The notes below the pieces were generated by a model, which was given only the letters and a program-made list of their open reading frames with translations, ran no database searches and was not told where the DNA came from. The position numbers and the translations under genes were made by a program. From Albugo candida (lineage: Eukaryota; Oomycota; Peronosporomycetes; Albuginales; Albuginaceae), in contig CAJNAR010000039.1 in NCBI GenBank assembly GCA_905220665.1, forward strand, positions 1-64,000: a stretch of DNA of 64,000 bases, read 5' to 3'. Positions 1 to 64,000 of this stretch are shown here, in pieces (positions within the stretch are counted from its first letter, which is position 1; every line of letters begins with the position of its first letter).

Positions 1-3000
1 TCGATACTTTGATTATCGGATAAAAAATTCTGGTCGAAAAAAATATTCTCAACCAGATACCAAGAGAAAAAGCAGCTGATAAAGCTATCTGTCATCTAAT
101 TTCAATCAAAATATCATTTATCATCAGCTACCAAGTTTTTTTGAATGTAGACGGATATTGTATTCCTGCTCCTATCCAAAGGACGCACTATGTTTATATA
201 CACGACCCATTTCTCCATTCTAACGTAATAGAACGTACCGATAGGCCATGATCACTGTATTTTGAGCTTAAAGCTGTTCGCAATACGAATGGAGAACAGA
301 GTGACCTTTATAGACACTTCTATTCGTCAGAAACCGTGAGAATGAGGCTAGACAAGAACAAGAATGACGTTTAGACAACAATAGTGAGGAACCATTTTCA
401 ACAATATCGCTTGAGAAAAGACGGTCGTGTCGGAACGTGCCAGGGTGATCTATGGATGCACTTCATGAATAGGCGACATGGTAGCTAAACGGAATGCGCA
501 TCATTGTGAGGCGTCATGCCATCAGTAGTATCACACCCTTATCCACGTTGAATTAAAATCCGTGATTGTGTCACAAGAAGATCATCACATAGATGCAGTT
601 ATATATCCTCATTGTACTTTGAATAAATATTATCAACTACCCTTAGTGATCTTGACCCACGCTTTTATTATTCTGCCTGTTCTGGTCTATTTTGTCGCGC
701 TATATTACGTCATCGAGGTGTTTCATCAATCCTCCTTATTTTCATATATAGCTAATCTACTCAATGTTGTAGCATACAAGAAAAATGAAAGTAGGTGTCG
801 ATCCTACATTTTCGTGAGGTCCAAAAATTTTGACTTCTCGTTCATCTATCTGTTTATGACCTTTTCGATACATTGATTATCGGATAAAAAATTCTGGTCG
901 AAAAAAATATTCTCAACCAGATACCAAGAGAAAAAGCAGCTGATAAAGCTATCTGTCATCTAATTTCAATCAAAATATCATTTATCATCAGCTACCAAGT
1001 TTTTTTGAATGTAGACGGATATTGTATTCCTGCTCCTATCCAAAGGACGCACTATGTTTATATACACGACCCATTTCTACATTCTAACGTAATAGAACGT
1101 ACCGATAGGCCATGATCACTGTATTTTGAGCTTTTATTCAAAGCTGTTCGCAATACGAATGAAGAACAGAGTGACCTTTATAGACACTTCTATTCGTCAG
1201 AAACCGTGAGAATGAGGCTAGACAGGAACAAGAATGACGTTTAGACAACAATAGTGAGGAACCATTTTCAACAATATCGCTTGAGAAAAGACGGTCGTGT
1301 CGGAACGTGCCAGGGTGATCTATGGATGCACTTCATGAATAGGCGACATGGTAGCTAAACGGAATGCGCATCATTGTGAGGCGTCATGCCATCAGTAGTA
1401 TCACACCCTTATCCATGTTGAATTAAAATCCGTGATTGTGTCACAAGAAGATCATCACATAGATGCAGTTATATATCATCATTGTACTTTGAATAAATAT
1501 TATCAACTACCCTTAGTGATCTTGACCCACGCTTTTATTATTCTGCCTGTTCTGGTCTATTTTGTCGCGCTATATTACGTCATCGAGGTGTTTCATCAAT
1601 CCTCCTTATTTTCATATATAACTAATCTACTCAATGTTGTAGCATACAAGAAAAATGAAAGTAGGTGTCGATCCTACATTTTCGTGAGGTCCAAAAATTT
1701 TGACTTCTCGTTTATCTATCTGTTTATGACCTTTTCGATACATTGATTATCGGATAAAAAATTCTGGTCGAAAAAAATATTCTCAACCAGATACCAAGAG
1801 AAAAAGCAGCTGATAAAGCTATCTGTCATCTAATTTCAATCAAAATATCATTTATCATCAGCTACCAAGTTTTTTTGAATGTAGACGGATATTGTATTCC
1901 TGCTCCTATCCAAAGGACGCACTATGTTTATATACACGACCCATTTCTACATTCTAACGTAATAGAACGTACCGATAGGCCATGATCACTGTATTTTGAG
2001 CTTTTATTCAAAGCTGTTCGCAATACGAATGGAGAACAGAGTGACTTTTATAGACACTTCTATTCGTCAGAAACCGTGAGAATGAGGCTAGACAAGAACA
2101 AGAATGACGTTTAGACAACAATAGTGAGGAACCATTTTCAACAATATCGCTTGAGAAAAGACAGTCGTGTCGGAACGTGCCAGGGTGATCTATGGATGCA
2201 CTTCATGAATAGGCGACGTGGTAGCTAAACGGAATGCGCATCATTGTGAGGCGTCATGCCATCAGTAGTATCACACCCTTATCCATGTTGAATTAAAATC
2301 CGTGATTGTGTCACAAGAAGATCATCACATAGATGCAGTTATATATCCTCATTGTACTTTGAATAAATATTATCAACTACCCTTAGTGATCTTGACCCAC
2401 GCTTTTATTATTCTGCCTGTTCTGGTCTATTTTGTCGCGCTATATTACGTCATCGAGGTGTTTCATCAATCCTCCTTATTTTCATATATAGCTAATCTAC
2501 TCAATGTTGTAGCATACAAGAAAATAGGTGTCGATCCTACATTTTCGTGAGGTCCAAAAATTTTGACTTCTCGTTTATCTATCTGTTTATGACCTTTTCG
2601 ATACATTGATTATCGGATAAAAAATTCTGGTCGAAAAAAATATTCTCAACCAGATACCAAGAGAAAAAGCAGCTGATAAAGCTATCTGTCATCTAATTTC
2701 AATCAAAATATCATTTGTCATCAGCTACCAAGTTTTTTTGAATGTAGACGGATATTGTATTCCTGCTCCTATCCAAAGGACGCACTATGTTTATATACAC
2801 GACCCATTTCTCCATTCTAACGTAATAGAACGTACCGATAGGCCATGATCACTGTATTTTGAGCTTTTATTCAAAGCTGTTCGCAATACGAATGGAGAAC
2901 AGAGTGACTTTTATAGACACTTCTATTCGTCAGAAACCGTGAGAATGAGGCTAGACAAGAACAAGAATGACGTTTAGACAACAATAGTGAGGAACCATTT

Positions 3001-6000
3001 TCAACAATATCGCTTGAGAAAAGACGGTCGTGTCGGAACGTGCCAGGGTGATCTATGGATGCACTTCATGAATAGGCGACATGGTAGCTAAACGGAATGC
3101 GCATCATTGTGAGGCATCATGCCATCAGTAGTATCACACCCTTATCCATGTTGAATTAAAATCCGTGATTGTGTCACAAGAAGATCATCACATAGATGCA
3201 GTTATATATCCTCATTGTACTTTGAATAAATATTATCAACTACCCTTAGTGATCTTGACCCACGCTTTTATTATTCTGCCTGTTCTGGTCTATTTTGTCG
3301 CGCTATATTACGTCATCGAGGTGTTTCATCAATCCTCCTTATTTTCATATATAACTAATCTACTCAATGTTGTAGCATACAAGAAAAATGAAAGTAGGTG
3401 TCGATCCTACATTTTCGTGAGGTCCAAAAATTTTGACTTCTCGTTCATCTATCTGTTTATGACCTTTTCGATACATTGATTATCGGATAAAAAATTCTGG
3501 TCGAAAAAAATATTCTCAACCAGATACCAAGAGAAAAAGCAGCTGATAAAGCTATCTGTCATCTAATTTCAATCAAAATATCATTTATCATCAGCTACCA
3601 AGTTTTTTTGAATGTAGACGGATATTGTATTCCTGCTCCTATCCAAAGGACGCACTATGTTTATATACACGACCCATTTCTACATTCTAACGTAATAGAA
3701 CGTACCGATAGGCCATGATCACTGTATTTTGAGCTTTTTTTCAAAGCTGTTCGCATTACGAATGGAGAACAGAGTGACCTTTATAGACACTTCTATTCGT
3801 CAGAAACCGTGAGAATGAGGCTAGACAAGAACAAGAATGACGTTTAGACAACAATAGTGAGGAACCATTTTCAACAATATCGCTTGAGAAAAGACGGTCG
3901 TGTCGGAACGTGCCAGGGGGATCTATGGATGCACTTCATGAATAGGCGACATGGTAGCTAAACGGAATGCGCATCATTGTGAGGCGTCATGCCATCAGTA
4001 GTATCACACCCTTAACCATGTTGAATTAAAATCCGTGATTGTGTCACAAGAAGATCATCACATAGATGCAGTTATATATCCTCATTGTACTTTGAATAAA
4101 TATTATCAACTACCCTTAGTGATCTTGACCCACGCTTTTATTATTCTGCCTGTTCTGGTCTATTTTGTCGCGCAATATTACGTCATCGAAGTGTTTCATC
4201 AATCCTCCTTATTTTCATATATAGCTAATCTACTCAATGTTGTAGCATACAAGAAAAATGAAAGTAGGTGTCGATCCTACATTTTCGTGAGGTCCAAAAA
4301 TATGGACTTCTCGTTTATCTATCTGTTTATGACCTTTTCGATACATTGATTATCGGATAAAAAATTCTGGTCGAAAAAAATATTCTCAACCAGATACCAA
4401 GAGAAAAAGCAGCTGATAAAGCTATCTGTCATCTAATTTCAATCAAAATATCATTTGTCATCAGCTACCAAGTTTTTTTGAATGTAGACGGATATTGTAT
4501 TCCTGCTCCTATCCAAAGGACGCACTATGTTTATATACACGACCCATTTCTACATTCTAACGTAATAGAACGTACCGATAGGCCATGATCACTGTATTTT
4601 GAGCTTAAAGCTGTTCGCAATACGAATGGAGAACAGAGTGACTTTTATAGACACTTCTATTCGTCAGAAACCGTGAGAATGAGGCTAGACAAGAACAAGA
4701 ATGACGTTTAGACAACAATAGTGAGGAACCATTTTCAACAATATCGCTTGAGAAAAGACGGTCGTGTCGGAACGTGCCAGGGTGATCTATGGATGCACTT
4801 CATGAATAGGCGACGTGGTAGCTAAACGGAATGCGCATCATTGTGAGGCGTCATGCCATCAGTAGTATCACACCCTTATCCATGTTGAATCAAAATCCGT
4901 GATTGTGTCACAAGAAGATCATCACATAGATGCAGTTATATATCCTCATTGTACTTTGAATAAATATTATCAACTACCCTTAGTGATCTTGACCCACGCT
5001 TTTATTATTCTGCCTGTTCTGGTCTATTTTGTCGCGCTATATTACGTCATCGAGGTGTTTCATCAATCCTCCTTATTTTCATATATAACTAATCTACTCA
5101 ATGTTGTAGCATACAAGAAAAATGAAAGTAGGTGTCGATCCTACATTTTCGTGAGGTCCAAAAATTTTGACTTCTCGTTCATCTATCTGTTTATGACCTT
5201 TTCGATACATTGATTATCGGATAAAAAATTCTGGTCGAAAAAAATATTCTCAACCAGATACCAAGAGAAAAAGCAGCTGATAAAGCTATCTGTCATCTAA
5301 TTTCAATCAAAATATCATTTATCATCAGCTACCAAGTTTTTTTGAATGTAGACGGATATTGTATTCCTGCTCCTATCCAAAGGACGCACTATGTTTATAT
5401 ACACGACCCATTTCTACATTCTAACGTAATAGAACGTACCGATAGGCCATGATCACTGTATTTTGAGCTTTTATTCAAAGCTGTTCCCAATACGAATGGA
5501 GAACAGAGTGACCTTTATAGACACTTCTATTCGTCAGAAACCGTGAGAATGAGGCTAGACAAGAACAAGAATGACGTTTAGACAACAATAGTGAGGAACC
5601 ATTTTCAACAATATCGCTTGAGAAAAGACGGTCGTGTCGGAACGTGCCAGGGTGATCTATGGATGCACTTCATGAATAGGCGACATGGTAGCTAAACGGA
5701 ATGCGCATCATTGTGAGGCGTCATGCCATCAGTAGTATCACACCCTTATCCATGTTGAATTAAAATCCGTGATTGTGTCACAAGAAGATCATCACATAGA
5801 TGCAGTTATATATCCTCATTGTACTTTGAATAAATATTATCAACTACCCTTAGTGATCTTGACCCACGCTTTTATTATTCTGCCTGTTCTGGTCTATTTT
5901 GTCGCGCAATATTACGTCATCGAAGTGTTTCATCAATCCTCCTTATTTTCATATATAGCTAATCTACTCAATGTTGTAGCTAGCATACAAGAAAAATGAA

Positions 6001-7370
6001 AGTGGGTGTCGATCCTACATTTTCGTGAGGTCCAAAAATTTTGACTTCTCGTTTATCTATCTGTTTATGACCTTTTCGATACATTGATTATCGGATAAAA
6101 AATTCTGGTCGAAAAAAATATTCTCAACCAGATACCAAGAGAAAAAGCAGCTGATAAAGCTATCTGTCATCTAATTTCAATCAAAATATCATTTGTCATC
6201 AGCTACCAAGTTTTTTTGAATGTAGACGGATATTGTATTCCTGCTCCTATCCAAAGGACGCACTATGTTTATATACACGACCCATTTCTACATTCTAACG
6301 TAATAGAACGTACCGATAGGCCATGATCACTGTATTTTGAGCTTTTTTTCAAAGCTGTTCGCATTACGAATGGAGAACAGAGTGACCTTTATAGACACTT
6401 CTATTCGTCAGAAACCGTGAGAATGAGGCTAGACAAGAACAAGAATGACGTTTAGACAACAATAGTGAGGAACCATTTTCAACAATATCGCTTGAGAAAA
6501 GACGGTCGTGTCGGAACGTGCCAGGGGGATCTATGGATGCACTTCATGAATAGGCGACGGTAGCTAAACGGAATGCGCATCATTGTGAGGCATCATGCCA
6601 TCAGTAGTATCACACCCTTATCCATGTTGAATTAAAATCCGTGATTGTGACACAAGAAGATCATCACATAGATGCAGTTATATATCCTCATTGTACTTTG
6701 AATAAATATTATCAACTACCCTTAGTGATCTTGACCCACGCTTTTATTATTCTGCCTGTTCTGGTCTATTTTGTCGCGCTATATTACGTCATCGAGGTGT
6801 TTCATCAATCCTCCTTATTTTCATATATAACTAATCTACTCAATGTTGTAGCATACAAGAAAAATGAAAGTAGGTGTCGATCCTACATTTTCGTGAGGTC
6901 CAAAAATTTTGACTTCTCGTTTATCTATCTGTTTATGTCCTTTTCGATACATTGATTATCGGATAAAAAATTCTGGTCGAAAAAAATATTCTCAACCAGA
7001 TACCAAGAGAAAAAGCAGCTGATAAAGCTATCTGTCATCTAATTTCAATCAAAATATCATTTATCATCAGCTACCAAGTTTTTTTGAATGTAGACGGATA
7101 TTGTATTCCTGCTCCTATCCAAAGGACGCACTTTGTTTATATACACGACCCATTTCTCCATTCTAACGTAATAAAACGTACCGATAGGCCATGATCACTG
7201 TATTTTGAGCTTTTATTCAAAGCTGTTCGCAATACGAATGAAGAACAGAGTGACCTTTATAGACACTTCTATTCGTCAGAAACCGTGAGAATGAGGCTAG
7301 ACAAGAACAAGAATGACGTTTAGACAACAATAGTGAGGAACCATTTTCAACAGTATCGCTTGAGAAAAGA
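1..7370. repeat. ~870 bp tandem satellite, 8.5 units, A/B dimeric order
   Basis: The same sequence recurs at spacings of 870, 870, 863, 870, 864, 870 and 872 bp, taking the recurring GTGATTGTGTCA at 562, 1432, 2302, 3165, 4035, 4899, 5769 and 6641 as the marker. Units are nearly identical; a main length difference is a 6-bp indel (TTATTC) after GAGCTT. The array is cut at the left window edge and stops at 7370, where similarity ends after TTGAGAAAAGA. Every unit has a 76-104 codon open frame with a hydrophobic stretch, but it opens with GTG rather than ATG and two units lose its C-terminus, so I read the array as non-coding satellite. Single-base variants alternate between neighbouring units, which indicates a two-unit higher-order repeat. 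Confidence 0.95.
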
Positions 7371-7557
7371 GCTTGTGTCTTGAACACAACAAATGGAGTG
7401 TTGTGAAAGGATGTGGGATATAAAAAGATGACCGATTTGGGGAGGGGGTGGGGGGGGGCAGGGTGGGCCGCCGGGGGGGGGAGAGGGGGAGGCGTGGGGG
7501 CGATGGCGCCATTCGGGATGGAGGGGGCGGGATAAGAGGGGGAGAGATATTTTTTTT

Positions 7558-7558
<1 letters not shown>
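7371..7558. repeat. Low-complexity G-rich tract at satellite boundary
   Basis: After the satellite the plus strand becomes almost pure purine, with long G runs between about 7437 and 7533, some of nine or ten G. It could form G-quadruplexes on the plus strand. The short proline-rich open frame on the opposite strand here is a composition artefact. The tract separates the satellite from the LINE poly(A) tail and could be a real junction or a region of poor assembly. Confidence 0.7.

Positions 7559-7594
<36 letters not shown>
7559..7594 (-). repeat. Poly(A) tail of minus-strand LINE (36 T on plus strand)
   Basis: An uninterrupted run of T follows a shorter T run at 7551-7557. Read on the minus strand it comes directly after the LINE ORF1 3' region and an AATAAA-like sequence, so it looks like the poly(A) tail of a retroposed transcript. 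Confidence 0.7.
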
Positions 7595-7596
<2 letters not shown>

Positions 7597-10280
7597 TTAA
7601 AGATGACCATTTTTATAGATTCCTTTTGACATTCACCGTGAGTGCTGAGATATTGTTCCACGTTGAAATAACCGAGGAGCCCTTAGCATTCACGCTGAAG
7701 TGGACCGGCAATCAACCTCATTTCACCATCTTCTTTCGAGAGGTGAAGTGTTGCTTTCTCTTCAGGGAAAAAGCTGAGATTGACTGAGAGCTCGCCAATA
7801 TCGCCACAGAGAAGTCCTTGCCATTTACCACCAAACCATTGCGACCAACACTTTATGCCCACGTCGGAGCGTAACAACAAGATAAGCACATTGATGGGGA
7901 GTAAACGACAATGGTGACCCGGAATCCAGATCACTGGTCTATCGGTGAGATAGTGGATCCAGTGATCGTTTGTGTAAAATGTCGGGACAGTAGACATAAA
8001 TAACAATTCCAATAATGCGAGAGCTTTGGTCGCCCGAGTCAAAACGTGAACAGTGTCCGGCACTGACTTCCACCACGACATTACTTTCTCGAACAATACA
8101 GCTCTCTTAGAGGGAACTTTTCCACCAACGTGGCGATTCCATCGCGTCGTAAACGTGACATCTTCGCCGAGATTGTGCGCTGCAAAAACGCGATTGATTA
8201 GAAGTAGATGTGCTACTTCGTCCAACGCAGGATCACTCGACTCCATGCATGAAATAAGCACCCCATGCATGGTGATGGGATGATCTAATGCTGCCCGGAT
8301 GATTTGGTATGGGTTGGTACAAAATTTTATCAGCCGACGCACATGAGGGATGCACGCATCGGCTTGAACCAGCTTGTCCGGTCGAAGCTGGTGGAGTGCA
8401 TTTTTGGAATCCATTTCCATGAGCTCTCCGATTTCACCAATTCGAGTTGGTCGCTCTGCTTTTTCCACCGTTGTATGACGCTTCTTATAAAAGTGTGCCG
8501 CCTCTTTCGAAGTGGCTATCTCTTTTGGCATCCGTGCTTTCACGGGAATAATTTGAATGCGGTTGCCATGCTCCGGATTGGCAACCGCTTGGACTTCTTC
8601 GACTTCCACCTCCATAGTTGCGAGCACAGCAAAATGATTACTTGTCGACAACGTGGGGAGCGCACGAGGTGGTGCATTGGAAACCATATGGTCGAACGGC
8701 TCAGTCCGATTACGCTTTCCTCGTGTCCATGCCAACTGCATGTATGTGTCACCATCCTTCTCCACTCGTGGATGGGAAGATGATCGACTTTTCAATTGGA
8801 GGATTGGGGGAGTAGGCTGAGAGAAGTCTGGTGCCCCTCGTGATAAGATTGAGGGAGGACTGTTGAGCTCCAACGAAATTTGGTCGGAATTTTTTCGCTC
8901 CGGTCGCTTCGTCTCCAATTCCTGAATTTGAACACTGGCTTCTCCACCTTTTTTGGGACCACCGCGACTGCTGCTGGCGCGGTTGTTTGGTTTTGTTTTT
9001 CTTGTTGCGGTTTTGCTTGTTTTTGATTATGAGGTTGAGTGTGAGTTGTGTTTGGTTTTTTTTTGTTGTTGTTCTTTTTGTTTTCGTTTGATTGCTGCCG
9101 GGTTCCCGAGGCTAATGCAGCACCCAAATCCAAGCAGTAAGGACCACGTTGGCCAAAACGTGGTCGCTCATTTGGAATAGAAGCGTTCTTACCCCGTACT
9201 GGATAGAGCTGCTTGTCGTAAACAATTTGTTCAATCACTTTACCAACTCTAACCAGTTGTTGGGGACACGTCAAACAACCAAAGTAAACTCGCCAAGTCG
9301 ACATCACCACTTCCGTAGTGGGAGTCGTCTCGCGAAAGGTGTCATACACCACTTGACACCCGAGTTTGTGAAGAGCGCGGAGAATGTTGTTCCGTCCTTC
9401 CTCCACACCCACACCGAACACATCGAGGTAGTACTTTGTTTCAAGAGTATCAAAATCCCGAAAAAAGTACTTTTCCCCAAGGATAGTCACCGGCTGACAC
9501 TCCAACTGCTGGCAGCCATCCGCCGTCGTGACCATCACCCTGTGTTGCCCCCAGGCATTTTCGACACCTGAGCGTTGACCGGCTCTCCAGTAGGCTTTCA
9601 AAACCGGATTACCGTGGTTTCGCATCAGGGATGTTAGGATTTTCCCATTTGGAGTACGGGCAAGAACTGGCCCGTCTCCAAGACCATCGGGAAGGTTGAT
9701 TTCCGGATTTGGAAAGGTCTTGCTGCTTCCAATTTCGCAGGCAGAACAGACCTATCCGGGTGCTCCCCATCAGCATATAGCTGCAGTATAGCCTCGATAT
9801 CCGAGGCTTTCGGCTTTGCGAGCTCGACGCGAAATTTCGCCCGAGCTCTAGCCTGGTCCTTACGCAAGGACTCCTGCGACTTGATTATTTCTGCCAAAGT
9901 GGGACCTTTGGTGTCGTCCACACTTGCAGTTGCAGTTGCCTGTTGGTCACCCTGTGACGAGGCAACGCAGTACCGCATGTACCACCGGTACCACATCCTA
10001 CACCGGCAGTACCGGTATTAACATGTATTGTCACACAGGGGGTGGGGGTACTTTCAACGTCATCACATAGGGGTGATGACTCATCAACAATCATGCAATC
10101 ACCCAAAACAGGGTGACTCATGAGGGTTGTCACGTCACTACAAGTGGACGCTAGCACCCTTGGTTGTGTCGATATGTCGACTTGAACCATTGTTTTCGAG
10201 AGGAAAGAGTTGGAAAAGTTAGTTTTTCGAGTTGTTTTGTACTAAATTGGCGGGTTACGTAGTAGCCGGCAAATTGAGAA
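7595..10280 (-). mobile_element. L1-like LINE copy carrying ORF1 only, poly(A)-tailed
   Basis: The minus strand reads a short 5' leader (10280-10191), an ATG at 10190, ORF1 to 7683, an approximately 85-bp 3' tail and poly(A). There is no reverse transcriptase between ORF1 and the tail. It therefore looks like either a retroposed, internally shortened LINE or an ORF1-only derivative. Its 5' end directly abuts the 16-bp junction sequence that also ends LINE fragment B. I did not find a copy of that sequence after the poly(A), so a target duplication is not established. Confidence 0.65.
7683..10190 (-). pseudogene. LINE ORF1 (gag-like RNA-binding protein), frameshifted
   Basis: This encodes the ORF1 protein that would coat LINE RNA. 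The translation runs through several frames: 10190-9885, 9996-9634, 9625-8792 and 8918-7683. Near 9655 and 8930 the sense clearly continues from one frame into the next, so the gene is broken by frameshifts. The middle part (about 9480-9180) has the block FRDFDTLETKYYLDVFGVGV, then TWRVYFG and a QIVYDKQLYPVRGKNA-like end, a pattern I associate with oomycete LINE ORF1 proteins. It is followed by a long Asn/Lys/Gln-rich linker (about 9110-8960) and a less conserved C-terminal part with several Trp and His residues. The family call rests on pattern memory, not on a search. Confidence 0.7.
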
Positions 10281-10296
10281 GTCTCTCCTATAGCTC
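10281..10296 (-). other. 16-bp junction sequence, copy 1 (target duplication or shared tail)
   Basis: Read on the minus strand it is GAGCTATAGGAGAGAC. It follows the 3' end of LINE fragment B (CTTCAACT) and precedes the 5' leader of the ORF1 LINE. An identical copy sits at the other end of fragment B, at 10978-10993. Confidence 0.85.
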
Positions 10297-10977
10297 AGTT
10301 GAAGGTGTCTATATTTTTACTAGAATTAGACAAAGTGACTTCTCTAGTTGCCTAGGCTATCTTAAATAACATATATATATATATAAAAACCGTTTCGTGA
10401 AATACCTGTTAGAGATGATTCTCGTGGATAATCTAGTATCGCAGTAGCCTCAGCACCCTTAATACGAGACTGTGTCCAGCTTGTAAATGCTGTAAAGTTG
10501 TAAAGTTGTAAAGTTGTAAAAATGGTCCAAAAGTACCGTGGTTTGCTAATTGGTGTGCGCCATACTACGGTGAGCATAACCAGCCAACTAGGACTAGGAT
10601 CCGAGTTGCACTTGCATTTTGACTTGTCTGTGCCGTACCCGCAGTAATGATCTTCGGCTTCTGAAAAATCTACCAAATGATCCTTGCGTTGCGAGTTGAT
10701 CCAGCACCTTTGCAAGCCGAATGCGTTCCTCGTGGTCGTAACACTGTCTTCGAAAGTACCGAACGTGCGCACTAAACGTGGTGTAGATCACGGAAAGTGC
10801 TGGAACTGTCGGAGTTGCTGATCGTTGATCGAACAAACGACGATTCCGATCTGTCCAGACGAAGTTCAGTGTCACCGCTTGCAATGCAAGCCATAAATCT
10901 GAGATAACGTCGAAATAGTCTTTCCAATCCGACCGTAGTGCTGGTACGATTGCACATGCAATATGCGTCTAACGTGA
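10297..10977 (-). mobile_element. LINE fragment B, 5'-truncated, 3' end of ORF2 plus UTR
   Basis: The minus-strand translation (about 10884-10594) contains FVWTDRNRRLFDQ and YFRRQCYDHEER, which recur in LINE copies A and C. The 3' UTR ends with AGACACCTTCAACT, as in copies A and C. Only the last part of ORF2 and the UTR remain. Perfect 16-bp copies (GAGCTATAGGAGAGAC) flank it, the classic sign of a 5'-truncated LINE insertion with target-site duplication. An AT dinucleotide run lies near 10370-10384. Confidence 0.8.
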
Positions 10978-10993
10978 GTCTCTCCTATAGCTC
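10978..10993 (-). other. 16-bp junction sequence, copy 2
   Basis: Identical to the copy at 10281-10296. It lies between the 3' end of the SINE (ends TTAACT) and the 5' end of LINE fragment B. Confidence 0.85.
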
Positions 10994-11312
10994 AGTTAAG
11001 GATGTTCGCCCGTACTACTTTTATTTAGACACCGTTCTGTTACTACAGTTTGGTTGTTATCTACTCTATTCAAACCACTAGTATGTAACGCTCTGAAGAG
11101 CCCGGCCCAACTCCTGTACAGTTATTTTCTGGTGTAGTTGCCAGCGGTCTTGACACGTCCATATCTTCATTGAGTAGGTTAATATTTACGTGGAGGAATC
11201 TTTGCCTCCGCCATGGGGCCCCATCGCAGCCCTTTTTTGCCACCGCCGGGATTCGAACTGGGGCACACATGGTCGGAACACATGTGTACTATCCGCTAAG
11301 CCCCCCGACGGG
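10994..11312 (-). mobile_element. tRNA-like SINE candidate
   Basis: On the minus strand the element begins with a Pol III-like head: CTTAGCGGATAGTA resembles an A box, and GTTCGAATCCCGG about 35 bp on matches a B box. An ACACATG/CATGTGT stem lies between them where an anticodon arm would be. The T stem and acceptor pairing are poor, so it is not a functional tRNA gene. A non-coding body of about 250 bp follows and ends in TTAACT plus the 16-bp junction sequence shared with the neighbouring LINEs. Oomycetes are known to carry tRNA-derived SINEs; the identity of this one is inference. Confidence 0.55.
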
Positions 11313-11330
11313 GTCTCTCTCATATAGCTC
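11313..11330 (-). other. 16-bp junction sequence, copy 3 (18-bp variant)
   Basis: A variant of the junction sequence with a 2-bp insertion (minus strand GAGCTATATGAGAGAGAC). It lies between the 3' end of LINE A (CTTCAACT) and the head of the SINE. Confidence 0.75.
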
Positions 11331-13755
11331 AGTTGAAGGTGTCTATATTACTAGAATTAGACGTAAATGACTTCTCTAAATGCCTAGACTACAATAAATA
11401 ACATATAATACATGCAGATGTGGCTTGAAAAGTCACAAAGAGTGGACTAGGTGCGGTTGATGACGGTTGAGTAGACTAGCCACTCAACTCAGACTTATGA
11501 GCGCTCACGCCTTCGTATCTTGAGAAGATCCGATCGCCCGGAGAAATATCTTTATGCTGAACCTGATTGCAATAGGGGGAGTAAAACCATCTGAAGCTGA
11601 TCAAGCTGTGGGGGATCATAGCACTGACGTTGATAAAACCGAATATGGGCGCTGAAAGTGCTGTAGATTAACGAAACAGCTGGTCCTGTTGGTGTTGAAG
11701 ATACTTGGTCGAAAAGTCGTCGATTCCGATCCGTCCAGATGAAATGGATCGAAATGGCAACCAATGCAAACCAAAGATCTTCAAACACCATTTTGAATGG
11801 CCTCCACCTGTCCCGAAGGAGAGGAAGTCGTAGACACGCAATGTGCGACCACTTAGGTCGAGCTGAAAAAAAGCTGTCCAAGAAGGAAATAGCTCCTCCC
11901 AAATTGGGTAAGTCCTACTACAGTCGAAAAACAGATGCTGATAACTTTGCACCTCACCACAATGCTCCTGTCTGCACAGGATGATTTCCGGATGAGCTTG
12001 CTTCAGAACCGGGATCGCACTGGTAAAATTGAATATGTAAGTCGGAGCTGAATGTCCGAGTATATTGGTAATAAACGTCCGCGGAGACGTTTAAAACCCG
12101 TTGAGAAATCCTCCACCGAAGTCGAAGCACTTGGCCGGTCTCTCTCTGGTATGTGCAGCAGCAGTGGGTGAGGCTTATCCGGTGGTTCTCCTTTCCCAAC
12201 AACTCGAAAGAGTTGATTCCTAGGAATAGTCGGAAGAAAACCTTCGTAATCGAAATTTGAATGCCAAACTGAACCAGATACGCCTTTTCAATGGAACGCT
12301 CTGGACACAACAAAACGCCCTCCGGTTGAATTCGACGTAAAATTTGAGTAGCTTCCACGTACAAGCGTCGTAAAAGCTTTGTCTTGGCTACTTCCGCTGA
12401 ATTTTCAACTTCATGCGTACTGAAACGCAAGACAAACTCGGAAGACGAATTGAGCCAAGTTGATCTTCCACCGAACAAATCACGTAGAGAACGGATGCAG
12501 AACGCTTTAGCGAACTGCATCCTAAAAGTACGCGCATGTTCCGGGACCTTTTCCATACATCGACGATGAGCAACCGCACTAGTAGAACGTTGCCGTTGCT
12601 CAAAGAAAAGATGAGAATCCACCTGCAGCCAGACAGGAGCATTTAACATAACGATGTATTGCTCCTGTGAAGACAAGGTCTGGGGTGTGAGTTCCCACTT
12701 GCTCTGACTCCACCAAACGCACGTCTGCTTCCACCACGATGACGCTACATTCCAACGAACCATGGTAGCATGCCGACGAGGTGATATCGTTAAGATATCG
12801 AGCGGCTTAAACGGTCCAAAGTTGGGTAAGATACTCTTCACAATTTCCATACCAGTCAATGTCCAGTTGCTTGAAACAGGTCTACTGCAATGTAGTGCAA
12901 ATTGTTGTAGAAATTGGAGTCGCTGCTTCATTATTTGCTTCTCGTTCATCGGAACCTGTAAACCACCTTGTGAATAAGGCAGATAGAAAAGTTCCGATCG
13001 AATGAGCTGCACGTGTGTTGAATCCCGCTCATACTTTCGACTCAACACGAATCGATTTAACATCGATTGCCAACGTCGCAGTAAATGTTGCGGGATATTA
13101 AAATGTGTCGTAAAATGCCATAATCGTGACAAAACCATGGTCTGCGCCGCCAGTAAACGTCCACGCACTGTTCTTGCTCGACGAAACCACCGACGAAAAC
13201 CACCATAGAAACGATCTTCTAGGAATTCAATCATCAAATCACTCACTGGTGATTGACTGAAAGGAACTCCCAAATACTTGACCGACTCGCACCGTGATAG
13301 AACTTTCACTGAAGCGAACGGCTGACAGACTTGATGACGGTTAAGAGGAAGTAAAGTTGACTTTGAAAGATTTAACTTTGCTCCTGAACCATCACAATAG
13401 TGTTGAACGACATCAAGCTGAGCCTCCACCCCGCCGAGCGAAGACGATAACAAAGTCGAGTCGTCCGCAAAGAATAAACTTGTTGATGTATCCATTGGAG
13501 TGATACAAATACCAGGTCCTTCATTTCTCCGCAACAAATTTCCCAACGGCTCAATAGTCATGAGAAAGAGCAATGCGGAGAGTGGATCACCTTGTTTGAC
13601 TCCACGAGAAGGAGTGATCTTTGGTGAAAGCGTTCCATTTAACAACAGCGAAACATTCGTGTTGGTGTATAGAAGCTTTGTCCACTTGATAAAAGAATTT
13701 CCGCAGTTCATTTTCGAAAGCACAGCAAACACGTTTAGAGGATCTACAACGTGAC
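11331..13755 (-). mobile_element. LINE fragment A, 5'-truncated, ORF2 RT to 3' end
   Basis: Minus-strand LINE copy of the same family as B and C. It starts inside the reverse transcriptase (about 13755, edge not exact) and ends at the CTTCAACT terminus. The endonuclease and RT N-terminus are absent. Copies A and C align through the region after the RT. B and A both contain the WTDRNRRLFDQ block, so they are separate insertions and not one element. Confidence 0.8.
11552..13732 (-). pseudogene. LINE ORF2 reverse transcriptase and C-terminal domain (partial)
   Basis: ORF2 would be the polymerase for target-primed reverse transcription. In the minus-strand frame 13732-11954 (592 codons) I see GVKQGDPLSALLF and FFADDSTLL, which are the conserved RT blocks; FADD is the catalytic pair typical of non-LTR elements. 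The remaining 400 residues correspond to the thumb and the Trp/Arg-rich C-terminal region. The sense then shifts frame into 11902-11552, which contains HFIWTDRNRRLFDQ and the end of the protein. The upstream endonuclease and RT fingers are missing, so the copy cannot move by itself. Confidence 0.8.
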
Positions 13756-14340
13756 GTTAGCCAATTGGCACTAAAATTACAGCGCACTCGCGGCTACGTT
13801 GATGTAAACCATTTAATCTTGGGAGCTTGAACTTCACGGGGTTTGAGTTGGTATAATCTAAGCAACTACATTACCACACGTTGCGGAAGTGTATTTCAAT
13901 TGAACGTACCGTTTCGAGTCGGTAGCAATAATCGAGCTGGGTTCACGTTGTGCGATCTGGTGGACCCTGGACTTTTGCAATCAGTACACGTTGCATAATA
14001 GCACTAAATTTAAATTTACCCATCAGAGTCGTGAGCTTGGAGCTGGCAAGGTTGACTTTGTCGGAGCTGGCAAGGTTGACTTTGTTGGAGCCTGAAAACA
14101 AATGACATAGTTTTGCACATTTGCACTTGTTGAGGCGTACCTTTTAGGATCGGGACTTTCTGTATCGTGAAGTCCGATTTCCCGAGACCTTGAATATAAA
14201 AATGACCAATTTTGTCGATTCAAGATCAAGTTGGGCGTACCTTGTACAGTCCTAAGGATGTACCATGTTTTTATGGCGCGTGTTTTGCGGATCCCGGATG
14301 TATTAATCAATACATCTTGTGGAATAACTTCAATTTCGGC
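13756..14340. other. No recognised gene; 24-bp direct repeat
   Basis: I see no supported gene. The sequence holds two adjacent copies of a 24-bp unit (GGAGCTGGCAAGGTTGACTT plus four bases) at 14039-14062 and 14063-14086. A 95-codon minus-strand frame (14310-14023) covers them but has no recognisable domain; it could be leftover 3' sequence of the effector-like pseudogene next to it. Confidence 0.5.
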
Positions 14341-15033
14341 TTACTTGATAGAATTAGAACCTTGACCTTTGTGAAATTGACGTAGTCGGGTCCTATTGTC
14401 AACAAGTTGCTTCGGGTTGCAAATTTGCATTTTAATCAAAACGAACCTGTCGAGAACGGGAACTTCGAGAGATTGTTGCTCCCATGCCGGATATTTGTGA
14501 TTAGCTATCCCCAAATTTTTCATTAGAAAGCCGATCACCTCATTCAATACGTGGATTTCGTTCCCCAAATTCGTTTGTTCGAGTAAATAATCTTCGGGTA
14601 GAATCCCAGTGAAACCTGATAAAGTTCTAAGACGTTCTTCACACTTCTGCATCAAAATTTGGTGAGCTTTTGTCAACTTGAGCACTACATCGCTTATTTC
14701 AGATTTTGACACTACAAAACATCCGCGCCGGAAAGTGAAGGTTTGATTTGCATGAGAGCGGTGAAAAGGATGTGCTTTGTTACCTCCACAGTGACCTTCT
14801 TTGGTCATATCATACCCGACCATATGGCGAAGCTTCGTTTAATCACTCTCCATTGATCTGAGTAGTTCGCGCGAGGTCATGTCTGCCATTATTTCTTTTG
14901 ATGCTCTTTCGTTCCCAGCCATAAGTTGACGGTCATCTACTTCTGTTTGCATACCGAATGCTGACTGCTGGCAACATGAGATGAGTAGCATAAACGCGAT
15001 GGTTGCAAAGTTTGAGACGAAAACATGAATCAT
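14341..15033 (-). pseudogene. Secreted RXLR-like effector candidate, interrupted by a stop
   Basis: An ATG at 15033 opens a frame whose first 25 or so residues form a clear signal peptide: a hydrophobic core (ATIAFMLLISCC) ending near SAFG. The mature start holds RQLM about 35 residues in, followed by a short acidic/Arg region with NER. This layout, signal peptide then an RXLR-like motif then an EER-like patch, resembles oomycete RXLR effectors, but the motif is degenerate (M in place of R). A TAA at 14841-14839 ends the frame; five codons later the same frame continues from an ATG at 14823 to 14341 (160 codons). The downstream part is helical and charged with no domain I recognise. I call it a pseudogene, or a 64-residue truncated secreted protein. 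The role is inference. Confidence 0.5.
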
Positions 15034-17505
15034 ATTCGGATGAAAACGATGTGAAGGTGGGTGGTTGATAGCGATTTGAATAATGATTTTCCTTGTTCAC
15101 TTTACAAACACGTTGCGATTGATATTAAGTCGACTTGAAATCCAGAAAAGCGAATAGAGTTTTAGACGCGTGCTACGTTCGGTCGATACCATACAATTCT
15201 ACAGCAATCTTGCTCATTAAGTGGTTTTGAGCGCATTGCAATGCTTTTAGAAGGGTACTTAATGTTTTGGTGGCGTTTTAGTGCATTTTCATTACCAAAA
15301 AGCGGTAAATATTGCAAGTTATTAGTTAAGACAGCCTGTAATTTGTATAGCGTCACCTACGTAATACCGACATTGCAAACCGTAGTGGTATCGAAACTCT
15401 TGAATCAGATCACGTGAGGTGCAAAAGTTGCTTGTCCCGATCTTGGGCATCTGTGCGCTCTGCCGTATCATTACCCAAATTAGATACTCACCCACATCTC
15501 ATGATACATTTCGGAGACTGGAATACTATGTTCATTGAAATAAGTTACCTGCGCTCGGTTGTATAGCGATTTTTCCAGTTGCGAGCTTCTAAATTCAACG
15601 TCGGATCTTTGCTTTCGCATGCTATGTTCAGCACATACCCGAACCGCCTCTATTTACACGAGCATATGCCAACGGTAAACAAGGTCTGATCGCTCCTGGT
15701 TACAAGCTGACATGGAGGAATCGTTTGAAATTCCCAACGTGTTCTTGAGACGTCCCTCCCTGCGAACAGGGTTGCTTTTTGGCTCATAAAGATGCTGATT
15801 GACTCGAAATTCTCCCGCGTAAAGACCGTCGAAATTGCCTGCTCGCTTTTTTTAGTGGTGACACCGGTATTAGGTAGATATCAGTCGTTTGATTTTTACC
15901 AAATTCCTTACTGAACTTATCTTTAATAAATCAGGAGAGCTATGGTATGGTCGGGTAAATGCAAGCGACAAAAAGTTCCGTGCTGTGTCAATTTGAGCTA
16001 AAGATAGTGTAGAGAGAGTATCTCTTCTGGTTTGTTCAATATGGATAAGAAGGCGAAGACTTGATGTATAAAACGCTAGGATTGCGCACAAGCTTTCTCT
16101 GATAAGCACGCTTTGTTAGCCAGCAGATTTCACAGTCGTCTGCTAACTGCGCTGTCCGTAGACCAGAAACTTGTTTCTACTTCTGTTTGACAAGTTATTC
16201 CCTCAAGTGACATGTTTCTTAGCAAAAATCACTTGGCAAGATCCGTAGTACACCACCTCATAGGTACATTGTGAACTTGGTTGTCATGTGATGCGAGTAG
16301 AAGATCGATTTGTGCATTTCTGTTGCTTCCGCTTGCGGACGGAAAAAGTCCAAACCATCTCGTCCTGAAAGATCACGCACAAGAAAATTACCACTTCGGC
16401 CTTTAACAACCTAGCCACGACATCTCTGCCTCTGAAGCTACTACCAAGTGCAGTGCTAACTTCAGATATCTCCTATATACGTTAAAATCGTCAAACTCCT
16501 TGTCCGGTGTCGATAATGACTTAAGGAAGTACACGTAATAATTGCAGCATCGCACTCAGTTGTGAATAAATTCAAGTGTCGATGAGAACAATATACATAC
16601 AGAGGCGTACAGCCAAACAGTTTTCGTGCTTGCATTGGCGTAACTTGAAACAACATAGTACACTTTGGCAATCGTTTGATTGACTACAAATGCATGCTTT
16701 ATCATCCGGTCGCAAAGTATTCGGTTGTGGACTGCCTTCGTCTAAAGGTAGACACAGCCGCCCACAAGTCGTCGCTGCTGCATCAACTCCTCAAGCCCAA
16801 AGCCTTCGTGATGTAAAAAAAAAGTACATGCAAATCTGATATCGCAGCAAGAACGGATGTTATTATGTGGGATGGTAGCATTGCATCATGGATTGAAAGA
16901 TACGGGAAAGAGTTCACTCTGTGAGCGACTCGATGATCTTTCCCTCGGTCTAACAGTATCACACTGCGAGCATCTCACTTTTAAGGTAGCGGAAAAGTTC
17001 TCATGTTTGCGACATAGCTAGAGGTTAGCAATGTTTAGCATCATGTCGCCTTCGCTGTCACACTAAGATTTATCCAGATTTCCTGACACAACTTTTTAGT
17101 GCTCTTAGTGTCAATAAGCATAGGCGAAAAAGCTCACAGATGCTTTCCCGCGTCATTCATGATCGCCGTGAACATCGTAGCACGCGTACTTCGAGAATCT
17201 TTCTCTATTATTTATGTACAAAAATGGTGCTATAGAACTTGCCCAAATGATATCTACGAATCGGCAACTACTATACGAGCTTGTCATCATGTCATATACA
17301 AGTTCCCTGAGTCCGCGGTACAAGCCACATACAGCTGGTCTATCCGTATTACGAGCTTTATCTTGCTCATCCATTTGACTGCAAGTATCTATCCAGTCAT
17401 TAATGTCGTCACTCAAGCTCAAGTGAGAGGTTTTCTTATAACTATATTCTCACTCGGCTCATAAACAAAAAACCCAAGTGAACATTAAGCCATTCCTAGT
17501 ATTTA
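15034..17505. other. Intergenic or decayed sequence, no recognised gene
   Basis: Short frames only (60-120 codons) on both strands, several opening with GTG or TTG and none with a recognisable motif. Base composition is ordinary. It could hold decayed coding sequence, but I cannot support any gene here. Confidence 0.5.
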
Positions 17506-18174
17506 ATGTGTCGGATCACAGCAATACATCTCACCGTTTGCACGCTTTGGGTCATAACAATGACCGAAAGCACAATTGTGCATCAGACCGATCTACGTGA
17601 ACGAAAGCACGTCTTTATATGTGATATGTCCAGCTCCTGCATCTTTGCCCTCGCGCTTTTATCACAAAAGCTTGCGGGTGATGCAATAATTCTTGATGTT
17701 GGCATGACCTCCAACTATGCATATATACAATATAGACGTCCAAAAGCACGCTACGGAATACCTGTTTACACGATGCCGATGATCACGAGAGGGTCTACAG
17801 CCATCAAAGAGTTTTACGATTTTGTCCACCACGTGATCGGCGCCAGACAAAAAACACTTTTTGTATTGGCTGATGCAGATAGTGTGAATCGAGCAGGCGA
17901 TCTTATGAACATTTTGCACTCTCTTGAATGCAAATGGGATGAGTTCCATGTCCGGGGCCATTGCAGCCGTCAAAACCTCGTCTCGCTACTAACTACCTCT
18001 TCTAGCTACAATATGTTTTTTTTTTGCGATGCGGTGCCGTGGAATGACGAATGCCAAAATTCTTGGCTGGTAATCCGCTTTTCAATATATTGTGCACTCT
18101 GGCTCAAACAAAGTACATTATCGCCAAAATTTTACGTATGCCGTCTGTCCAGGTATAGGAGTCAGCCAGATTGA
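17506..18174 (+). CDS. Possible secreted nucleoside-hydrolase-like protein (222 codons)
   Basis: A 222-codon ATG-initiated frame. The first 20-27 residues are moderately hydrophobic (AIHLTVCTLWVI) and could be a signal peptide. From about residue 35 the pattern resembles the inosine-uridine nucleoside hydrolase fold: VFICDMSSSCIFALALLSQ in the place of the N-terminal Asp-cluster strand and helix, then ILDVGMTSN, GIPVYTMP and KTLFVLADADSVNRAGDLMN in the place of later strands. The metal-binding Asp cluster (DxDxxxDD) is not preserved, since only one Asp remains. It would therefore be catalytically dead or not this family. The C-terminal 60 residues look unrelated, and the normal family length is above 300, so it is truncated or frameshifted. 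A phenylalanine-coding T9 run (about 18017) is a possible indel site. Confidence 0.35.
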   Translation: MCRITAIHLTVCTLWVITMTESTIVHQTDLRERKHVFICDMSSSCIFALALLSQKLAGDAIILDVGMTSNYAYIQYRRPKARYGIPVYTMPMITRGSTAIKEFYDFVHHVIGARQKTLFVLADADSVNRAGDLMNILHSLECKWDEFHVRGHCSRQNLVSLLTTSSSYNMFFFCDAVPWNDECQNSWLVIRFSIYCALWLKQSTLSPKFYVCRLSRYRSQPD

Positions 18175-19719
18175 AAATACCTCCCATTCGTAAGCCTCAA
18201 TTGCATCTGTACGGGGCCAATAAATCCGTTTGAACCGGAATTGGGATCTTCTTTCCGATCGCCCCTGCCCTTGGGCATATTCCTACATACTGATACACGA
18301 TTAGCCACACTGTGATCAGTGCACTCTTTCAGTCTGGTACTTCTTTACCTGATGCAGTCACGATGGAACGAAGATTTTATGTTGTCTGTAGAACACAAAT
18401 CCAATGAAGATACAGACTGCAAATAAACACCAGAAGTCTTGTCCTGCTTTTACTGACCCGTCCAGCAACGACGTTCAAAATTTATCATGATAAGGTGCTC
18501 CTGCACGCAATATAACGAATTTCGCCTCGTAAGGATGATTTTGAAGATTGTACCGTGTAGAATACTAAAAGCACGTTAAGAACATTATACCTGTTTAGAT
18601 GATGTAAACAGGAAGAAATTTTGGTATAAGGTGTTCCGTGGTCAGCAGTTGCCCCCTCTTTGGAAGCTGCACCTTTATGTTTATAGATACACACCATAGA
18701 TGTTCACAAAATTTAAATCATACACTGTAGATTCAAACATGGACTTGTGTTTTGGTATGTGATCAAAGGTATGATAAATCGAGCGGACAGGTGAGCAGAA
18801 AGAAGAACTGATATAGCTTCAAGAATAAAGCAGGGCGATAAAATTATGCGACTATGGCGACAGCAAAGCACAAGTGCCGGCACTGAACGTTCAAAAATGG
18901 TATTTCTCAAAATTTTGAGAATCGATTCCTGACAGCTTATCCAAACCGTCTCCTCATCGATTCGTCTGTAGATATTCTAAGAAGTCAATACACAGTAATC
19001 AAAAGGGATCCGTTGAAACTCCCATCACTTTGAGCTGTCATACCGGATCACAAAGGTCGTCCAAGCACGTTATGACTCGGATTTTTCGCGGATATTAATC
19101 GACAAGCAGACTTATCACCGACTTTTGATTTGGTATCTCCGCAAATCATCTTCGTTAGCTGGATGGAAAAGTTGCAACTGAACGTTACGGGAATGACGCT
19201 GAGAATTCTTGATTAGTGATACTCGACAGTGGTCGCTCTGCGTTCGAATACAGCCAGCAAATCTAGATTTCTGCACCAGTTCTTGTAGGGCCTCGACCTA
19301 CAGCTTCACACACATCATAGATTCCAGCAAACTTTGCTGGCCAAACCACGCGGGGGATTCACATCACACATGGACGAGTTTTTCCACCAGCGGGTGTATA
19401 CTTTTTTTAGTGCCAAAGCTGGAATGTAGAGCTTCGAAGTAGCTCCACAATGAAACTTATCTCAACACAGTCGAGCTTGGAAGTAACGATAGCTCGATCA
19501 TATTTGCACAGCGATAAATGGATTGCTTTTTTGCAAAGCATGGGCTCGTGATGGCGGATTCCGTTCGGTGTTTTTTCAGTTTCTGCGTTTTCTATCTTCT
19601 CCTTAAAAATGAATCATGGTGACCAGACAACACTGATTTTGTTCTATCGACGAGACTCCGTGGTGAGAACTTGATCAAGTAGGTTACTGTCGCCATCATC
19701 CACAGATAATCCAGAAGCT
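18175..19719. other. Decayed sequence, possible eroded kinesin motor region
   Basis: No open gene. Near 19318-19350 a plus-strand stretch (AGATTCCAGCAAACTTTGCT) faintly resembles the kinesin YRDSKLT region of the intact copy at about 22515. If so, the kinesin paralogue downstream once extended into this region. The rest is unassigned. Confidence 0.3.
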
Positions 19720-20520
19720 TCAACAACATGGGCGCTTGCTCCTCACTTGAACTAATGCATAAACAAATTGGTCTACTGCGTAAACAGCTTGGTCTTCTAG
19801 CTCATGGACAGCACGGATTCATTCTCCGTCAATAATACACGGCACCCATATAACTTTCGATAGTGGTAATCGATTCAGAGCTGTGGCAAAGATAGTTGTC
19901 CTGTCCGATCCCATCAATCGCTACAATACCCAAAAGCTATGGCTTGATGGTTTCTTATGGTATGTTTTATTACACCGTCATTCATCAAGAAAGCGAAAAG
20001 AAGTTGCACTCTGTGAAGAAGGTTAAGAATCCAGAAGAGAGAAAGCAAAAATGACAGACAATTTGCAGAAGCGTGGGATAGGACTATTTCGCCTACGAGA
20101 TCAAATTCCAACCTTCCGTGAAGGACAAGAGCGCAACCTGTTCAATAAGATGATCGTGTCCGACCCATCCAGAAGAGCAGTCAGTGCCTATCGGCTACAT
20201 CACCTCTCATGCAGAACTTGACGATCAAACTGAAGATAGAGCGAGATCTATTTCGACCCCTTATGTCGATTTTGAAATGGTAATACAGAGCGTGTAAGCG
20301 TATTTTTACGGTAATTCTGAAAATCGATTTGAGCATATGGGCTTTGTACAATATGAACGTTCTAGTGCTCTTCCAATAGCCTGATCAAATTGTAGCAGTG
20401 CATGCTCCTTGAGCTATCGTCGAACGGATCTGCTGTCATATAATTGTTGAAGCAATACTGTGAGACATGTCGGAAAGAGTGATTAAATGATGTGATTGTA
20501 GAAGCGAGTTGGAAAAGTAG
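19720..20520 (+). pseudogene. Decayed kinesin-1 3' region (tandem paralogue)
   Basis: By eye this aligns with the 3' part of the kinesin gene beyond its LTR insertion. TTTCGCCTACGAGATCAAAT at about 20079 corresponds to the segment at 30311. CAGTCAGTGCCTATCGGCTAC at about 20178 corresponds to CAGTCAGCGCTCATCGGCTTC at 30487. GGGCTTTGTACAATATGA at 20339 corresponds to GGGCTTCGTACATTATGA at the kinesin stop. Similarity continues past the stop (TAGCCTGATCAAAT versus TAGCTTGATCAAAA). The frame is broken many times, so it is a pseudogene. The retrotransposon seen in the other copy is absent at the matching position, about 20051. A 35-codon frame at 19728-19835 (MGACSS start) lies inside and is probably chance. 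Confidence 0.65.
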
Positions 20521-21494
20521 GTTTGGAGTTGAGTTGTAGAAGTGATTTACGTGGCGCTGTGCTAGCCTTATTCAATTGTCGATGAATATGCGTTGCTCAA
20601 TACTCAAGAAAGTTATCTCTTATTTGGCGCAACAGACTACAGAAGTAGCCACCATTCACGGAAAGGTTGCACTAAGAATAATCCGACTAGCACAGCTTGA
20701 ATATTGGAGATAAACCGGTACAAGGCGGTTGCGTCCATTTTCTTAGCGAGACACAACACTTAATTTGGCGGAAAGGATTTTCCTCTCACCGGGAAACCGT
20801 GTGGAATGTATCATAAGAAGCCATGAAACTCAACCCACAGATACCTTACAAAATTCGCTCTTAGATGAACACAGTATGCTGACAGCATTGACCCGGTTCC
20901 ACTTTGGATACTCCCATCTGGAGACAAATAAATTACTATAGTTGAATTAAGAGTTTGACGATCTTCTCGGTATGATCACACCTTCATTGTGGCTGAATAC
21001 AGCCAATTGTGTACTTGAAAAATGTGCACATGGTAAAGGATGCTATGTCTAGCGTTATTGCCAGTTAGAATCGTAGTGAGTACGACATTTACTTAAGAAG
21101 CGATCGGAGGCCCTGAGTTATCGATACATTAGAGCTATTCAACGCTGGGGCGGGAAGGCACTCTCTTTTATTAACGTCATCGCGACGTCATTCATTTTGC
21201 AGTAGATTCAAACGGATACGATGTGCGAGCAAAATTATGCAAGTTGCGCTAGGCAGTAAGCTTTGACAATTGCTACAGGCTACTTTACCATCCATGTTGC
21301 CACTAGAACTACTACTACATGATTAGAAAATGGCAGATACTGCTGTCTAAATTGCCACGTTTTGATTCGTCAAATACACGATATCTTTATCCATTGATAA
21401 TCAGTTATTTTCAATTCACATGCTCTGATTGGCTGGCTTCCTGCAAATGTATTAATAATTGAGAAGGCAGACAAAAGCTATAAATTGAACCCCT
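20521..21494. other. Intergenic and presumed kinesin upstream region
   Basis: No gene is visible. It lies between the decayed paralogue and the start of the kinesin, so it should contain the kinesin promoter. TATAAA at about 21479 is only some 15 bp from the ATG and is not a convincing TATA box. Confidence 0.5.
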
Positions 21495-23487
21495 ATGGTG
21501 ACTCCAAAAGTAAGTTGATGACCATTCATAAAGATGTATCTCTAACACCAATGACTCAATAGCACGGACAAAATGGCAACGTTCGCGTTTGTTGCCGACT
21601 AAGACCTTTCAACGCGAAAGAATTCAACCAAAACGAACGCAAATGTGTTCAAACAAGCGAGAATATTGTATACTACAAGGTGCGCTATTCATGCGCGATC
21701 AGAATGTATTCAAATTTCTCATATTTTTCTGTAGAGAGAAGTGGTGTCTCATGAATTTCAGTTTGACCACGTGTTCACCGAACAAGACGACCAGTTAATC
21801 GTCTTTGATGCGGTAGCCCGACCCGCTGTTGAAGGTGTGATCATGTTATCATATGCAGCTGTGTTATTATCTATAACTGCTATCTGCAGATATCATCGAA
21901 GGATATAATTCAACAATTCTCACGTACGGGCAGACGTCGTCCGGAAAAACGTATACGATGCAAGGTGCCGACAATGGTGGCTCTGAAACTCACGGAATTG
22001 TACCAAGAACAGCTCTCGAGCTTTTTAATCGCATCCATACTGCTGATGCCAACTTGGAATTCACAACTAAATTGAGTTTTATTGAGATTTATATGGAGCA
22101 AGTGTGCGATCTACTGGATCCTCGAAAAGCGCGAGTGAATCTACAAATTCGGGAAGACGCAGGACGTGGTTTCTTTGTTGAAAACATGATGGAGATGTGT
22201 GTCACAAGCCCAGAAGAATTCATGCATCACGTCACTGAAGGGACCAAGAAGCGTGCTATTGCTGCAACCCAGATGAATCAACGCAGCTCACGCAGTCACA
22301 GCGTTCTTATGGTGAGAGTGTCCCAGAGACATGTTGAAACACAAGTGGCAAAATCAGGAAAATTGTACCTTGTGGATCTGGCTGGCTCTGAAATGGTCAG
22401 GAAAACTGAAGCTGTCGGACAACGGCTCGAGGAGGCAAAGATGATCAATAGATCATTGTCTACCCTTGGAATAGTCATCAACAACTTGACGGACTTGAAT
22501 ATGAGTCATGTCCCATATCGAGACAGCAAACTCACTTGCATTCTGCAAGACTCTCTTGGTGGAAATGCACGGACAACGCTGATTGTCAACATATCGTGCA
22601 GCAATATGGATTCAACTGAGACTCTTTCAACCCTTCGGTTTGGTAGCCGCGCGAAAAAGATCAAAAATCAAGCAGTCATAAATGAACGCAAGAGTGCCGA
22701 TGACCTGATAAATATTGTGAAAGCACTAGAAAAAGATTTGCTATTGGAAAGAAATCGCGTTACTGCGTTGGAAAATCGACTGGAGTGTACAACATCGTAT
22801 GAAAGCGGATTGAAAATTGCAGCTTCAAGTGCTCATGACGCAGCCATGTCATCTGACGCAAGTATTATCGAGGCTTTTCGGCAACTTCAGAAAAAGTTTA
22901 CAAATCTGGAAGGAGAATTAGTTGAGGTACAACTGGAGTCTAACCGACGAAGGAATAAAATTCGAGATTTGAATGCTCAACTGGACAGCAAAACCCAGTC
23001 GATGGAGTCGTCTGAGTTGAGTTGGATGGAAGCCGAAGAAGAGAACAAGAGAGTGGTGGCGAAAATGGAACTCGCTCTGAAAATGAAAGAGATTCAGTAC
23101 ACCGAGCTCCAGTCTGATGACGAGCGACTAAATTTCGAGCACAAGGAATTGACGATTCACGCAGAGAAAGTTGAACAACAACTCGATCTGCTGTCATCAG
23201 ACGAAGCAATTCGACTTGATACTGTAGAATTGCAGTCACCATGTGCAGCGAACGATATGGAGTCATTACCGCAGCGAAAAGCAGATTCCGAAAATGACTG
23301 CATGTTGGAACGTATTCCTTCGACCAGTACGCCTTCAATCTCAATCGAAGGCGTTCAACAACGCCTAAATGTATCCGTGGAAATACCGCTGACGGATTCG
23401 ATCATACAAAGAGTTCCTGTACTTGCGTCAACGAATCAAATCGGTGTGACATCAGGACTTACAGAGAAAGAACGCAAACACATGTAA
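21495..23487 (+). CDS. Kinesin-1 heavy chain, motor and first coiled coil (4 exons, truncated)
   Basis: A plus-end microtubule motor of the conventional kinesin type. The exon model is 21495-21509, 21563-21679, 21735-21834 and 21890-23487; the introns are 53, 55 and 55 bp, all GT-AG. The phases join to 609 codons plus stop. Motor landmarks in order are VRVCCRLRPFN (beta1), GQTSSGKTYTM (P-loop, with S for the usual G), NQRSSRSHS (switch I), LVDLAGSE (switch II), YRDSKLT with LGGNARTTLI, then the neck and a charged coiled coil from about residue 330. The start was chosen because MVTPK splices cleanly onto the beta1 strand. The frame ends at TAA 23485-23487, but the same frame continues as coiled coil to 23646, where a retrotransposon interrupts it. 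The motor itself looks intact. Kinesin-1 proteins are usually 900-1000 residues, so this product lacks the tail. Confidence 0.9.
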
Positions 23488-23646
23488 GCCATTCAGCAAA
23501 AGTTGGAGCATTTGGTTGCAGTACACCGTCAGCTTCTTCGAAACTTTGCAACATCGCAAATGAACGCCAAAGAAATGAAACGAAAAGTGGCAGTACGTGA
23601 CGATCGAATCAAGAAATTACAAGCGAGTAATCGACAAATCACAGAG
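23488..23646 (+). pseudogene. Kinesin-1 coiled coil beyond the stop codon, 5' of insertion
   Basis: In the same frame as the kinesin exon, 53 codons after the TAA encode a helical coiled coil (IQQKLEHLVAVHRQLL, then NAKEMKRKVAVRDDRIKKL). It runs up to the left target duplication CAGAG (23642-23646). This shows the TAA is an internal nonsense mutation and not the original end. Confidence 0.85.
23642..23646. other. Target-site duplication CAGAG, left copy
   Basis: CAGAG directly precedes the TG of the left LTR; the same five bases follow the CA of the right LTR at 30265-30269. Confidence 0.9.
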
Positions 23647-24037
23647 TGTAGCGGAGCTACTCTAGCTCCTTGACAGAGGAAGGCTATCTGCTCAACGAGC
23701 AACTTAGTTCTTTAAAAGAACTAGATTTAACGAGTCTAAAAGCTTAAAAGCTTAAGGTCCTTGTTCAAGGGACCTAACGATTCTGGGAATCGATAACACA
23801 GCACAAAGTGCACAAGATCTGAGACGCCTGAAGCAGGCACGTGTCTCTAACTGATCGAAAGGAGACCTGTTCTATATATATTTTTATCTCGAAGAGTACC
23901 TTACGCTAACCGTACCTAACCTAGGTACTAATGTCCGGTGGCTGACACGCGTCAGCTCCTAAAGCGAATGACCCAAAGCGTCCCAAACGTGTACCACACT
24001 GCATAACGGTTACTAAACGACGTGTAACCCTGTTACA
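23647..24037 (-). repeat. LTR (3' LTR of the minus-strand gypsy element)
   Basis: Starts TGTAGCGGAG and ends TGTTACA on the plus strand, so it has TG...CA ends. It matches 29871-30264 throughout with about 25 substitutions and one 3-bp indel. Confidence 0.95.
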
Positions 24038-24049
24038 CTCTCCCCCACC
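24038..24049 (-). other. Polypurine tract
   Basis: The minus strand reads GGTGGGGGAGAG immediately before the 3' LTR, the expected position and composition for the plus-strand primer. Confidence 0.8.
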
Positions 24050-24299
24050 AGACTGACGTTACCACAAACGTCAATCGAATCATTTTCTTCGAAGAGGACG
24101 TGGTGCCTACACTTAACCTCTCGGTTGTGCAAAGCATCAAACATCATGGTATCGGCATGCTATAAGCCTAAGGCTCTTCCCTCTTACCTGCAACCCGCTA
24201 ACCAAACCACTACTGGTCGGAAGCGCCTTAAGTTGCAGGATGAGCCTGGCTGCGATGTTCAAAAACATCTATGGCATATGGGCAATCCTGCCGAAGGAT

Positions 24300-24825
24300 A
24301 TCTCATACTCCCATGAGTTCTCTGACTCGGGATACCCTCGACACTTCACCAGATACTATTTTTGGCCATGACGACGACGTCGCGCGAGAACCTTCTCAGC
24401 ATGGAGCTGTAAGTTCCCTTGCTTGTCAAGCAACGCGGGTGGCGGTCGGAGTATCGGTGGATGACCAGAAGAAGCTGGTTCCCGAAGTGACGTGTCTCCG
24501 CGGGACTTTGAGGCAGACCTATCGTACGCTTGACGCGGTACAGACTCGCCTTCAGGCGTCGGAGCATGTCCAGACCCGGGTTGGGGCTCAGCTTGACATC
24601 CTTGTTCGGATGCAGTAGCGTGAGGCAAGGCCAAGTGCCGCGGCGCAAGCGCCCCAAAGTCAACGAGGGACGGATACCGATACGGTTTGAGTAGGCCAAC
24701 GTGAAACACGGGGTGTGTGCGCAATTTGCGGGAAGGTTGAGCGTGTAAGCAAGGCCCTCCTTAGCGATGACCGTGAATGGCCCAATGAAGCGTGGTCGCA
24801 ACTTTGTCTTGAAGACAGCGGACAC
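24300..24825 (-). pseudogene. Integrase C-terminus and chromodomain (broken)
   Basis: The minus strand reads KLRPRFIGPFTVIAKEG, then a frameshift to FHVGLLKPYRYPS, both typical of the end of Ty3/gypsy integrases. After a Pro-rich linker comes AEKVLARRRRHGQK, a stop codon, then YLVKCRGYPESENSWE. The last block is the chromodomain signature (YLVKWxGY...ENTWE, here with C for W). The function would be chromatin-directed integration. Confidence 0.8.
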
Positions 24826-24888
24826 TACATTTGTAGGTAGGTTTTTAGTACTGAGTATTACCTGGTCTCCGACCTCATAACTTTCAAT

Positions 24889-26050
24889 CTAACCTCTGCT
24901 GTTAGCATCAGCTTTCTCCTTTTGTCGAACTTGGCGCTCAGCCATTGCATCCCACACATGCCGTAAGACATTTAATCCCGTTGCGATAAACTCGCGAACC
25001 TGTTTCTTGACAGTATCAGGACTGACATCAGCAAGCCGATCGGCGATCTCTCCCCCACCAAGCCGTACCATGCAGATAGCGTTAACGGAATACGAGGGCG
25101 GGTGAGTCCGTTCACGTAGAACGGAGTATAGTCGGTAGATGCATGAAAAGAGTTATTTAACGCAAACTCAACCACAGGGAGCATAGAGCTCCAACTCCGA
25201 GGCGTATCAGCGCAAATGGTGCGTAAGATATCACCAATAACGCGATTAAGTCGCTCAGTTTGACCATCGGTCTGCGGATGATCCGCGGTGGACATATCCA
25301 ATCGGGTGCCAAGCAACTTGAAGATGGACTTCCAAAACTGCCCCGTGAAGCGAGGATCTCTATCAGAGATAATTGCCACAGGCAAATCGTGTTTACGGAA
25401 CACTCGATCGATAAACAGCGTAGCTGTATTTGTACCATCGATGGAGTCCGGCACAGCCGCTAAATGAGTCATCTTGCTCAAACAGTCAACAAAGACCACG
25501 ATACCCGTGTTTCCTTCCGAATCTTTCGGTGGGCCAAACACAAAATCCATACTAATGGACTCCCAACACCCCGTGGGTACTGGTAAACTAGCTAGTGGCG
25601 CAGCCGCATGCGCTGAGGGTTTAACCCGTTGAAACATTTCACATGTACGTACGTACGTACGTACTTAACCATTTATATAGTTTAGGCCACCAATAGTATT
25701 GCGCACTGAGCTATAGGTCTTCTCACGACCGAGATGACCACTCAACGCAGTATCATGTGTCTCATAGAGGATTCGATACTTCAACTCCTCATCATGAGCG
25801 ACAACGATGCGAGGACTGTCCTCCACGTCCGTGCAGTAGCACAACAGGCCTTGATCGATGGAATTAGATGTAGCCTCGCACGTAATCGTGCTGACAATTC
25901 TATGTCTGATTCTTTAAACTCCTCGCTTCCAAGCGCACGTATCAATGCTACACACTGTTCATTCTTGGCATAAGCCCCACGTATTAAGTCAGTGATTAAA
26001 GACGATAGTGAAGTAACATGAGAAAGCTCATAATCAGGCGTGCGGGACAA
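24889..26050 (-). pseudogene. Integrase zinc-binding and catalytic core
   Basis: Running down from about 26050 the minus strand encodes an H2C2-type finger (HDEELKYRI..HDTALSGHLG..) and, at 25637-24972, the catalytic core. Visible blocks are MDFVFGPPKDSEG (first Asp), SDRDPRFTGQFW (second Asp) and DGQTERLNR (Glu), the D,D,E triad. The core is open for 221 codons and is one of the better preserved parts of the element. A GTAC repeat (25645-25664) has grown between the finger and the core. Confidence 0.85.
25645..25664. repeat. (GTAC)5 microsatellite
   Basis: Five perfect copies of GTAC inside the integrase-coding region. It is palindromic and of no coding significance. Confidence 0.9.
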
Positions 26051-27445
26051 CGCATCGGCCTAATTATTTTGCTTACCCGGCTTATACTTCACCTCGAAGT
26101 TGTATTCGGCAAAGAATGAAATCCAACGAGCCATTCGCTATGAGAGAGGAGGCCACTGAGTCGCAGTGCGTAATGACGCATGATCCGTGTCAATCACGGA
26201 AGGCTTGGAGCCTAGCAGAGGAATTCTGAATTTGATTAGAGCATACTTCATCGCAAGTAACTCTTTGTCGTGAATCGGGTAGTTCTTCTCTGCAGCCTTG
26301 AGCTGGCGGAATTTATACGCGACAACGCGCTCATGAACATCGGTATCTTCTTGAAGCAGAGCACAACCTATGGCGAAGTCAGATGCGTCACAGACAACAC
26401 CGGGGCCTGAAGGAGAGTTTTCTTACCAGCACCATTGCACATCCTTTTTAAGGAGATCGGACAATGGCCGAGCCATATCGGCGTAATTCTCGCTGAACTT
26501 ATGCAAGTAGTTGGCGACGCCAAGCCACTTCCGCAAACCCTTTTGGTTCTTAGGAACCGGCCAATCGACTATGGCTTTCACCTCAGCGGGATCCGCTCTA
26601 AGGCCTCGCTTCCCGATGAAGCACCCTAAGAAAGAAATCTCATCCTCACCAAAGTTGCATTTCGAGGCGTTGGCATACAGCTTTTTTTTTCGTGCGCATG
26701 CATCCGAGAACAGCTCGTAAATGGTCAACGTGATCTTCCACATCAGACCGACCGTTCATGGCACGACTATGGACAAAGATGTCATCAAAGTATGTTTGTG
26801 CGCAACCTCGATGAGGTCTGAACAGTTGCGTCCCCAGACGATTGAACGGAGCCGGAGCATTGGATAGCCCTTGGGGCATGACATGCCACTCCCATAGCAT
26901 ACCACTCGGAGTACTAACTGCGCTGAGTGGTATGTCACCAGCTCGCATGAGCAATTGGTAATAACGATCGACTAAGTCAAGTGCTCTGAACATGATACAC
27001 CCTACCATAGCGTTCTGAAGCACATCCTTCCTAGGAATTGGCGCCTGAGCCGGAATGGTGGCTGCATTTAGCTTATAATAAGCGTGGACGATGCGCCACT
27101 TTCCATTGGGCTTTCTGACACAAAATGTTGGCGTGGAATGAGGAGATTTACTCCCAAGCACCATTCCGGCCGCGTGCTTTGCACGAAAGAACTCGTCAAT
27201 GACGTCACACTGCTCCTTGGGTAAAGGCCACTACCGTGTAACGCAATATTTAGTTCCCGGAACCGAGTCAATTTCATGACGAACACCTCTATGAGGATGT
27301 AAGACGGACAGAGGATTCTGACATACCACGTCTTGAAATTCTTTACCAAAGGATAACACGGATCCATAGGATCTCTCAAGATCGCTGATCCACTACGGGA
27401 ACTAAGGGCTGCCTCCTTCGTTTCCTCAAGAACGGATTCGTCCAT
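26040..27445 (-). pseudogene. Reverse transcriptase and RNase H of gypsy element
   Basis: Minus-strand RT: RKPNGKWRIVHAYYKLNA, FRALDLVDRYYQLLMR, MPQGLSNAPAPFNRL and TYFDDIFVHS (catalytic DD) at 27164-26646. It then shifts frame to FLGCFIGKRGLRADP and GLRKWLGVANYLHKF at 26743-26423. RNase H follows, with VCDASDFAIG, IHDKELLA, TDHASLR and ARWISFFAEYNFEVKYKPG down to about 26040. Several stops and frame changes make it inactive. The order RT-RH-IN is diagnostic for Ty3/gypsy. Confidence 0.9.
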
Positions 27446-27773
27446 TTTTTTTAGTTAAATAGGATGAGTTCAACTCAACATCGGGTCGAATGACCACTAC
27501 TTCGGATAAGTCACCAGCCTTTGAGGCATTCCGAACTTAAAATTCGACATTCCATCTAGCTCTAACAGTGCGTTCAACGATGGGAGAGCCATAGGGCCGA
27601 CGTGACCATCAACTGAGACAGTCAATCCATTCACAATTGTGTACAGCTGTTCGCTGGCATCACTCTGTGACATAACAGACGCTTTGCGTCTCGCAAACGC
27701 CACCTGGCTCCGTTGCCGTCTCTCTTTGGAGACCATACACCTCATAGAGGCTGGAACATCCGTGTTTACAAGG

Positions 27774-28277
27774 TCAGTTTGTTACAACCTTACTTTGATC
27801 TATACGAGAGCCGATGTTCCGACCGACATCCGATGAAGAGTCAGATAACTCGAGCTCATCATCCAGTGAACGTTTACGTGTCACTCCACGCGTATCAACC
27901 GGGCATAACCCTGGATGCCTTGGCTTCTCGCGAACAATGTCATTACCTACATTCAGTGTGGTTCCATCAAGGCCTACCCCACTCTGTGGATTTTTACGTG
28001 CCACTCCACGCACATCCTTAGAGCTCAGCTCAGGATCTCTCGGAACTAGGTTTCCAATGCTATCAGCATTCAGTGACTCATTATCACAATGATTTTCACT
28101 CAACGGAGTACGTGCCGTATCACTAACTGTTAGCGAGCTGCCTTCGGGACTAATGTCGTCAACATTGAAGTTAATTAACTCATAGATTCCAATGTCCAGC
28201 ACACAGACATCATCTGTCAGTGGTTCGCGCCAATAGCACTTCTGCTGCCTAGAAAAAGTGGGTTCATGACTCGCCAA
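27774..28277 (-). pseudogene. Linker between protease and RT of gypsy element
   Basis: A 167-codon frame rich in Asp, Ser and Asn with no recognisable domain. It lies between protease and RT in the polyprotein and is probably a disordered spacer. Confidence 0.5.
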
Positions 28278-28322
28278 AGCTTCGCTAGGAACAGTGCGCG
28301 TTGCGCCTAAGGTATTAGACCT

Positions 28323-28799
28323 TCAATCAATCCATGGCTCATGGCGTTCAAGCCAGGCCATACCTAGAATGATATCATATATCGAATCCAGATCCAGGAC
28401 AAGACAGCGCTCAATGCTGTCGAAGTCCAAAACCTTTACGCCTAAGTTCAAGGAGACTTTAGGAACGGTGATACGAGTCCCAGTTGCTAAGTTAACAGAG
28501 ATCGAATCCCCCTCATGCGCTTTGTGCACCTCAGCGTAATGCTGACCCCATTCCAGGGAACGGTGTCGAGCGTAATTGCATGACGCTCCGGAGTCGTTCA
28601 AAATCGACCATGGCTTATCAAAGCCTTTCACAGTCGCCTCTGCGAATAACAAGCCTGTCTTGTATCCAAGCTCCGTGCTAGCAGGCACAGAGCTCTTTGG
28701 GGCTAAGTCCTGCTCACCTCCACCTACTAAAGGCCCTACAGAACCTTTTTCTTCCCCAGTAGGGCACCCAGTGACTACTGGGACTTGAAGTTTCCCCAA
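28323..28799 (-). pseudogene. Retroviral-type aspartic protease of gypsy element
   Basis: A 158-codon frame. ILNDSGASCNY carries the catalytic DSG triad (about 28590). IYDIILGMAWLERHEPWID is the typical Ty3 protease C-terminal block (ILGMxWL). It would cut the Gag-Pol polyprotein. The frame ends with a stop just after the conserved WID. Confidence 0.85.
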
Positions 28800-28829
28800 G
28801 CCATACCAGGTTTCTGGTTAGCAGCGGGT

Positions 28830-29816
28830 AGTCGACTCATATGAGCCTGGCGCTGTTTGCGCAACGGGCACCTGGGACGCAGGTGGCTGGTACTTCCGCA
28901 CGAATAGCATCAACGGAAGTCGCGGTATTGCTCAGCAACTTGAAGCTCGGCTTCTCCTTCACCTTTAGCGTTGCTAAGGTCCATAGGCTCAGGCTTACAA
29001 AAAGTCGATGTACTCATCGAGCATGTTCTCGCAGAAGCTGTTTTATACCCATTCCAACCAAGTCTAGCCGACTTAAAGTTGTGCTCAGTATTCTGAGCTT
29101 TTTCGACCGCTTCATCAAAGCTAGTCGGGTGAACTCGAAAGACTTCGGCTCTGGAAACGCCAGTGCGAAGCCCTTCCATGAACACGGTCACATGGATCAC
29201 CTCAGCAAGAGGATCATTATGCATAGCAGCTATGAGTGTTCTCACCTCTTAAACATAGTCCTACAATTCGTTTTTACCCTGACGAGTAGATAAGAAGCGT
29301 GACCGCAACGCGATATGCCTGATCAGGCGGCGCAAAGACGGGCGTGAATTGCAACTTCAGCGAATCCCATGTGGGGAACGCCATGTCCACTGACGTACCG
29401 CCCGTCAGTGCCCAATCTCTAGCTCTACAATCGAGCTTGTTGACCGCCAGCGAGACCCGCTGATGCTCAACAGAGATCATGCCAGACTTCATGGTCATTT
29501 CTACCTCACGGAGCCAGTGGACTACGTTTTCACCCTCTTTGCCGGAGAAGTGACGGACGTCCAACTATACTGAACGAGGCTTAGTCTCTTTGTCTGGTGC
29601 AGACACAAAGCGTGTTGGCATAGCCGACGCCGTTTGGTCTCGGACCTGCCCTAATAGGGACGTTTCATACTGCATGAAGCTCTCAAGACGTGCATTCAGC
29701 ACATCCGGGCCTTGCGAAACAAGAAACTCCGCATATTCGGGACCCACAGCTGCTATCAGTTTGTCAAGCGCGGCCCTTTGTGCCTCAGAGAGGAGAGTGG
29801 GCTGTTCCATCCTCAC
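28830..29816 (-). pseudogene. Gag of gypsy element with CCHC zinc knuckle, broken
   Basis: Gag begins at the ATG at 29816 (EAQRAALDKLIAAVG...) and meets an in-frame TAG near 29565. It continues as LDVRHFSGKEGENVVHWL (the capsid start in this family), shifts frame near 29275, and reads on through FMEGLRTGVSRAEVFR to a TGA just before the zinc knuckle. The knuckle at 28909-28868 is CYSCGSTSHLRPRC, an intact CX2CX4HX4C. At least two stops and one frameshift disable it. Confidence 0.85.
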
Positions 29817-29852
29817 AAAGGTACAGTCTTTATAGACTAAGTTGTAGATTCA

Positions 29853-29868
29853 CCAACAAGTGCTACCA
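29853..29868 (-). other. Primer binding site, TGGTAGCACTTGTTGG
   Basis: Two bases inside the 5' LTR the minus strand reads TGGTAGCACTTGTTGG. It starts with TGG, which pairs with a tRNA CCA end. The deduced primer does not have a normal T-loop sequence, so I cannot name the tRNA. The same sequence lies beside the right LTR of the second gypsy element (62347-62362). Confidence 0.65.
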
Positions 29869-29870
29869 AG

Positions 29871-30264
29871 TGTAGCGGAGCTACTCTAGCTCCTTGACAG
29901 AGGAAGGCTATCTGCTCAACGAGAAACTTAGTGCTTTAAAAGAACTAGACTCAACGAGTCTAAAAGCTTAAAAGCTTAAGGTCCTTGTTCAAGGGACCTA
30001 GCAATCCCGGGAATCGACAACACAGCACAAAGTGCACAAGATCTGAAACGCCTGAAGCAGGCACGTGTCTCTGACTGATCTAAAGGAGAACTGTTCTTTA
30101 TTTATTTTTATCTCGAAGAGTACCTTAAGCTAAACGTACCTAGCCTAGGTACTAATGTCCGGTGGCCGACACGCGTCAGCTTCTAAAGGGAATGACCAAA
30201 AGCGTCCCAAATGTGTACCACACTGCATAACGGTTACTAACCGACGTTTTGTAACCCTCTTACA
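29871..30264 (-). repeat. LTR (5' LTR of the minus-strand gypsy element)
   Basis: The partner of 23647-24037, with TG...CA ends and followed by the CAGAG target duplication at 30265-30269. Confidence 0.95.
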
Positions 30265-30672
30265 CAGAGAGTCTGCGGAAGAACGCAGAGAAGCATGTGG
30301 AGGAACTCATTCGTCTACGGGATCAGATTTCAGACTTTTGTGCGCACAAAGAGCTCATTTCGAGAGCCATGGAAATGCGGAAGGGACGCTCATCAAGACG
30401 CTGCGTGGCGGAGGAGCGGCGGGACCGCTTTATTCATTTATCACCCACGTCAATGCGATGATCAAGTACGACCTATACGTGGGGGCAGTCAGCGCTCATC
30501 GGCTTCCTCAACTTCGAAAGAATCTATTGCAGAAGTTGAAGAGAAACTACAAACTGAAGAGCCTTTCCAGTCGAGCGGATCTTTTTTTACCGGCTCTTTC
30601 GGTTCTAGGATGTTTATGAAACTCGCACGGAAGAGAGACTCAGTTGGAGCAGACGGGCTTCGTACATTATGA
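30265..30672 (+). pseudogene. Kinesin-1 coiled coil and IAK-like tail, 3' of insertion
   Basis: Removing the element and one CAGAG joins the coiled coil without a frame change: the upstream frame ends at ITE and the downstream frame goes on SLRKNAEKHVEELIRLRDQI. It continues to RFIHLSPTSMR near 30450 and hits TGA. The next part is in another frame: QVRPIRGG, then a Ser-rich tail to TGA at 30670-30672. QVRPIRGG sits where conventional kinesins have the IAK autoinhibitory motif (QIAKPIRxG or KIAKPLRGG), so the tail is recognisable but out of frame. A frameshift near 30450 therefore adds to the nonsense mutation and the insertion. Confidence 0.8.
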
Positions 30673-30813
30673 CGTCCTTGTGATCTTAGAGTAGCTTGAT
30701 CAAAAAAGAAGGATCAGCGCATGCTTATTTGTCCATCGTCGAACGATACAGCCGTTGTTTTTGTCGTTGTAGCGTTATTGTGGAAATGTCGAGCTGTCGA
30801 TGACATGATGTAA

Positions 30814-30988
30814 TTGTAAAAGTGTAAAAGTGAAAAGTGTAAAAGTGTAAAAGTGTAAAAGTGTAAAAGTGTAAAAGTGTAAAAGTGTAAAAGTGTAAAA
30901 GTGTAAAAGTGTAAAAGTGTAAAAGTGTAAATGTGTAAATGTAAGAGTGTAAGAGTGTAAGAGTGTAAGAGTGTAAGAATGTAAATGT
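30814..30988. repeat. GTGTAAAA minisatellite just 3' of kinesin
   Basis: About a dozen copies of the 8-mer GTGTAAAA or AGTGTAAA, changing to GTAAGAGT-type units toward the right end. The open frames on the minus strand here (FYTFTLLH repeats) are by-products of the repeat. Confidence 0.9.
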
Positions 30989-33900
30989 GAGATGTCAAAA
31001 TGAGATATTAATTTTTGTTCCCGCTTTCTTTGATAATCTGCTTGATTTGCGCTGCATATTATGAACAATACTTATGTCATGCTACTTAGTGTAATCAATT
31101 ACACAACAAGCCATCTTCCACCTGAGGGCTTACAAGTCCATAGATCAAAACGATATGAGAACTTGCTGCTTTATCGTTTGGGCAGTACACAGCACCGACA
31201 AGTTGATAAGAGCTTAAACCGGATCAACTTCAGATCTGATCTTCTTCTCTTGACATTAAAGCTTAACTACCCAGCAGCTTTTCTTACGCGCATCAAATGA
31301 ATACACTTGCGTCGACCGTATTATCCGGAATTGATTTTCAGTACTACCATTGCTCGAGCAATAGGATTCTGACAATGGTGAATATGTACGAACTCAAAAA
31401 TGAGTCGAGCTGTGAACCAAAGTCACGTGTAAGGGCCTGCGCACGAACACTACATAGTCGGTGAAGCTTTTCTAAATTTCAAGGCCCGAAACGGGATTGT
31501 TTGAAAAAAGGCCCAATTCTCCGGATCACTACATCCTGTTTCCTTATGCATACATGGTGTTAATGTCAAGTGCTCTCATCTCTGTTGACTTGAATCTTCT
31601 AAATGCTTCACAATCGGCAGCAGCTACATTTGATCGATCAAGCGTTATGTGAAGGTTTTCTTGCTCATTCATGTACGACCATCCTAGATGCGATGCTCTG
31701 ATTGTATCTAGGTTAATGCTGATGTTTCGCCAAGCTATCCTGATATAATGCAACGAATTTATTGCCCAGTGTACTGATAGAAACTCCTGATCGTATGTTA
31801 TTGGACACTATAGCGATAATTATCCTATTCTTTCCATTTTCGCTGACGGATGGCTGACGAAGTGACTGGATAGATTAACATTATCGATTTGTATGTGACA
31901 TCGATTCGATTGGATTTGCTTAATGGGCTAAAGCGACCGGCATACCTGCAGCATCATGAACAGGTATTTTCCCTTTTTCGTTGATCAAGAAAACGTATAT
32001 CGACCGGTCGAAATGATTTTGCAGGAGCGTTTCGGTGAATTTCGGGAGGAGCAAAATGAAAGTGCCGATGAATGAGCACATGCTGGACAATCTACTATCT
32101 CAAACTCCGGTTATTTTCATCCTATCAATAAAGATATAGGCCGAATGTGTACGAGATTGGTAGAGCGCTATTTGAAAATGTCATTCATGGAGCATCTGGA
32201 CTGAGTTTCTTTACCAGCAATGCGCTCGTCATAATGTTTGAATATTGACATCTCCACTTACAGCCAAACATTACTCTACATCTCAAGCTTTTGGACCATT
32301 CTGACACTCAACTTATCTGGAGACTCGCTTGAGCATTATTAGCATGCCAATGTCTATTTCGAACCGGTGACAATATAAGCGGGAGCAGCATGTCTTGATA
32401 GACTTATTCATGATACATAGCGAACTATTGGAAACTCTTGATCCTGCCTTTTATGCGATATGGATGGCCTGCGCACAAACTCGTTTCCTTTGGTGTCCGA
32501 ATGCTTGACAAACATCATTTCTGCAACTGAAACAATGGGACAAGTACTAGACGAATGTGCTAAAAGAATCTCGGTTCTTTATCGCCAGGACCACTAGTAT
32601 TGACCGTTGACTTCGCTCGCTATTTGTCGAATGAATCAGCTCGTAAGGTAGTTCAAGGGTGGTTCTCATATTGGATGCTGGCAATATGTAAAAAAGCAAT
32701 AGTAATATGCGACGTGCTGGATGGCCCTGTCCCTCGTCCAGCCAAGTTGCTTATCAAGTTGGTGAAGATGTCATTCGAATTCAAAATGTGCGGTATAGTA
32801 TAAACAGCTGCTCGTATAGAGAGGATTCAATGACTACGAAGCATCTATTTGCTTCTATATACCTTTCCGTTATTCCATCTTGAGTGCATATGAGCATGTC
32901 TAACCTTAGCCTAGCAACTCGGTTCCTTGATAGTGCTGAAGTGCAGAAGGATATTCTCTTGAGCAGCACTAAGGTCGTAGGTTTTGACGGCGGACTGTAA
33001 AAAGACTATATTGTTCGTATGATATCAATTGCCGGCAGTGTCGACAATTTTACACTGGTTACTCCTCGAATTTTGCGTTACAATAACCCGAGTTCAAACG
33101 AATAATAGCCACTTCGATCGGACTGCGCAGCCGCTTTAATTGACATCAAGATGTTGACTTTGTTGAGATAGAACATCAATACTTAAAATGTCACACTTAG
33201 AGCCACATGTTTATGAGTATATAGCAACAAACTACGACGAGCTCTAGCTGGCATGCGGGTCAAAAGTAATTGGTGAATCATGTTCATTGCAACGTAATAT
33301 TGATCTATTGGTATTGGCTTGTATGACATAAGGACTATATTGAGGGTAATCGTATCGAGATGAATTTGATATTGAGTGCCTTTGCGCGGGTCATGTTGCC
33401 GGCAGCCTCACTTGGACTGTAGCGGCTGTCGCTCCCACTTTTCGTGATGAAAGTCAAATTAAAATCCTTTGCCGGCTCTTCGCGAGTAATCTCGAAGAAA
33501 AGTAATCCGTCTGCATTTGTGTAAATATCTTCAGGAGAAAATCCAGCCAGGACGCATTCGTGAATTGCTTAGCGCGAACAGCGAACTTGATTTTCCAAAA
33601 CAAAAACGTTTGCCGGCAATGACATCCCATAAAGTCAATGACTTGCGTGAATTGTAGCGAACTTTTTCCGTGGGAGCATGGAGTTGTCTTTGATGAAGTG
33701 ACGAGGCTGCATCCCGATGGACCCGTGCCACTCTTAGCTATAATTGACGGGAATACATCACGGAAAGAGAGGAGAAATCTCATGGAGAACAAAATGAGGG
33801 TGGCATTATTATAATCAGAACACCTTCCTGCACTCATGTTGGTGCCAAATAGCATGGAATGGGATCCATAGTCGTATATATACTACGTGAATTCAATATG

Positions 33901-35374
33901 GGACGCTCTACAAGCCTTTTTACCTGTTGCATATCAGCCACACGAGAATGAACGTCAGGATAGCTTCATTGATTACACTTACATAACTTCCATCGTACCC
34001 AGCACGATGGTCTCAGAGATCTGTCCACTTGGAAAACGAGGGGCGCGGAGTATTTAGAAGCAGCGGCGGGGTGTTGAGGTAATTAGCGATCTGTAAGCGC
34101 ATCTCGCTACCGACAATAGATGTCTTATCAGCATGACCTAGTGAGTCCTGATCTGCTGTGGCCGCGCATACAATTAGATCGGATTTTGTCCGCTTGGCTG
34201 TACTCGGTAGTCATCGGTTCATAATTGCTATATTGATTGCAAAACCATTCTTGGCTGTAGCTTGAAAGGCATCCTTATTTGGAATCGAAGTTCATCCGAT
34301 CGCCAACTATTCCGCTTTCATCCGAGCTAAGTGCACTAATTCTATAAAATCTGATCCTTTGGGCATGGGTAGTATTCCGAAAATCAGGCCTGATGTTGAC
34401 CGACGATCATCCGTTGTCTATAGAGGCTCTTATTTGTAAAACTTTTGAATTTTCACCGTTGGACTGTATACAGTACAGAGACTGATAATATTCCTCCCTA
34501 ACACGTAGCCCTCATTGTAATTTGATAATTTGATCCAGTAAACAGGCGATGTGAAATTCTAATTGTGATCCTCTCAGAGACTTGTAGATCGCTTTCTGAA
34601 ACTGCAAGCCAGATCATGCACTAATAAGCTTAGTTTTCTTCACCTATGTCATGTTTTCATGTGGCAAAAGAACCTGTTTCTTCATGATGTTGCGCAAATC
34701 CTCTGTGACAATGAATCACTATCTTTGCGATGCGGTACAATTATTCATTCCCAATTATAGACTTTGTGGCGTCTGTATCAGCTTGTTAGAGATTTTCGTA
34801 AATTATAATAGGACAGGTACTCGATCCTTGATCAATTGACAATTTCACCGACCTTACGCTAGCCGCACTCCGTTACCAGTAATCGATCAACTTCAAGAAC
34901 AATGTTCTATACAAACTTTTCTGGTGTTTGTGTAAGGGTGCAGTTCACAAATATGACACTTTATCACTCAAACGGAGTGGACTGCAATACGCACATTATT
35001 TGACCTTATTGTCACCTTCAGTATCACAAATCAACGGATTTTTGTTTACAAGAGAATTTACCACGAAATGGTCGAATGATTCTTATAATGATGTCACTAA
35101 CTAGTGGATATGCTGAAGTTGCTCTTCAAGGATTTGAATGCTTCTCGTAATATCGTGATTCTAATCGATATTTTGCAACACCATTCAGAAGTTTAGATAG
35201 GGTTGAAACTTTGACCATCCTTTCGAGACTGAAAGATATGAATAAGGTGACTAATCACAGCGGAATAAGAAGTACCGAAGAGCTGGACTATAAATACAAT
35301 TCAGCATCCATTTCAACAAGCCTAGCAGTAATATTTTCAAATTAACTACAGCACCGACTACCACTCGTTAACAC
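30989..35374. other. No recognised gene; scattered decayed coding-like tracts
   Basis: Many short frames but nothing with a known motif. Some plus-strand stretches read like protein for 40-60 codons without a start, for example about 33640-33800 (LHPDGPVPLLAIIDGN) and 33871-34054 (AYQPHENERQDSFIDY). They may be remnants of an old gene. I could not identify a family. Confidence 0.4.
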
Positions 35375-35561
35375 TCTTGTAAATGTTGGGTACGTTGTTC
35401 ACGGCAAAAGCTATTTTGTGTAGTATGTTTGTCCTTACCTGGTATTCTTTCTCTTCTATGCCTTACTGTCCATCTTTACCGAGATGCAATTCTCTCTGGC
35501 TCTAGCTGAATTTTGTAAGTAACGTGCAACTATTCCTATACCTATCTGCCGAGATCTGACA
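35375..35561 (-). repeat. LTR of copia element 1 (3' LTR)
   Basis: Starts TCTTGTAAATG (the G of the expected TG is changed to C) and ends ATCTGACA on the plus strand. It aligns with 41525-41711 over its full 187 bp. The purine-rich minus-strand sequence GGAAGAGGCGGC lies just inside and fits a PPT. Confidence 0.8.
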
Positions 35562-36233
35562 GCCGCCTCTTCCGTGCTCATCGAATATCTCTGGTTAGCT
35601 TTTTTCTTCATCTCGAAGTCCTGTAACTTACACTCCAAGCTCACGAGTACGCGCAAACTTGCAATCCTTGCTGGGTCGAGTACTTTTTTTGTCAGCATGT
35701 CTGCGAGAATCTGCTCCGAGTACACGTATTGCACGAGCACAATGCCGCGTCTGGCTCAGTCGCACACGAACTTGTGCCGTAAATCAACGTGTTTAGCCTT
35801 GATCGATGACGCCTCCTCTTCAATTTGCTTGATGTCCGCCTGTTTATCCACATGCATTAGCATGGTCAGAGCCGGCACCATATTAAATTCGCTCAGCATC
35901 TTACCGATGCCGAGCAAATCGCGCGAGGTTTCCGAAGCAGAAACAAACTCAACTTCCATAGTCGACAAGGAAACGTCGCCCTATTTTTTGTGCTAAACTT
36001 ACTGGCATGCCGTTAAGCAAAACGACGTTTCCGGTAAGCGAATTGCGGTTCTTCTTGTCCCTAGCAAAATCTGCGTCGCTGAATGACTCAAATGTCGGAG
36101 TCTTCTGCACTTCAACTCTTGGTGTCATCCGCAGTTTCAGTCCTTGAGTCCCTTTTCGGTCGCGCGCAATGTGCTTCGCCAGCTTCCAATCGTGAACGCG
36201 CGGCTGGTGCTTTTGGCGCGTCGCTTTGTGCAC
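35456..36233 (-). pseudogene. Copia RNase H domain
   Basis: The minus strand reads FSDADFARDKKNRNSLTGNV (first RNase H block with the catalytic Asp), MEVEFVSASETSRDLLGIGKML, HVDLRHKFVCD and EQILADMLTKKVL. These are the standard copia RNase H end blocks, spread over three frames. The original stop lies inside the LTR. Confidence 0.85.
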
Positions 36234-36239
36234 AAAGAA

Positions 36240-37160
36240 CTACCCATCTAGCCGCATGCACCGCGCCACCCACAGCAGACTTCCAACAAGCGACTGAGAG
36301 TCCATTATTGATGGTTTCCAGCCTCGCTCGTCGTCCAGGGAAGCGCGCTGACTTCGTCCTCCACCGCGTAATAGTCGGCTACAATAGTCGAAAGCGTCGA
36401 GTTTTTTTACAAGCTCATGCACGCGGAGTAAGTCTTTATTAGCCTCCTCCTGATCCAGAACATAGGAGCCGTCTTTGTCAGGTGATACGCGCATACCTAA
36501 AACCTTTGACACTTCCGAGGTCCTCGATCGACAGCGAGACGAGGCTGACAAAAAGACGATCAACAGATTCAGCGCTAGAGCTGGTTGTCAGCAGGTCATC
36601 GACATATACGCCGACCACGACGACGTCTTCACCATCTTGTTTGCGATACAAATACATGTCCTCAACGCACTGTTTGTATCCCACCTCAGTGAGTCTCGCA
36701 TGTAGCAATTGACTCCACACGCGCTCCGCTTGCTTTTATCTGTATAGGAACTTATGCAGATTCAGCAAGAAATCTCTTGCTTCTTGCGCCGAGATTCTCT
36801 AGCGTCTTTTCGTCTATGTCCATCCCGCGAGGAATTTGCAGGTAAATCTCGAGGTGATTTTCTTTGCCGGCCTTGACATACGCATTCGGTATGTCTCCGT
36901 GCTTTGCCGGTACTTTCCATGTCGCCGCGAGCGCCAGTATCACTTTCACTGTCGACATGTGCATATCCTCAGCGAAAGTGAGACTTTAGTCCACTCCCAG
37001 GATTTGGTCGTTTCCGCACGCGGCTAATCGCGCTTTGAGCCTTTCTTTGTTTCCTTCTGCATCCGTTTTTGCCTTGTAGACCCATTTCGTGTGGAGAGCG
37101 TTGCTGTTATCTGAGCGCTTGATCAGCGTCCACACACCGTTATCCTCGAGGGCCTTCAGC
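36240..37160 (-). pseudogene. Copia reverse transcriptase
   Basis: The minus strand reads HGDIPNAYVKAGKENHLEIY and QIPRGMD (36964-36752), then VVVVGVYVDDLLTTSSS (36720-36478; YVDD is the catalytic site), then KVLGMRVSPDKDGSYVLDQ (36563-36240). All are canonical copia RT blocks. Frame breaks separate them. Confidence 0.85.
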
Positions 37161-37170
37161 TCTTATAGCA

Positions 37171-38189
37171 TTGCCTTCTTCCAGTCATCACGCTTTGAGA
37201 TGCGCATCGCGTCGGTATAGTTCTTCGGATCGCGCTGAACAACGTGGTTCACCACGATTGAACCTTGAGCTGACTTCTCTTTTTCGTCAGCCGCCGCTGC
37301 GCGTTCAGACATCACCCGAGTGCTATATGAGGCACGCTTCCACTGTTTTCCCCTTGTGGGCGCTCTTTATTCTCGTAACCGGAGACGCGATCCCACATGT
37401 AGTGACTTGAGTCCCTGTTATAGATGCAGGCAACTCCACTTGGTGTTCAAACTTCAATGAGCGAAGCAACTGACTGTTTTGCTTCTCTCTATGCGTCTCG
37501 ATGTTCATAACTTGCTACGTCGTCACGATCTTGTTATCTTTCTGCAGAAACACGCAAAAAACTTTGTTTCGTAGCTGATTCCGATGACGACGCCAACCTG
37601 CGATCTCTGCGTAGGCGACTTTTTTTCGTAGGTCTATGTATACCGCGCAGGTGCTCCCAAAAACAACAATGTCTCGAAGATCTGACGCTCTGTTCGTCAG
37701 AATTTGCGCGTCTTGTGCCCTCTCGAGTCGGACTCCTGTTCAGGATGTACGTGGCGTACTCACGGCGTCTCACCAAAATTTAAGTGGCAGCCGGCTGGCA
37801 AAGATCATGGTGCGCGCCATGATAAGTATCGTCCTGTGCATGCGCGCGGCCTTGCAGTTTGAAGCTTCAATCCAATCAACAGACACGTTTTCGCCGGTGT
37901 CCGCTCGCAAGTGCTTGTTCTTTGTCTGCTTCCCTTCTTTGCACGAAGTACAGGCCTTCCTCTTTTGGTTCGTGATCTTGATGTCAGATCCTGGTGTCTT
38001 CGCCATTTTTCGATCGTGTCGAGCGATAGGTGTCCCATCCGAGCTTGAATATGCATCAAAGATCCGCACTGCACATCAGCTGCTGGCTTTCTAGATCCTG
38101 CGGTGGTAAGCATAGCCATCAAAATATCTGATGACCTCTTTCGGCGCATAGCTATCACCGTTGTTTGCACGTACAGTATTTTTGGACCT
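37171..38189 (-). pseudogene. Copia GAG-pre-integrase and integrase (partial)
   Basis: The minus strand holds ARMGHLSLDTIEKMAKTP (pre-integrase) and KACTSCKEGKQTKN (zinc-binding end) near 38070-37900. It continues with VSVDWIEASN (altered catalytic start) and, at 37776-37534, YATYILNRSPTREG with CCFWEHLRGIHRP. The central D,D,E core is much eroded, and parts appear deleted. Confidence 0.75.
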
Positions 38190-38190
38190 A

Positions 38191-39770
38191 CACTCCGCGC
38201 CATAAAGATAGGGACACGTGTCTTTCTTATAAAAAGATGTGAGAAAAGTTTAGATTGATTGCACTATACATACATTAGATTAAAATAAGCACGGCGGTTT
38301 GGAATCTTTACGTAAAGTCAGAATTGGATTTTTCAGTCCATAGTTATGAGCAAAAAAGTGAAAATAGGCCGCGTCAAAATGATAAGGAACACCTGTTATA
38401 TTGCGCGTTCCTCGACTTTGAACACTGCATTTATGCTCCAAGAGTGGTGCTAGTAGTGTGTCTTTAAACCCTTTAGCTCAATGAACTCCAAGCAGCGATC
38501 GCTCATCAATTTTAAGAGCGCATGTAGCCGTTCTTGACTGATTTCTGACCACGCTTCCCTGACTGCCGCTTCAAGCTCGCCAACCGAGTGATATTGGCGC
38601 CTGTTACCGTAAACAGAACGCGCAATGTCACCCCAGAGATTCTCTATCGGATTTAGGTCCGGCGAAAGAGACGGCCACTTCATCAAATTGAGTTTGAGGT
38701 CCTTGAGAAAGGCACTGGTCGATTTAAATGCATGGATACTTGCGTTATCATGCTAAAATTCGTAGCCATCTTGATGTTCACGATCTGCGAAAGGTAATAG
38801 ATGGTTAGATAACGTCTACTGGTAGTCAAACTAGTTCTGACGACCATTCAATGTGGCCAAGAATGTCAACCTTTTTGCGCAGAAACCGCCCCAGACCATG
38901 ATGCCACCCCCTCCACTTTGACGGCTATAAAATGTCCTTGCTTCAAGCCGGATATCGTGCCAATAATACTTGCAACCATCTGGTCCGTCCAGCGTGAACC
39001 GCTTCTTGTCTGAAAAGATGATCCGGTCCCAGTCAGTGCAATCCTTGAGCTTCTGTTTGGCCCATTCAAGTCGTGCCGTGTGGTGGCGCTTCGTGAGTTT
39101 CGGTGTGGGTTTCATTTTCTTGTAGACAAGATGAGGCGCTTGCTGGAGCAAGCGCTGAACGGTCCTCTTGCTCACCTGTGGGCTCACGGTGTTGGCGATG
39201 GCAGCAGTGGACAAATCACCGCTGATTGCGGCATTGATGATGCACCGCACATCACGCGGTCCGAGTTTCGGCTTCCTTCCTGGGCTCTTTTTCATTCCAT
39301 AGCCTTCAGGATTTCTTAGGTAAGCTTGGACGACGTTTGTGGAGCGCCCTAGGCTCGCAGCAATCGTCCGTAGAGTTTCTTTGTTTGACCTGAGGGCATC
39401 AATTTGCCCTTACTCGTACTCGGTCAGAGCCGGCTTTCGCCCCATGGCTTCGCTTTAAAAACACTAAACTCGACTATGAGCACGCAGAAAACATTCAGAA
39501 GATCCCCATCCATGTTGACTAAAGGCGAAGAAAGTGCGTTGTCTACCTGTGTGGTCGTGTGGTGGTGGTGTACACTATCAATATGTCACGCAGGTCTGTG
39601 TACCTTCCCGCCAAATTTACCACTTCCACTTATCCGATCAACACAAACAAAAAGCCAAAATGATTGGCTCAACGTAGGAAAATGTTTTATTCAATCAGTA
39701 GTCAAAACAAAGCAAAAATAAGCACAATTCAGAAAATAATAGGTTGTCCCTATATTTATGGCGCGGAGTG
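38191..39770 (-). mobile_element. Tc1/mariner transposon, full length, inside copia element 1
   Basis: Bounded by inverted repeats of at least 27 bp: left CACTCCGCGCCATAAAGATA, right the matching inverse ending GGCGCGGAGTG. TA flanks both ends (38189-38190 and 39771-39772), which is the Tc1/mariner target rule. Size is 1580 bp. The element carries one transposase gene on the minus strand. Confidence 0.95.
38450..39295 (-). pseudogene. Tc1 transposase (DD34E), stop and frameshift
   Basis: A cut-and-paste transposase. The N-terminal part (ATG at 39295) has a helix-turn-helix region (GPRDVRCIINAAISGDLS, TAAIANTV...KRTVQRLL). WDRIIFSDKKRF gives the first catalytic Asp and GGIMVWGGF follows. After a frame break near 38830 the sense resumes as GYEF, a TAG, then HDNASIHAF with the second Asp. 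PSLSPDLNPIENLWG carries the Glu. By count 34 residues lie between the second D and E, so DD34E. The C-terminus runs to 38450. Apart from the stop and shift the protein looks complete (about 290 residues). Confidence 0.9.
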
Positions 39771-39928
39771 TATTACTTCTCATTTTAGAAAAAAAATAAA
39801 ATTTTATCTTTTTTAATAAAAGTTTATCATTTTCTAAAAAATACCGTTCGTCTGCATAGTAACGTCAAAGGATATCCCTCCGTCGCACTAGCGAGCGACT
39901 TGATCCATTGTTTACGACCCCTAACCCT

Positions 39929-40294
39929 TTATTTCTCAATACTCCCGTAGGAGATGATGTTGCGCGCATGCTGCGGCACCAGATATACGTTCGTGACCGT
40001 GATCGTTCGCTTTTTACCATCCGCAATTACTTGTAAGCGAACACTTCCAGCACTGGTGATCTTGAACGACTCAAAGTCTTTCATCGAGATCTCGTGATCG
40101 CACTTTTCAGCGTCGTGTATCATCGACGCGTCATTCAACAAGTGCCTGCTTGCACCGCTGTTCATAATCCAGTCGCTTGGTTTACTGTCGTTAACATCAT
40201 CGATAGCATTCAAAGACTCAGTTTGCGCCTTGTATCTACGCCCACCGCGTGTTACACAGTTGCGTGGTTTGTTTCTTCCGATTGCGAGCACCAT
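39929..40294 (-). pseudogene. Copia protease (catalytic Asp changed to Asn)
   Basis: The frame reads SDWIMNSGASRHLLND, in which the usual WxxDSGAS of copia proteases has Asn for the catalytic Asp. Further on come FKITSAGSVRLQVIADG and VYLVPQHARNIISYGSIEK, the standard protease end before the pre-integrase domain. The Asp-to-Asn change alone would kill the enzyme. Confidence 0.8.
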
Positions 40295-40452
40295 ATCGCC
40301 ATCCTGCTGTTCGCATCACTTATGTGGGTACCTTTCACCATACTTCAGCGATTTGCTCGAATAAGGCCAGTCTTTCCGCACTCAAAACATCTGATTGATT
40401 TCTTTCTCTAAGACGACGTCTTGACATGCGTGGCGACAACCTCACGCCCGAC

Positions 40453-41520
40453 CTATCCATCTCCTATCTCGATCGACTTCGCGAAGTGCGTCATCTCTTG
40501 AGCTTGTCGCAAGTAATCAGTTCGTGTCGGGTCGTACTTGTATCGCATCACATTCATGAGCTCTGGGGACGCGTGATGAACGATGTGGTCCAGTAGCAGG
40601 GAGTTTGTACCCCCTCGTGTGTCGCTGACCGCTATCAGGTACAAGAAATGCTCTCCCCGCGACCTTTTAGCAGCCTCTTTTTCGCTCGAAGAGTTTCATG
40701 GAGTGGCCAGCCGTAATCTACGTCTTGAACTTCTCCAACAAGCGTCCCAACACATGGTCGAGCGTCCCTTGCTGGTTCCATCAGAAATCGACTTGCTTGT
40801 GATAGTCCATTTCGTCTGTACCAGCGATTTAGTGACCGAGCATGTCCACCCTGACACCTTCGCTCCAGCGAAATCCGCGCGATGCCTTGACCAAGTTGAC
40901 CTGTCGCAAAAATGTCTTTCCCGAACATATAAAACGGACCCCAAGCCACGATACAGCTCAGTGCCGTCAAACTTGCGAATAGTGAGCTTGCGCTGAGCTG
41001 CCATCGCTGTCACGTGGTACGGCGCTCCTTGCTGCTGAACTGGTGATACTGCACCAACTGGATAGCGCACCTGTCCCTACTTTATGGACGGTATCAATGA
41101 CCGCGTCACGAGAGATGAGAACAAGAATTCAACAAATTCGGTTGACGGTTCTTGCGCCTGCGCTTGAAATGCTGCTGGTTTGCGCTCCGGAGAGTTCCTC
41201 AGCACATCGACTGTCGTCGTCCTTGCGTCCATGTGCGCACCGAGAGCCGACGCGAATATTCCACTCTCTATCGCACCGCGAATGCGCTCATCCTCGTCGT
41301 TCCACATATGGGAAGTCTCCATCTTCTCTATGCAATCCGAGAGGGTGGCTAGGGCCGCGAGAATCTTTTCGTCTGTTGCCGAGCTCTTTTCACAAGCTGA
41401 CACGTCTCTAATGACAGCAGCGGTGCACGGTGTACTTGCTACGCGTGACGCCGAGGCCCTTGCGTGACCTGTTGATGCCGATACGCCCTTTCTATCGTCT
41501 GATACCGTTATTGGGCTCAT
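40453..41520 (-). pseudogene. Copia gag, frameshifted
   Basis: Starts at the ATG at 41520, just inside the 5' LTR. After about 140 residues of variable sequence comes the block QRKLTIRKFDGTELYRGLGS (about 41000), then FGKDF, GTLDHVLGRLLEKF and AGHSMKLFE across several frames. It ends as HIVHHASPELMNVMRYKYDP at 40644-40453. The gag at the right edge of the window (63659 onward) has the same block. The zinc knuckle was not found. Confidence 0.75.
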
Positions 41521-41524
41521 AACC
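41511..41524 (-). other. Copia primer binding site (half-tRNA-Met type)
   Basis: The minus strand reads GGTTATGAGCCCAA directly after the LTR end (TTTACAACA). Its complement, GGGCTCATAACC, is the anticodon arm of a methionine tRNA (CAT anticodon). Priming from a tRNA-Met half molecule is known for Drosophila copia. Confidence 0.75.
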
Positions 41525-41711
41525 TGTTGTAAATGCTGGGTGCGCCGTTGATGGCAAGACCGATTCTGTGTATTATGTTTGTCCTTATCTGCTCTTCTTT
41601 CTCTTCTATGCCATTCTTTCCACCTTTACCGAGCTGCAATTTTCTCTGGCTCTACCTGACTTTCGTAACTAACGTGCAACTATTCATTTACCTATCTGCC
41701 GAGCTCTGACA
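41525..41711 (-). repeat. LTR of copia element 1 (5' LTR)
   Basis: TGTTGTAAATG...CTCTGACA, 187 bp, the same length as the left LTR. Confidence 0.85.
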
Positions 41712-41790
41712 GCCGCCTCTTCCGTTTTCATCGAAATTCCTCGAATTCCACTTGCTCCTTCAGTTTTTCTCAACGTTTCCAAAAAACATC
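41712..41790 (-). mobile_element. 3' end remnant of another copy of copia element 1
   Basis: Directly to the right of the 5' LTR the minus strand reads ISMKTEEAAVRARQIG and the PPT-like GGAAGAGGCGGC, matching the 3' coding end of element 1 (35562-35650). So the LTR at 41525 is shared by two tandem copies, the right one almost completely lost. Confidence 0.7.
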
Positions 41791-42717
41791 ATCAAAACAT
41801 TATCTAATGCACTGGAAATAATGATGCCCATGTAAATAAACATCTGCTGATTTGCCCTTGTTTATGTGATATTAACGCTCTGGCACTGCCCAATGTTTTG
41901 ACGTAGACAAGTCCGACGAATTGGGTTGAATTGCGTCGTTTTAGAGGCATGACCACCACCGCAAGCATTATTCTGCAAACAAAACCAACGTTGATCACTG
42001 AAGACCGTCCTCTAATGTACTTCCCGTTCATGCCACGGCACACAGCGAGCAGTCGAGAATTTTTACTCCGTGGGTAGCCTTTATCGGTCCACATGACCTG
42101 CATTTCGATCTTCTGCCGTTCTTTCATACTTAAGAGGGAGCAACATATTTTGTAACCTGTCTCTATCCATCAAAAGAGTTGGCAGGGATGCGACTGTTGA
42201 AGCCCAGGTATTCAAACTGCGCGACGAAGAAGGTTCATCACTCGCAATCTTCTTTCCATTTTCTGATAGTGTTAATTGTTGACGTCGTGGAAGAATATAC
42301 GTGCTTAATCATCTAAAGATGTATCCAGTCTGGTTTTTACACTCGGCACAATTCTTGATTCAAGGTAATTGATTGAATCGGAACAAAATATCATCTCTAC
42401 CGCGATACTTATTGTCACCTAACAAAGACCTTCATCTTTCTATACGATAATACCAATGGCACGATGTGCTGATAGTTTTGCCGGAGTAATGAGTTTGCAT
42501 ATGAGGCGCATGAATTTACCATACACTTGACTCCCAATTAAGTCATTGTCGCAACAACCTTTGGTCGTCTGATTAGCCTAAGCACATTAATAGGCTTCAT
42601 GTCTAGCTTTAGTTGATGTCTCGATAGTGGATGCAGAGGTATGCTTTGACTTCCAAACAAGCTTTTGGCGTTTTAAATAGCTTGTTTGTAATGTGTTTGG
42701 CGGTGTATGCATCTGGA
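41791..42717. other. No recognised gene; one 107-codon minus-strand frame
   Basis: An ATG-initiated minus-strand frame at 42127-41804 (MKERQKIEMQVMWTDKGYP...) has no motif I know. I see nothing else to support in this stretch. Confidence 0.35.
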
Positions 42718-42928
42718 TGTGCGGACGTGAATGACTCGCAGATAGAGAACTCTACAACATAGGGGGTAAAATAAAATAGCGAATCAACCTTGAAATCTAG
42801 ACATGTACTTAGGTCGATAGTTCAACCAGATGAAGCGACCTAGCCGATTCTTCTGGAGGTCTTTCTTTAACTGCACTACAACAGCTGCTCAAAAAGAACG
42901 AAAACGTCGATCCATAGAAACAATGACA
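42718..42928 (-). repeat. LTR of copia element 2 (3' LTR)
   Basis: Matches 51230-51430 over about 200 bp with many substitutions and short indels. The left edge (TGTGCGGACG) and right edge (AATGACA) were chosen where similarity stops. Confidence 0.7.
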
Positions 42929-42929
42929 A

Positions 42930-44309
42930 TTATGTCGATGAGTTTCGCACGTTTCTGATGTCCTTCGTTTTTTGCAATTGTGATTGCACTTGGTTGTCTT
43001 CGTATACACTGACGGGACCGTCAATCTTGATCTTCACCTCGATTAAAAGAGACTTTGTCCACAACACTTCTGAACAATGCCACGTATAATCGGCTACCGC
43101 CGTAATTAGATCGGAACTGTGTTGCATTTTTGACTTGAAAATCACTGGAGAGTTGTTGATCATGACCATCACACCTGACGTCGAACTTCGGTTGTCCGTG
43201 TTACTTACGCAATCAGCATCACTGAATGCACTCAGCATTACCTCGCATGACTTGCTCCCATAGAAAATTCCATTCACTTCAGTAGTCTTTGAGTAACGTA
43301 AAACACGAATAGCAGCATTCCAGTATTTTTCACTTGACTTCTCCAAATGACTACTCAATTGGCACACGGCGAGCGCAATATCTGGTCTTATTCCTGTATT
43401 CACGTACAACAATTCTCAACTAGAGACTAATACGGACGATTCTCCATTCTCGGGTCCTTTTCTTTACACTTGACCAGATTTTGACCTTCCACACTTAGAT
43501 TTTACCGGTTTTGCCGTGACTTCGTTAAACTTCTCTACCATTCTGGCGATGCATGCACTCAGACTGATCTTGAGCTGTACACACTCAAATTGTACTCGAC
43601 TTTGAGTGCCGCGAATAAAGCGCACTTTACCTAGCTTCTAAGCTGAAAATGACTTGATAGTTCGTCTGCGACCTTCTTGAACGAGTTAGTTCGACACCCT
43701 CCAACAAGCATGTCATCGAGATACAAAATCACGTATACCCATGAACCCAGGTCATCTTGACGAGAAAATACGCACGCATCCGAAGCACATGCTTTGAATC
43801 CCATGTCCAGAAAAACACGTGAAGTTGTCTTAAACCACGTAGCAGCAGCTTGCTTTAGTCCGTACAAACTCTATTTCAGATTTAGAGCTTGATGAGGCCG
43901 CATTTCAACACCTTGGGGCGTCTATATACACATCTTCTTTGCCCATACCATTGATAGTCAACATCGTACCGATTGATTGCCATAACGTTATGAAAGCATA
44001 CTACCAGGAAGACACGAATCGGATTTATATTCGAGACAGGTGAGTACGAATCGGATTTATATTCGAGACAGGTGAGTACGTCTCGTAGTAATCGACTACA
44101 TCGGTTTGACGATGACCTAATGTCACTAGTCGAGTCTTGTAGCGCTCAATTTCACCGCGTTCATTTCTCTCTACAGCAAAAACCCACTTTGTTCCGATCA
44201 ATTTTTTATTCGGAGGTTTCGCCAACCCGGTCCACGTGTTCATTGAGTCCAATGGCTTTAGATCGGTCTTGATTACCTCACACCACATCTTCAATTGGAG
44301 AGACTTCAT
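42930..44309 (-). pseudogene. Copia element 2 RT and RNase H
   Basis: RT: KLIGTKWVFAVERNERGEIE and RYKTRLVTLGHRQ with YYETYSPVS (44309-44025), then MYGLKQAAATWFKT and VYVILYLDDMLVGG with the catalytic YLDD (43867-43631). RNase H: YVNTGIRPDIALAV, SAFSDADCVSNTDNRSSTSG and VYEDNQ at 43412-42930. A 32-bp direct duplication (44014-44077) lies at the RT break and shifts the frame. Confidence 0.85.
44014..44077. repeat. 32-bp tandem duplication in copia element 2 RT
   Basis: Two identical adjacent copies of a 32-bp unit beginning ACGAATCGGATTTATATTCG. As 32 is not a multiple of 3, it adds a frameshift to RT. Confidence 0.9.
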
Positions 44310-45071
44310 CGCATCTTATCATATTGACGGTGTTTCTACACTGCTTTGCTTGTTCATACTCGAGGCGGTATCTTATCTTTGCGCGCTCCACTGATTCATC
44401 ACCGGTTGTATTCACGATGACGTCTGATGTTGCAATTGGAACAGGACTTGAAAATGTTTACTCCATGGTAGTTCAAGTAGGGCATTGCGCTCACTCACTT
44501 GAGAAAAAGCTTCACCCCTCCTGGGCACAATGTCGAGACTTGTAATCATGGTTACATCATCAATTTCAAACAGTGCTTGAGATACATCCACGATTTCTTG
44601 GCTGAGACTTAAACATTCATATTCACGCGAAGACGAAAAGGTTTGATCATATCCAGTCTGATCCACCATTATTGGGTTTTAGTCACTCCGGGCATGAACA
44701 ACTGGTGATTGCACCATGCCATCATCATCATCGTCATCATGATGCGTGCATGGTGTGAATTGACAATTACCAACAACTTGCACGTATTTGGACTTCGGTA
44801 ATTCTTGAAATATCACTTATCGCGTAATCTCCAGTCTGTGAGCCATAATTGCAGAGACTGTATCTCTTCACATCATGTGCATTCCCCAAGAACATGCGTC
44901 GAAATGCCGTGTTGTCCGTTTATGACGCTTTGCCTTTACAACGTGACCGAAACCTTGAGCACAAACACTCGCATGTGTGATAGGTTAGGTTTGGTTTAAA
45001 ATCACACATCGAATGGAGTTTTGGTCAGACTAGCAGCGCATTTAATTCGATTGGTCACATACACCGCGGTG

Positions 45072-45714
45072 TTAATGGCTTCGGCCCACCACTTTTTCTC
45101 GACGTGCATGTGATTTTGGCATGGCTCTTGTGTGCTCCGTGAGTGTTCTGTTCAATCGTTCTGCCATACTGATTTGCTGTGGCGAATACGGCACTGACGC
45201 TTGATGAATGACACCCGACTTCCGACACACTTCTGCAAGACGCTTGTTTATACATTCTCTACCGTAATCGGTGCGAATACACTTAATCGTGGTGTTCAAT
45301 TGGTTTTTTATCATCGACTTGTACTCAATACATTTTTTCATCACATCTGACTTCTTTACTATGAAATACATAACCACATACCGCGTATGTAGCGAATTTT
45401 GCTCCACTCTGTGACTTGGTCTCCATTGGATCCATAACATCACTTTGAACTATCTGAAGCAGTGATGTGGTCCTTACTTCACCGTACCTTGATTTCGGAA
45501 ACGGTTTGACGGTCGATTTCCCAGTCACACATACTTCACACATATCGTCGTCCTCATCACCGACCGAGGACGAATCTTTTAGGCCACACCTATATGTACC
45601 CCACCCCTTGCTAATTGTGTCCCAGATTAATAGCCGTGCACAAGCCCCGATAAACTTCCTCGCGTTGCGAAACTGTTCGGACGTGTAAATAATTGTTTCA
45701 CCCTCTGTTTTCAA
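45072..45714 (-). pseudogene. Copia element 2 integrase
   Basis: CEVCVTGKSTVKPFPKSR is the end of the zinc-binding region. LLQIVQSDVMDPMETKS has the first catalytic Asp, IKCIRTDYGRECINK the second, and APYSPQQ-type SVPYSPQQISMAERLNRTL the Glu. It is open in two overlapping frames (45714-45325, 45443-45072). The N-terminal zinc finger is cut off by the nested insertions. Confidence 0.85.
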
Positions 45715-45789
45715 CTACGCGCTATACCACTGGGAGCACCCCCTTCTATGTGGAACTTTCATATTTCTAATATGTTAATATTACTAATG

Positions 45790-46425
45790 AAAAACTTTGA
45801 CCAACTATTTGTTCAGGTTTTTTATAATTATTTGTAATAGGAGATGTAACTGGCGTTATTCTTTGCAACAAAGGGCATGTATGAATCCAAACGGAACATG
45901 GGGTCTCACAGACCGCAACATTGCCAGTCTTGAAGCGTACCACCGTCCCACCTTCGCCGCGTCCTCCACGTCCACTACCCACAGAACATCAGCAACGCAG
46001 ATCTGTACAAGCGCTTTAACACAAAACCTCTGCAAATCCACCTGACGAGGTCTCGATGGAGACTCTTCGGTCATATTCTTCACCGCGCACAACCTATTCC
46101 ATCTCAACTGAACATGCTCCGATACTATGATTCTCCTGGTAAAATGCCGGCTCATCGGGGCCGTACACCTACTTGCCCCCCAGTCAATCTCGACAAGGAC
46201 CTACGGCTTGACCTAAATTCCAGTCTACGTCTCCGCAATACGGCAGATCTATACGCCCTGTCAATTATAGCACAAAACCGCGCCATATGGAAAGAACTTA
46301 CTCAGCGTCTCTACAGTAGCCAGGAATTAATTTACCGGAATGAAGAAAAAGTCAGGAGTAAGCGAAAGCTTGAGTTCGTTAATACGGACTTAATGCCGCC
46401 GCGAAAATGCTCATAATAATAATAA
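45790..46425 (+). mobile_element. LINE 3' fragment ending in (TAA)n
   Basis: Plus-strand translation across frames gives NADLYKRFNTKPLQIHLTRS, RWRLFGHIL and QLNMLRYYDSPGKMPAHRGR, a pattern common at the C-terminal end of non-LTR reverse transcriptase proteins. It ends with a short TAA repeat (about 46413-46423), a common LINE tail. It is 5'-truncated, and is a different family from LINE copies A-C. Confidence 0.6.
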
Positions 46426-46449
46426 CATATGAATTCAACTATACCAAAG

Positions 46450-48490
46450 ATGCACTAGACAAGAATTGGGGACATGTCCGCCTGTCATGACATACTCTCT
46501 TGCACTGGCTACATTTCGGTTGGGGTCAAGGTCCACTTTCAGTATGCTAAAAAAAAAACGGATCTCGCTTAGAAGATTCAGCTCGTACTGGTCGGCCACG
46601 AGTATGTACAATAGCGGCTTCTTGGACCAGAGATGTTGTGGGATTGTCCAGTGAACCAAGAGAAGCAGTCAAAATGATTTGCTGGCGTGGATTCATTGCC
46701 GAATGGCGCCCTCCTCCAGTTTCATAACCTCTGAAAAAAAATTCCTTTTGCTGAGCTTCCACTCGACGACGCCGCTTCGACCACCAGCGGTTGTTAAAGA
46801 GAGACATTTCTAACTGGGAATTGTTCCTTAAAACTGTCCGTAAATCATGCTTGCATTAAGGCCCATTGTTTCTCTAAAAGTTCTGGTGCAAGGCGATAAA
46901 CCTTCCGAAGAAATTAAGATCTCATACTGCTGGTGGACCTGAACGAAATAGACACGCAAACAAGGTTATATCAATCAGTGGTCATAAAATCCTCAAAAAA
47001 AATGATTGATATCCTAGTTTTCTTCATGAGTACTTAGACACCTTCCGCACAACCTTTTCTCAGAATAGTGATGCGCAATCGTATGAGGTTTGCATACTTT
47101 CTAAGGCAATGCATCTTCTAATTTCTCTCCGTTATGCCGGCCAGCTAAAACCACTTTCCCGTAAACTCCATGAATATCGGAGGTGGATACAGCGATCCAT
47201 TATTCTAAGTAGCTGTGACTTCCTTCAACCCTTGATGTGACATTGGGACCAAAATGAACCTTGCGTCTTCTCCATGCCCCAACAAAACGTTCCCGGTGTG
47301 GCCGCCAAGTAGGCTGCGAATATCGCGAGATGGCTACAGGAACGCTTTCCTATATTGTTCTCCAAGAAGATGCGTAGTATTCTTCTCTTTTTGCTGAGCA
47401 TTACTGTTTTCACTTCTGAAAAACTCATCGTATTCCTCTTTTGTACAAGAATTACCTTTTGTCTTCGTCGTACAGTTCACGATCAAGTATAACAGTAATA
47501 CGGTGCAAACGGAGGAACAGTTTCAGTACCTATATCTCCCTGACAGGATACTAAAATAAAAAAAACTACAGAAGTGAAGAGGGGCTCAAACACATGCCTG
47601 AATTCCTCGAAAGCCCATGCATAGTCATTTTCGCACTCTTCTGATAGAAAGAAAAAGGAAAGTGAAATCGTCTGATATTGTGAGAGTAACGCCAACAATG
47701 TGTAATAACGGCATTTTATATATAATTGAGAAATATTGAATAAAACATCTGACTTGAAATTGAACGCGTCTCAATGCATAATTACCTGTTGGTCTTGTAA
47801 TTAGAACCGTCACAAAAATTAAATTAGATGTGAATTCTTTTGCCACAGATATAACAGAGTTGGGTGCAATAAACAAGCGACGTAAACGTCCGGCGTAGTC
47901 AGCGTTTGCCTCGTGATGAACATTATCTTCATCCAAAAGGTCCAACAGAGCTTAAATTGGGCGACGGCCGTCCAAAGCATTCGTAGGCACCTAAGTGAAA
48001 GATAGTCAGCGCAGTCTTCATTTTCCAACATACTCGTTGTCGCTGACACTCGTGGTGTACCAACGTTTTGTTTGTCGTTATACATGTCCTTACCAGCCGC
48101 CAGGCAATCTTGGTCTACTTGTCGCATACTAGCCAGTATTACCTTTGGTGTTGCTCCTACCCGTGACATGTCAGCTACGATTGCTACTTTTTTCACTCAA
48201 GGTGCGGTGAACTAGGTACGCGGATACGTCATCTGTTGCACCGTGACCTTGATGAGTAGGGTTAACAACATCCAGTTGCCAAACGGCACTCTCCGATGGG
48301 CATCCTGTACGTTTTAAAGATGGTTTTTGCAGGATTTGACCAACCCTCTTATACGGCCCGCCGTGTGCACATTTCAGCCAAACTTTTCTGATCTCTGTTC
48401 CTGTTTTTTTTGTAGCGCAAATCCGCCGTGGCAAAGCCTGAGTTTTAGCAAACTCCTGCACAGAAACTTCGAAATTCCAAGGAGGCAAAA
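46450..48490 (-). pseudogene. Mutator-like (MULE) transposase remnant with FAR1-type N-terminus
   Basis: From right to left on the minus strand: SVQEFAKTQ and TGTEIRKVWLKCAHGGPYK (FAR1/WRKY-like zinc region), ALLDLLDEDNVHHEANADYAG-like sequence and LRRLFIAHPT. Next come RPTGNYxMPLLHIVGVTLT (the catalytic region after the first Asp) and YAWAFEEFRHVFEP. The C-terminal zinc knuckle CSQCKRVCHDRRTCPQ is at about 46475. These are MULE transposase landmarks. The sequence changes frame many times. I did not locate its terminal inverted repeats. Confidence 0.7.
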
Positions 48491-48687
48491 TGTGCTGAAG
48501 GTAGTGCTTCGAGTGGCATAGCGGGAGGTAAAAACAGAGTTAAGAACAGAGGTGAAAACAGAGGTGAATATCACTGGTTACACTCTCGAAAAAATTCGTA
48601 ACAGGAGGAAGCTGACGCGTCCGAAAAATTTCGCGAAGCGAGGAAGTTTTTCCAGGCTTTCAATTGGCTATTAATTGAGGGAATTTA

Positions 48688-49959
48688 CAGTACCCTCCGG
48701 AAGAGATTGTCGGCTTTCTTAAATTTGGACTCATAAGCGCAAGCTTGCGCTTGAACAAACCACTGCCGCGCCCCCAAAACACAGAAATACTTTAACATCC
48801 GAGGGACGTTTGCGCATTGTTGGAATAAGGCAGGCTAGTACCAAAGTTGCAGAAATTGTCTGCAACTCAAGGACAGATGCGACGCATCATGGAGAGGTGA
48901 TATAAAGAAAACACACTTATGCCAAAGAAAAGCCCTGGAAGGCCAAAAAAACTTTCAGGAAGGGACGTCGGAGCTCTAGTCCGCAGCACCAAGGGTGCAC
49001 GACGTTGTACGTTGGCCGAAATCACCATCAACATGCCAACTAGAGCTGGTCAGACTGCAGTCAAAGAGACTTTACATGCCGCTGGTCTCTTTTCTCGAGT
49101 GGGGGTTAAAAAGCCTTTTTAAACAAACCAGATACTGCTAAGAGGCTGGACGTTGCAAAAAGATACCAGAATTTTACCATGGAGTTCTGGAAATCAATCT
49201 GTTGGACTGATGAGGCCAGCTTTGAAATCGGGAAGAATTTTCGCCGACCACTGGTTGGTACCTTCTTACAAATCAGGGAGTTCTTCGGTGATGGTCTGTG
49301 TGTACCTTTCAGGATAGCAAGAAGATCAAGCTTGTGCGCATGGCACCAAATCGTCGAATAGCAGCTGACTTTGTCGCACATGTGTACGATTTGTGAGTTG
49401 GCTGGATTCTGGGAAGGCCTTATCAATGCTGGAAGTGTCATACTCATCGAAGATGGTGCGACTATCCATCCCGCAAAAGCGCCCGAATATGGCGTGACGA
49501 GCGCAGCGTTGGCAAGCTAGAATGGACTGCAAACGCTCCTGATCTCAATTCCATTGAGAATGTATGGAAAAGATGAATGCAGACATTCATAAGCTCCCCA
49601 AAGCCAAAAACAGCGAAGAACGATGGCTCCAACTTAAACAGACTGGTCTTCTATTGATTCAGAGTGGCTACAGCATCTTGTCAAGTCCATGCCAGAGAGG
49701 ATCAAAGCAGTAATTGAAGCAAAATGGGGCTCTATTCGCTGGTAGCATGTATTTTTCCTTTGTAGATTATTTTCATCATAAAATCATCATTCAGAAAAAC
49801 ATTTCTGCAGGATTGCTGCTTTGTATACTGTAAAAGTTTTGTACCAGATTTCATGGGCAGATTACCCATCAAGTGTGTGTACTATGATTCGGAAGAAAAC
49901 GCTCTTTGTTTCATAGAGTGATAAAAACTGGGGGCGGAAATCTCCTCCGGAGGGTACTG
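48688..49959 (+). mobile_element. Tc1/mariner-like element 2
   Basis: Inverted terminal repeats CAGTACCCTCCGGAAGAGAT (left, 48688) and the inverse of CAGTACCCTCCGGAGGAGAT (right, ending 49959). TA precedes the left end; the right flank is TG, so the duplication is decayed. It is 1272 bp with a single plus-strand transposase gene. It is unrelated in terminal sequence to the Tc1 element at 38191. Confidence 0.85.
48919..49740 (+). pseudogene. Tc1-like transposase 2, broken
   Basis: ATG at 48919 gives a basic N-terminus (PKKSPGRPKKLSGRDVGALV), a Tc1 DNA-binding domain. ICWTDEASFEIG has the first catalytic Asp (about 49190). VILIEDGATIH near 49440 has the second. NAPDLNSIENVWKR near 49540 has the Glu. 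Stops and frameshifts separate the blocks. Confidence 0.85.
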
Positions 49960-51191
49960 TGCAATAAGCAAAGAGGGGGTGTACTTATAGAAGTTGCACT
50001 CTTCGAGGTTTCTCATGGCCTCGATCGGTAAATTTCCCGGTCGTGCATGCCAAATATTTTGACTTATCAGTTGAGCTCCATTTCCGACCACTTCACTCGC
50101 TGCTGCTGATTCCAACGTATCACAGTCCAGCACAAACAACTTACCCTTTTGGTCCACTTGAGTCACCACTTCTTTGTCATTCTTAATCACACATGTCTTA
50201 TTGATGATGGTCACATGCAAACCTTTTGTAGAAAATGCACTAATGAAAAAAGTCTACGATCCAGCTTCGGTACGTATAAGCTATCTTCAGTACGACTTGG
50301 ATTCTTGTTCTTAAGCCCAACACGAATTGTTCCAATTGCATCAGCAGTCACTGACTCCCCATTCGCAGCTGAAATTCTAACAGACTTGTCCAAAGAGCGA
50401 ATCTTCACAAACTCATCTCGAGATGGGCACATGTGACTACTCGCACCACTGTCGAGTAGCCAATCATCCGAACCATGTTTGCCAACTGTAAACAATGGTT
50501 CGTTATTCTTCTTCTTAACTGGGTTCTTCCAACAATGTTTGTTCTTGTGTCCGTACCTGTTGCAAATAAAACATTTCCCCGGGAACTTGTTTCTTGATTT
50601 CTTCGACCAATTACCAGTGCTCCTGAAGTTCTTGCTGCCTTCGAAGCGACTTCATCTTTCCCTTATAAGCATTGCCTTCCTATTCATGACGAAGCATCTC
50701 CTTGGAATAGGTCGATGCCTTGCATTTTTTCTATGATCTTATGATCTGTTCGTATTCATCCGACAAATTTCCAAGCAAAATCACGAGCTGCTCATCGCGC
50801 AAAAGTTTATCACCGATGGATTGCATTGTCATGCACAACTCATCAAAACTGAGAAAATGTTTCACCACATGTCTCCTTTCTGCATTTTGAACTCATGAAG
50901 CTGCCGACGCATCTTTATCCGATTGTGAATGCTCTGCGGAGAAAAAACTCTTCAAAATCTCTCATGATTCTGCAGTCATTCCTGCGTTCCGGACCGTGGT
51001 TTGGAAACCTGGGCTTATCATGGTACATGGTCCACAAATTTGCGAAGGCCTTCATAATATTGAATTTTCATTGTGACGCGCTGAAGTGTTCTCCGCTCGG
51101 CGCCTTCATTGCGTCGATGTGTTTGAGTAGGAATTCTTGTCGAGATTCATCCGAGCGCTTAACTCCCATACGAAGTAATTTTCCTCGCTAA
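49960..51191 (-). pseudogene. Copia element 2 gag, protease and pre-integrase
   Basis: Reading leftward from 51191: eroded gag, then PGKCFICNRYGHKNKHCWK at about 50575-50520, a perfect CX2CX4HX4C knuckle. The protease follows at 50495-50211 with DDWLLDSGASSHMCPSRDEF (intact DSG). The pre-integrase domain (50220-49882) has KGKLFVLDCDT and NIWHARPGNLPIEAMRNLEE before the Tc1-like element interrupts it. Confidence 0.85.
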
Positions 51192-51229
51192 GAGCATCGT
51201 TCCCCTCAGCTGTATTTGGACTTGTAACC

Positions 51230-51430
51230 TGTAGATGTGAATGATTCGCAGAGGGAGAACTCTACATACAACACCGGGTATTGAATGAAAAATGGGATTA
51301 ACCTTAAAACCTATACATGCACTTAGCTCGAGAGAAGCGACCTAGAATATTCTCCTGGAGCTCTTTCTTCTTTAATTACACTACAACAGCTGCTCAAGAA
51401 CGAAGGCGTCGATCCTCAGAAACAATGACA
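51230..51430 (-). repeat. LTR of copia element 2 (5' LTR)
   Basis: Partner of 42718-42928. On the minus strand it is followed by GGTTACAAGTCCAA, a possible half-tRNA-type PBS whose tRNA I cannot name. Confidence 0.7.
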
Positions 51431-53749
51431 ATCATGTCAGCACGATGCTTAACGGTTCACAGGAGCTTCATCGCCAACAGGATGTTCACCTATCGCCCAC
51501 CACTCCTTATTGACAACTAAGCTCCGTCATTGACATTTTTTTATGGCGTGAATTTAGCCAGATTTAGATCTGCTGTGAGAAAGAAGGCGTACTCTGACAA
51601 TTTTTAGTATTCGACATCACCCATCAGCTAATCACCTGTTCACCATCAGCTAATCACCTGTTCAAATACTCTATACCATTACCCCGTTATTATACACCTG
51701 ATCTTCTGTTGGTTGACCTTCCCTTTACGCATTTGACTTGGTCGAGAACGCTTTAGGCTATTCTTTGACCAAGCTCAAAATGGTCGTCGATGTACGACGA
51801 GTATATAATTGAAACACCCCCTGTTGTCATATTATCATCGGTAACGTGAGATAACTACGGAATGTTTACAAGAAGTCTGTTGCTTGCCGGGTTGATTCTT
51901 TGCTTCGTAAATGGTCTTACCAAGAATGCCTGTTAGGACTAGCGCAATGATCCTTTCGGTCATTATCCATTTGAATGTTAGTAGGATATTGCGGTGATTG
52001 TATATTCTATTCAGTAAAATGTGACTTTAACGAGGATGCGATATTTGCCAATCTCGAATGTCTTCACTTAATGATGCACAGGACGCTGTCACCATTTTTG
52101 TTCTAGACACCGCCTTCACTATGGCATTTTTCTTCTCATGATCGCCTTGATCCCTAAGCTAATGTCAAAACAGGTATCAATGAAAGTTTATTTGATTAAA
52201 CGAGACAAACTTGGGTCTATAATAGTCGTAAAAAATGACCTTGGTAATCATAGATTCTCGCTGATGGTGCTTCGCTGGCAAGGCTGACATCAGACTCTCA
52301 AAAAATTCTTGCGGAGTGCGACTCTCAATGAGGCCCCTTACTATCGAAATGAGCTCCGGTTCGTATTCTATTTACTGTAGATCGCATGTTCTGCTTACCA
52401 CGATAAAAAGTGATCCACAAATCACGATACCTTGTACTGTACTTGCTGTAGACATTAGTATTCTTTGCGCTTACACTTTCTGCAATCGGCAGAAATTTAC
52501 ATCAAGATCAATTGGTTGGTATGAGCATTAATTAATTAATGTGCTTCTTTATTATTGAATCTCCTTTTTCGACGTCATCACAACCTTGCTTACATATTAC
52601 TGCATGATACTCCCTTTCGACGAACAATCTCATGAGCACTGATTAAATCGACTCCATGCATGCTCCATTCGAGTTTTGTGTGATTGGATCATAGTCATCA
52701 CATGAAGTTACTTACAGCACCAGGGAGTATTTCTACTCTTCAACAAATACTTAACGTCAACGTGTCGTCGCTACTTTGCTGAACTGAATTATATGCTTCT
52801 CATGACTGCTCCCTACCTTTCCCGAAGTCGCACTGCTGATTTTGTAGATTTGACCGATAGTGGAAGCAGTTCAAGACCAACAAGTCCTTGACAAGCTTGA
52901 GAGCTGATTCGTTAATCCTGTGCTACTGACAATCAACCTGTGCTGTGTGCTGGTCATTGTCGGAATGACATTCAGTATTTTTCTCTACTTTATTCTCCTT
53001 AAAAGGTTTCATCTTCGCGTTGGATTCGAGCACACAATAGTTGATATCCGTCGCGCTTGATTTATGCTTATTTTTAGGAATTAGCGTCTAATTTATACAA
53101 TATTGACATCCCTAGTCCACCTATCTGCAGTTCGAAGCCTTACGCAGGGCTCGATGTTCCGTTTGGAGACCTACTCTATGTTTTATATAGAACCCTACCC
53201 TAATTCTCTCCTTATTTGTTCAAATCATTAGGGCTCGAGACGTGTTATGTTCATAGTATTGCGATATATTTATATATCCATCGTATTATTGCTGAGATTC
53301 AATACTGGTCAGCGCTCGACTTCAGCACTGTGTATCCTTTACTCCGTTTATTACGTCAGGTTAATCAGGGCTGGTTTCACAAGCAGCCCTAGCATGTCGC
53401 TTGATTTCCTAGTTGCAATCCTATCTTCACGGTGTGAGAAATGAGCTTTCACAAAACGACACAAATATGACTCCCTGAATGGGTTGGAATCCTTAGACAC
53501 ACATGACATCGTCTGCTAGCGATTTGGCAAAATGAGAGCAATTTTAGGTGTAGTGACCTTGATATAATATCAGAATTGTCTTTTGCCTGGTAGAGAATTC
53601 AAGGTTGGTTAGAGGGTAAGCTTACATGCCAAACGATTGACTTGTGGAGGACGAGGAGTACAAATATGCCTTGATTACCCGCCGTGTTGACAACCGATAC
53701 CAACCTCTTCAGCTTGAATACTTACAGGGATAAATCCCTCCCTCTTGAC
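51431..53749. other. Intergenic; 22-bp direct repeat, no recognised gene
   Basis: AT-rich sequence with no supported protein-coding gene apart from the short signal-peptide frame at 51862. Two adjacent 22-bp copies (CCATCAGCTAATCACCTGTT plus CA) occupy 51621-51664. Confidence 0.5.
51862..51936 (+). pseudogene. Signal-peptide-like 24-codon frame (truncated secreted protein?)
   Basis: The frame reads MFTRSLLLAGLILCFVNG and stops six codons later. This is a textbook signal peptide: Arg, then a Leu-rich core, then VNG. TATAATT at 51803 lies about 58 bp upstream. No long frame follows in phase. It may be the first exon or the 5' remnant of a secreted-protein gene, or chance. Confidence 0.3.
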
Positions 53750-54255
53750 GTAAGCGGCTATCCATTTATGCCCGTACCTACCAAATTTGGTACTGTCGAG
53801 GTGTTCGTAAAAAAGAATAAGTGTTTTATTATGGGATTTGGTATAGCCACACCGCCTACCTCAAATGAGAACACCGGTATCGTTACATCCCCTAAATATT
53901 CTAAATTATTGGGAAACGGTATCGCCACACACCCTAAATTTTGAATGTCTCTCACTTCACTTATGTGTCGCTCCTAAAATAGGTGATGCTGGAAGGTTGA
54001 AAGGACGTCGTCTTAGCGTCTAGAAATTAACCATTGATACGGAATCAAAAATACGATTGTACAGCTGTACTTAATTGGACGCAAAGTATCATTAGTACGA
54101 AAACGAAAAGTAGGAATGAAGAAATGGATCTTGATGGCAACTATAATAAATAGCAGGATATAATTTCTGAAACAACGTGTGATAGGTATCAGGGGGTTTG
54201 ATGATACCGGTGTTCTCATTTAAGTTAGGGTATGTAGCTACACCAAAAGGGCTGT
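53750..54255. repeat. Inverted-repeat element with internal subrepeats (MITE-like)
   Basis: Around 53834-53883 the sequence TTTGGTATAGCCACACCGCC...AAATGAGAACACCGGTATC recurs in inverted form at about 54204-54250. Inside the left arm the motif GGTATCGCCACACACCC or GGTATCGTTACATCCCC repeats two more times. I cannot fix the ends or a target duplication. The 86-codon open frame at 53684-53944 runs over these subrepeats and is probably not a gene. Confidence 0.5.
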
Positions 54256-54260
54256 GTGAC

Positions 54261-54480
54261 TGTACCGGATTCCTTTATTATCGGAAGGTCCTTAGTTCGC
54301 TACCCTGCCTTCAAGCCTCTCCTCCTAGCATGAATCCTGCTTAAGTCAGCCATATGACGCTGTAAGAACACGGTTTACTTGCGCAAGATATAAAGTATAT
54401 GTGATTCGGATGATGAGATGTATGTCTATCCATGAGGAATATGTTCTTCACATATTCATCATGACATCTTCCGGACATGA
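54261..54480 (-). repeat. Candidate left LTR of gypsy remnant 2
   Basis: GGTCCTTAGTTCGCTAC, CATATGA, GATTCGGATGATGA and CATATTCATCATGACA in this stretch recur in the same order at 62390-62580. Both copies are direct repeats, and a TGTACCGG start fits the TGTCG start of the right copy. The copies are very diverged and the inner edge is unclear. Confidence 0.5.
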
Positions 54481-54648
54481 TTTCGCGCTGGAGTTGATTG
54501 AGAAGTTCCGACCAAAATGCGAAACTTGATTGATCTCCTTCCCATATTTTCAAGTGATATCATACTCTGGATAACCATGACATAAACAAGCCATTGGCGC
54601 TGATCCTAGTACTATCAAAAAATCAATAGTTTGTCCACGATAAATAAT

Positions 54649-55598
54649 GGGAATTACTACTTCCACCCACGGCGTGACTTTTTCACCAATCAGATTACGG
54701 CGTAATTTCCACCCAAGTTTCTTACTATTTCCACCCACCTTTTTATGATAGGGGCACTTCACTCAGAAGTTTTGATTGGTAGACCCACCCTGGATGCATA
54801 TAATCTGCCATGAGTGGCCTGACACCAGGTGTATTGAAAATCCGCTATTCGTGTCGCATCCGTAAGAGATAATTTAGAGTACCTTTTTTCAGTCCAAAGA
54901 ATTCTGCTAGAGCTTTCGCAAACGTGCACTCGATTGCACCACAGGGCACTTCGGAATTCGGGCGATGCATACAAGCGGTATAGCGGCATAAAGAGGACAA
55001 GTTCACTGAAAGCAGCTACGTGCAAGATCTGGAGACGATAGCCCATCCCATAACAGTACAGCCGCAGGGCGTCTGTGCGCTTGAAAACCGGCATAAACAA
55101 GTTACAAATGTATTTACAAGTTATTTTAATTTTCTGTCGTGTTACAAGACATACGGCAAAAGTCCGCTGTCGTTATTAGTCCAATTCTCAGACCAGACTG
55201 AACGTACTTTTAACTTTTAAAAAGTTTCTCGCAGGATGTAGTAGATAGACGACATATGATGGCGATCCGTAGATGCGTACTTTACTGTTTGCGAACGACG
55301 CGGTACAACGAAAAGCATGATAAAGTTAGCTGATCTAGAATTGGGATTCTAGAAAGGTGTGCAACTATGAGTTCTGATACCTTCGATCGGCGTGCAGGAC
55401 TGTGAAACTGTAGCCATAGAGTGAAAAGTTGATTGGAAATAAAGCCGTAATTTGATTGGTCAGAAAGTCACGACGTGGGTGGAAATAGCAACTCCCTAGT
55501 AAAAAAACTTGGGTGGAAAATAACGCCGTAATCTGATTGGTGAAAAAGTCACGCAGTGGGTGGAAATAGCAAAATGTTGGGTGGAAATAGCAATTACC
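54649..55598. mobile_element. hAT-like MITE, 950 bp, with ~95-bp inverted repeats
   Basis: The left arm (54649-54750) and right arm (about 55498-55598) are inverted copies, sharing TTGGGTGGAAA and ACGCCGTAATCTGATTGGTG and GTGGGTGGAA. The ends are GGGAATTACTA and TAGCAATTACC. TAAATAAT flanks both sides exactly (54641-54648 and 55599-55606). An 8-bp target duplication is typical of hAT elements. A second, shortened copy of the arm lies inside the right end (55408-55493). No transposase is encoded; the frames inside have no motif. Confidence 0.85.
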
Positions 55599-56479
55599 TA
55601 AATAATTGGTGATCTGTATCGTACGTACCAATAGACGCGGACTTCAATATTGGTCTCATTCCAGAATTCCTTGGTCTTGGCGCCTAAATTGTCAAAAGCT
55701 CGACGTTGAACGTTGGATGTAAACGAATAGCTTCAAAGGTAGACGGACCTACAGAAACGTTTTGACCAATCATCTTGATGATGCGGAATGGTTCGATTCG
55801 TCTTGTAGCAAGTTTAGACTATATTTCGACTCCACCGGCCATGCAGAATCTTCCGCGTAGATAGTATTCAGGAGAGCTGAATCTCCATCGTTAAAGATGG
55901 CTTCTCGACATGTTTTCTTCGTAATACTGTTTCTGCCAAGCTTGCAAGGCAAATGAATTTTCTCGAGCGAGTTCAATTAACGGCTTTCGGTCGTTCAAAA
56001 ACTTTGTGCATTATCTGCAATTGATATATTTTACAGCACATTTGACAACTCATTTTGTGTAATTGAGTATGGTTAACGACCCGTATCAATCTGAAACGGA
56101 GAAAAAAAAGCTTGTCGACGTGCTAATAAGTGTTGCGTGTGCCTACTCTATGTGACTCAAATGATGAACCCAATCAATCCCATTGTACGAAAACAAGCAA
56201 CTTGATGCATCTTCAAGCACCAAGTTATGGCAATCGATTTGGCCATCTCTCTGAGCTCGATGTGCAGTCGTCATGCTCAATTTCACTCCTATCACTTGCA
56301 TAAGTGATCTCCAAATTTAGAGGTAAATCTTCGATCCTTGTCACTTATGATAACGTGCGGTGATCCGTGTAGCGTATGACTCCATCATGAACATCTAAGC
56401 CGCTTCTGCGGCTTCTAACCTCGTTTAGGCTGGTATGCAGCTCCCACGTTTAAAAAAATTATCCCAATCCTTCATAATT

Positions 56480-56488
56480 GAGTCACAT
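56480..56488. other. Target-site duplication GAGTCACAT, left copy of LINE C
   Basis: GAGTCACAT is found here and at 58621-58629 on either side of LINE C. The flanking gypsy integrase sequence joins across it. Confidence 0.8.
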
Positions 56489-58620
56489 CCTTTCCGTTCG
56501 GCCAGAAACCAACTCATTCGATGATTATTTCAACTCTCGACAAGCGTTTTTACGATGGGTTTGGTGTATGGTTTCGAAGGGCAAGAACTGGTCGTGGTCG
56601 ACTACTGGTTGCGCAGACGATGATTTTATCACGGCTGTGGCATTATACAATGCACGTAGACATATCAGCAGTAACTATCCGACAGTGGCAATCGATGTTA
56701 AATCGATTTGTGCTTGGTCGGAAACACAAAAAAGATTTAACACATGTTCACCTACTCAGCAAAGAATTTTTATATCTTCGCCGACAAGATGGTGGACTAC
56801 AAGTTCCTTTTTTGGTGGGACGAATAAAGCTACAACGTATTCAATTCCTTCAGCAGTTCGCATCCGATGCGTCAACAATTATTCCTGCGAATTGGACAAC
56901 TGCTTCGACGGAATTATTACAACTTATCCAACCTTCCTTTGGACCTCACAAGCCGATGGATATATTCACCATCGCATCAAATCGACATGGGAAAATGGTT
57001 CAATGGGAGAGCATATCGTCATGGTGGAAACACGCATTTGAAATGTGGCATCAGATGAATTGGAGCATTTCAATATCAGATTTAAATGTTTCACAACGCC
57101 GTCAGTACTACATGGAACAGCCGATGTGGTTTCACTGCGACCAAAAATTACATTACGAAGCTGCTACTCGCCATCCGAATACGGAGAACGTTTGGTACAA
57201 TCTTGGTATGGCGGACGAACCAAATCGCACATTTCGAAAAACGTTTGCTACACTTTTCGACGTTCGAAGTTTGCAAGACTTTTTTCGTGAAAGCGACACA
57301 TGGCCAACGAAGGAAGATTTCGTCGCCAACTATCACAACGACGAAGAGCTGAACACATCGGATATGGCTGGAGAAAAGTTGCTGAGTCGACTTTACAATG
57401 AAGTCACTTAGATTCTCCAGCGTATCCACTCGACGATTGGTCTCATCGTTTGGATTATACCAACCACAAGTGGCAGATCATTTTATGGGGAAGTAAAAAC
57501 CAAAGAAAGCAAACATTATTTTCCATCTATTTCACGCGCAAAACTCTCACGAATCGTCTGGAAACCTCCCGAACCAGCCAAGAGCCATCCGATGTCGACA
57601 CATTGGTCACCACGGGAGAGATCGAACGCATTGGATTCAGAACGAGTTCGAACTTTTATGGCTACATCACGGCATCTTCGAAAACGTGTATTACCAATTT
57701 TTGAGGATTTACAATTTCATCTAGCCTTTCGGATGCTGCCAGTTCGATCTCGTTTCTGGTTCTTAAAGGATATTAAGCCCGGCATTATATTGTGCACGCA
57801 GCCTTCTTCTGGGGCAGTGCAATCCGATCAACATCTCTTTCTAGAGTGCGATCACACGGCACAGTTATGAAAAGAGTTACTCCCTAGTTGGGATCAGTTT
57901 TTCTCCTTTCGACCAGGTTGGACGCATATTGCATGTGCAATCGTACCAACACTACGGTCGGATTGGAAAGATTATCAGCAATTATATCGGATGTATGGCT
58001 TGCATTGCAAGCGGTGACAGCGCACTTCGTCTGGACAGATCGGAATCGCGTTTGTTCGATCAGCGATCAGCAACTCCGACAGTTCCAGCACTTTCCGTCA
58101 TTTACACCACTTTTAGTGTACACGTTCGGTACTTTCGAAGACAGTGTTACGACCAAGACGAACGCAGTCGGCTTGCAAAGGTGCTGGACCAACTAGAACA
58201 GCAAGGATCATTTGGTGGATTTTTCAGAAGCCGAAGATCATTACTGCGGGTACGGCACAGGCGAGCGGAAAGGCAAGTGCAACTCGGGTCCTAGTCCTAG
58301 TTGGCTGGTTATGTTCACCGTAGTGTGGCGCACACCAGTTTGCAAACCACGGTACTTTTGGACCGTTTTTACAACTTTACAAACTTACCACTTCACAACT
58401 TTACAACTTTCAACATCTATCCGTTACACGATGGACACACTCTCTCTCGTACTGTAGTGGTGAACGCTACCGCACTGCAGAACTAGCAACGAGGGACATT
58501 TTATCATCTCTTACAGGTATTTTACGAAACGTTTAATATATGTATATATGTTATTTAAGATAGCCTAGGCAACTAGAGAAGTCAGTTAGTCTAATTCTAG
58601 TAATATAGACACCTTCAACT
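56489..58620 (+). mobile_element. LINE copy C, 5'-truncated, with 9-bp target duplication
   Basis: Same family as LINE fragments A and B but in plus orientation. It starts after the RT catalytic region and ends with the family terminus AGACACCTTCAACT. GAGTCACAT flanks both sides. The insert interrupts the integrase of gypsy remnant 2. Confidence 0.9.
56521..58294 (+). pseudogene. LINE ORF2 C-terminal region (copy C)
   Basis: Frame 56521-57411 (296 codons) begins FYDGFGVWFRRARTGRGR and contains WQSMLNRFVLGRK, matching copy A (FYGGFRRWFRRARTVRGR; WQSMLNRFVLSRK). After frame breaks it resumes at 57929-58294 with RSATPTVPALSVIYTTFS, shared with fragment B. It lacks the endonuclease and RT core. 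Confidence 0.85.
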
Positions 58621-58639
58621 GAGTCACATTCTTTTGAAA

Positions 58640-58961
58640 CTGGTAAATCATCCACAAAGTCAATAGATACCACTTCCTAACCTTCTTTTGGAACTGACCT
58701 TATCGATCTTTTTGAACTTGCCGGATTTTCATCTGATGCATGTTTTACATGTAGATACATATTTTATTACATCTTTTCTAGTATTGGCCAGTGATACCAC
58801 TGTGCTCTCTTGTATCCATTGCGCTGGATTCTCGGATGGGTTGCTGGTGGTCCGTCGTGCGATTCGACGATTATGTTTTTGCCAATTTTGTAATTGTTTG
58901 GGGCACAAAAGCGTTTACCGTTGTGATCTGATTGCAGATACACCAAGCCTTTCAACTTCAC
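58640..58961 (-). pseudogene. Integrase zinc-binding region of gypsy remnant 2
   Basis: The minus strand reads GLVYLQSDHNGKRFC, then ESHDGPPATHP and WYHWPILEKM, the HHCC-type finger region that precedes gypsy integrase cores, then VVSIDFVDDLP at about 58670-58640, the start of the core. Cysteines of the finger are partly lost. Confidence 0.65.
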
Positions 58962-59214
58962 AAATTTGACGGTATCGTGTATTTCAGAGCCATTCCGTAT
59001 AGCACTGAAATTAGGATCTGTATCATACGTCTCTTGAAACCTTTTTTAATTGACGTTCATAAATGCGTACTCACGATAGTAGTATCGATGATGTGAAACT
59101 GGTCCAACGTGTCCATGCTCTTCCGGTACCTGACGCACTCAAATATCAAGCGCCTTTCCCCGATTGTTCACATCGTCGAGGATCATGTGCATCGCAACAT
59201 AATCGACGCATTCA

Positions 59215-61100
59215 TTAGGTTGATGCTATCGAAAGTGACAACGACCAGCTGTACCACGTTAAAAACACATCTTTCCATACAAACAATGAAGGCTGCGAAG
59301 AAGTTTCGGGGGGCGTCACTAGACGGGATAATGCGTCCGCATCAACGTTGTGTAACCCTTTGACGTGATGGAGAACTGAATCGAGCCAATTTCGGCGAGA
59401 CCTTTGAATGATGCAGCATCCAACGACACGCAGAATTATCCGTATATGCATCGAATGGCCTAGTGGTGCCGCGAATTCTAGCTTGATGGTTGGTAACGTT
59501 TTCAGTGAGGGGCCAATGAATTTCATGCTGGCCTAATTTGTTTGGATAAAACGCAATCCGATGTATGCGTCACCAAATTTTTGCAATGACACTGCAATAA
59601 GTGCGGGGTTTGATATCCTGAATCGTCATTGTAATAAAGAACTTGACAGAAAAGTCCGAAAACTTCAAAAAAGGCGCTTGTTGGAGTAAAATATAGACTG
59701 AGACACGCTTTCTTCTGGATAAGAGCCCAATATCATTAATTATCCTGTTTCATGGGACGGCTGAGAGGTTATGCAAGCGTTGCAAAATCACAGACACATG
59801 CTAAGCCAAGAAAACTAAGTAGTCCATGCTTCAATCGTGGCGCATTCATTTGTCCAATCACAACGCTCTTCTTCGTGTCAATCGATTATTCTTGACCAGA
59901 TACTGTGTGGCCGAGATTCAATTTCAGGTAGAACAAAGGGTCACTTATAACGATGTGCGTACAGGTCTTGATATCGTAAAACCTCTCCGAGTGCTCGAAA
60001 GTGCTCTCCATGTGCGGCTTGGTCCCTTAAAAAGATGCAAATGTCGTCCCAATACACGACAACAAAGGTGAATTTATCGTAAAAGATCGCATTAGTCGTG
60101 ACCAGATGTCTGGCATATCTGATAAACTCTTTGTTTCAAAACACCTATTAATTGTTTCTTTGAGCGGTCAAAAATCTTCGTCCTGCCGTGAGTTGTTTGC
60201 GACTAGCATTTCATCGCATCCCTCAGGTTAACCGATGACCGTAGATATCATGCTTCCTTGCATTTTTACAAATAGCTCGTTAATTTAGGGAAGGCGTATT
60301 TGAGGAATACGTGTCTGACTATGCACGTGCTGATAGTCAATAATATATCTGATTGATACCCAGGTATTCCCGGACCTGAGCCACTCTGATCGTTATGAAA
60401 TGGATTATGTAACTGAATTCTTCTTGGGTGCCCCGAATGTATTAGAAACCAATGGCGGATTGGATACTTCGATCTATCACAAACGTATCTTGTCTGGGAC
60501 AAACTCCTCGAATTCATCCTGGATAGGCGGCATACACCCTTAGGTTTATTCTGAACATCGTCCTCATATTAACTCAGACATAACCGTCTTCTAGAGGTAT
60601 GTTGTCTGGAAACATATCGGAAATTTGTTTTAGCAATATTGTATGAATGAAGGTGCTTCTTTGATACTCAAGTAACATTTCTTGATCAGGTATACTCACA
60701 AAACGCTCCATCCTGTATGTTTTGGACAAACTCTTTGAAATTTTCCGAGAAATCCAATATCATGATAGTGGTTCTGTTCGATGTCAAATTGAACTTTGCC
60801 TTGGAAGTACCAGAAAAATTATTCGCATCTGTTCTTAAGTCTATGATGTTCTAAAAAAAGAAGTAGCGCCATGGTTTGCCCAGAGTCACGTCGTCTTTTT
60901 CTCAATTTTCGTCCATTTTGTGAACGTTAAAAGGTCCGCCTCTCCATAATAATGGCGACTTGTACCTTCTTCACATTTTGACTTCGGCTATCACCATCGA
61001 ACGCATACACATGTACATGATGCGTGCCCAAGGTCTTTTTTGCGATTACGGGTCGAAACAAATTAACGCTTGATCCTCCATCTACGACAGCCTTGACCGT
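59215..61100 (-). pseudogene. Protease, RT and RNase H of gypsy remnant 2
   Basis: The minus strand shows KAVVDGGSSVNLFRP near 61080 (protease with DGG for DSG), FVVVYWDDICIFL near 60050 (RT active site with WDD) and VLHHVKGLHNVDADALSR at about 59380-59320 (RNase H end). Between them the frame changes repeatedly. Confidence 0.7.
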
Positions 61101-62346
61101 TTTCTTTTTGGTGTGTGCGGTATCCTAATTAGTGCGCTGGCATCTCTATATTCAGCGTTATCGACGTTACACGTTGTTATAATCGTCTCTGATTTTGTCT
61201 TCTTGCTTTTGATTGAGCTCACGTGCCTCTCCACGTCCTTTCCTGTCTGTCACGGTACAAGCGCATTAATATCATGAACGTCATGGATTCTTAAAACCAT
61301 GTCACAGCCGTCTTAGCCTTCAGTAGGTCTTGCTAATGTATCTCACATGGTCAATCTCCATGGGTTAGGACTCATTATATCGCCGCTGGTACTCATTACT
61401 CACGAGATTTGTTCCTGAATCATGTCGGCTCGCTGATGTTCATTGCGCAACTATGTCTCCTGGCGCTAAATGATACCTTCCATCAATTCTTTGTACTTTT
61501 TTTGTAAACGATAATACTTTAAATCCACTTTGATGGCTTCAGTAAGTGTTTTAACGCGCCTATATTGTTTGTATCTATTCTTTTGTTCGACTTTGTAAAC
61601 CGCGCTGAAATGAATAACCTTGTCACGCTCACTCATACTACGTATTTGAATGATGATACGCCGCGTAAGTGTAATGTGACTCGATATGTCTCGACAATCG
61701 CGCTGTTAAGGATCATTCACTGGTATCTTGAACGTTGTTGTAATCCGCTGGCACAAACTCCCGATACAGCTCGATACAGATATCATCAACAGTAGCGATC
61801 AAATTTCTATGGACTGAAAATCACTTTGCAGCTTCTCCTCTCAAGGTACTAACTAGGGTCGCCACAATTTGGTAGAACATACCACTGACTCGCACGCTAA
61901 TCTTTTAGCGCAAAAATACTGATCTACTTGTCGGAGTACAATTGTGCGGATAGCACGACCACTGTATGCGGCAACCTGACAACATCCGTCTTTAGCTCTG
62001 TGCCACGGGCTATTTATGCATTTGCCCTAATATTGCTTGTTGTCTTGTCATCATCGCCACCATTTGTCGCATCAACTACGCGTTCGATGATGGTTCCATT
62101 ATCTAGATAGTACTTGCCTTTCGACAAATCAGATATCCTTTACTTCTATATGAGCACATGGATACTTGACGAGCGTTTAATTTCCAAGTAATCTCTTCCA
62201 CTCATACGTCAGTAGCATCTGAGCAAATATCAATCTCCTTTTTCCTCGAAGGTACTACCCAAAAGAACGGATCAATTGGCTATAAGTGTGCGTGATATAT
62301 TGAGTCCGGACCAAGATGTCGAGAGCCGAAAAGAGCTTGAAGAGGA

Positions 62347-62362
62347 CCAACAAGTGCTACCA
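62347..62362 (-). other. Primer binding site of gypsy remnant 2
   Basis: The minus strand reads TGGTAGCACTTGTTGG, identical to the PBS of the element in kinesin. As there, two bases separate it from the TG of the LTR (62365). Confidence 0.7.
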
Positions 62363-62364
62363 CT

Positions 62365-62600
62365 TGTCGTTTCCCCCAATATTTTGATAGGTCCTTAGTT
62401 CGCTACGCTACTTTTAAGCTTTTCCCGGTGTACGAATTCTCCCTCAAGCCAGTCATATGAAGTTGTAAAAAGACACGTACTTACGCACGGTATAGAATAT
62501 ATATGTAATTCGGATGATGACATGTAAGCCTATGCGCTATGAACATGGTCTTGACATGTTCATTATGACAGGTACAATGACAAAAAAAAATCAGAATGAA
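62365..62600 (-). repeat. Candidate right LTR of gypsy remnant 2
   Basis: Begins TGTCGTTTCC two bases after the PBS and shares the ordered blocks listed for 54261-54480. The outer end is not determined. Confidence 0.55.
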
Positions 62601-63149
62601 AAGTTTAACGGTTTGAGAATACATTGGGATAACAGATAGAGTAATCCTCCCGGATAGAATTGAGCATTTTAATGCAGAAAAAATAACCCTCTGCATCATT
62701 TCTCACCTCGGCCTTTCTTTTGTAGCCTTTTAGGGAATCTTCACACTCGTTGGCCAGAACCGCTTTTTCATGCATAAAAAACTGGTTATTATGTATCATC
62801 AATCTACCGGAATTAAACGTTCTAGCAATAATGGATACTCAATCGAAGGATGGATAGATCAAATATGATTTTTGAGGTGTACTTATCGAAGCCAAGAGTA
62901 AACAGGCTACACTTAATTAGAGCAGAAGCAAACGCACAGCTTGTCCTTCTTTACCACAATCATTGACCTCGTGTGTGACTTGGTTATCGTAGACGCATCT
63001 TCCGATTCATGAATCATTATGTCAGTGCTGTTAGAAGATGTTCGATATGCACGCTATTATTTAAGGACCGTGTGGTTTGAAATAGTGCACGATGTTGTAG
63101 TTCGTAGGCGGATGGAGTACATAGCTGAATTCATATGGCAACAGTTAAG
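62601..63149. other. No recognised gene
   Basis: Only short frames. The stretch may include the rest of the LTR of gypsy remnant 2 and the 5' flank of the next copia element, but I cannot place either. Confidence 0.4.
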
Positions 63150-64000
63150 ACAAGATTCACATTTTTGCACTAAAACATAGAGGCAAGGGAAATTAATAGG
63201 TTTGAGATCAAAGACGCCTGTCGTATACACGCGCGCCGAGGGTGCGCAAACGATACCAGACGCCTTCGTACAATTCGACATATCTCCACCCAGCGAGACT
63301 GCAGTTACAGATGCTAGTGAGTTGAGAGGTGCCTCCAGTGATGTGAGCCTCAAGACACTCAAGGCATTGACAACCATGAAGTAACGCATGAGTCGCCTGG
63401 AGATGTCACAGCTCAAAAGAGAAGAAGACGAGCGCATGAAGGAAGCTCCTGCACGAGCCTCCGCCTGTCCGTGCTCCAGCACCAAGGGTACCAGATTTTC
63501 AGATCTCAATGTACCTTCAGCATCAAGAATATGTAGCCATGAGGCAAGGACAACCAATGTCTCGGACCTAGATGCTACAGCAAGCACCCATACCACCCAA
63601 CGCACCTCCAAATTAGAACTCACTTCAGTTGGTTGGAGCTAGAAGGCCTGATGCTCTGCAGAGAAAACTGTCTATCCGACATTTTGATGGAAAGAAGCTC
63701 TACGAAGGGCTTAGTTCTGGATTTTTGGATTGGAGTCGTCGTTTCGTTCGACAGCTGGTGTTGGATCAGAAGGCGTGTGGTTTAGAGTGGTCAGAAGAAT
63801 TCAAGGCTGGCCTCACGGGTCACTGTCTGAGTGGCACTGCGGAGCGGGATTACCACAGGCAACTAGAGACCTGGTGGCACCAGCGACCGATGCTGCAATA
63901 CGTCATGGAATTTTTGCACCAGACATTTCGGAAGACTATCATTCAAGTTGAAGCAAACAAGCTTCCGACCGCGAGAAAGAACCCGAAGCGTTCTTGGCCC
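63150..64000 (+). pseudogene. Gag of copia element 3, runs off the window
   Basis: Plus-strand gag. The first part (about 63200-63640) is a variable Ser/Thr-rich region with a stop after TTMK and a frame change near 63640. From 63659 one frame is open to the window end: QRKLSIRHFDGKKLYEGLSS, WSRRFVRQLVL, HCLSGTAERDY and PMLQYVMEFLHQTFRK. This is homologous to the gag of copia element 1 (QRKLTIRKFDGTELYRGLGS). Its pol would lie to the right of this window. Confidence 0.75.

Follow-up and report, generated by a model that had tools for sequence, protein, structure and literature searches.

The window, a stretch of 64,000 nucleotides from Albugo candida, carries a kinesin heavy-chain copy that is interrupted by a retrotransposon (Table 1). 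Splicing of the four exons (21495–21509, 21563–21679, 21735–21834 and 21890–23487, plus strand) across three GT..AG introns, 53, 55 and 55 nt long and the last of them at 21835–21889, gives exactly 609 codons. The reading frame ends at the TAA of 23485–23487, the premature stop that had been called in the initial annotation. The kinesin-1 motor and coiled coil recognised there were confirmed as well. The motor matches PF00225 with an E value of 2.2e-80, kinesin heavy chains are at the top of the PDB listing (1goj, 1.2e-76), and the P-loop GQTSSGKT, SSRSH and DLAGSE are all present in the spliced product. The main exon contains an open reading frame of 509 amino acids that starts at the ATG of 21958. 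The arginine of the KLT-R motif is replaced by C in the window copy; R is kept in 215 of the 215 readable homologs (220 in total, five unreadable). Beyond the stop the coil continues, and by eye the A. candida protein P0040 matches this continuation. As judged from the motor match, these motifs and the tail motif described below, the copy belongs to the kinesin-1 class.

Table 1. Features of the interrupted kinesin copy, of the inserted element and of the 3′ flank.
Feature	Position	Strand	Basis
Exons 1–3, N-terminal kinesin-1 motor	21495–21834	+	In-frame splice; same layout in five aligned alpha-group paralogs
Main exon: remaining motor, neck, first coil, premature TAA 23485	21890–23487	+	PF00225, PDB kinesin heavy chains, ORF, splice
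Coiled coil past the stop, through target-site copy CAGAG 23642–23646	23488–23646	+	Paralogs align across
LTR, element's own 3′ end	23647–24037	-	93% identical to 29871–30264
Integrase SH3 domain (C-terminal, Tf2-1-like) and putative chromodomain remnant, interrupted by stops and breaks of frame	24272–24888	-	PF24626, 1.2e-7
Integrase core remnant	24972–25637	-	PF00665, 1.4e-8
Reverse transcriptase remnant	26646–27164	-	PF00078, 6.9e-15
Aspartic protease remnant	28323–28799	-	PF08284, 8.4e-5
LTR, element's own 5′ end	29871–30264	-	Closest genome match apart from itself: the element's other LTR
Distal kinesin: second CAGAG copy, end of coil, tail	30265–30672	+	Aligned with five paralog tails
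QVRPIRGG, corresponding to the IAK motif in kinesin-1 tails	30463–30486	+	Motif comparison among homologs
8-bp minisatellite, GTGTAAAA-type, directly after the kinesin gene	30816–30990	+	

The coiled coil is split by a Ty3-type LTR element lying on the minus strand (23647–30264) between perfect 5-bp target copies, CAGAG at 23642–23646 and at 30265–30269. The two LTRs are identical at 369 of 397 aligned positions with 3 gaps, a divergence of 25/394 (6.3%). Among the genome matches listed for the LTR there are 42, including both LTRs of this element. Protease, reverse transcriptase and integrase follow in this order on one strand. These matches and that to SH3_Tf2-1 exceed the Pfam cut-offs, but the 28-residue chromodomain piece after the integrase (PF00385, E 2.2e-4, 21.5 bits) stays under the curated cut-off of 25.1. 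With chromoviruses, the Ty3-type elements that carry a chromodomain, the window element shares TG..CA LTRs, 5-bp target copies, the protease-reverse transcriptase-integrase order and, at this sub-threshold level, a putative chromodomain remnant after the integrase; it differs in being a degenerate copy. In many of the fetched paralogs the two kinesin halves abut where the window carries the element. In one of them, L009, the halves overlap by 10 bases, the left one running to 4906 and the right one beginning at 4897. The LTR pair, the target copies and this empty site bear out the initial assignment of an LTR element between CAGAG copies in the coil, whereas its description as a chromodomain retrotransposon applies to the LTR element and, for the chromodomain, to a remnant only.

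Distal to the element, alignment with the five paralog tails revealed that the frame is broken three times, near 30341, 30440 and 30582. The loss of frame reported earlier is thus upheld, but not as a single frameshift near 30450. The tail octapeptide QVRPIRGG, rightly proposed to be an IAK-like motif, corresponds to VIRPIRGG in oomycetes and to IAKPLRGG in fungi. An IAK-like pattern is present in 110 of 202 homologs of at least 640 amino acids, where 0.2 would be expected from shuffled tails. In the window copy the motif is out of frame and downstream of the premature stop. With the stop at 23485, the element and the three frame breaks, the copy is not an uninterrupted full-length kinesin-1 heavy-chain gene. 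Alignments of the window to the C29:57k and C13 paralogs end in or near the minisatellite that follows the gene.

Such lesions could also arise during assembly, in which case the stop, the frame breaks or even the junctions of the element would be errors. The tail shows three single-base length differences within about 420 bp, one of them inside a T-run. Further, C67 matches C179 at 99.9% identity along 8.3 kb, and unmerged haplotypes are therefore probably present in the assembly. A misjoin, however, would not create perfect target copies together with an LTR pair 6.3% diverged; the T-run length difference is also seen in the C6 copy, and positions 21264–23649 align to L009 without a gap. An assembly artefact is considered very improbable.

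To place the window copy among its relatives, the genome was searched in six frames with the motor-coil ORF. The search gave 94 matches, the best besides the query itself at 94, 91, 91 and 89%. There are about 19 related places in the assembly, and 20 of 20 fetched stretches match by blastn. In the kinesin tree 14 Albugo rows form a single clade (100/100) of three groups, on a long Albugo stem that carries a long-branch warning. Motor dN/dS between the three groups is 0.13–0.20. The second kinesin-1 that the initial annotation proposed to look for thus exists many times over. The main exon is uninterrupted in seven copies, of which six lie in inverted pairs on the same contig, with 30–67 kb between the inverted copies. 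The paralog L009 (C29:128k) is not among the seven, since its frame meets a TGA immediately ahead of the YNSTI stretch, as does that of C29:73k. At least four broken copies (the window copy, C29:73k, C149 and C6) have each been cut by a different insertion flanked by target duplications, and many copies are truncated. When the genome was searched with a Phytophthora and a Saprolegnia kinesin-1, the family copies were the best hits, and no separate canonical gene ranked above them. By these sequence comparisons, the window copy is judged to be a pseudogene belonging to a kinesin-1 family specific to the Albugo lineage.

Two other accounts of the copies were discarded. Several pair alignments extend over about 3 kb, but their ends vary among copies, against carriage of the kinesin by a fixed mobile unit. 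C39 is not merely the other haplotype of C29, as its left part matches C29:59–62.7k and its right part C29:130–134k and C29:64–67k, at 82–97%.

The distribution of differences along the copies was then compared. The C13 pair differs at 27/2599 positions across the gene, as against 185/2752 and 227/1230 on either side, and the inverted pairs look as if kept alike by conversion. In the window, the noncoding DNA in the motor half and that of L009 show 5/391 differences (1.3%), a significantly lower proportion than between the two LTRs (Fisher p 2.5e-4); against L010 (16/545) the contrast with the LTRs is weaker (p 0.015). As the LTR divergence exceeds that between the motor-half noncoding DNA and its nearest paralog, the insertion is, by this measure, not recent, and gene conversion from paralogs after the insertion accounts for the open motor frame better than retained function does. 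Faster mutation of the LTRs, or LTRs that were unlike at insertion, would make conversion unnecessary. The low divergence of the motor half reaches into the introns and the upstream DNA, which favours conversion over selection. The mosaic is not simply one of left versus right, because divergence from L009 is no more than 3% at positions 31700–33800 (63/2076) and the right flank with the higher value (90/952) includes the minisatellite. Of the initial description, a recent pseudogene whose motor is intact, the pseudogene alone is therefore retained: LTRs 6.3% apart speak against recent, and the KLT-R change and the better account of the open frame by conversion speak against intact.

The 609-codon frame is open and the motor motifs are intact, which count against a dead copy. 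Were the truncated product expressed, it could work as a motor that lacks the tail and its inhibition, or form a dominant-negative dimer. The retained GT..AG introns, P-loop and switch motifs would suit such a product, the stop precedes the element so that read-through of the latter would be unnecessary, and P0003, an Albugo-like protein from a different record, stops at this same KHM residue. On the other hand, a conserved motor arginine is altered, and the low divergence outside the coding sequence points to conversion and not selection. The private changes of the window copy also appear neutral (19 N to 6 S), although this ratio cannot separate dead from live copies, as the uninterrupted alpha copies are near neutral too (L010, 12:3; L012, 7:2; L013, 16:3). 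On balance, expression of a functional truncated product is very unlikely, and the constitutively active, tailless form raised in the initial annotation receives no support from these comparisons.

The window copy very probably belongs, as a dead member, to a kinesin-1 heavy-chain family that exists in many copies in the Albugo lineage, its motor half open mainly through conversion. Three subfamilies would have arisen from a single ancestral kinesin-1, and segmental duplication would have multiplied each of them further, often into inverted pairs on the same contig, whose genes conversion would keep alike. In the window copy a Ty3-type LTR element would have inserted into the coiled coil, and the stop and three frame breaks would have arisen, with no order implied. 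After the insertion, paralogs would have overwritten the motor half by conversion, and mainly for this reason its frame would still be open. The family, the empty sites, the breaks and the pattern of divergence are observed; the direction and timing of the conversion, like the loss of function, are inferred.

The oomycete kinesin-1 heavy chain (KIF5/KHC) has the same motor-coil-tail order and a VIRPIRGG-type tail motif, and relatives of the window copy occur in Phytophthora, Globisporangium and Saprolegnia. Among the matches listed, other oomycetes show one to a few kinesin-1 sequence clusters per named species (clusters, not gene copies); the Albugo family differs by its many copies per genome and its long branch, and the window copy by being broken. 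A kinesin tribe in A. candida is already published: 59 genes, second by size among the largest tribes of this species (McMullan et al. 2015, PMC4384639). In the part of that paper which deals with kinesins, the tribe is not split by class, and neither inverted pairs nor conversion nor broken copies are mentioned. Among the literature matches listed, a small part of all matches, no title concerns copies of kinesin-1 or their conversion in Albugo. Expansion in Pseudofungi is described for kinesin-14 and kinesin-20 (PMC5795050).

Amplified kinesins with inverted, truncated relatives are also described for maize Kindr and pseudo-Kindr, where the inverted truncated copies yield siRNAs (PMC12941216). 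By analogy, the inverted Albugo copies and their broken relatives might form a selfish or regulatory amplicon, with Kindr-like meiotic drive, small-RNA suppressors and dead copies that silence live ones. Inverted pairs kept alike, the many truncated copies and the long Albugo stem, subject to its long-branch warning, are consistent with such a system. The maize genes are kinesin-14, whereas the Albugo family is kinesin-1 and is known here from genome sequence; its inverted copies lie tens of kilobases apart, and other very large gene tribes are also reported in A. candida (PMC4384639). A Kindr-like amplicon is extremely improbable. The broader proposal, that Albugo kinesin-1 is an ampliconic, conversion-maintained family in intragenomic conflict or with a dosage role, its broken copies serving as conversion partners or as small-RNA sources regulating live motors, is decidedly unlikely.

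By itself the window copy would be an ordinary pseudogene; the multiplied family to which it belongs is of mild interest. Where a gene exists in many copies, an open reading frame may reflect conversion and not selection, and calls for caution. In Albugo a microtubule motor has turned into a family that occupies about 19 places, with seven main exons uninterrupted, inverted pairs seemingly kept alike by conversion and repeated death by transposon. What use an obligate parasite makes of extra kinesin-1, and whether inverted copies undergo conversion in an oomycete, thereby become testable by ordinary sequencing.

The initial annotation of a kinesin-1 gene split by an LTR element was confirmed by the splice, the premature stop and the flanking repeats (Table). 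Contig C39 has 80,230 bases, of which the window takes the first 64,000, in a 38.9-Mb assembly of 196 contigs. The remaining coil and the tail were found past the right end of the element. The tail is out of frame as proposed, with three breaks (near 30341, 30440 and 30582) instead of one when aligned against five paralogs. QVRPIRGG (30463-30486), proposed as an IAK-type tail motif, matches VIRPIRGG of other oomycetes and IAKPLRGG of fungi, and we take it to be the equivalent of the animal QIAKPIRPG motif. An 8-bp minisatellite (30816-30990), which may promote exchange, lies directly 3′ of the gene, and alignments to several paralogs end there. P0003, an Albugo-like kinesin fragment (280 aa, 2931-base contig), ends at the KHM residue, exactly at the stop of the window copy; this could be the same stop or the contig end.

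Features of the window kinesin-1 gene and insertions in other copies
Feature	Place	Strand	Remarks
Kinesin-1 motor and coil	21495-23487	+	four exons, splice of 609 codons, TAA at 23485
Coil beyond premature stop	23488-23641	+	reading continues up to the element's flank
LTR element, 6.6 kb	23647-30264	-	between CAGAG copies, interrupts coil
Insertion, ~4.1 kb	C29:73k (L011)		LINE-type RT; 15 bp target duplication
Insertion, 13.4 kb	C149 (L022/L023)		LINE-type endonuclease inside; 16 bp target duplication
Insertion, ~0.6 kb	C6 (L018)		13 bp target duplication

The element encodes, in order, protease, RT, integrase core and SH3_Tf2-1, all above Pfam cut-offs, and a 28-residue chromodomain piece (E 2.2e-4) below the curated cut-off. 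It is degenerate, since no stop-free run on its minus strand exceeds 230 codons. The LTR pair differs at 25/394 aligned positions, in an alignment extending three bases past the LTR. The top other match of each LTR in the genome is its own partner (93%); further copies almost equal this, with 93% for one LTR of the pair and 91% for its partner, and the insertion is thus not young relative to its family. Elsewhere in the window, open pieces at 7683-9625, 11954-13732 and 56478-57411 have the appearance of LINE remnants. RT was found in 11957-13732 (PF00078, 3.5e-12), and a Pfam search of 7686-8918 and 56524-57408 gave no family. The stretch 17000-17950 matches C151:220827-221767 at 96%; a 222-aa ORF overlapping it (17506-18174) has no Pfam match.

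A six-frame search of the genome with the motor-coil ORF gave 94 matches, many of them other kinesins, and the Pfam kinesin model gave 102. Twenty stretches, part of the six-frame match list, were fetched, and all matched the window gene (blastn, E 1e-10 or better); the copies match A. candida records at 95.8-99.5% over their best stretches. Among named proteins A. candida ones are the closest, and the assembly very probably belongs to this species or a very near relative. L022 and L023 are halves of one gene. L019 (C67) and L020 (C179) share an 8.3-kb stretch at 99.9% identity, with a broken beta copy in it, and are probably unmerged haplotypes. This leaves about 18 places besides the window copy, among which L025-L027 are remnants only. 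With Phytophthora and Saprolegnia kinesin-1 queries the family copies ranked first, and nothing in the genome scored better. Eight copies at first appeared open in the main exon; C29:128k (L009) was ruled out by an in-frame TGA common to C29:73k. The search for another intact kinesin-1, suggested with the initial annotation, yielded seven copies with an open main exon (C29:57k and two each on C13, C16 and C1). Openness of beta and gamma copies refers to the main exon; the comparison of exons 1-3 covered the window gene together with five paralogs of the alpha group.

In a 25-row tree, with midpoint root and a program warning that long branches meet, the 14 Albugo rows form a single clade (100/100) of three groups: alpha (C39, C29, C13), beta (C16 and ABG067_006478, 99% like C67/C179) and gamma (C1). 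C6 was assigned to alpha on DNA identity, outside the tree. Between groups the motor has dS of 0.79-0.92 and dN/dS of 0.13-0.20, so purifying selection acted for a long time on all three lines. The gamma copy L016 is flanked by a ubiquilin-like gene (579-2150) and a TRAPPC8/Trs85-like gene (6107-9001), and is perhaps the ancestral locus.

Inverted pairs lie on C13 (243.8k/310.8k), C16 (252k/283k) and C1 (197k/236k) (L012-L017). The C13 copies, 67 kb apart, differ at 27/2599 positions in the gene, introns and silent sites counted (bins 3000-5400, oriented on L012), against 185/2752 (bins 0-2600) and 227/1230 (bins 6400-7600) in the flanks, all sums over alignment bins; silent divergence is 0.011-0.015. 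The C1 pair differs at 1/2000 positions within the gene and 26/243 at the far 3′ end. As read from these alignments, near-identical genes in diverged flanks at C13 and C1 have the pattern of gene conversion. Selection on the protein cannot account for likeness at silent and intron sites of the C13 pair, which conversion fits. The C16 pair, 99.5% identical over a sharply bounded 3.1 kb, showed no gradient between gene and flank. C29:73k is 99% like C29:57k over the 5′ 2 kb and carries, just before the YNSTI stretch, the TGA of C29:128k; this is another sign of a mosaic, although the mutation may have recurred.

Exchange may also explain why the window motor reads open. In introns and near upstream DNA, with intron borders 1-2 bases off those of the 609-codon splice, the window copy differs from L009 at 5/391 positions (p 2.5e-4 against the LTR pair), and in noncoding DNA from L010 (C29:57k) at 16/545 (p 0.015). 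Without exchange the LTR pair should be no more diverged than the gene is from an insertion-free paralog, and it is more diverged. Alternatively the LTRs mutate faster, or were already unlike at insertion. The simplest reading of these divergences is that the element landed in the window copy and a C29-type copy then overwrote its left half. The right flank differs from L009 at 90/952 positions in 30684-31700, a stretch containing the minisatellite, and at only 63/2076 in 31700-33800.

The window copy has 19 private replacement and 6 silent changes, a neutral balance when set against the site ratio of about 3.4-3.5. Uninterrupted alpha copies are similar (35:8 over three copies), and the ratio is therefore no proof of death. 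One replacement falls on the KLTR arginine, presumably a microtubule-facing residue, which is R in 215/220 homologs, the other five being off the pattern used. In at least three further copies the gene is interrupted by an insertion that has made a target duplication of its own, the repeat lengths read by eye (Table), and such breaks are thus routine in this family.

In a list of the largest gene tribes of A. candida, kinesin-like genes, 59 in number, take second place (McMullan et al. 2015, PMC4384639), in a kinesin passage that names no kinesin-1 subdivision, inverted pairs or broken copies; a 2018 Hyphochytrium paper (PMC5795050) gives kinesin-14 and kinesin-20 as expanded in Pseudofungi. 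The window gene is a pseudogene within a lineage-specific kinesin-1 family, and a motor-only product is possible but unsupported. What is worth keeping is the kinesin-1 family with its inverted, apparently converting pairs.
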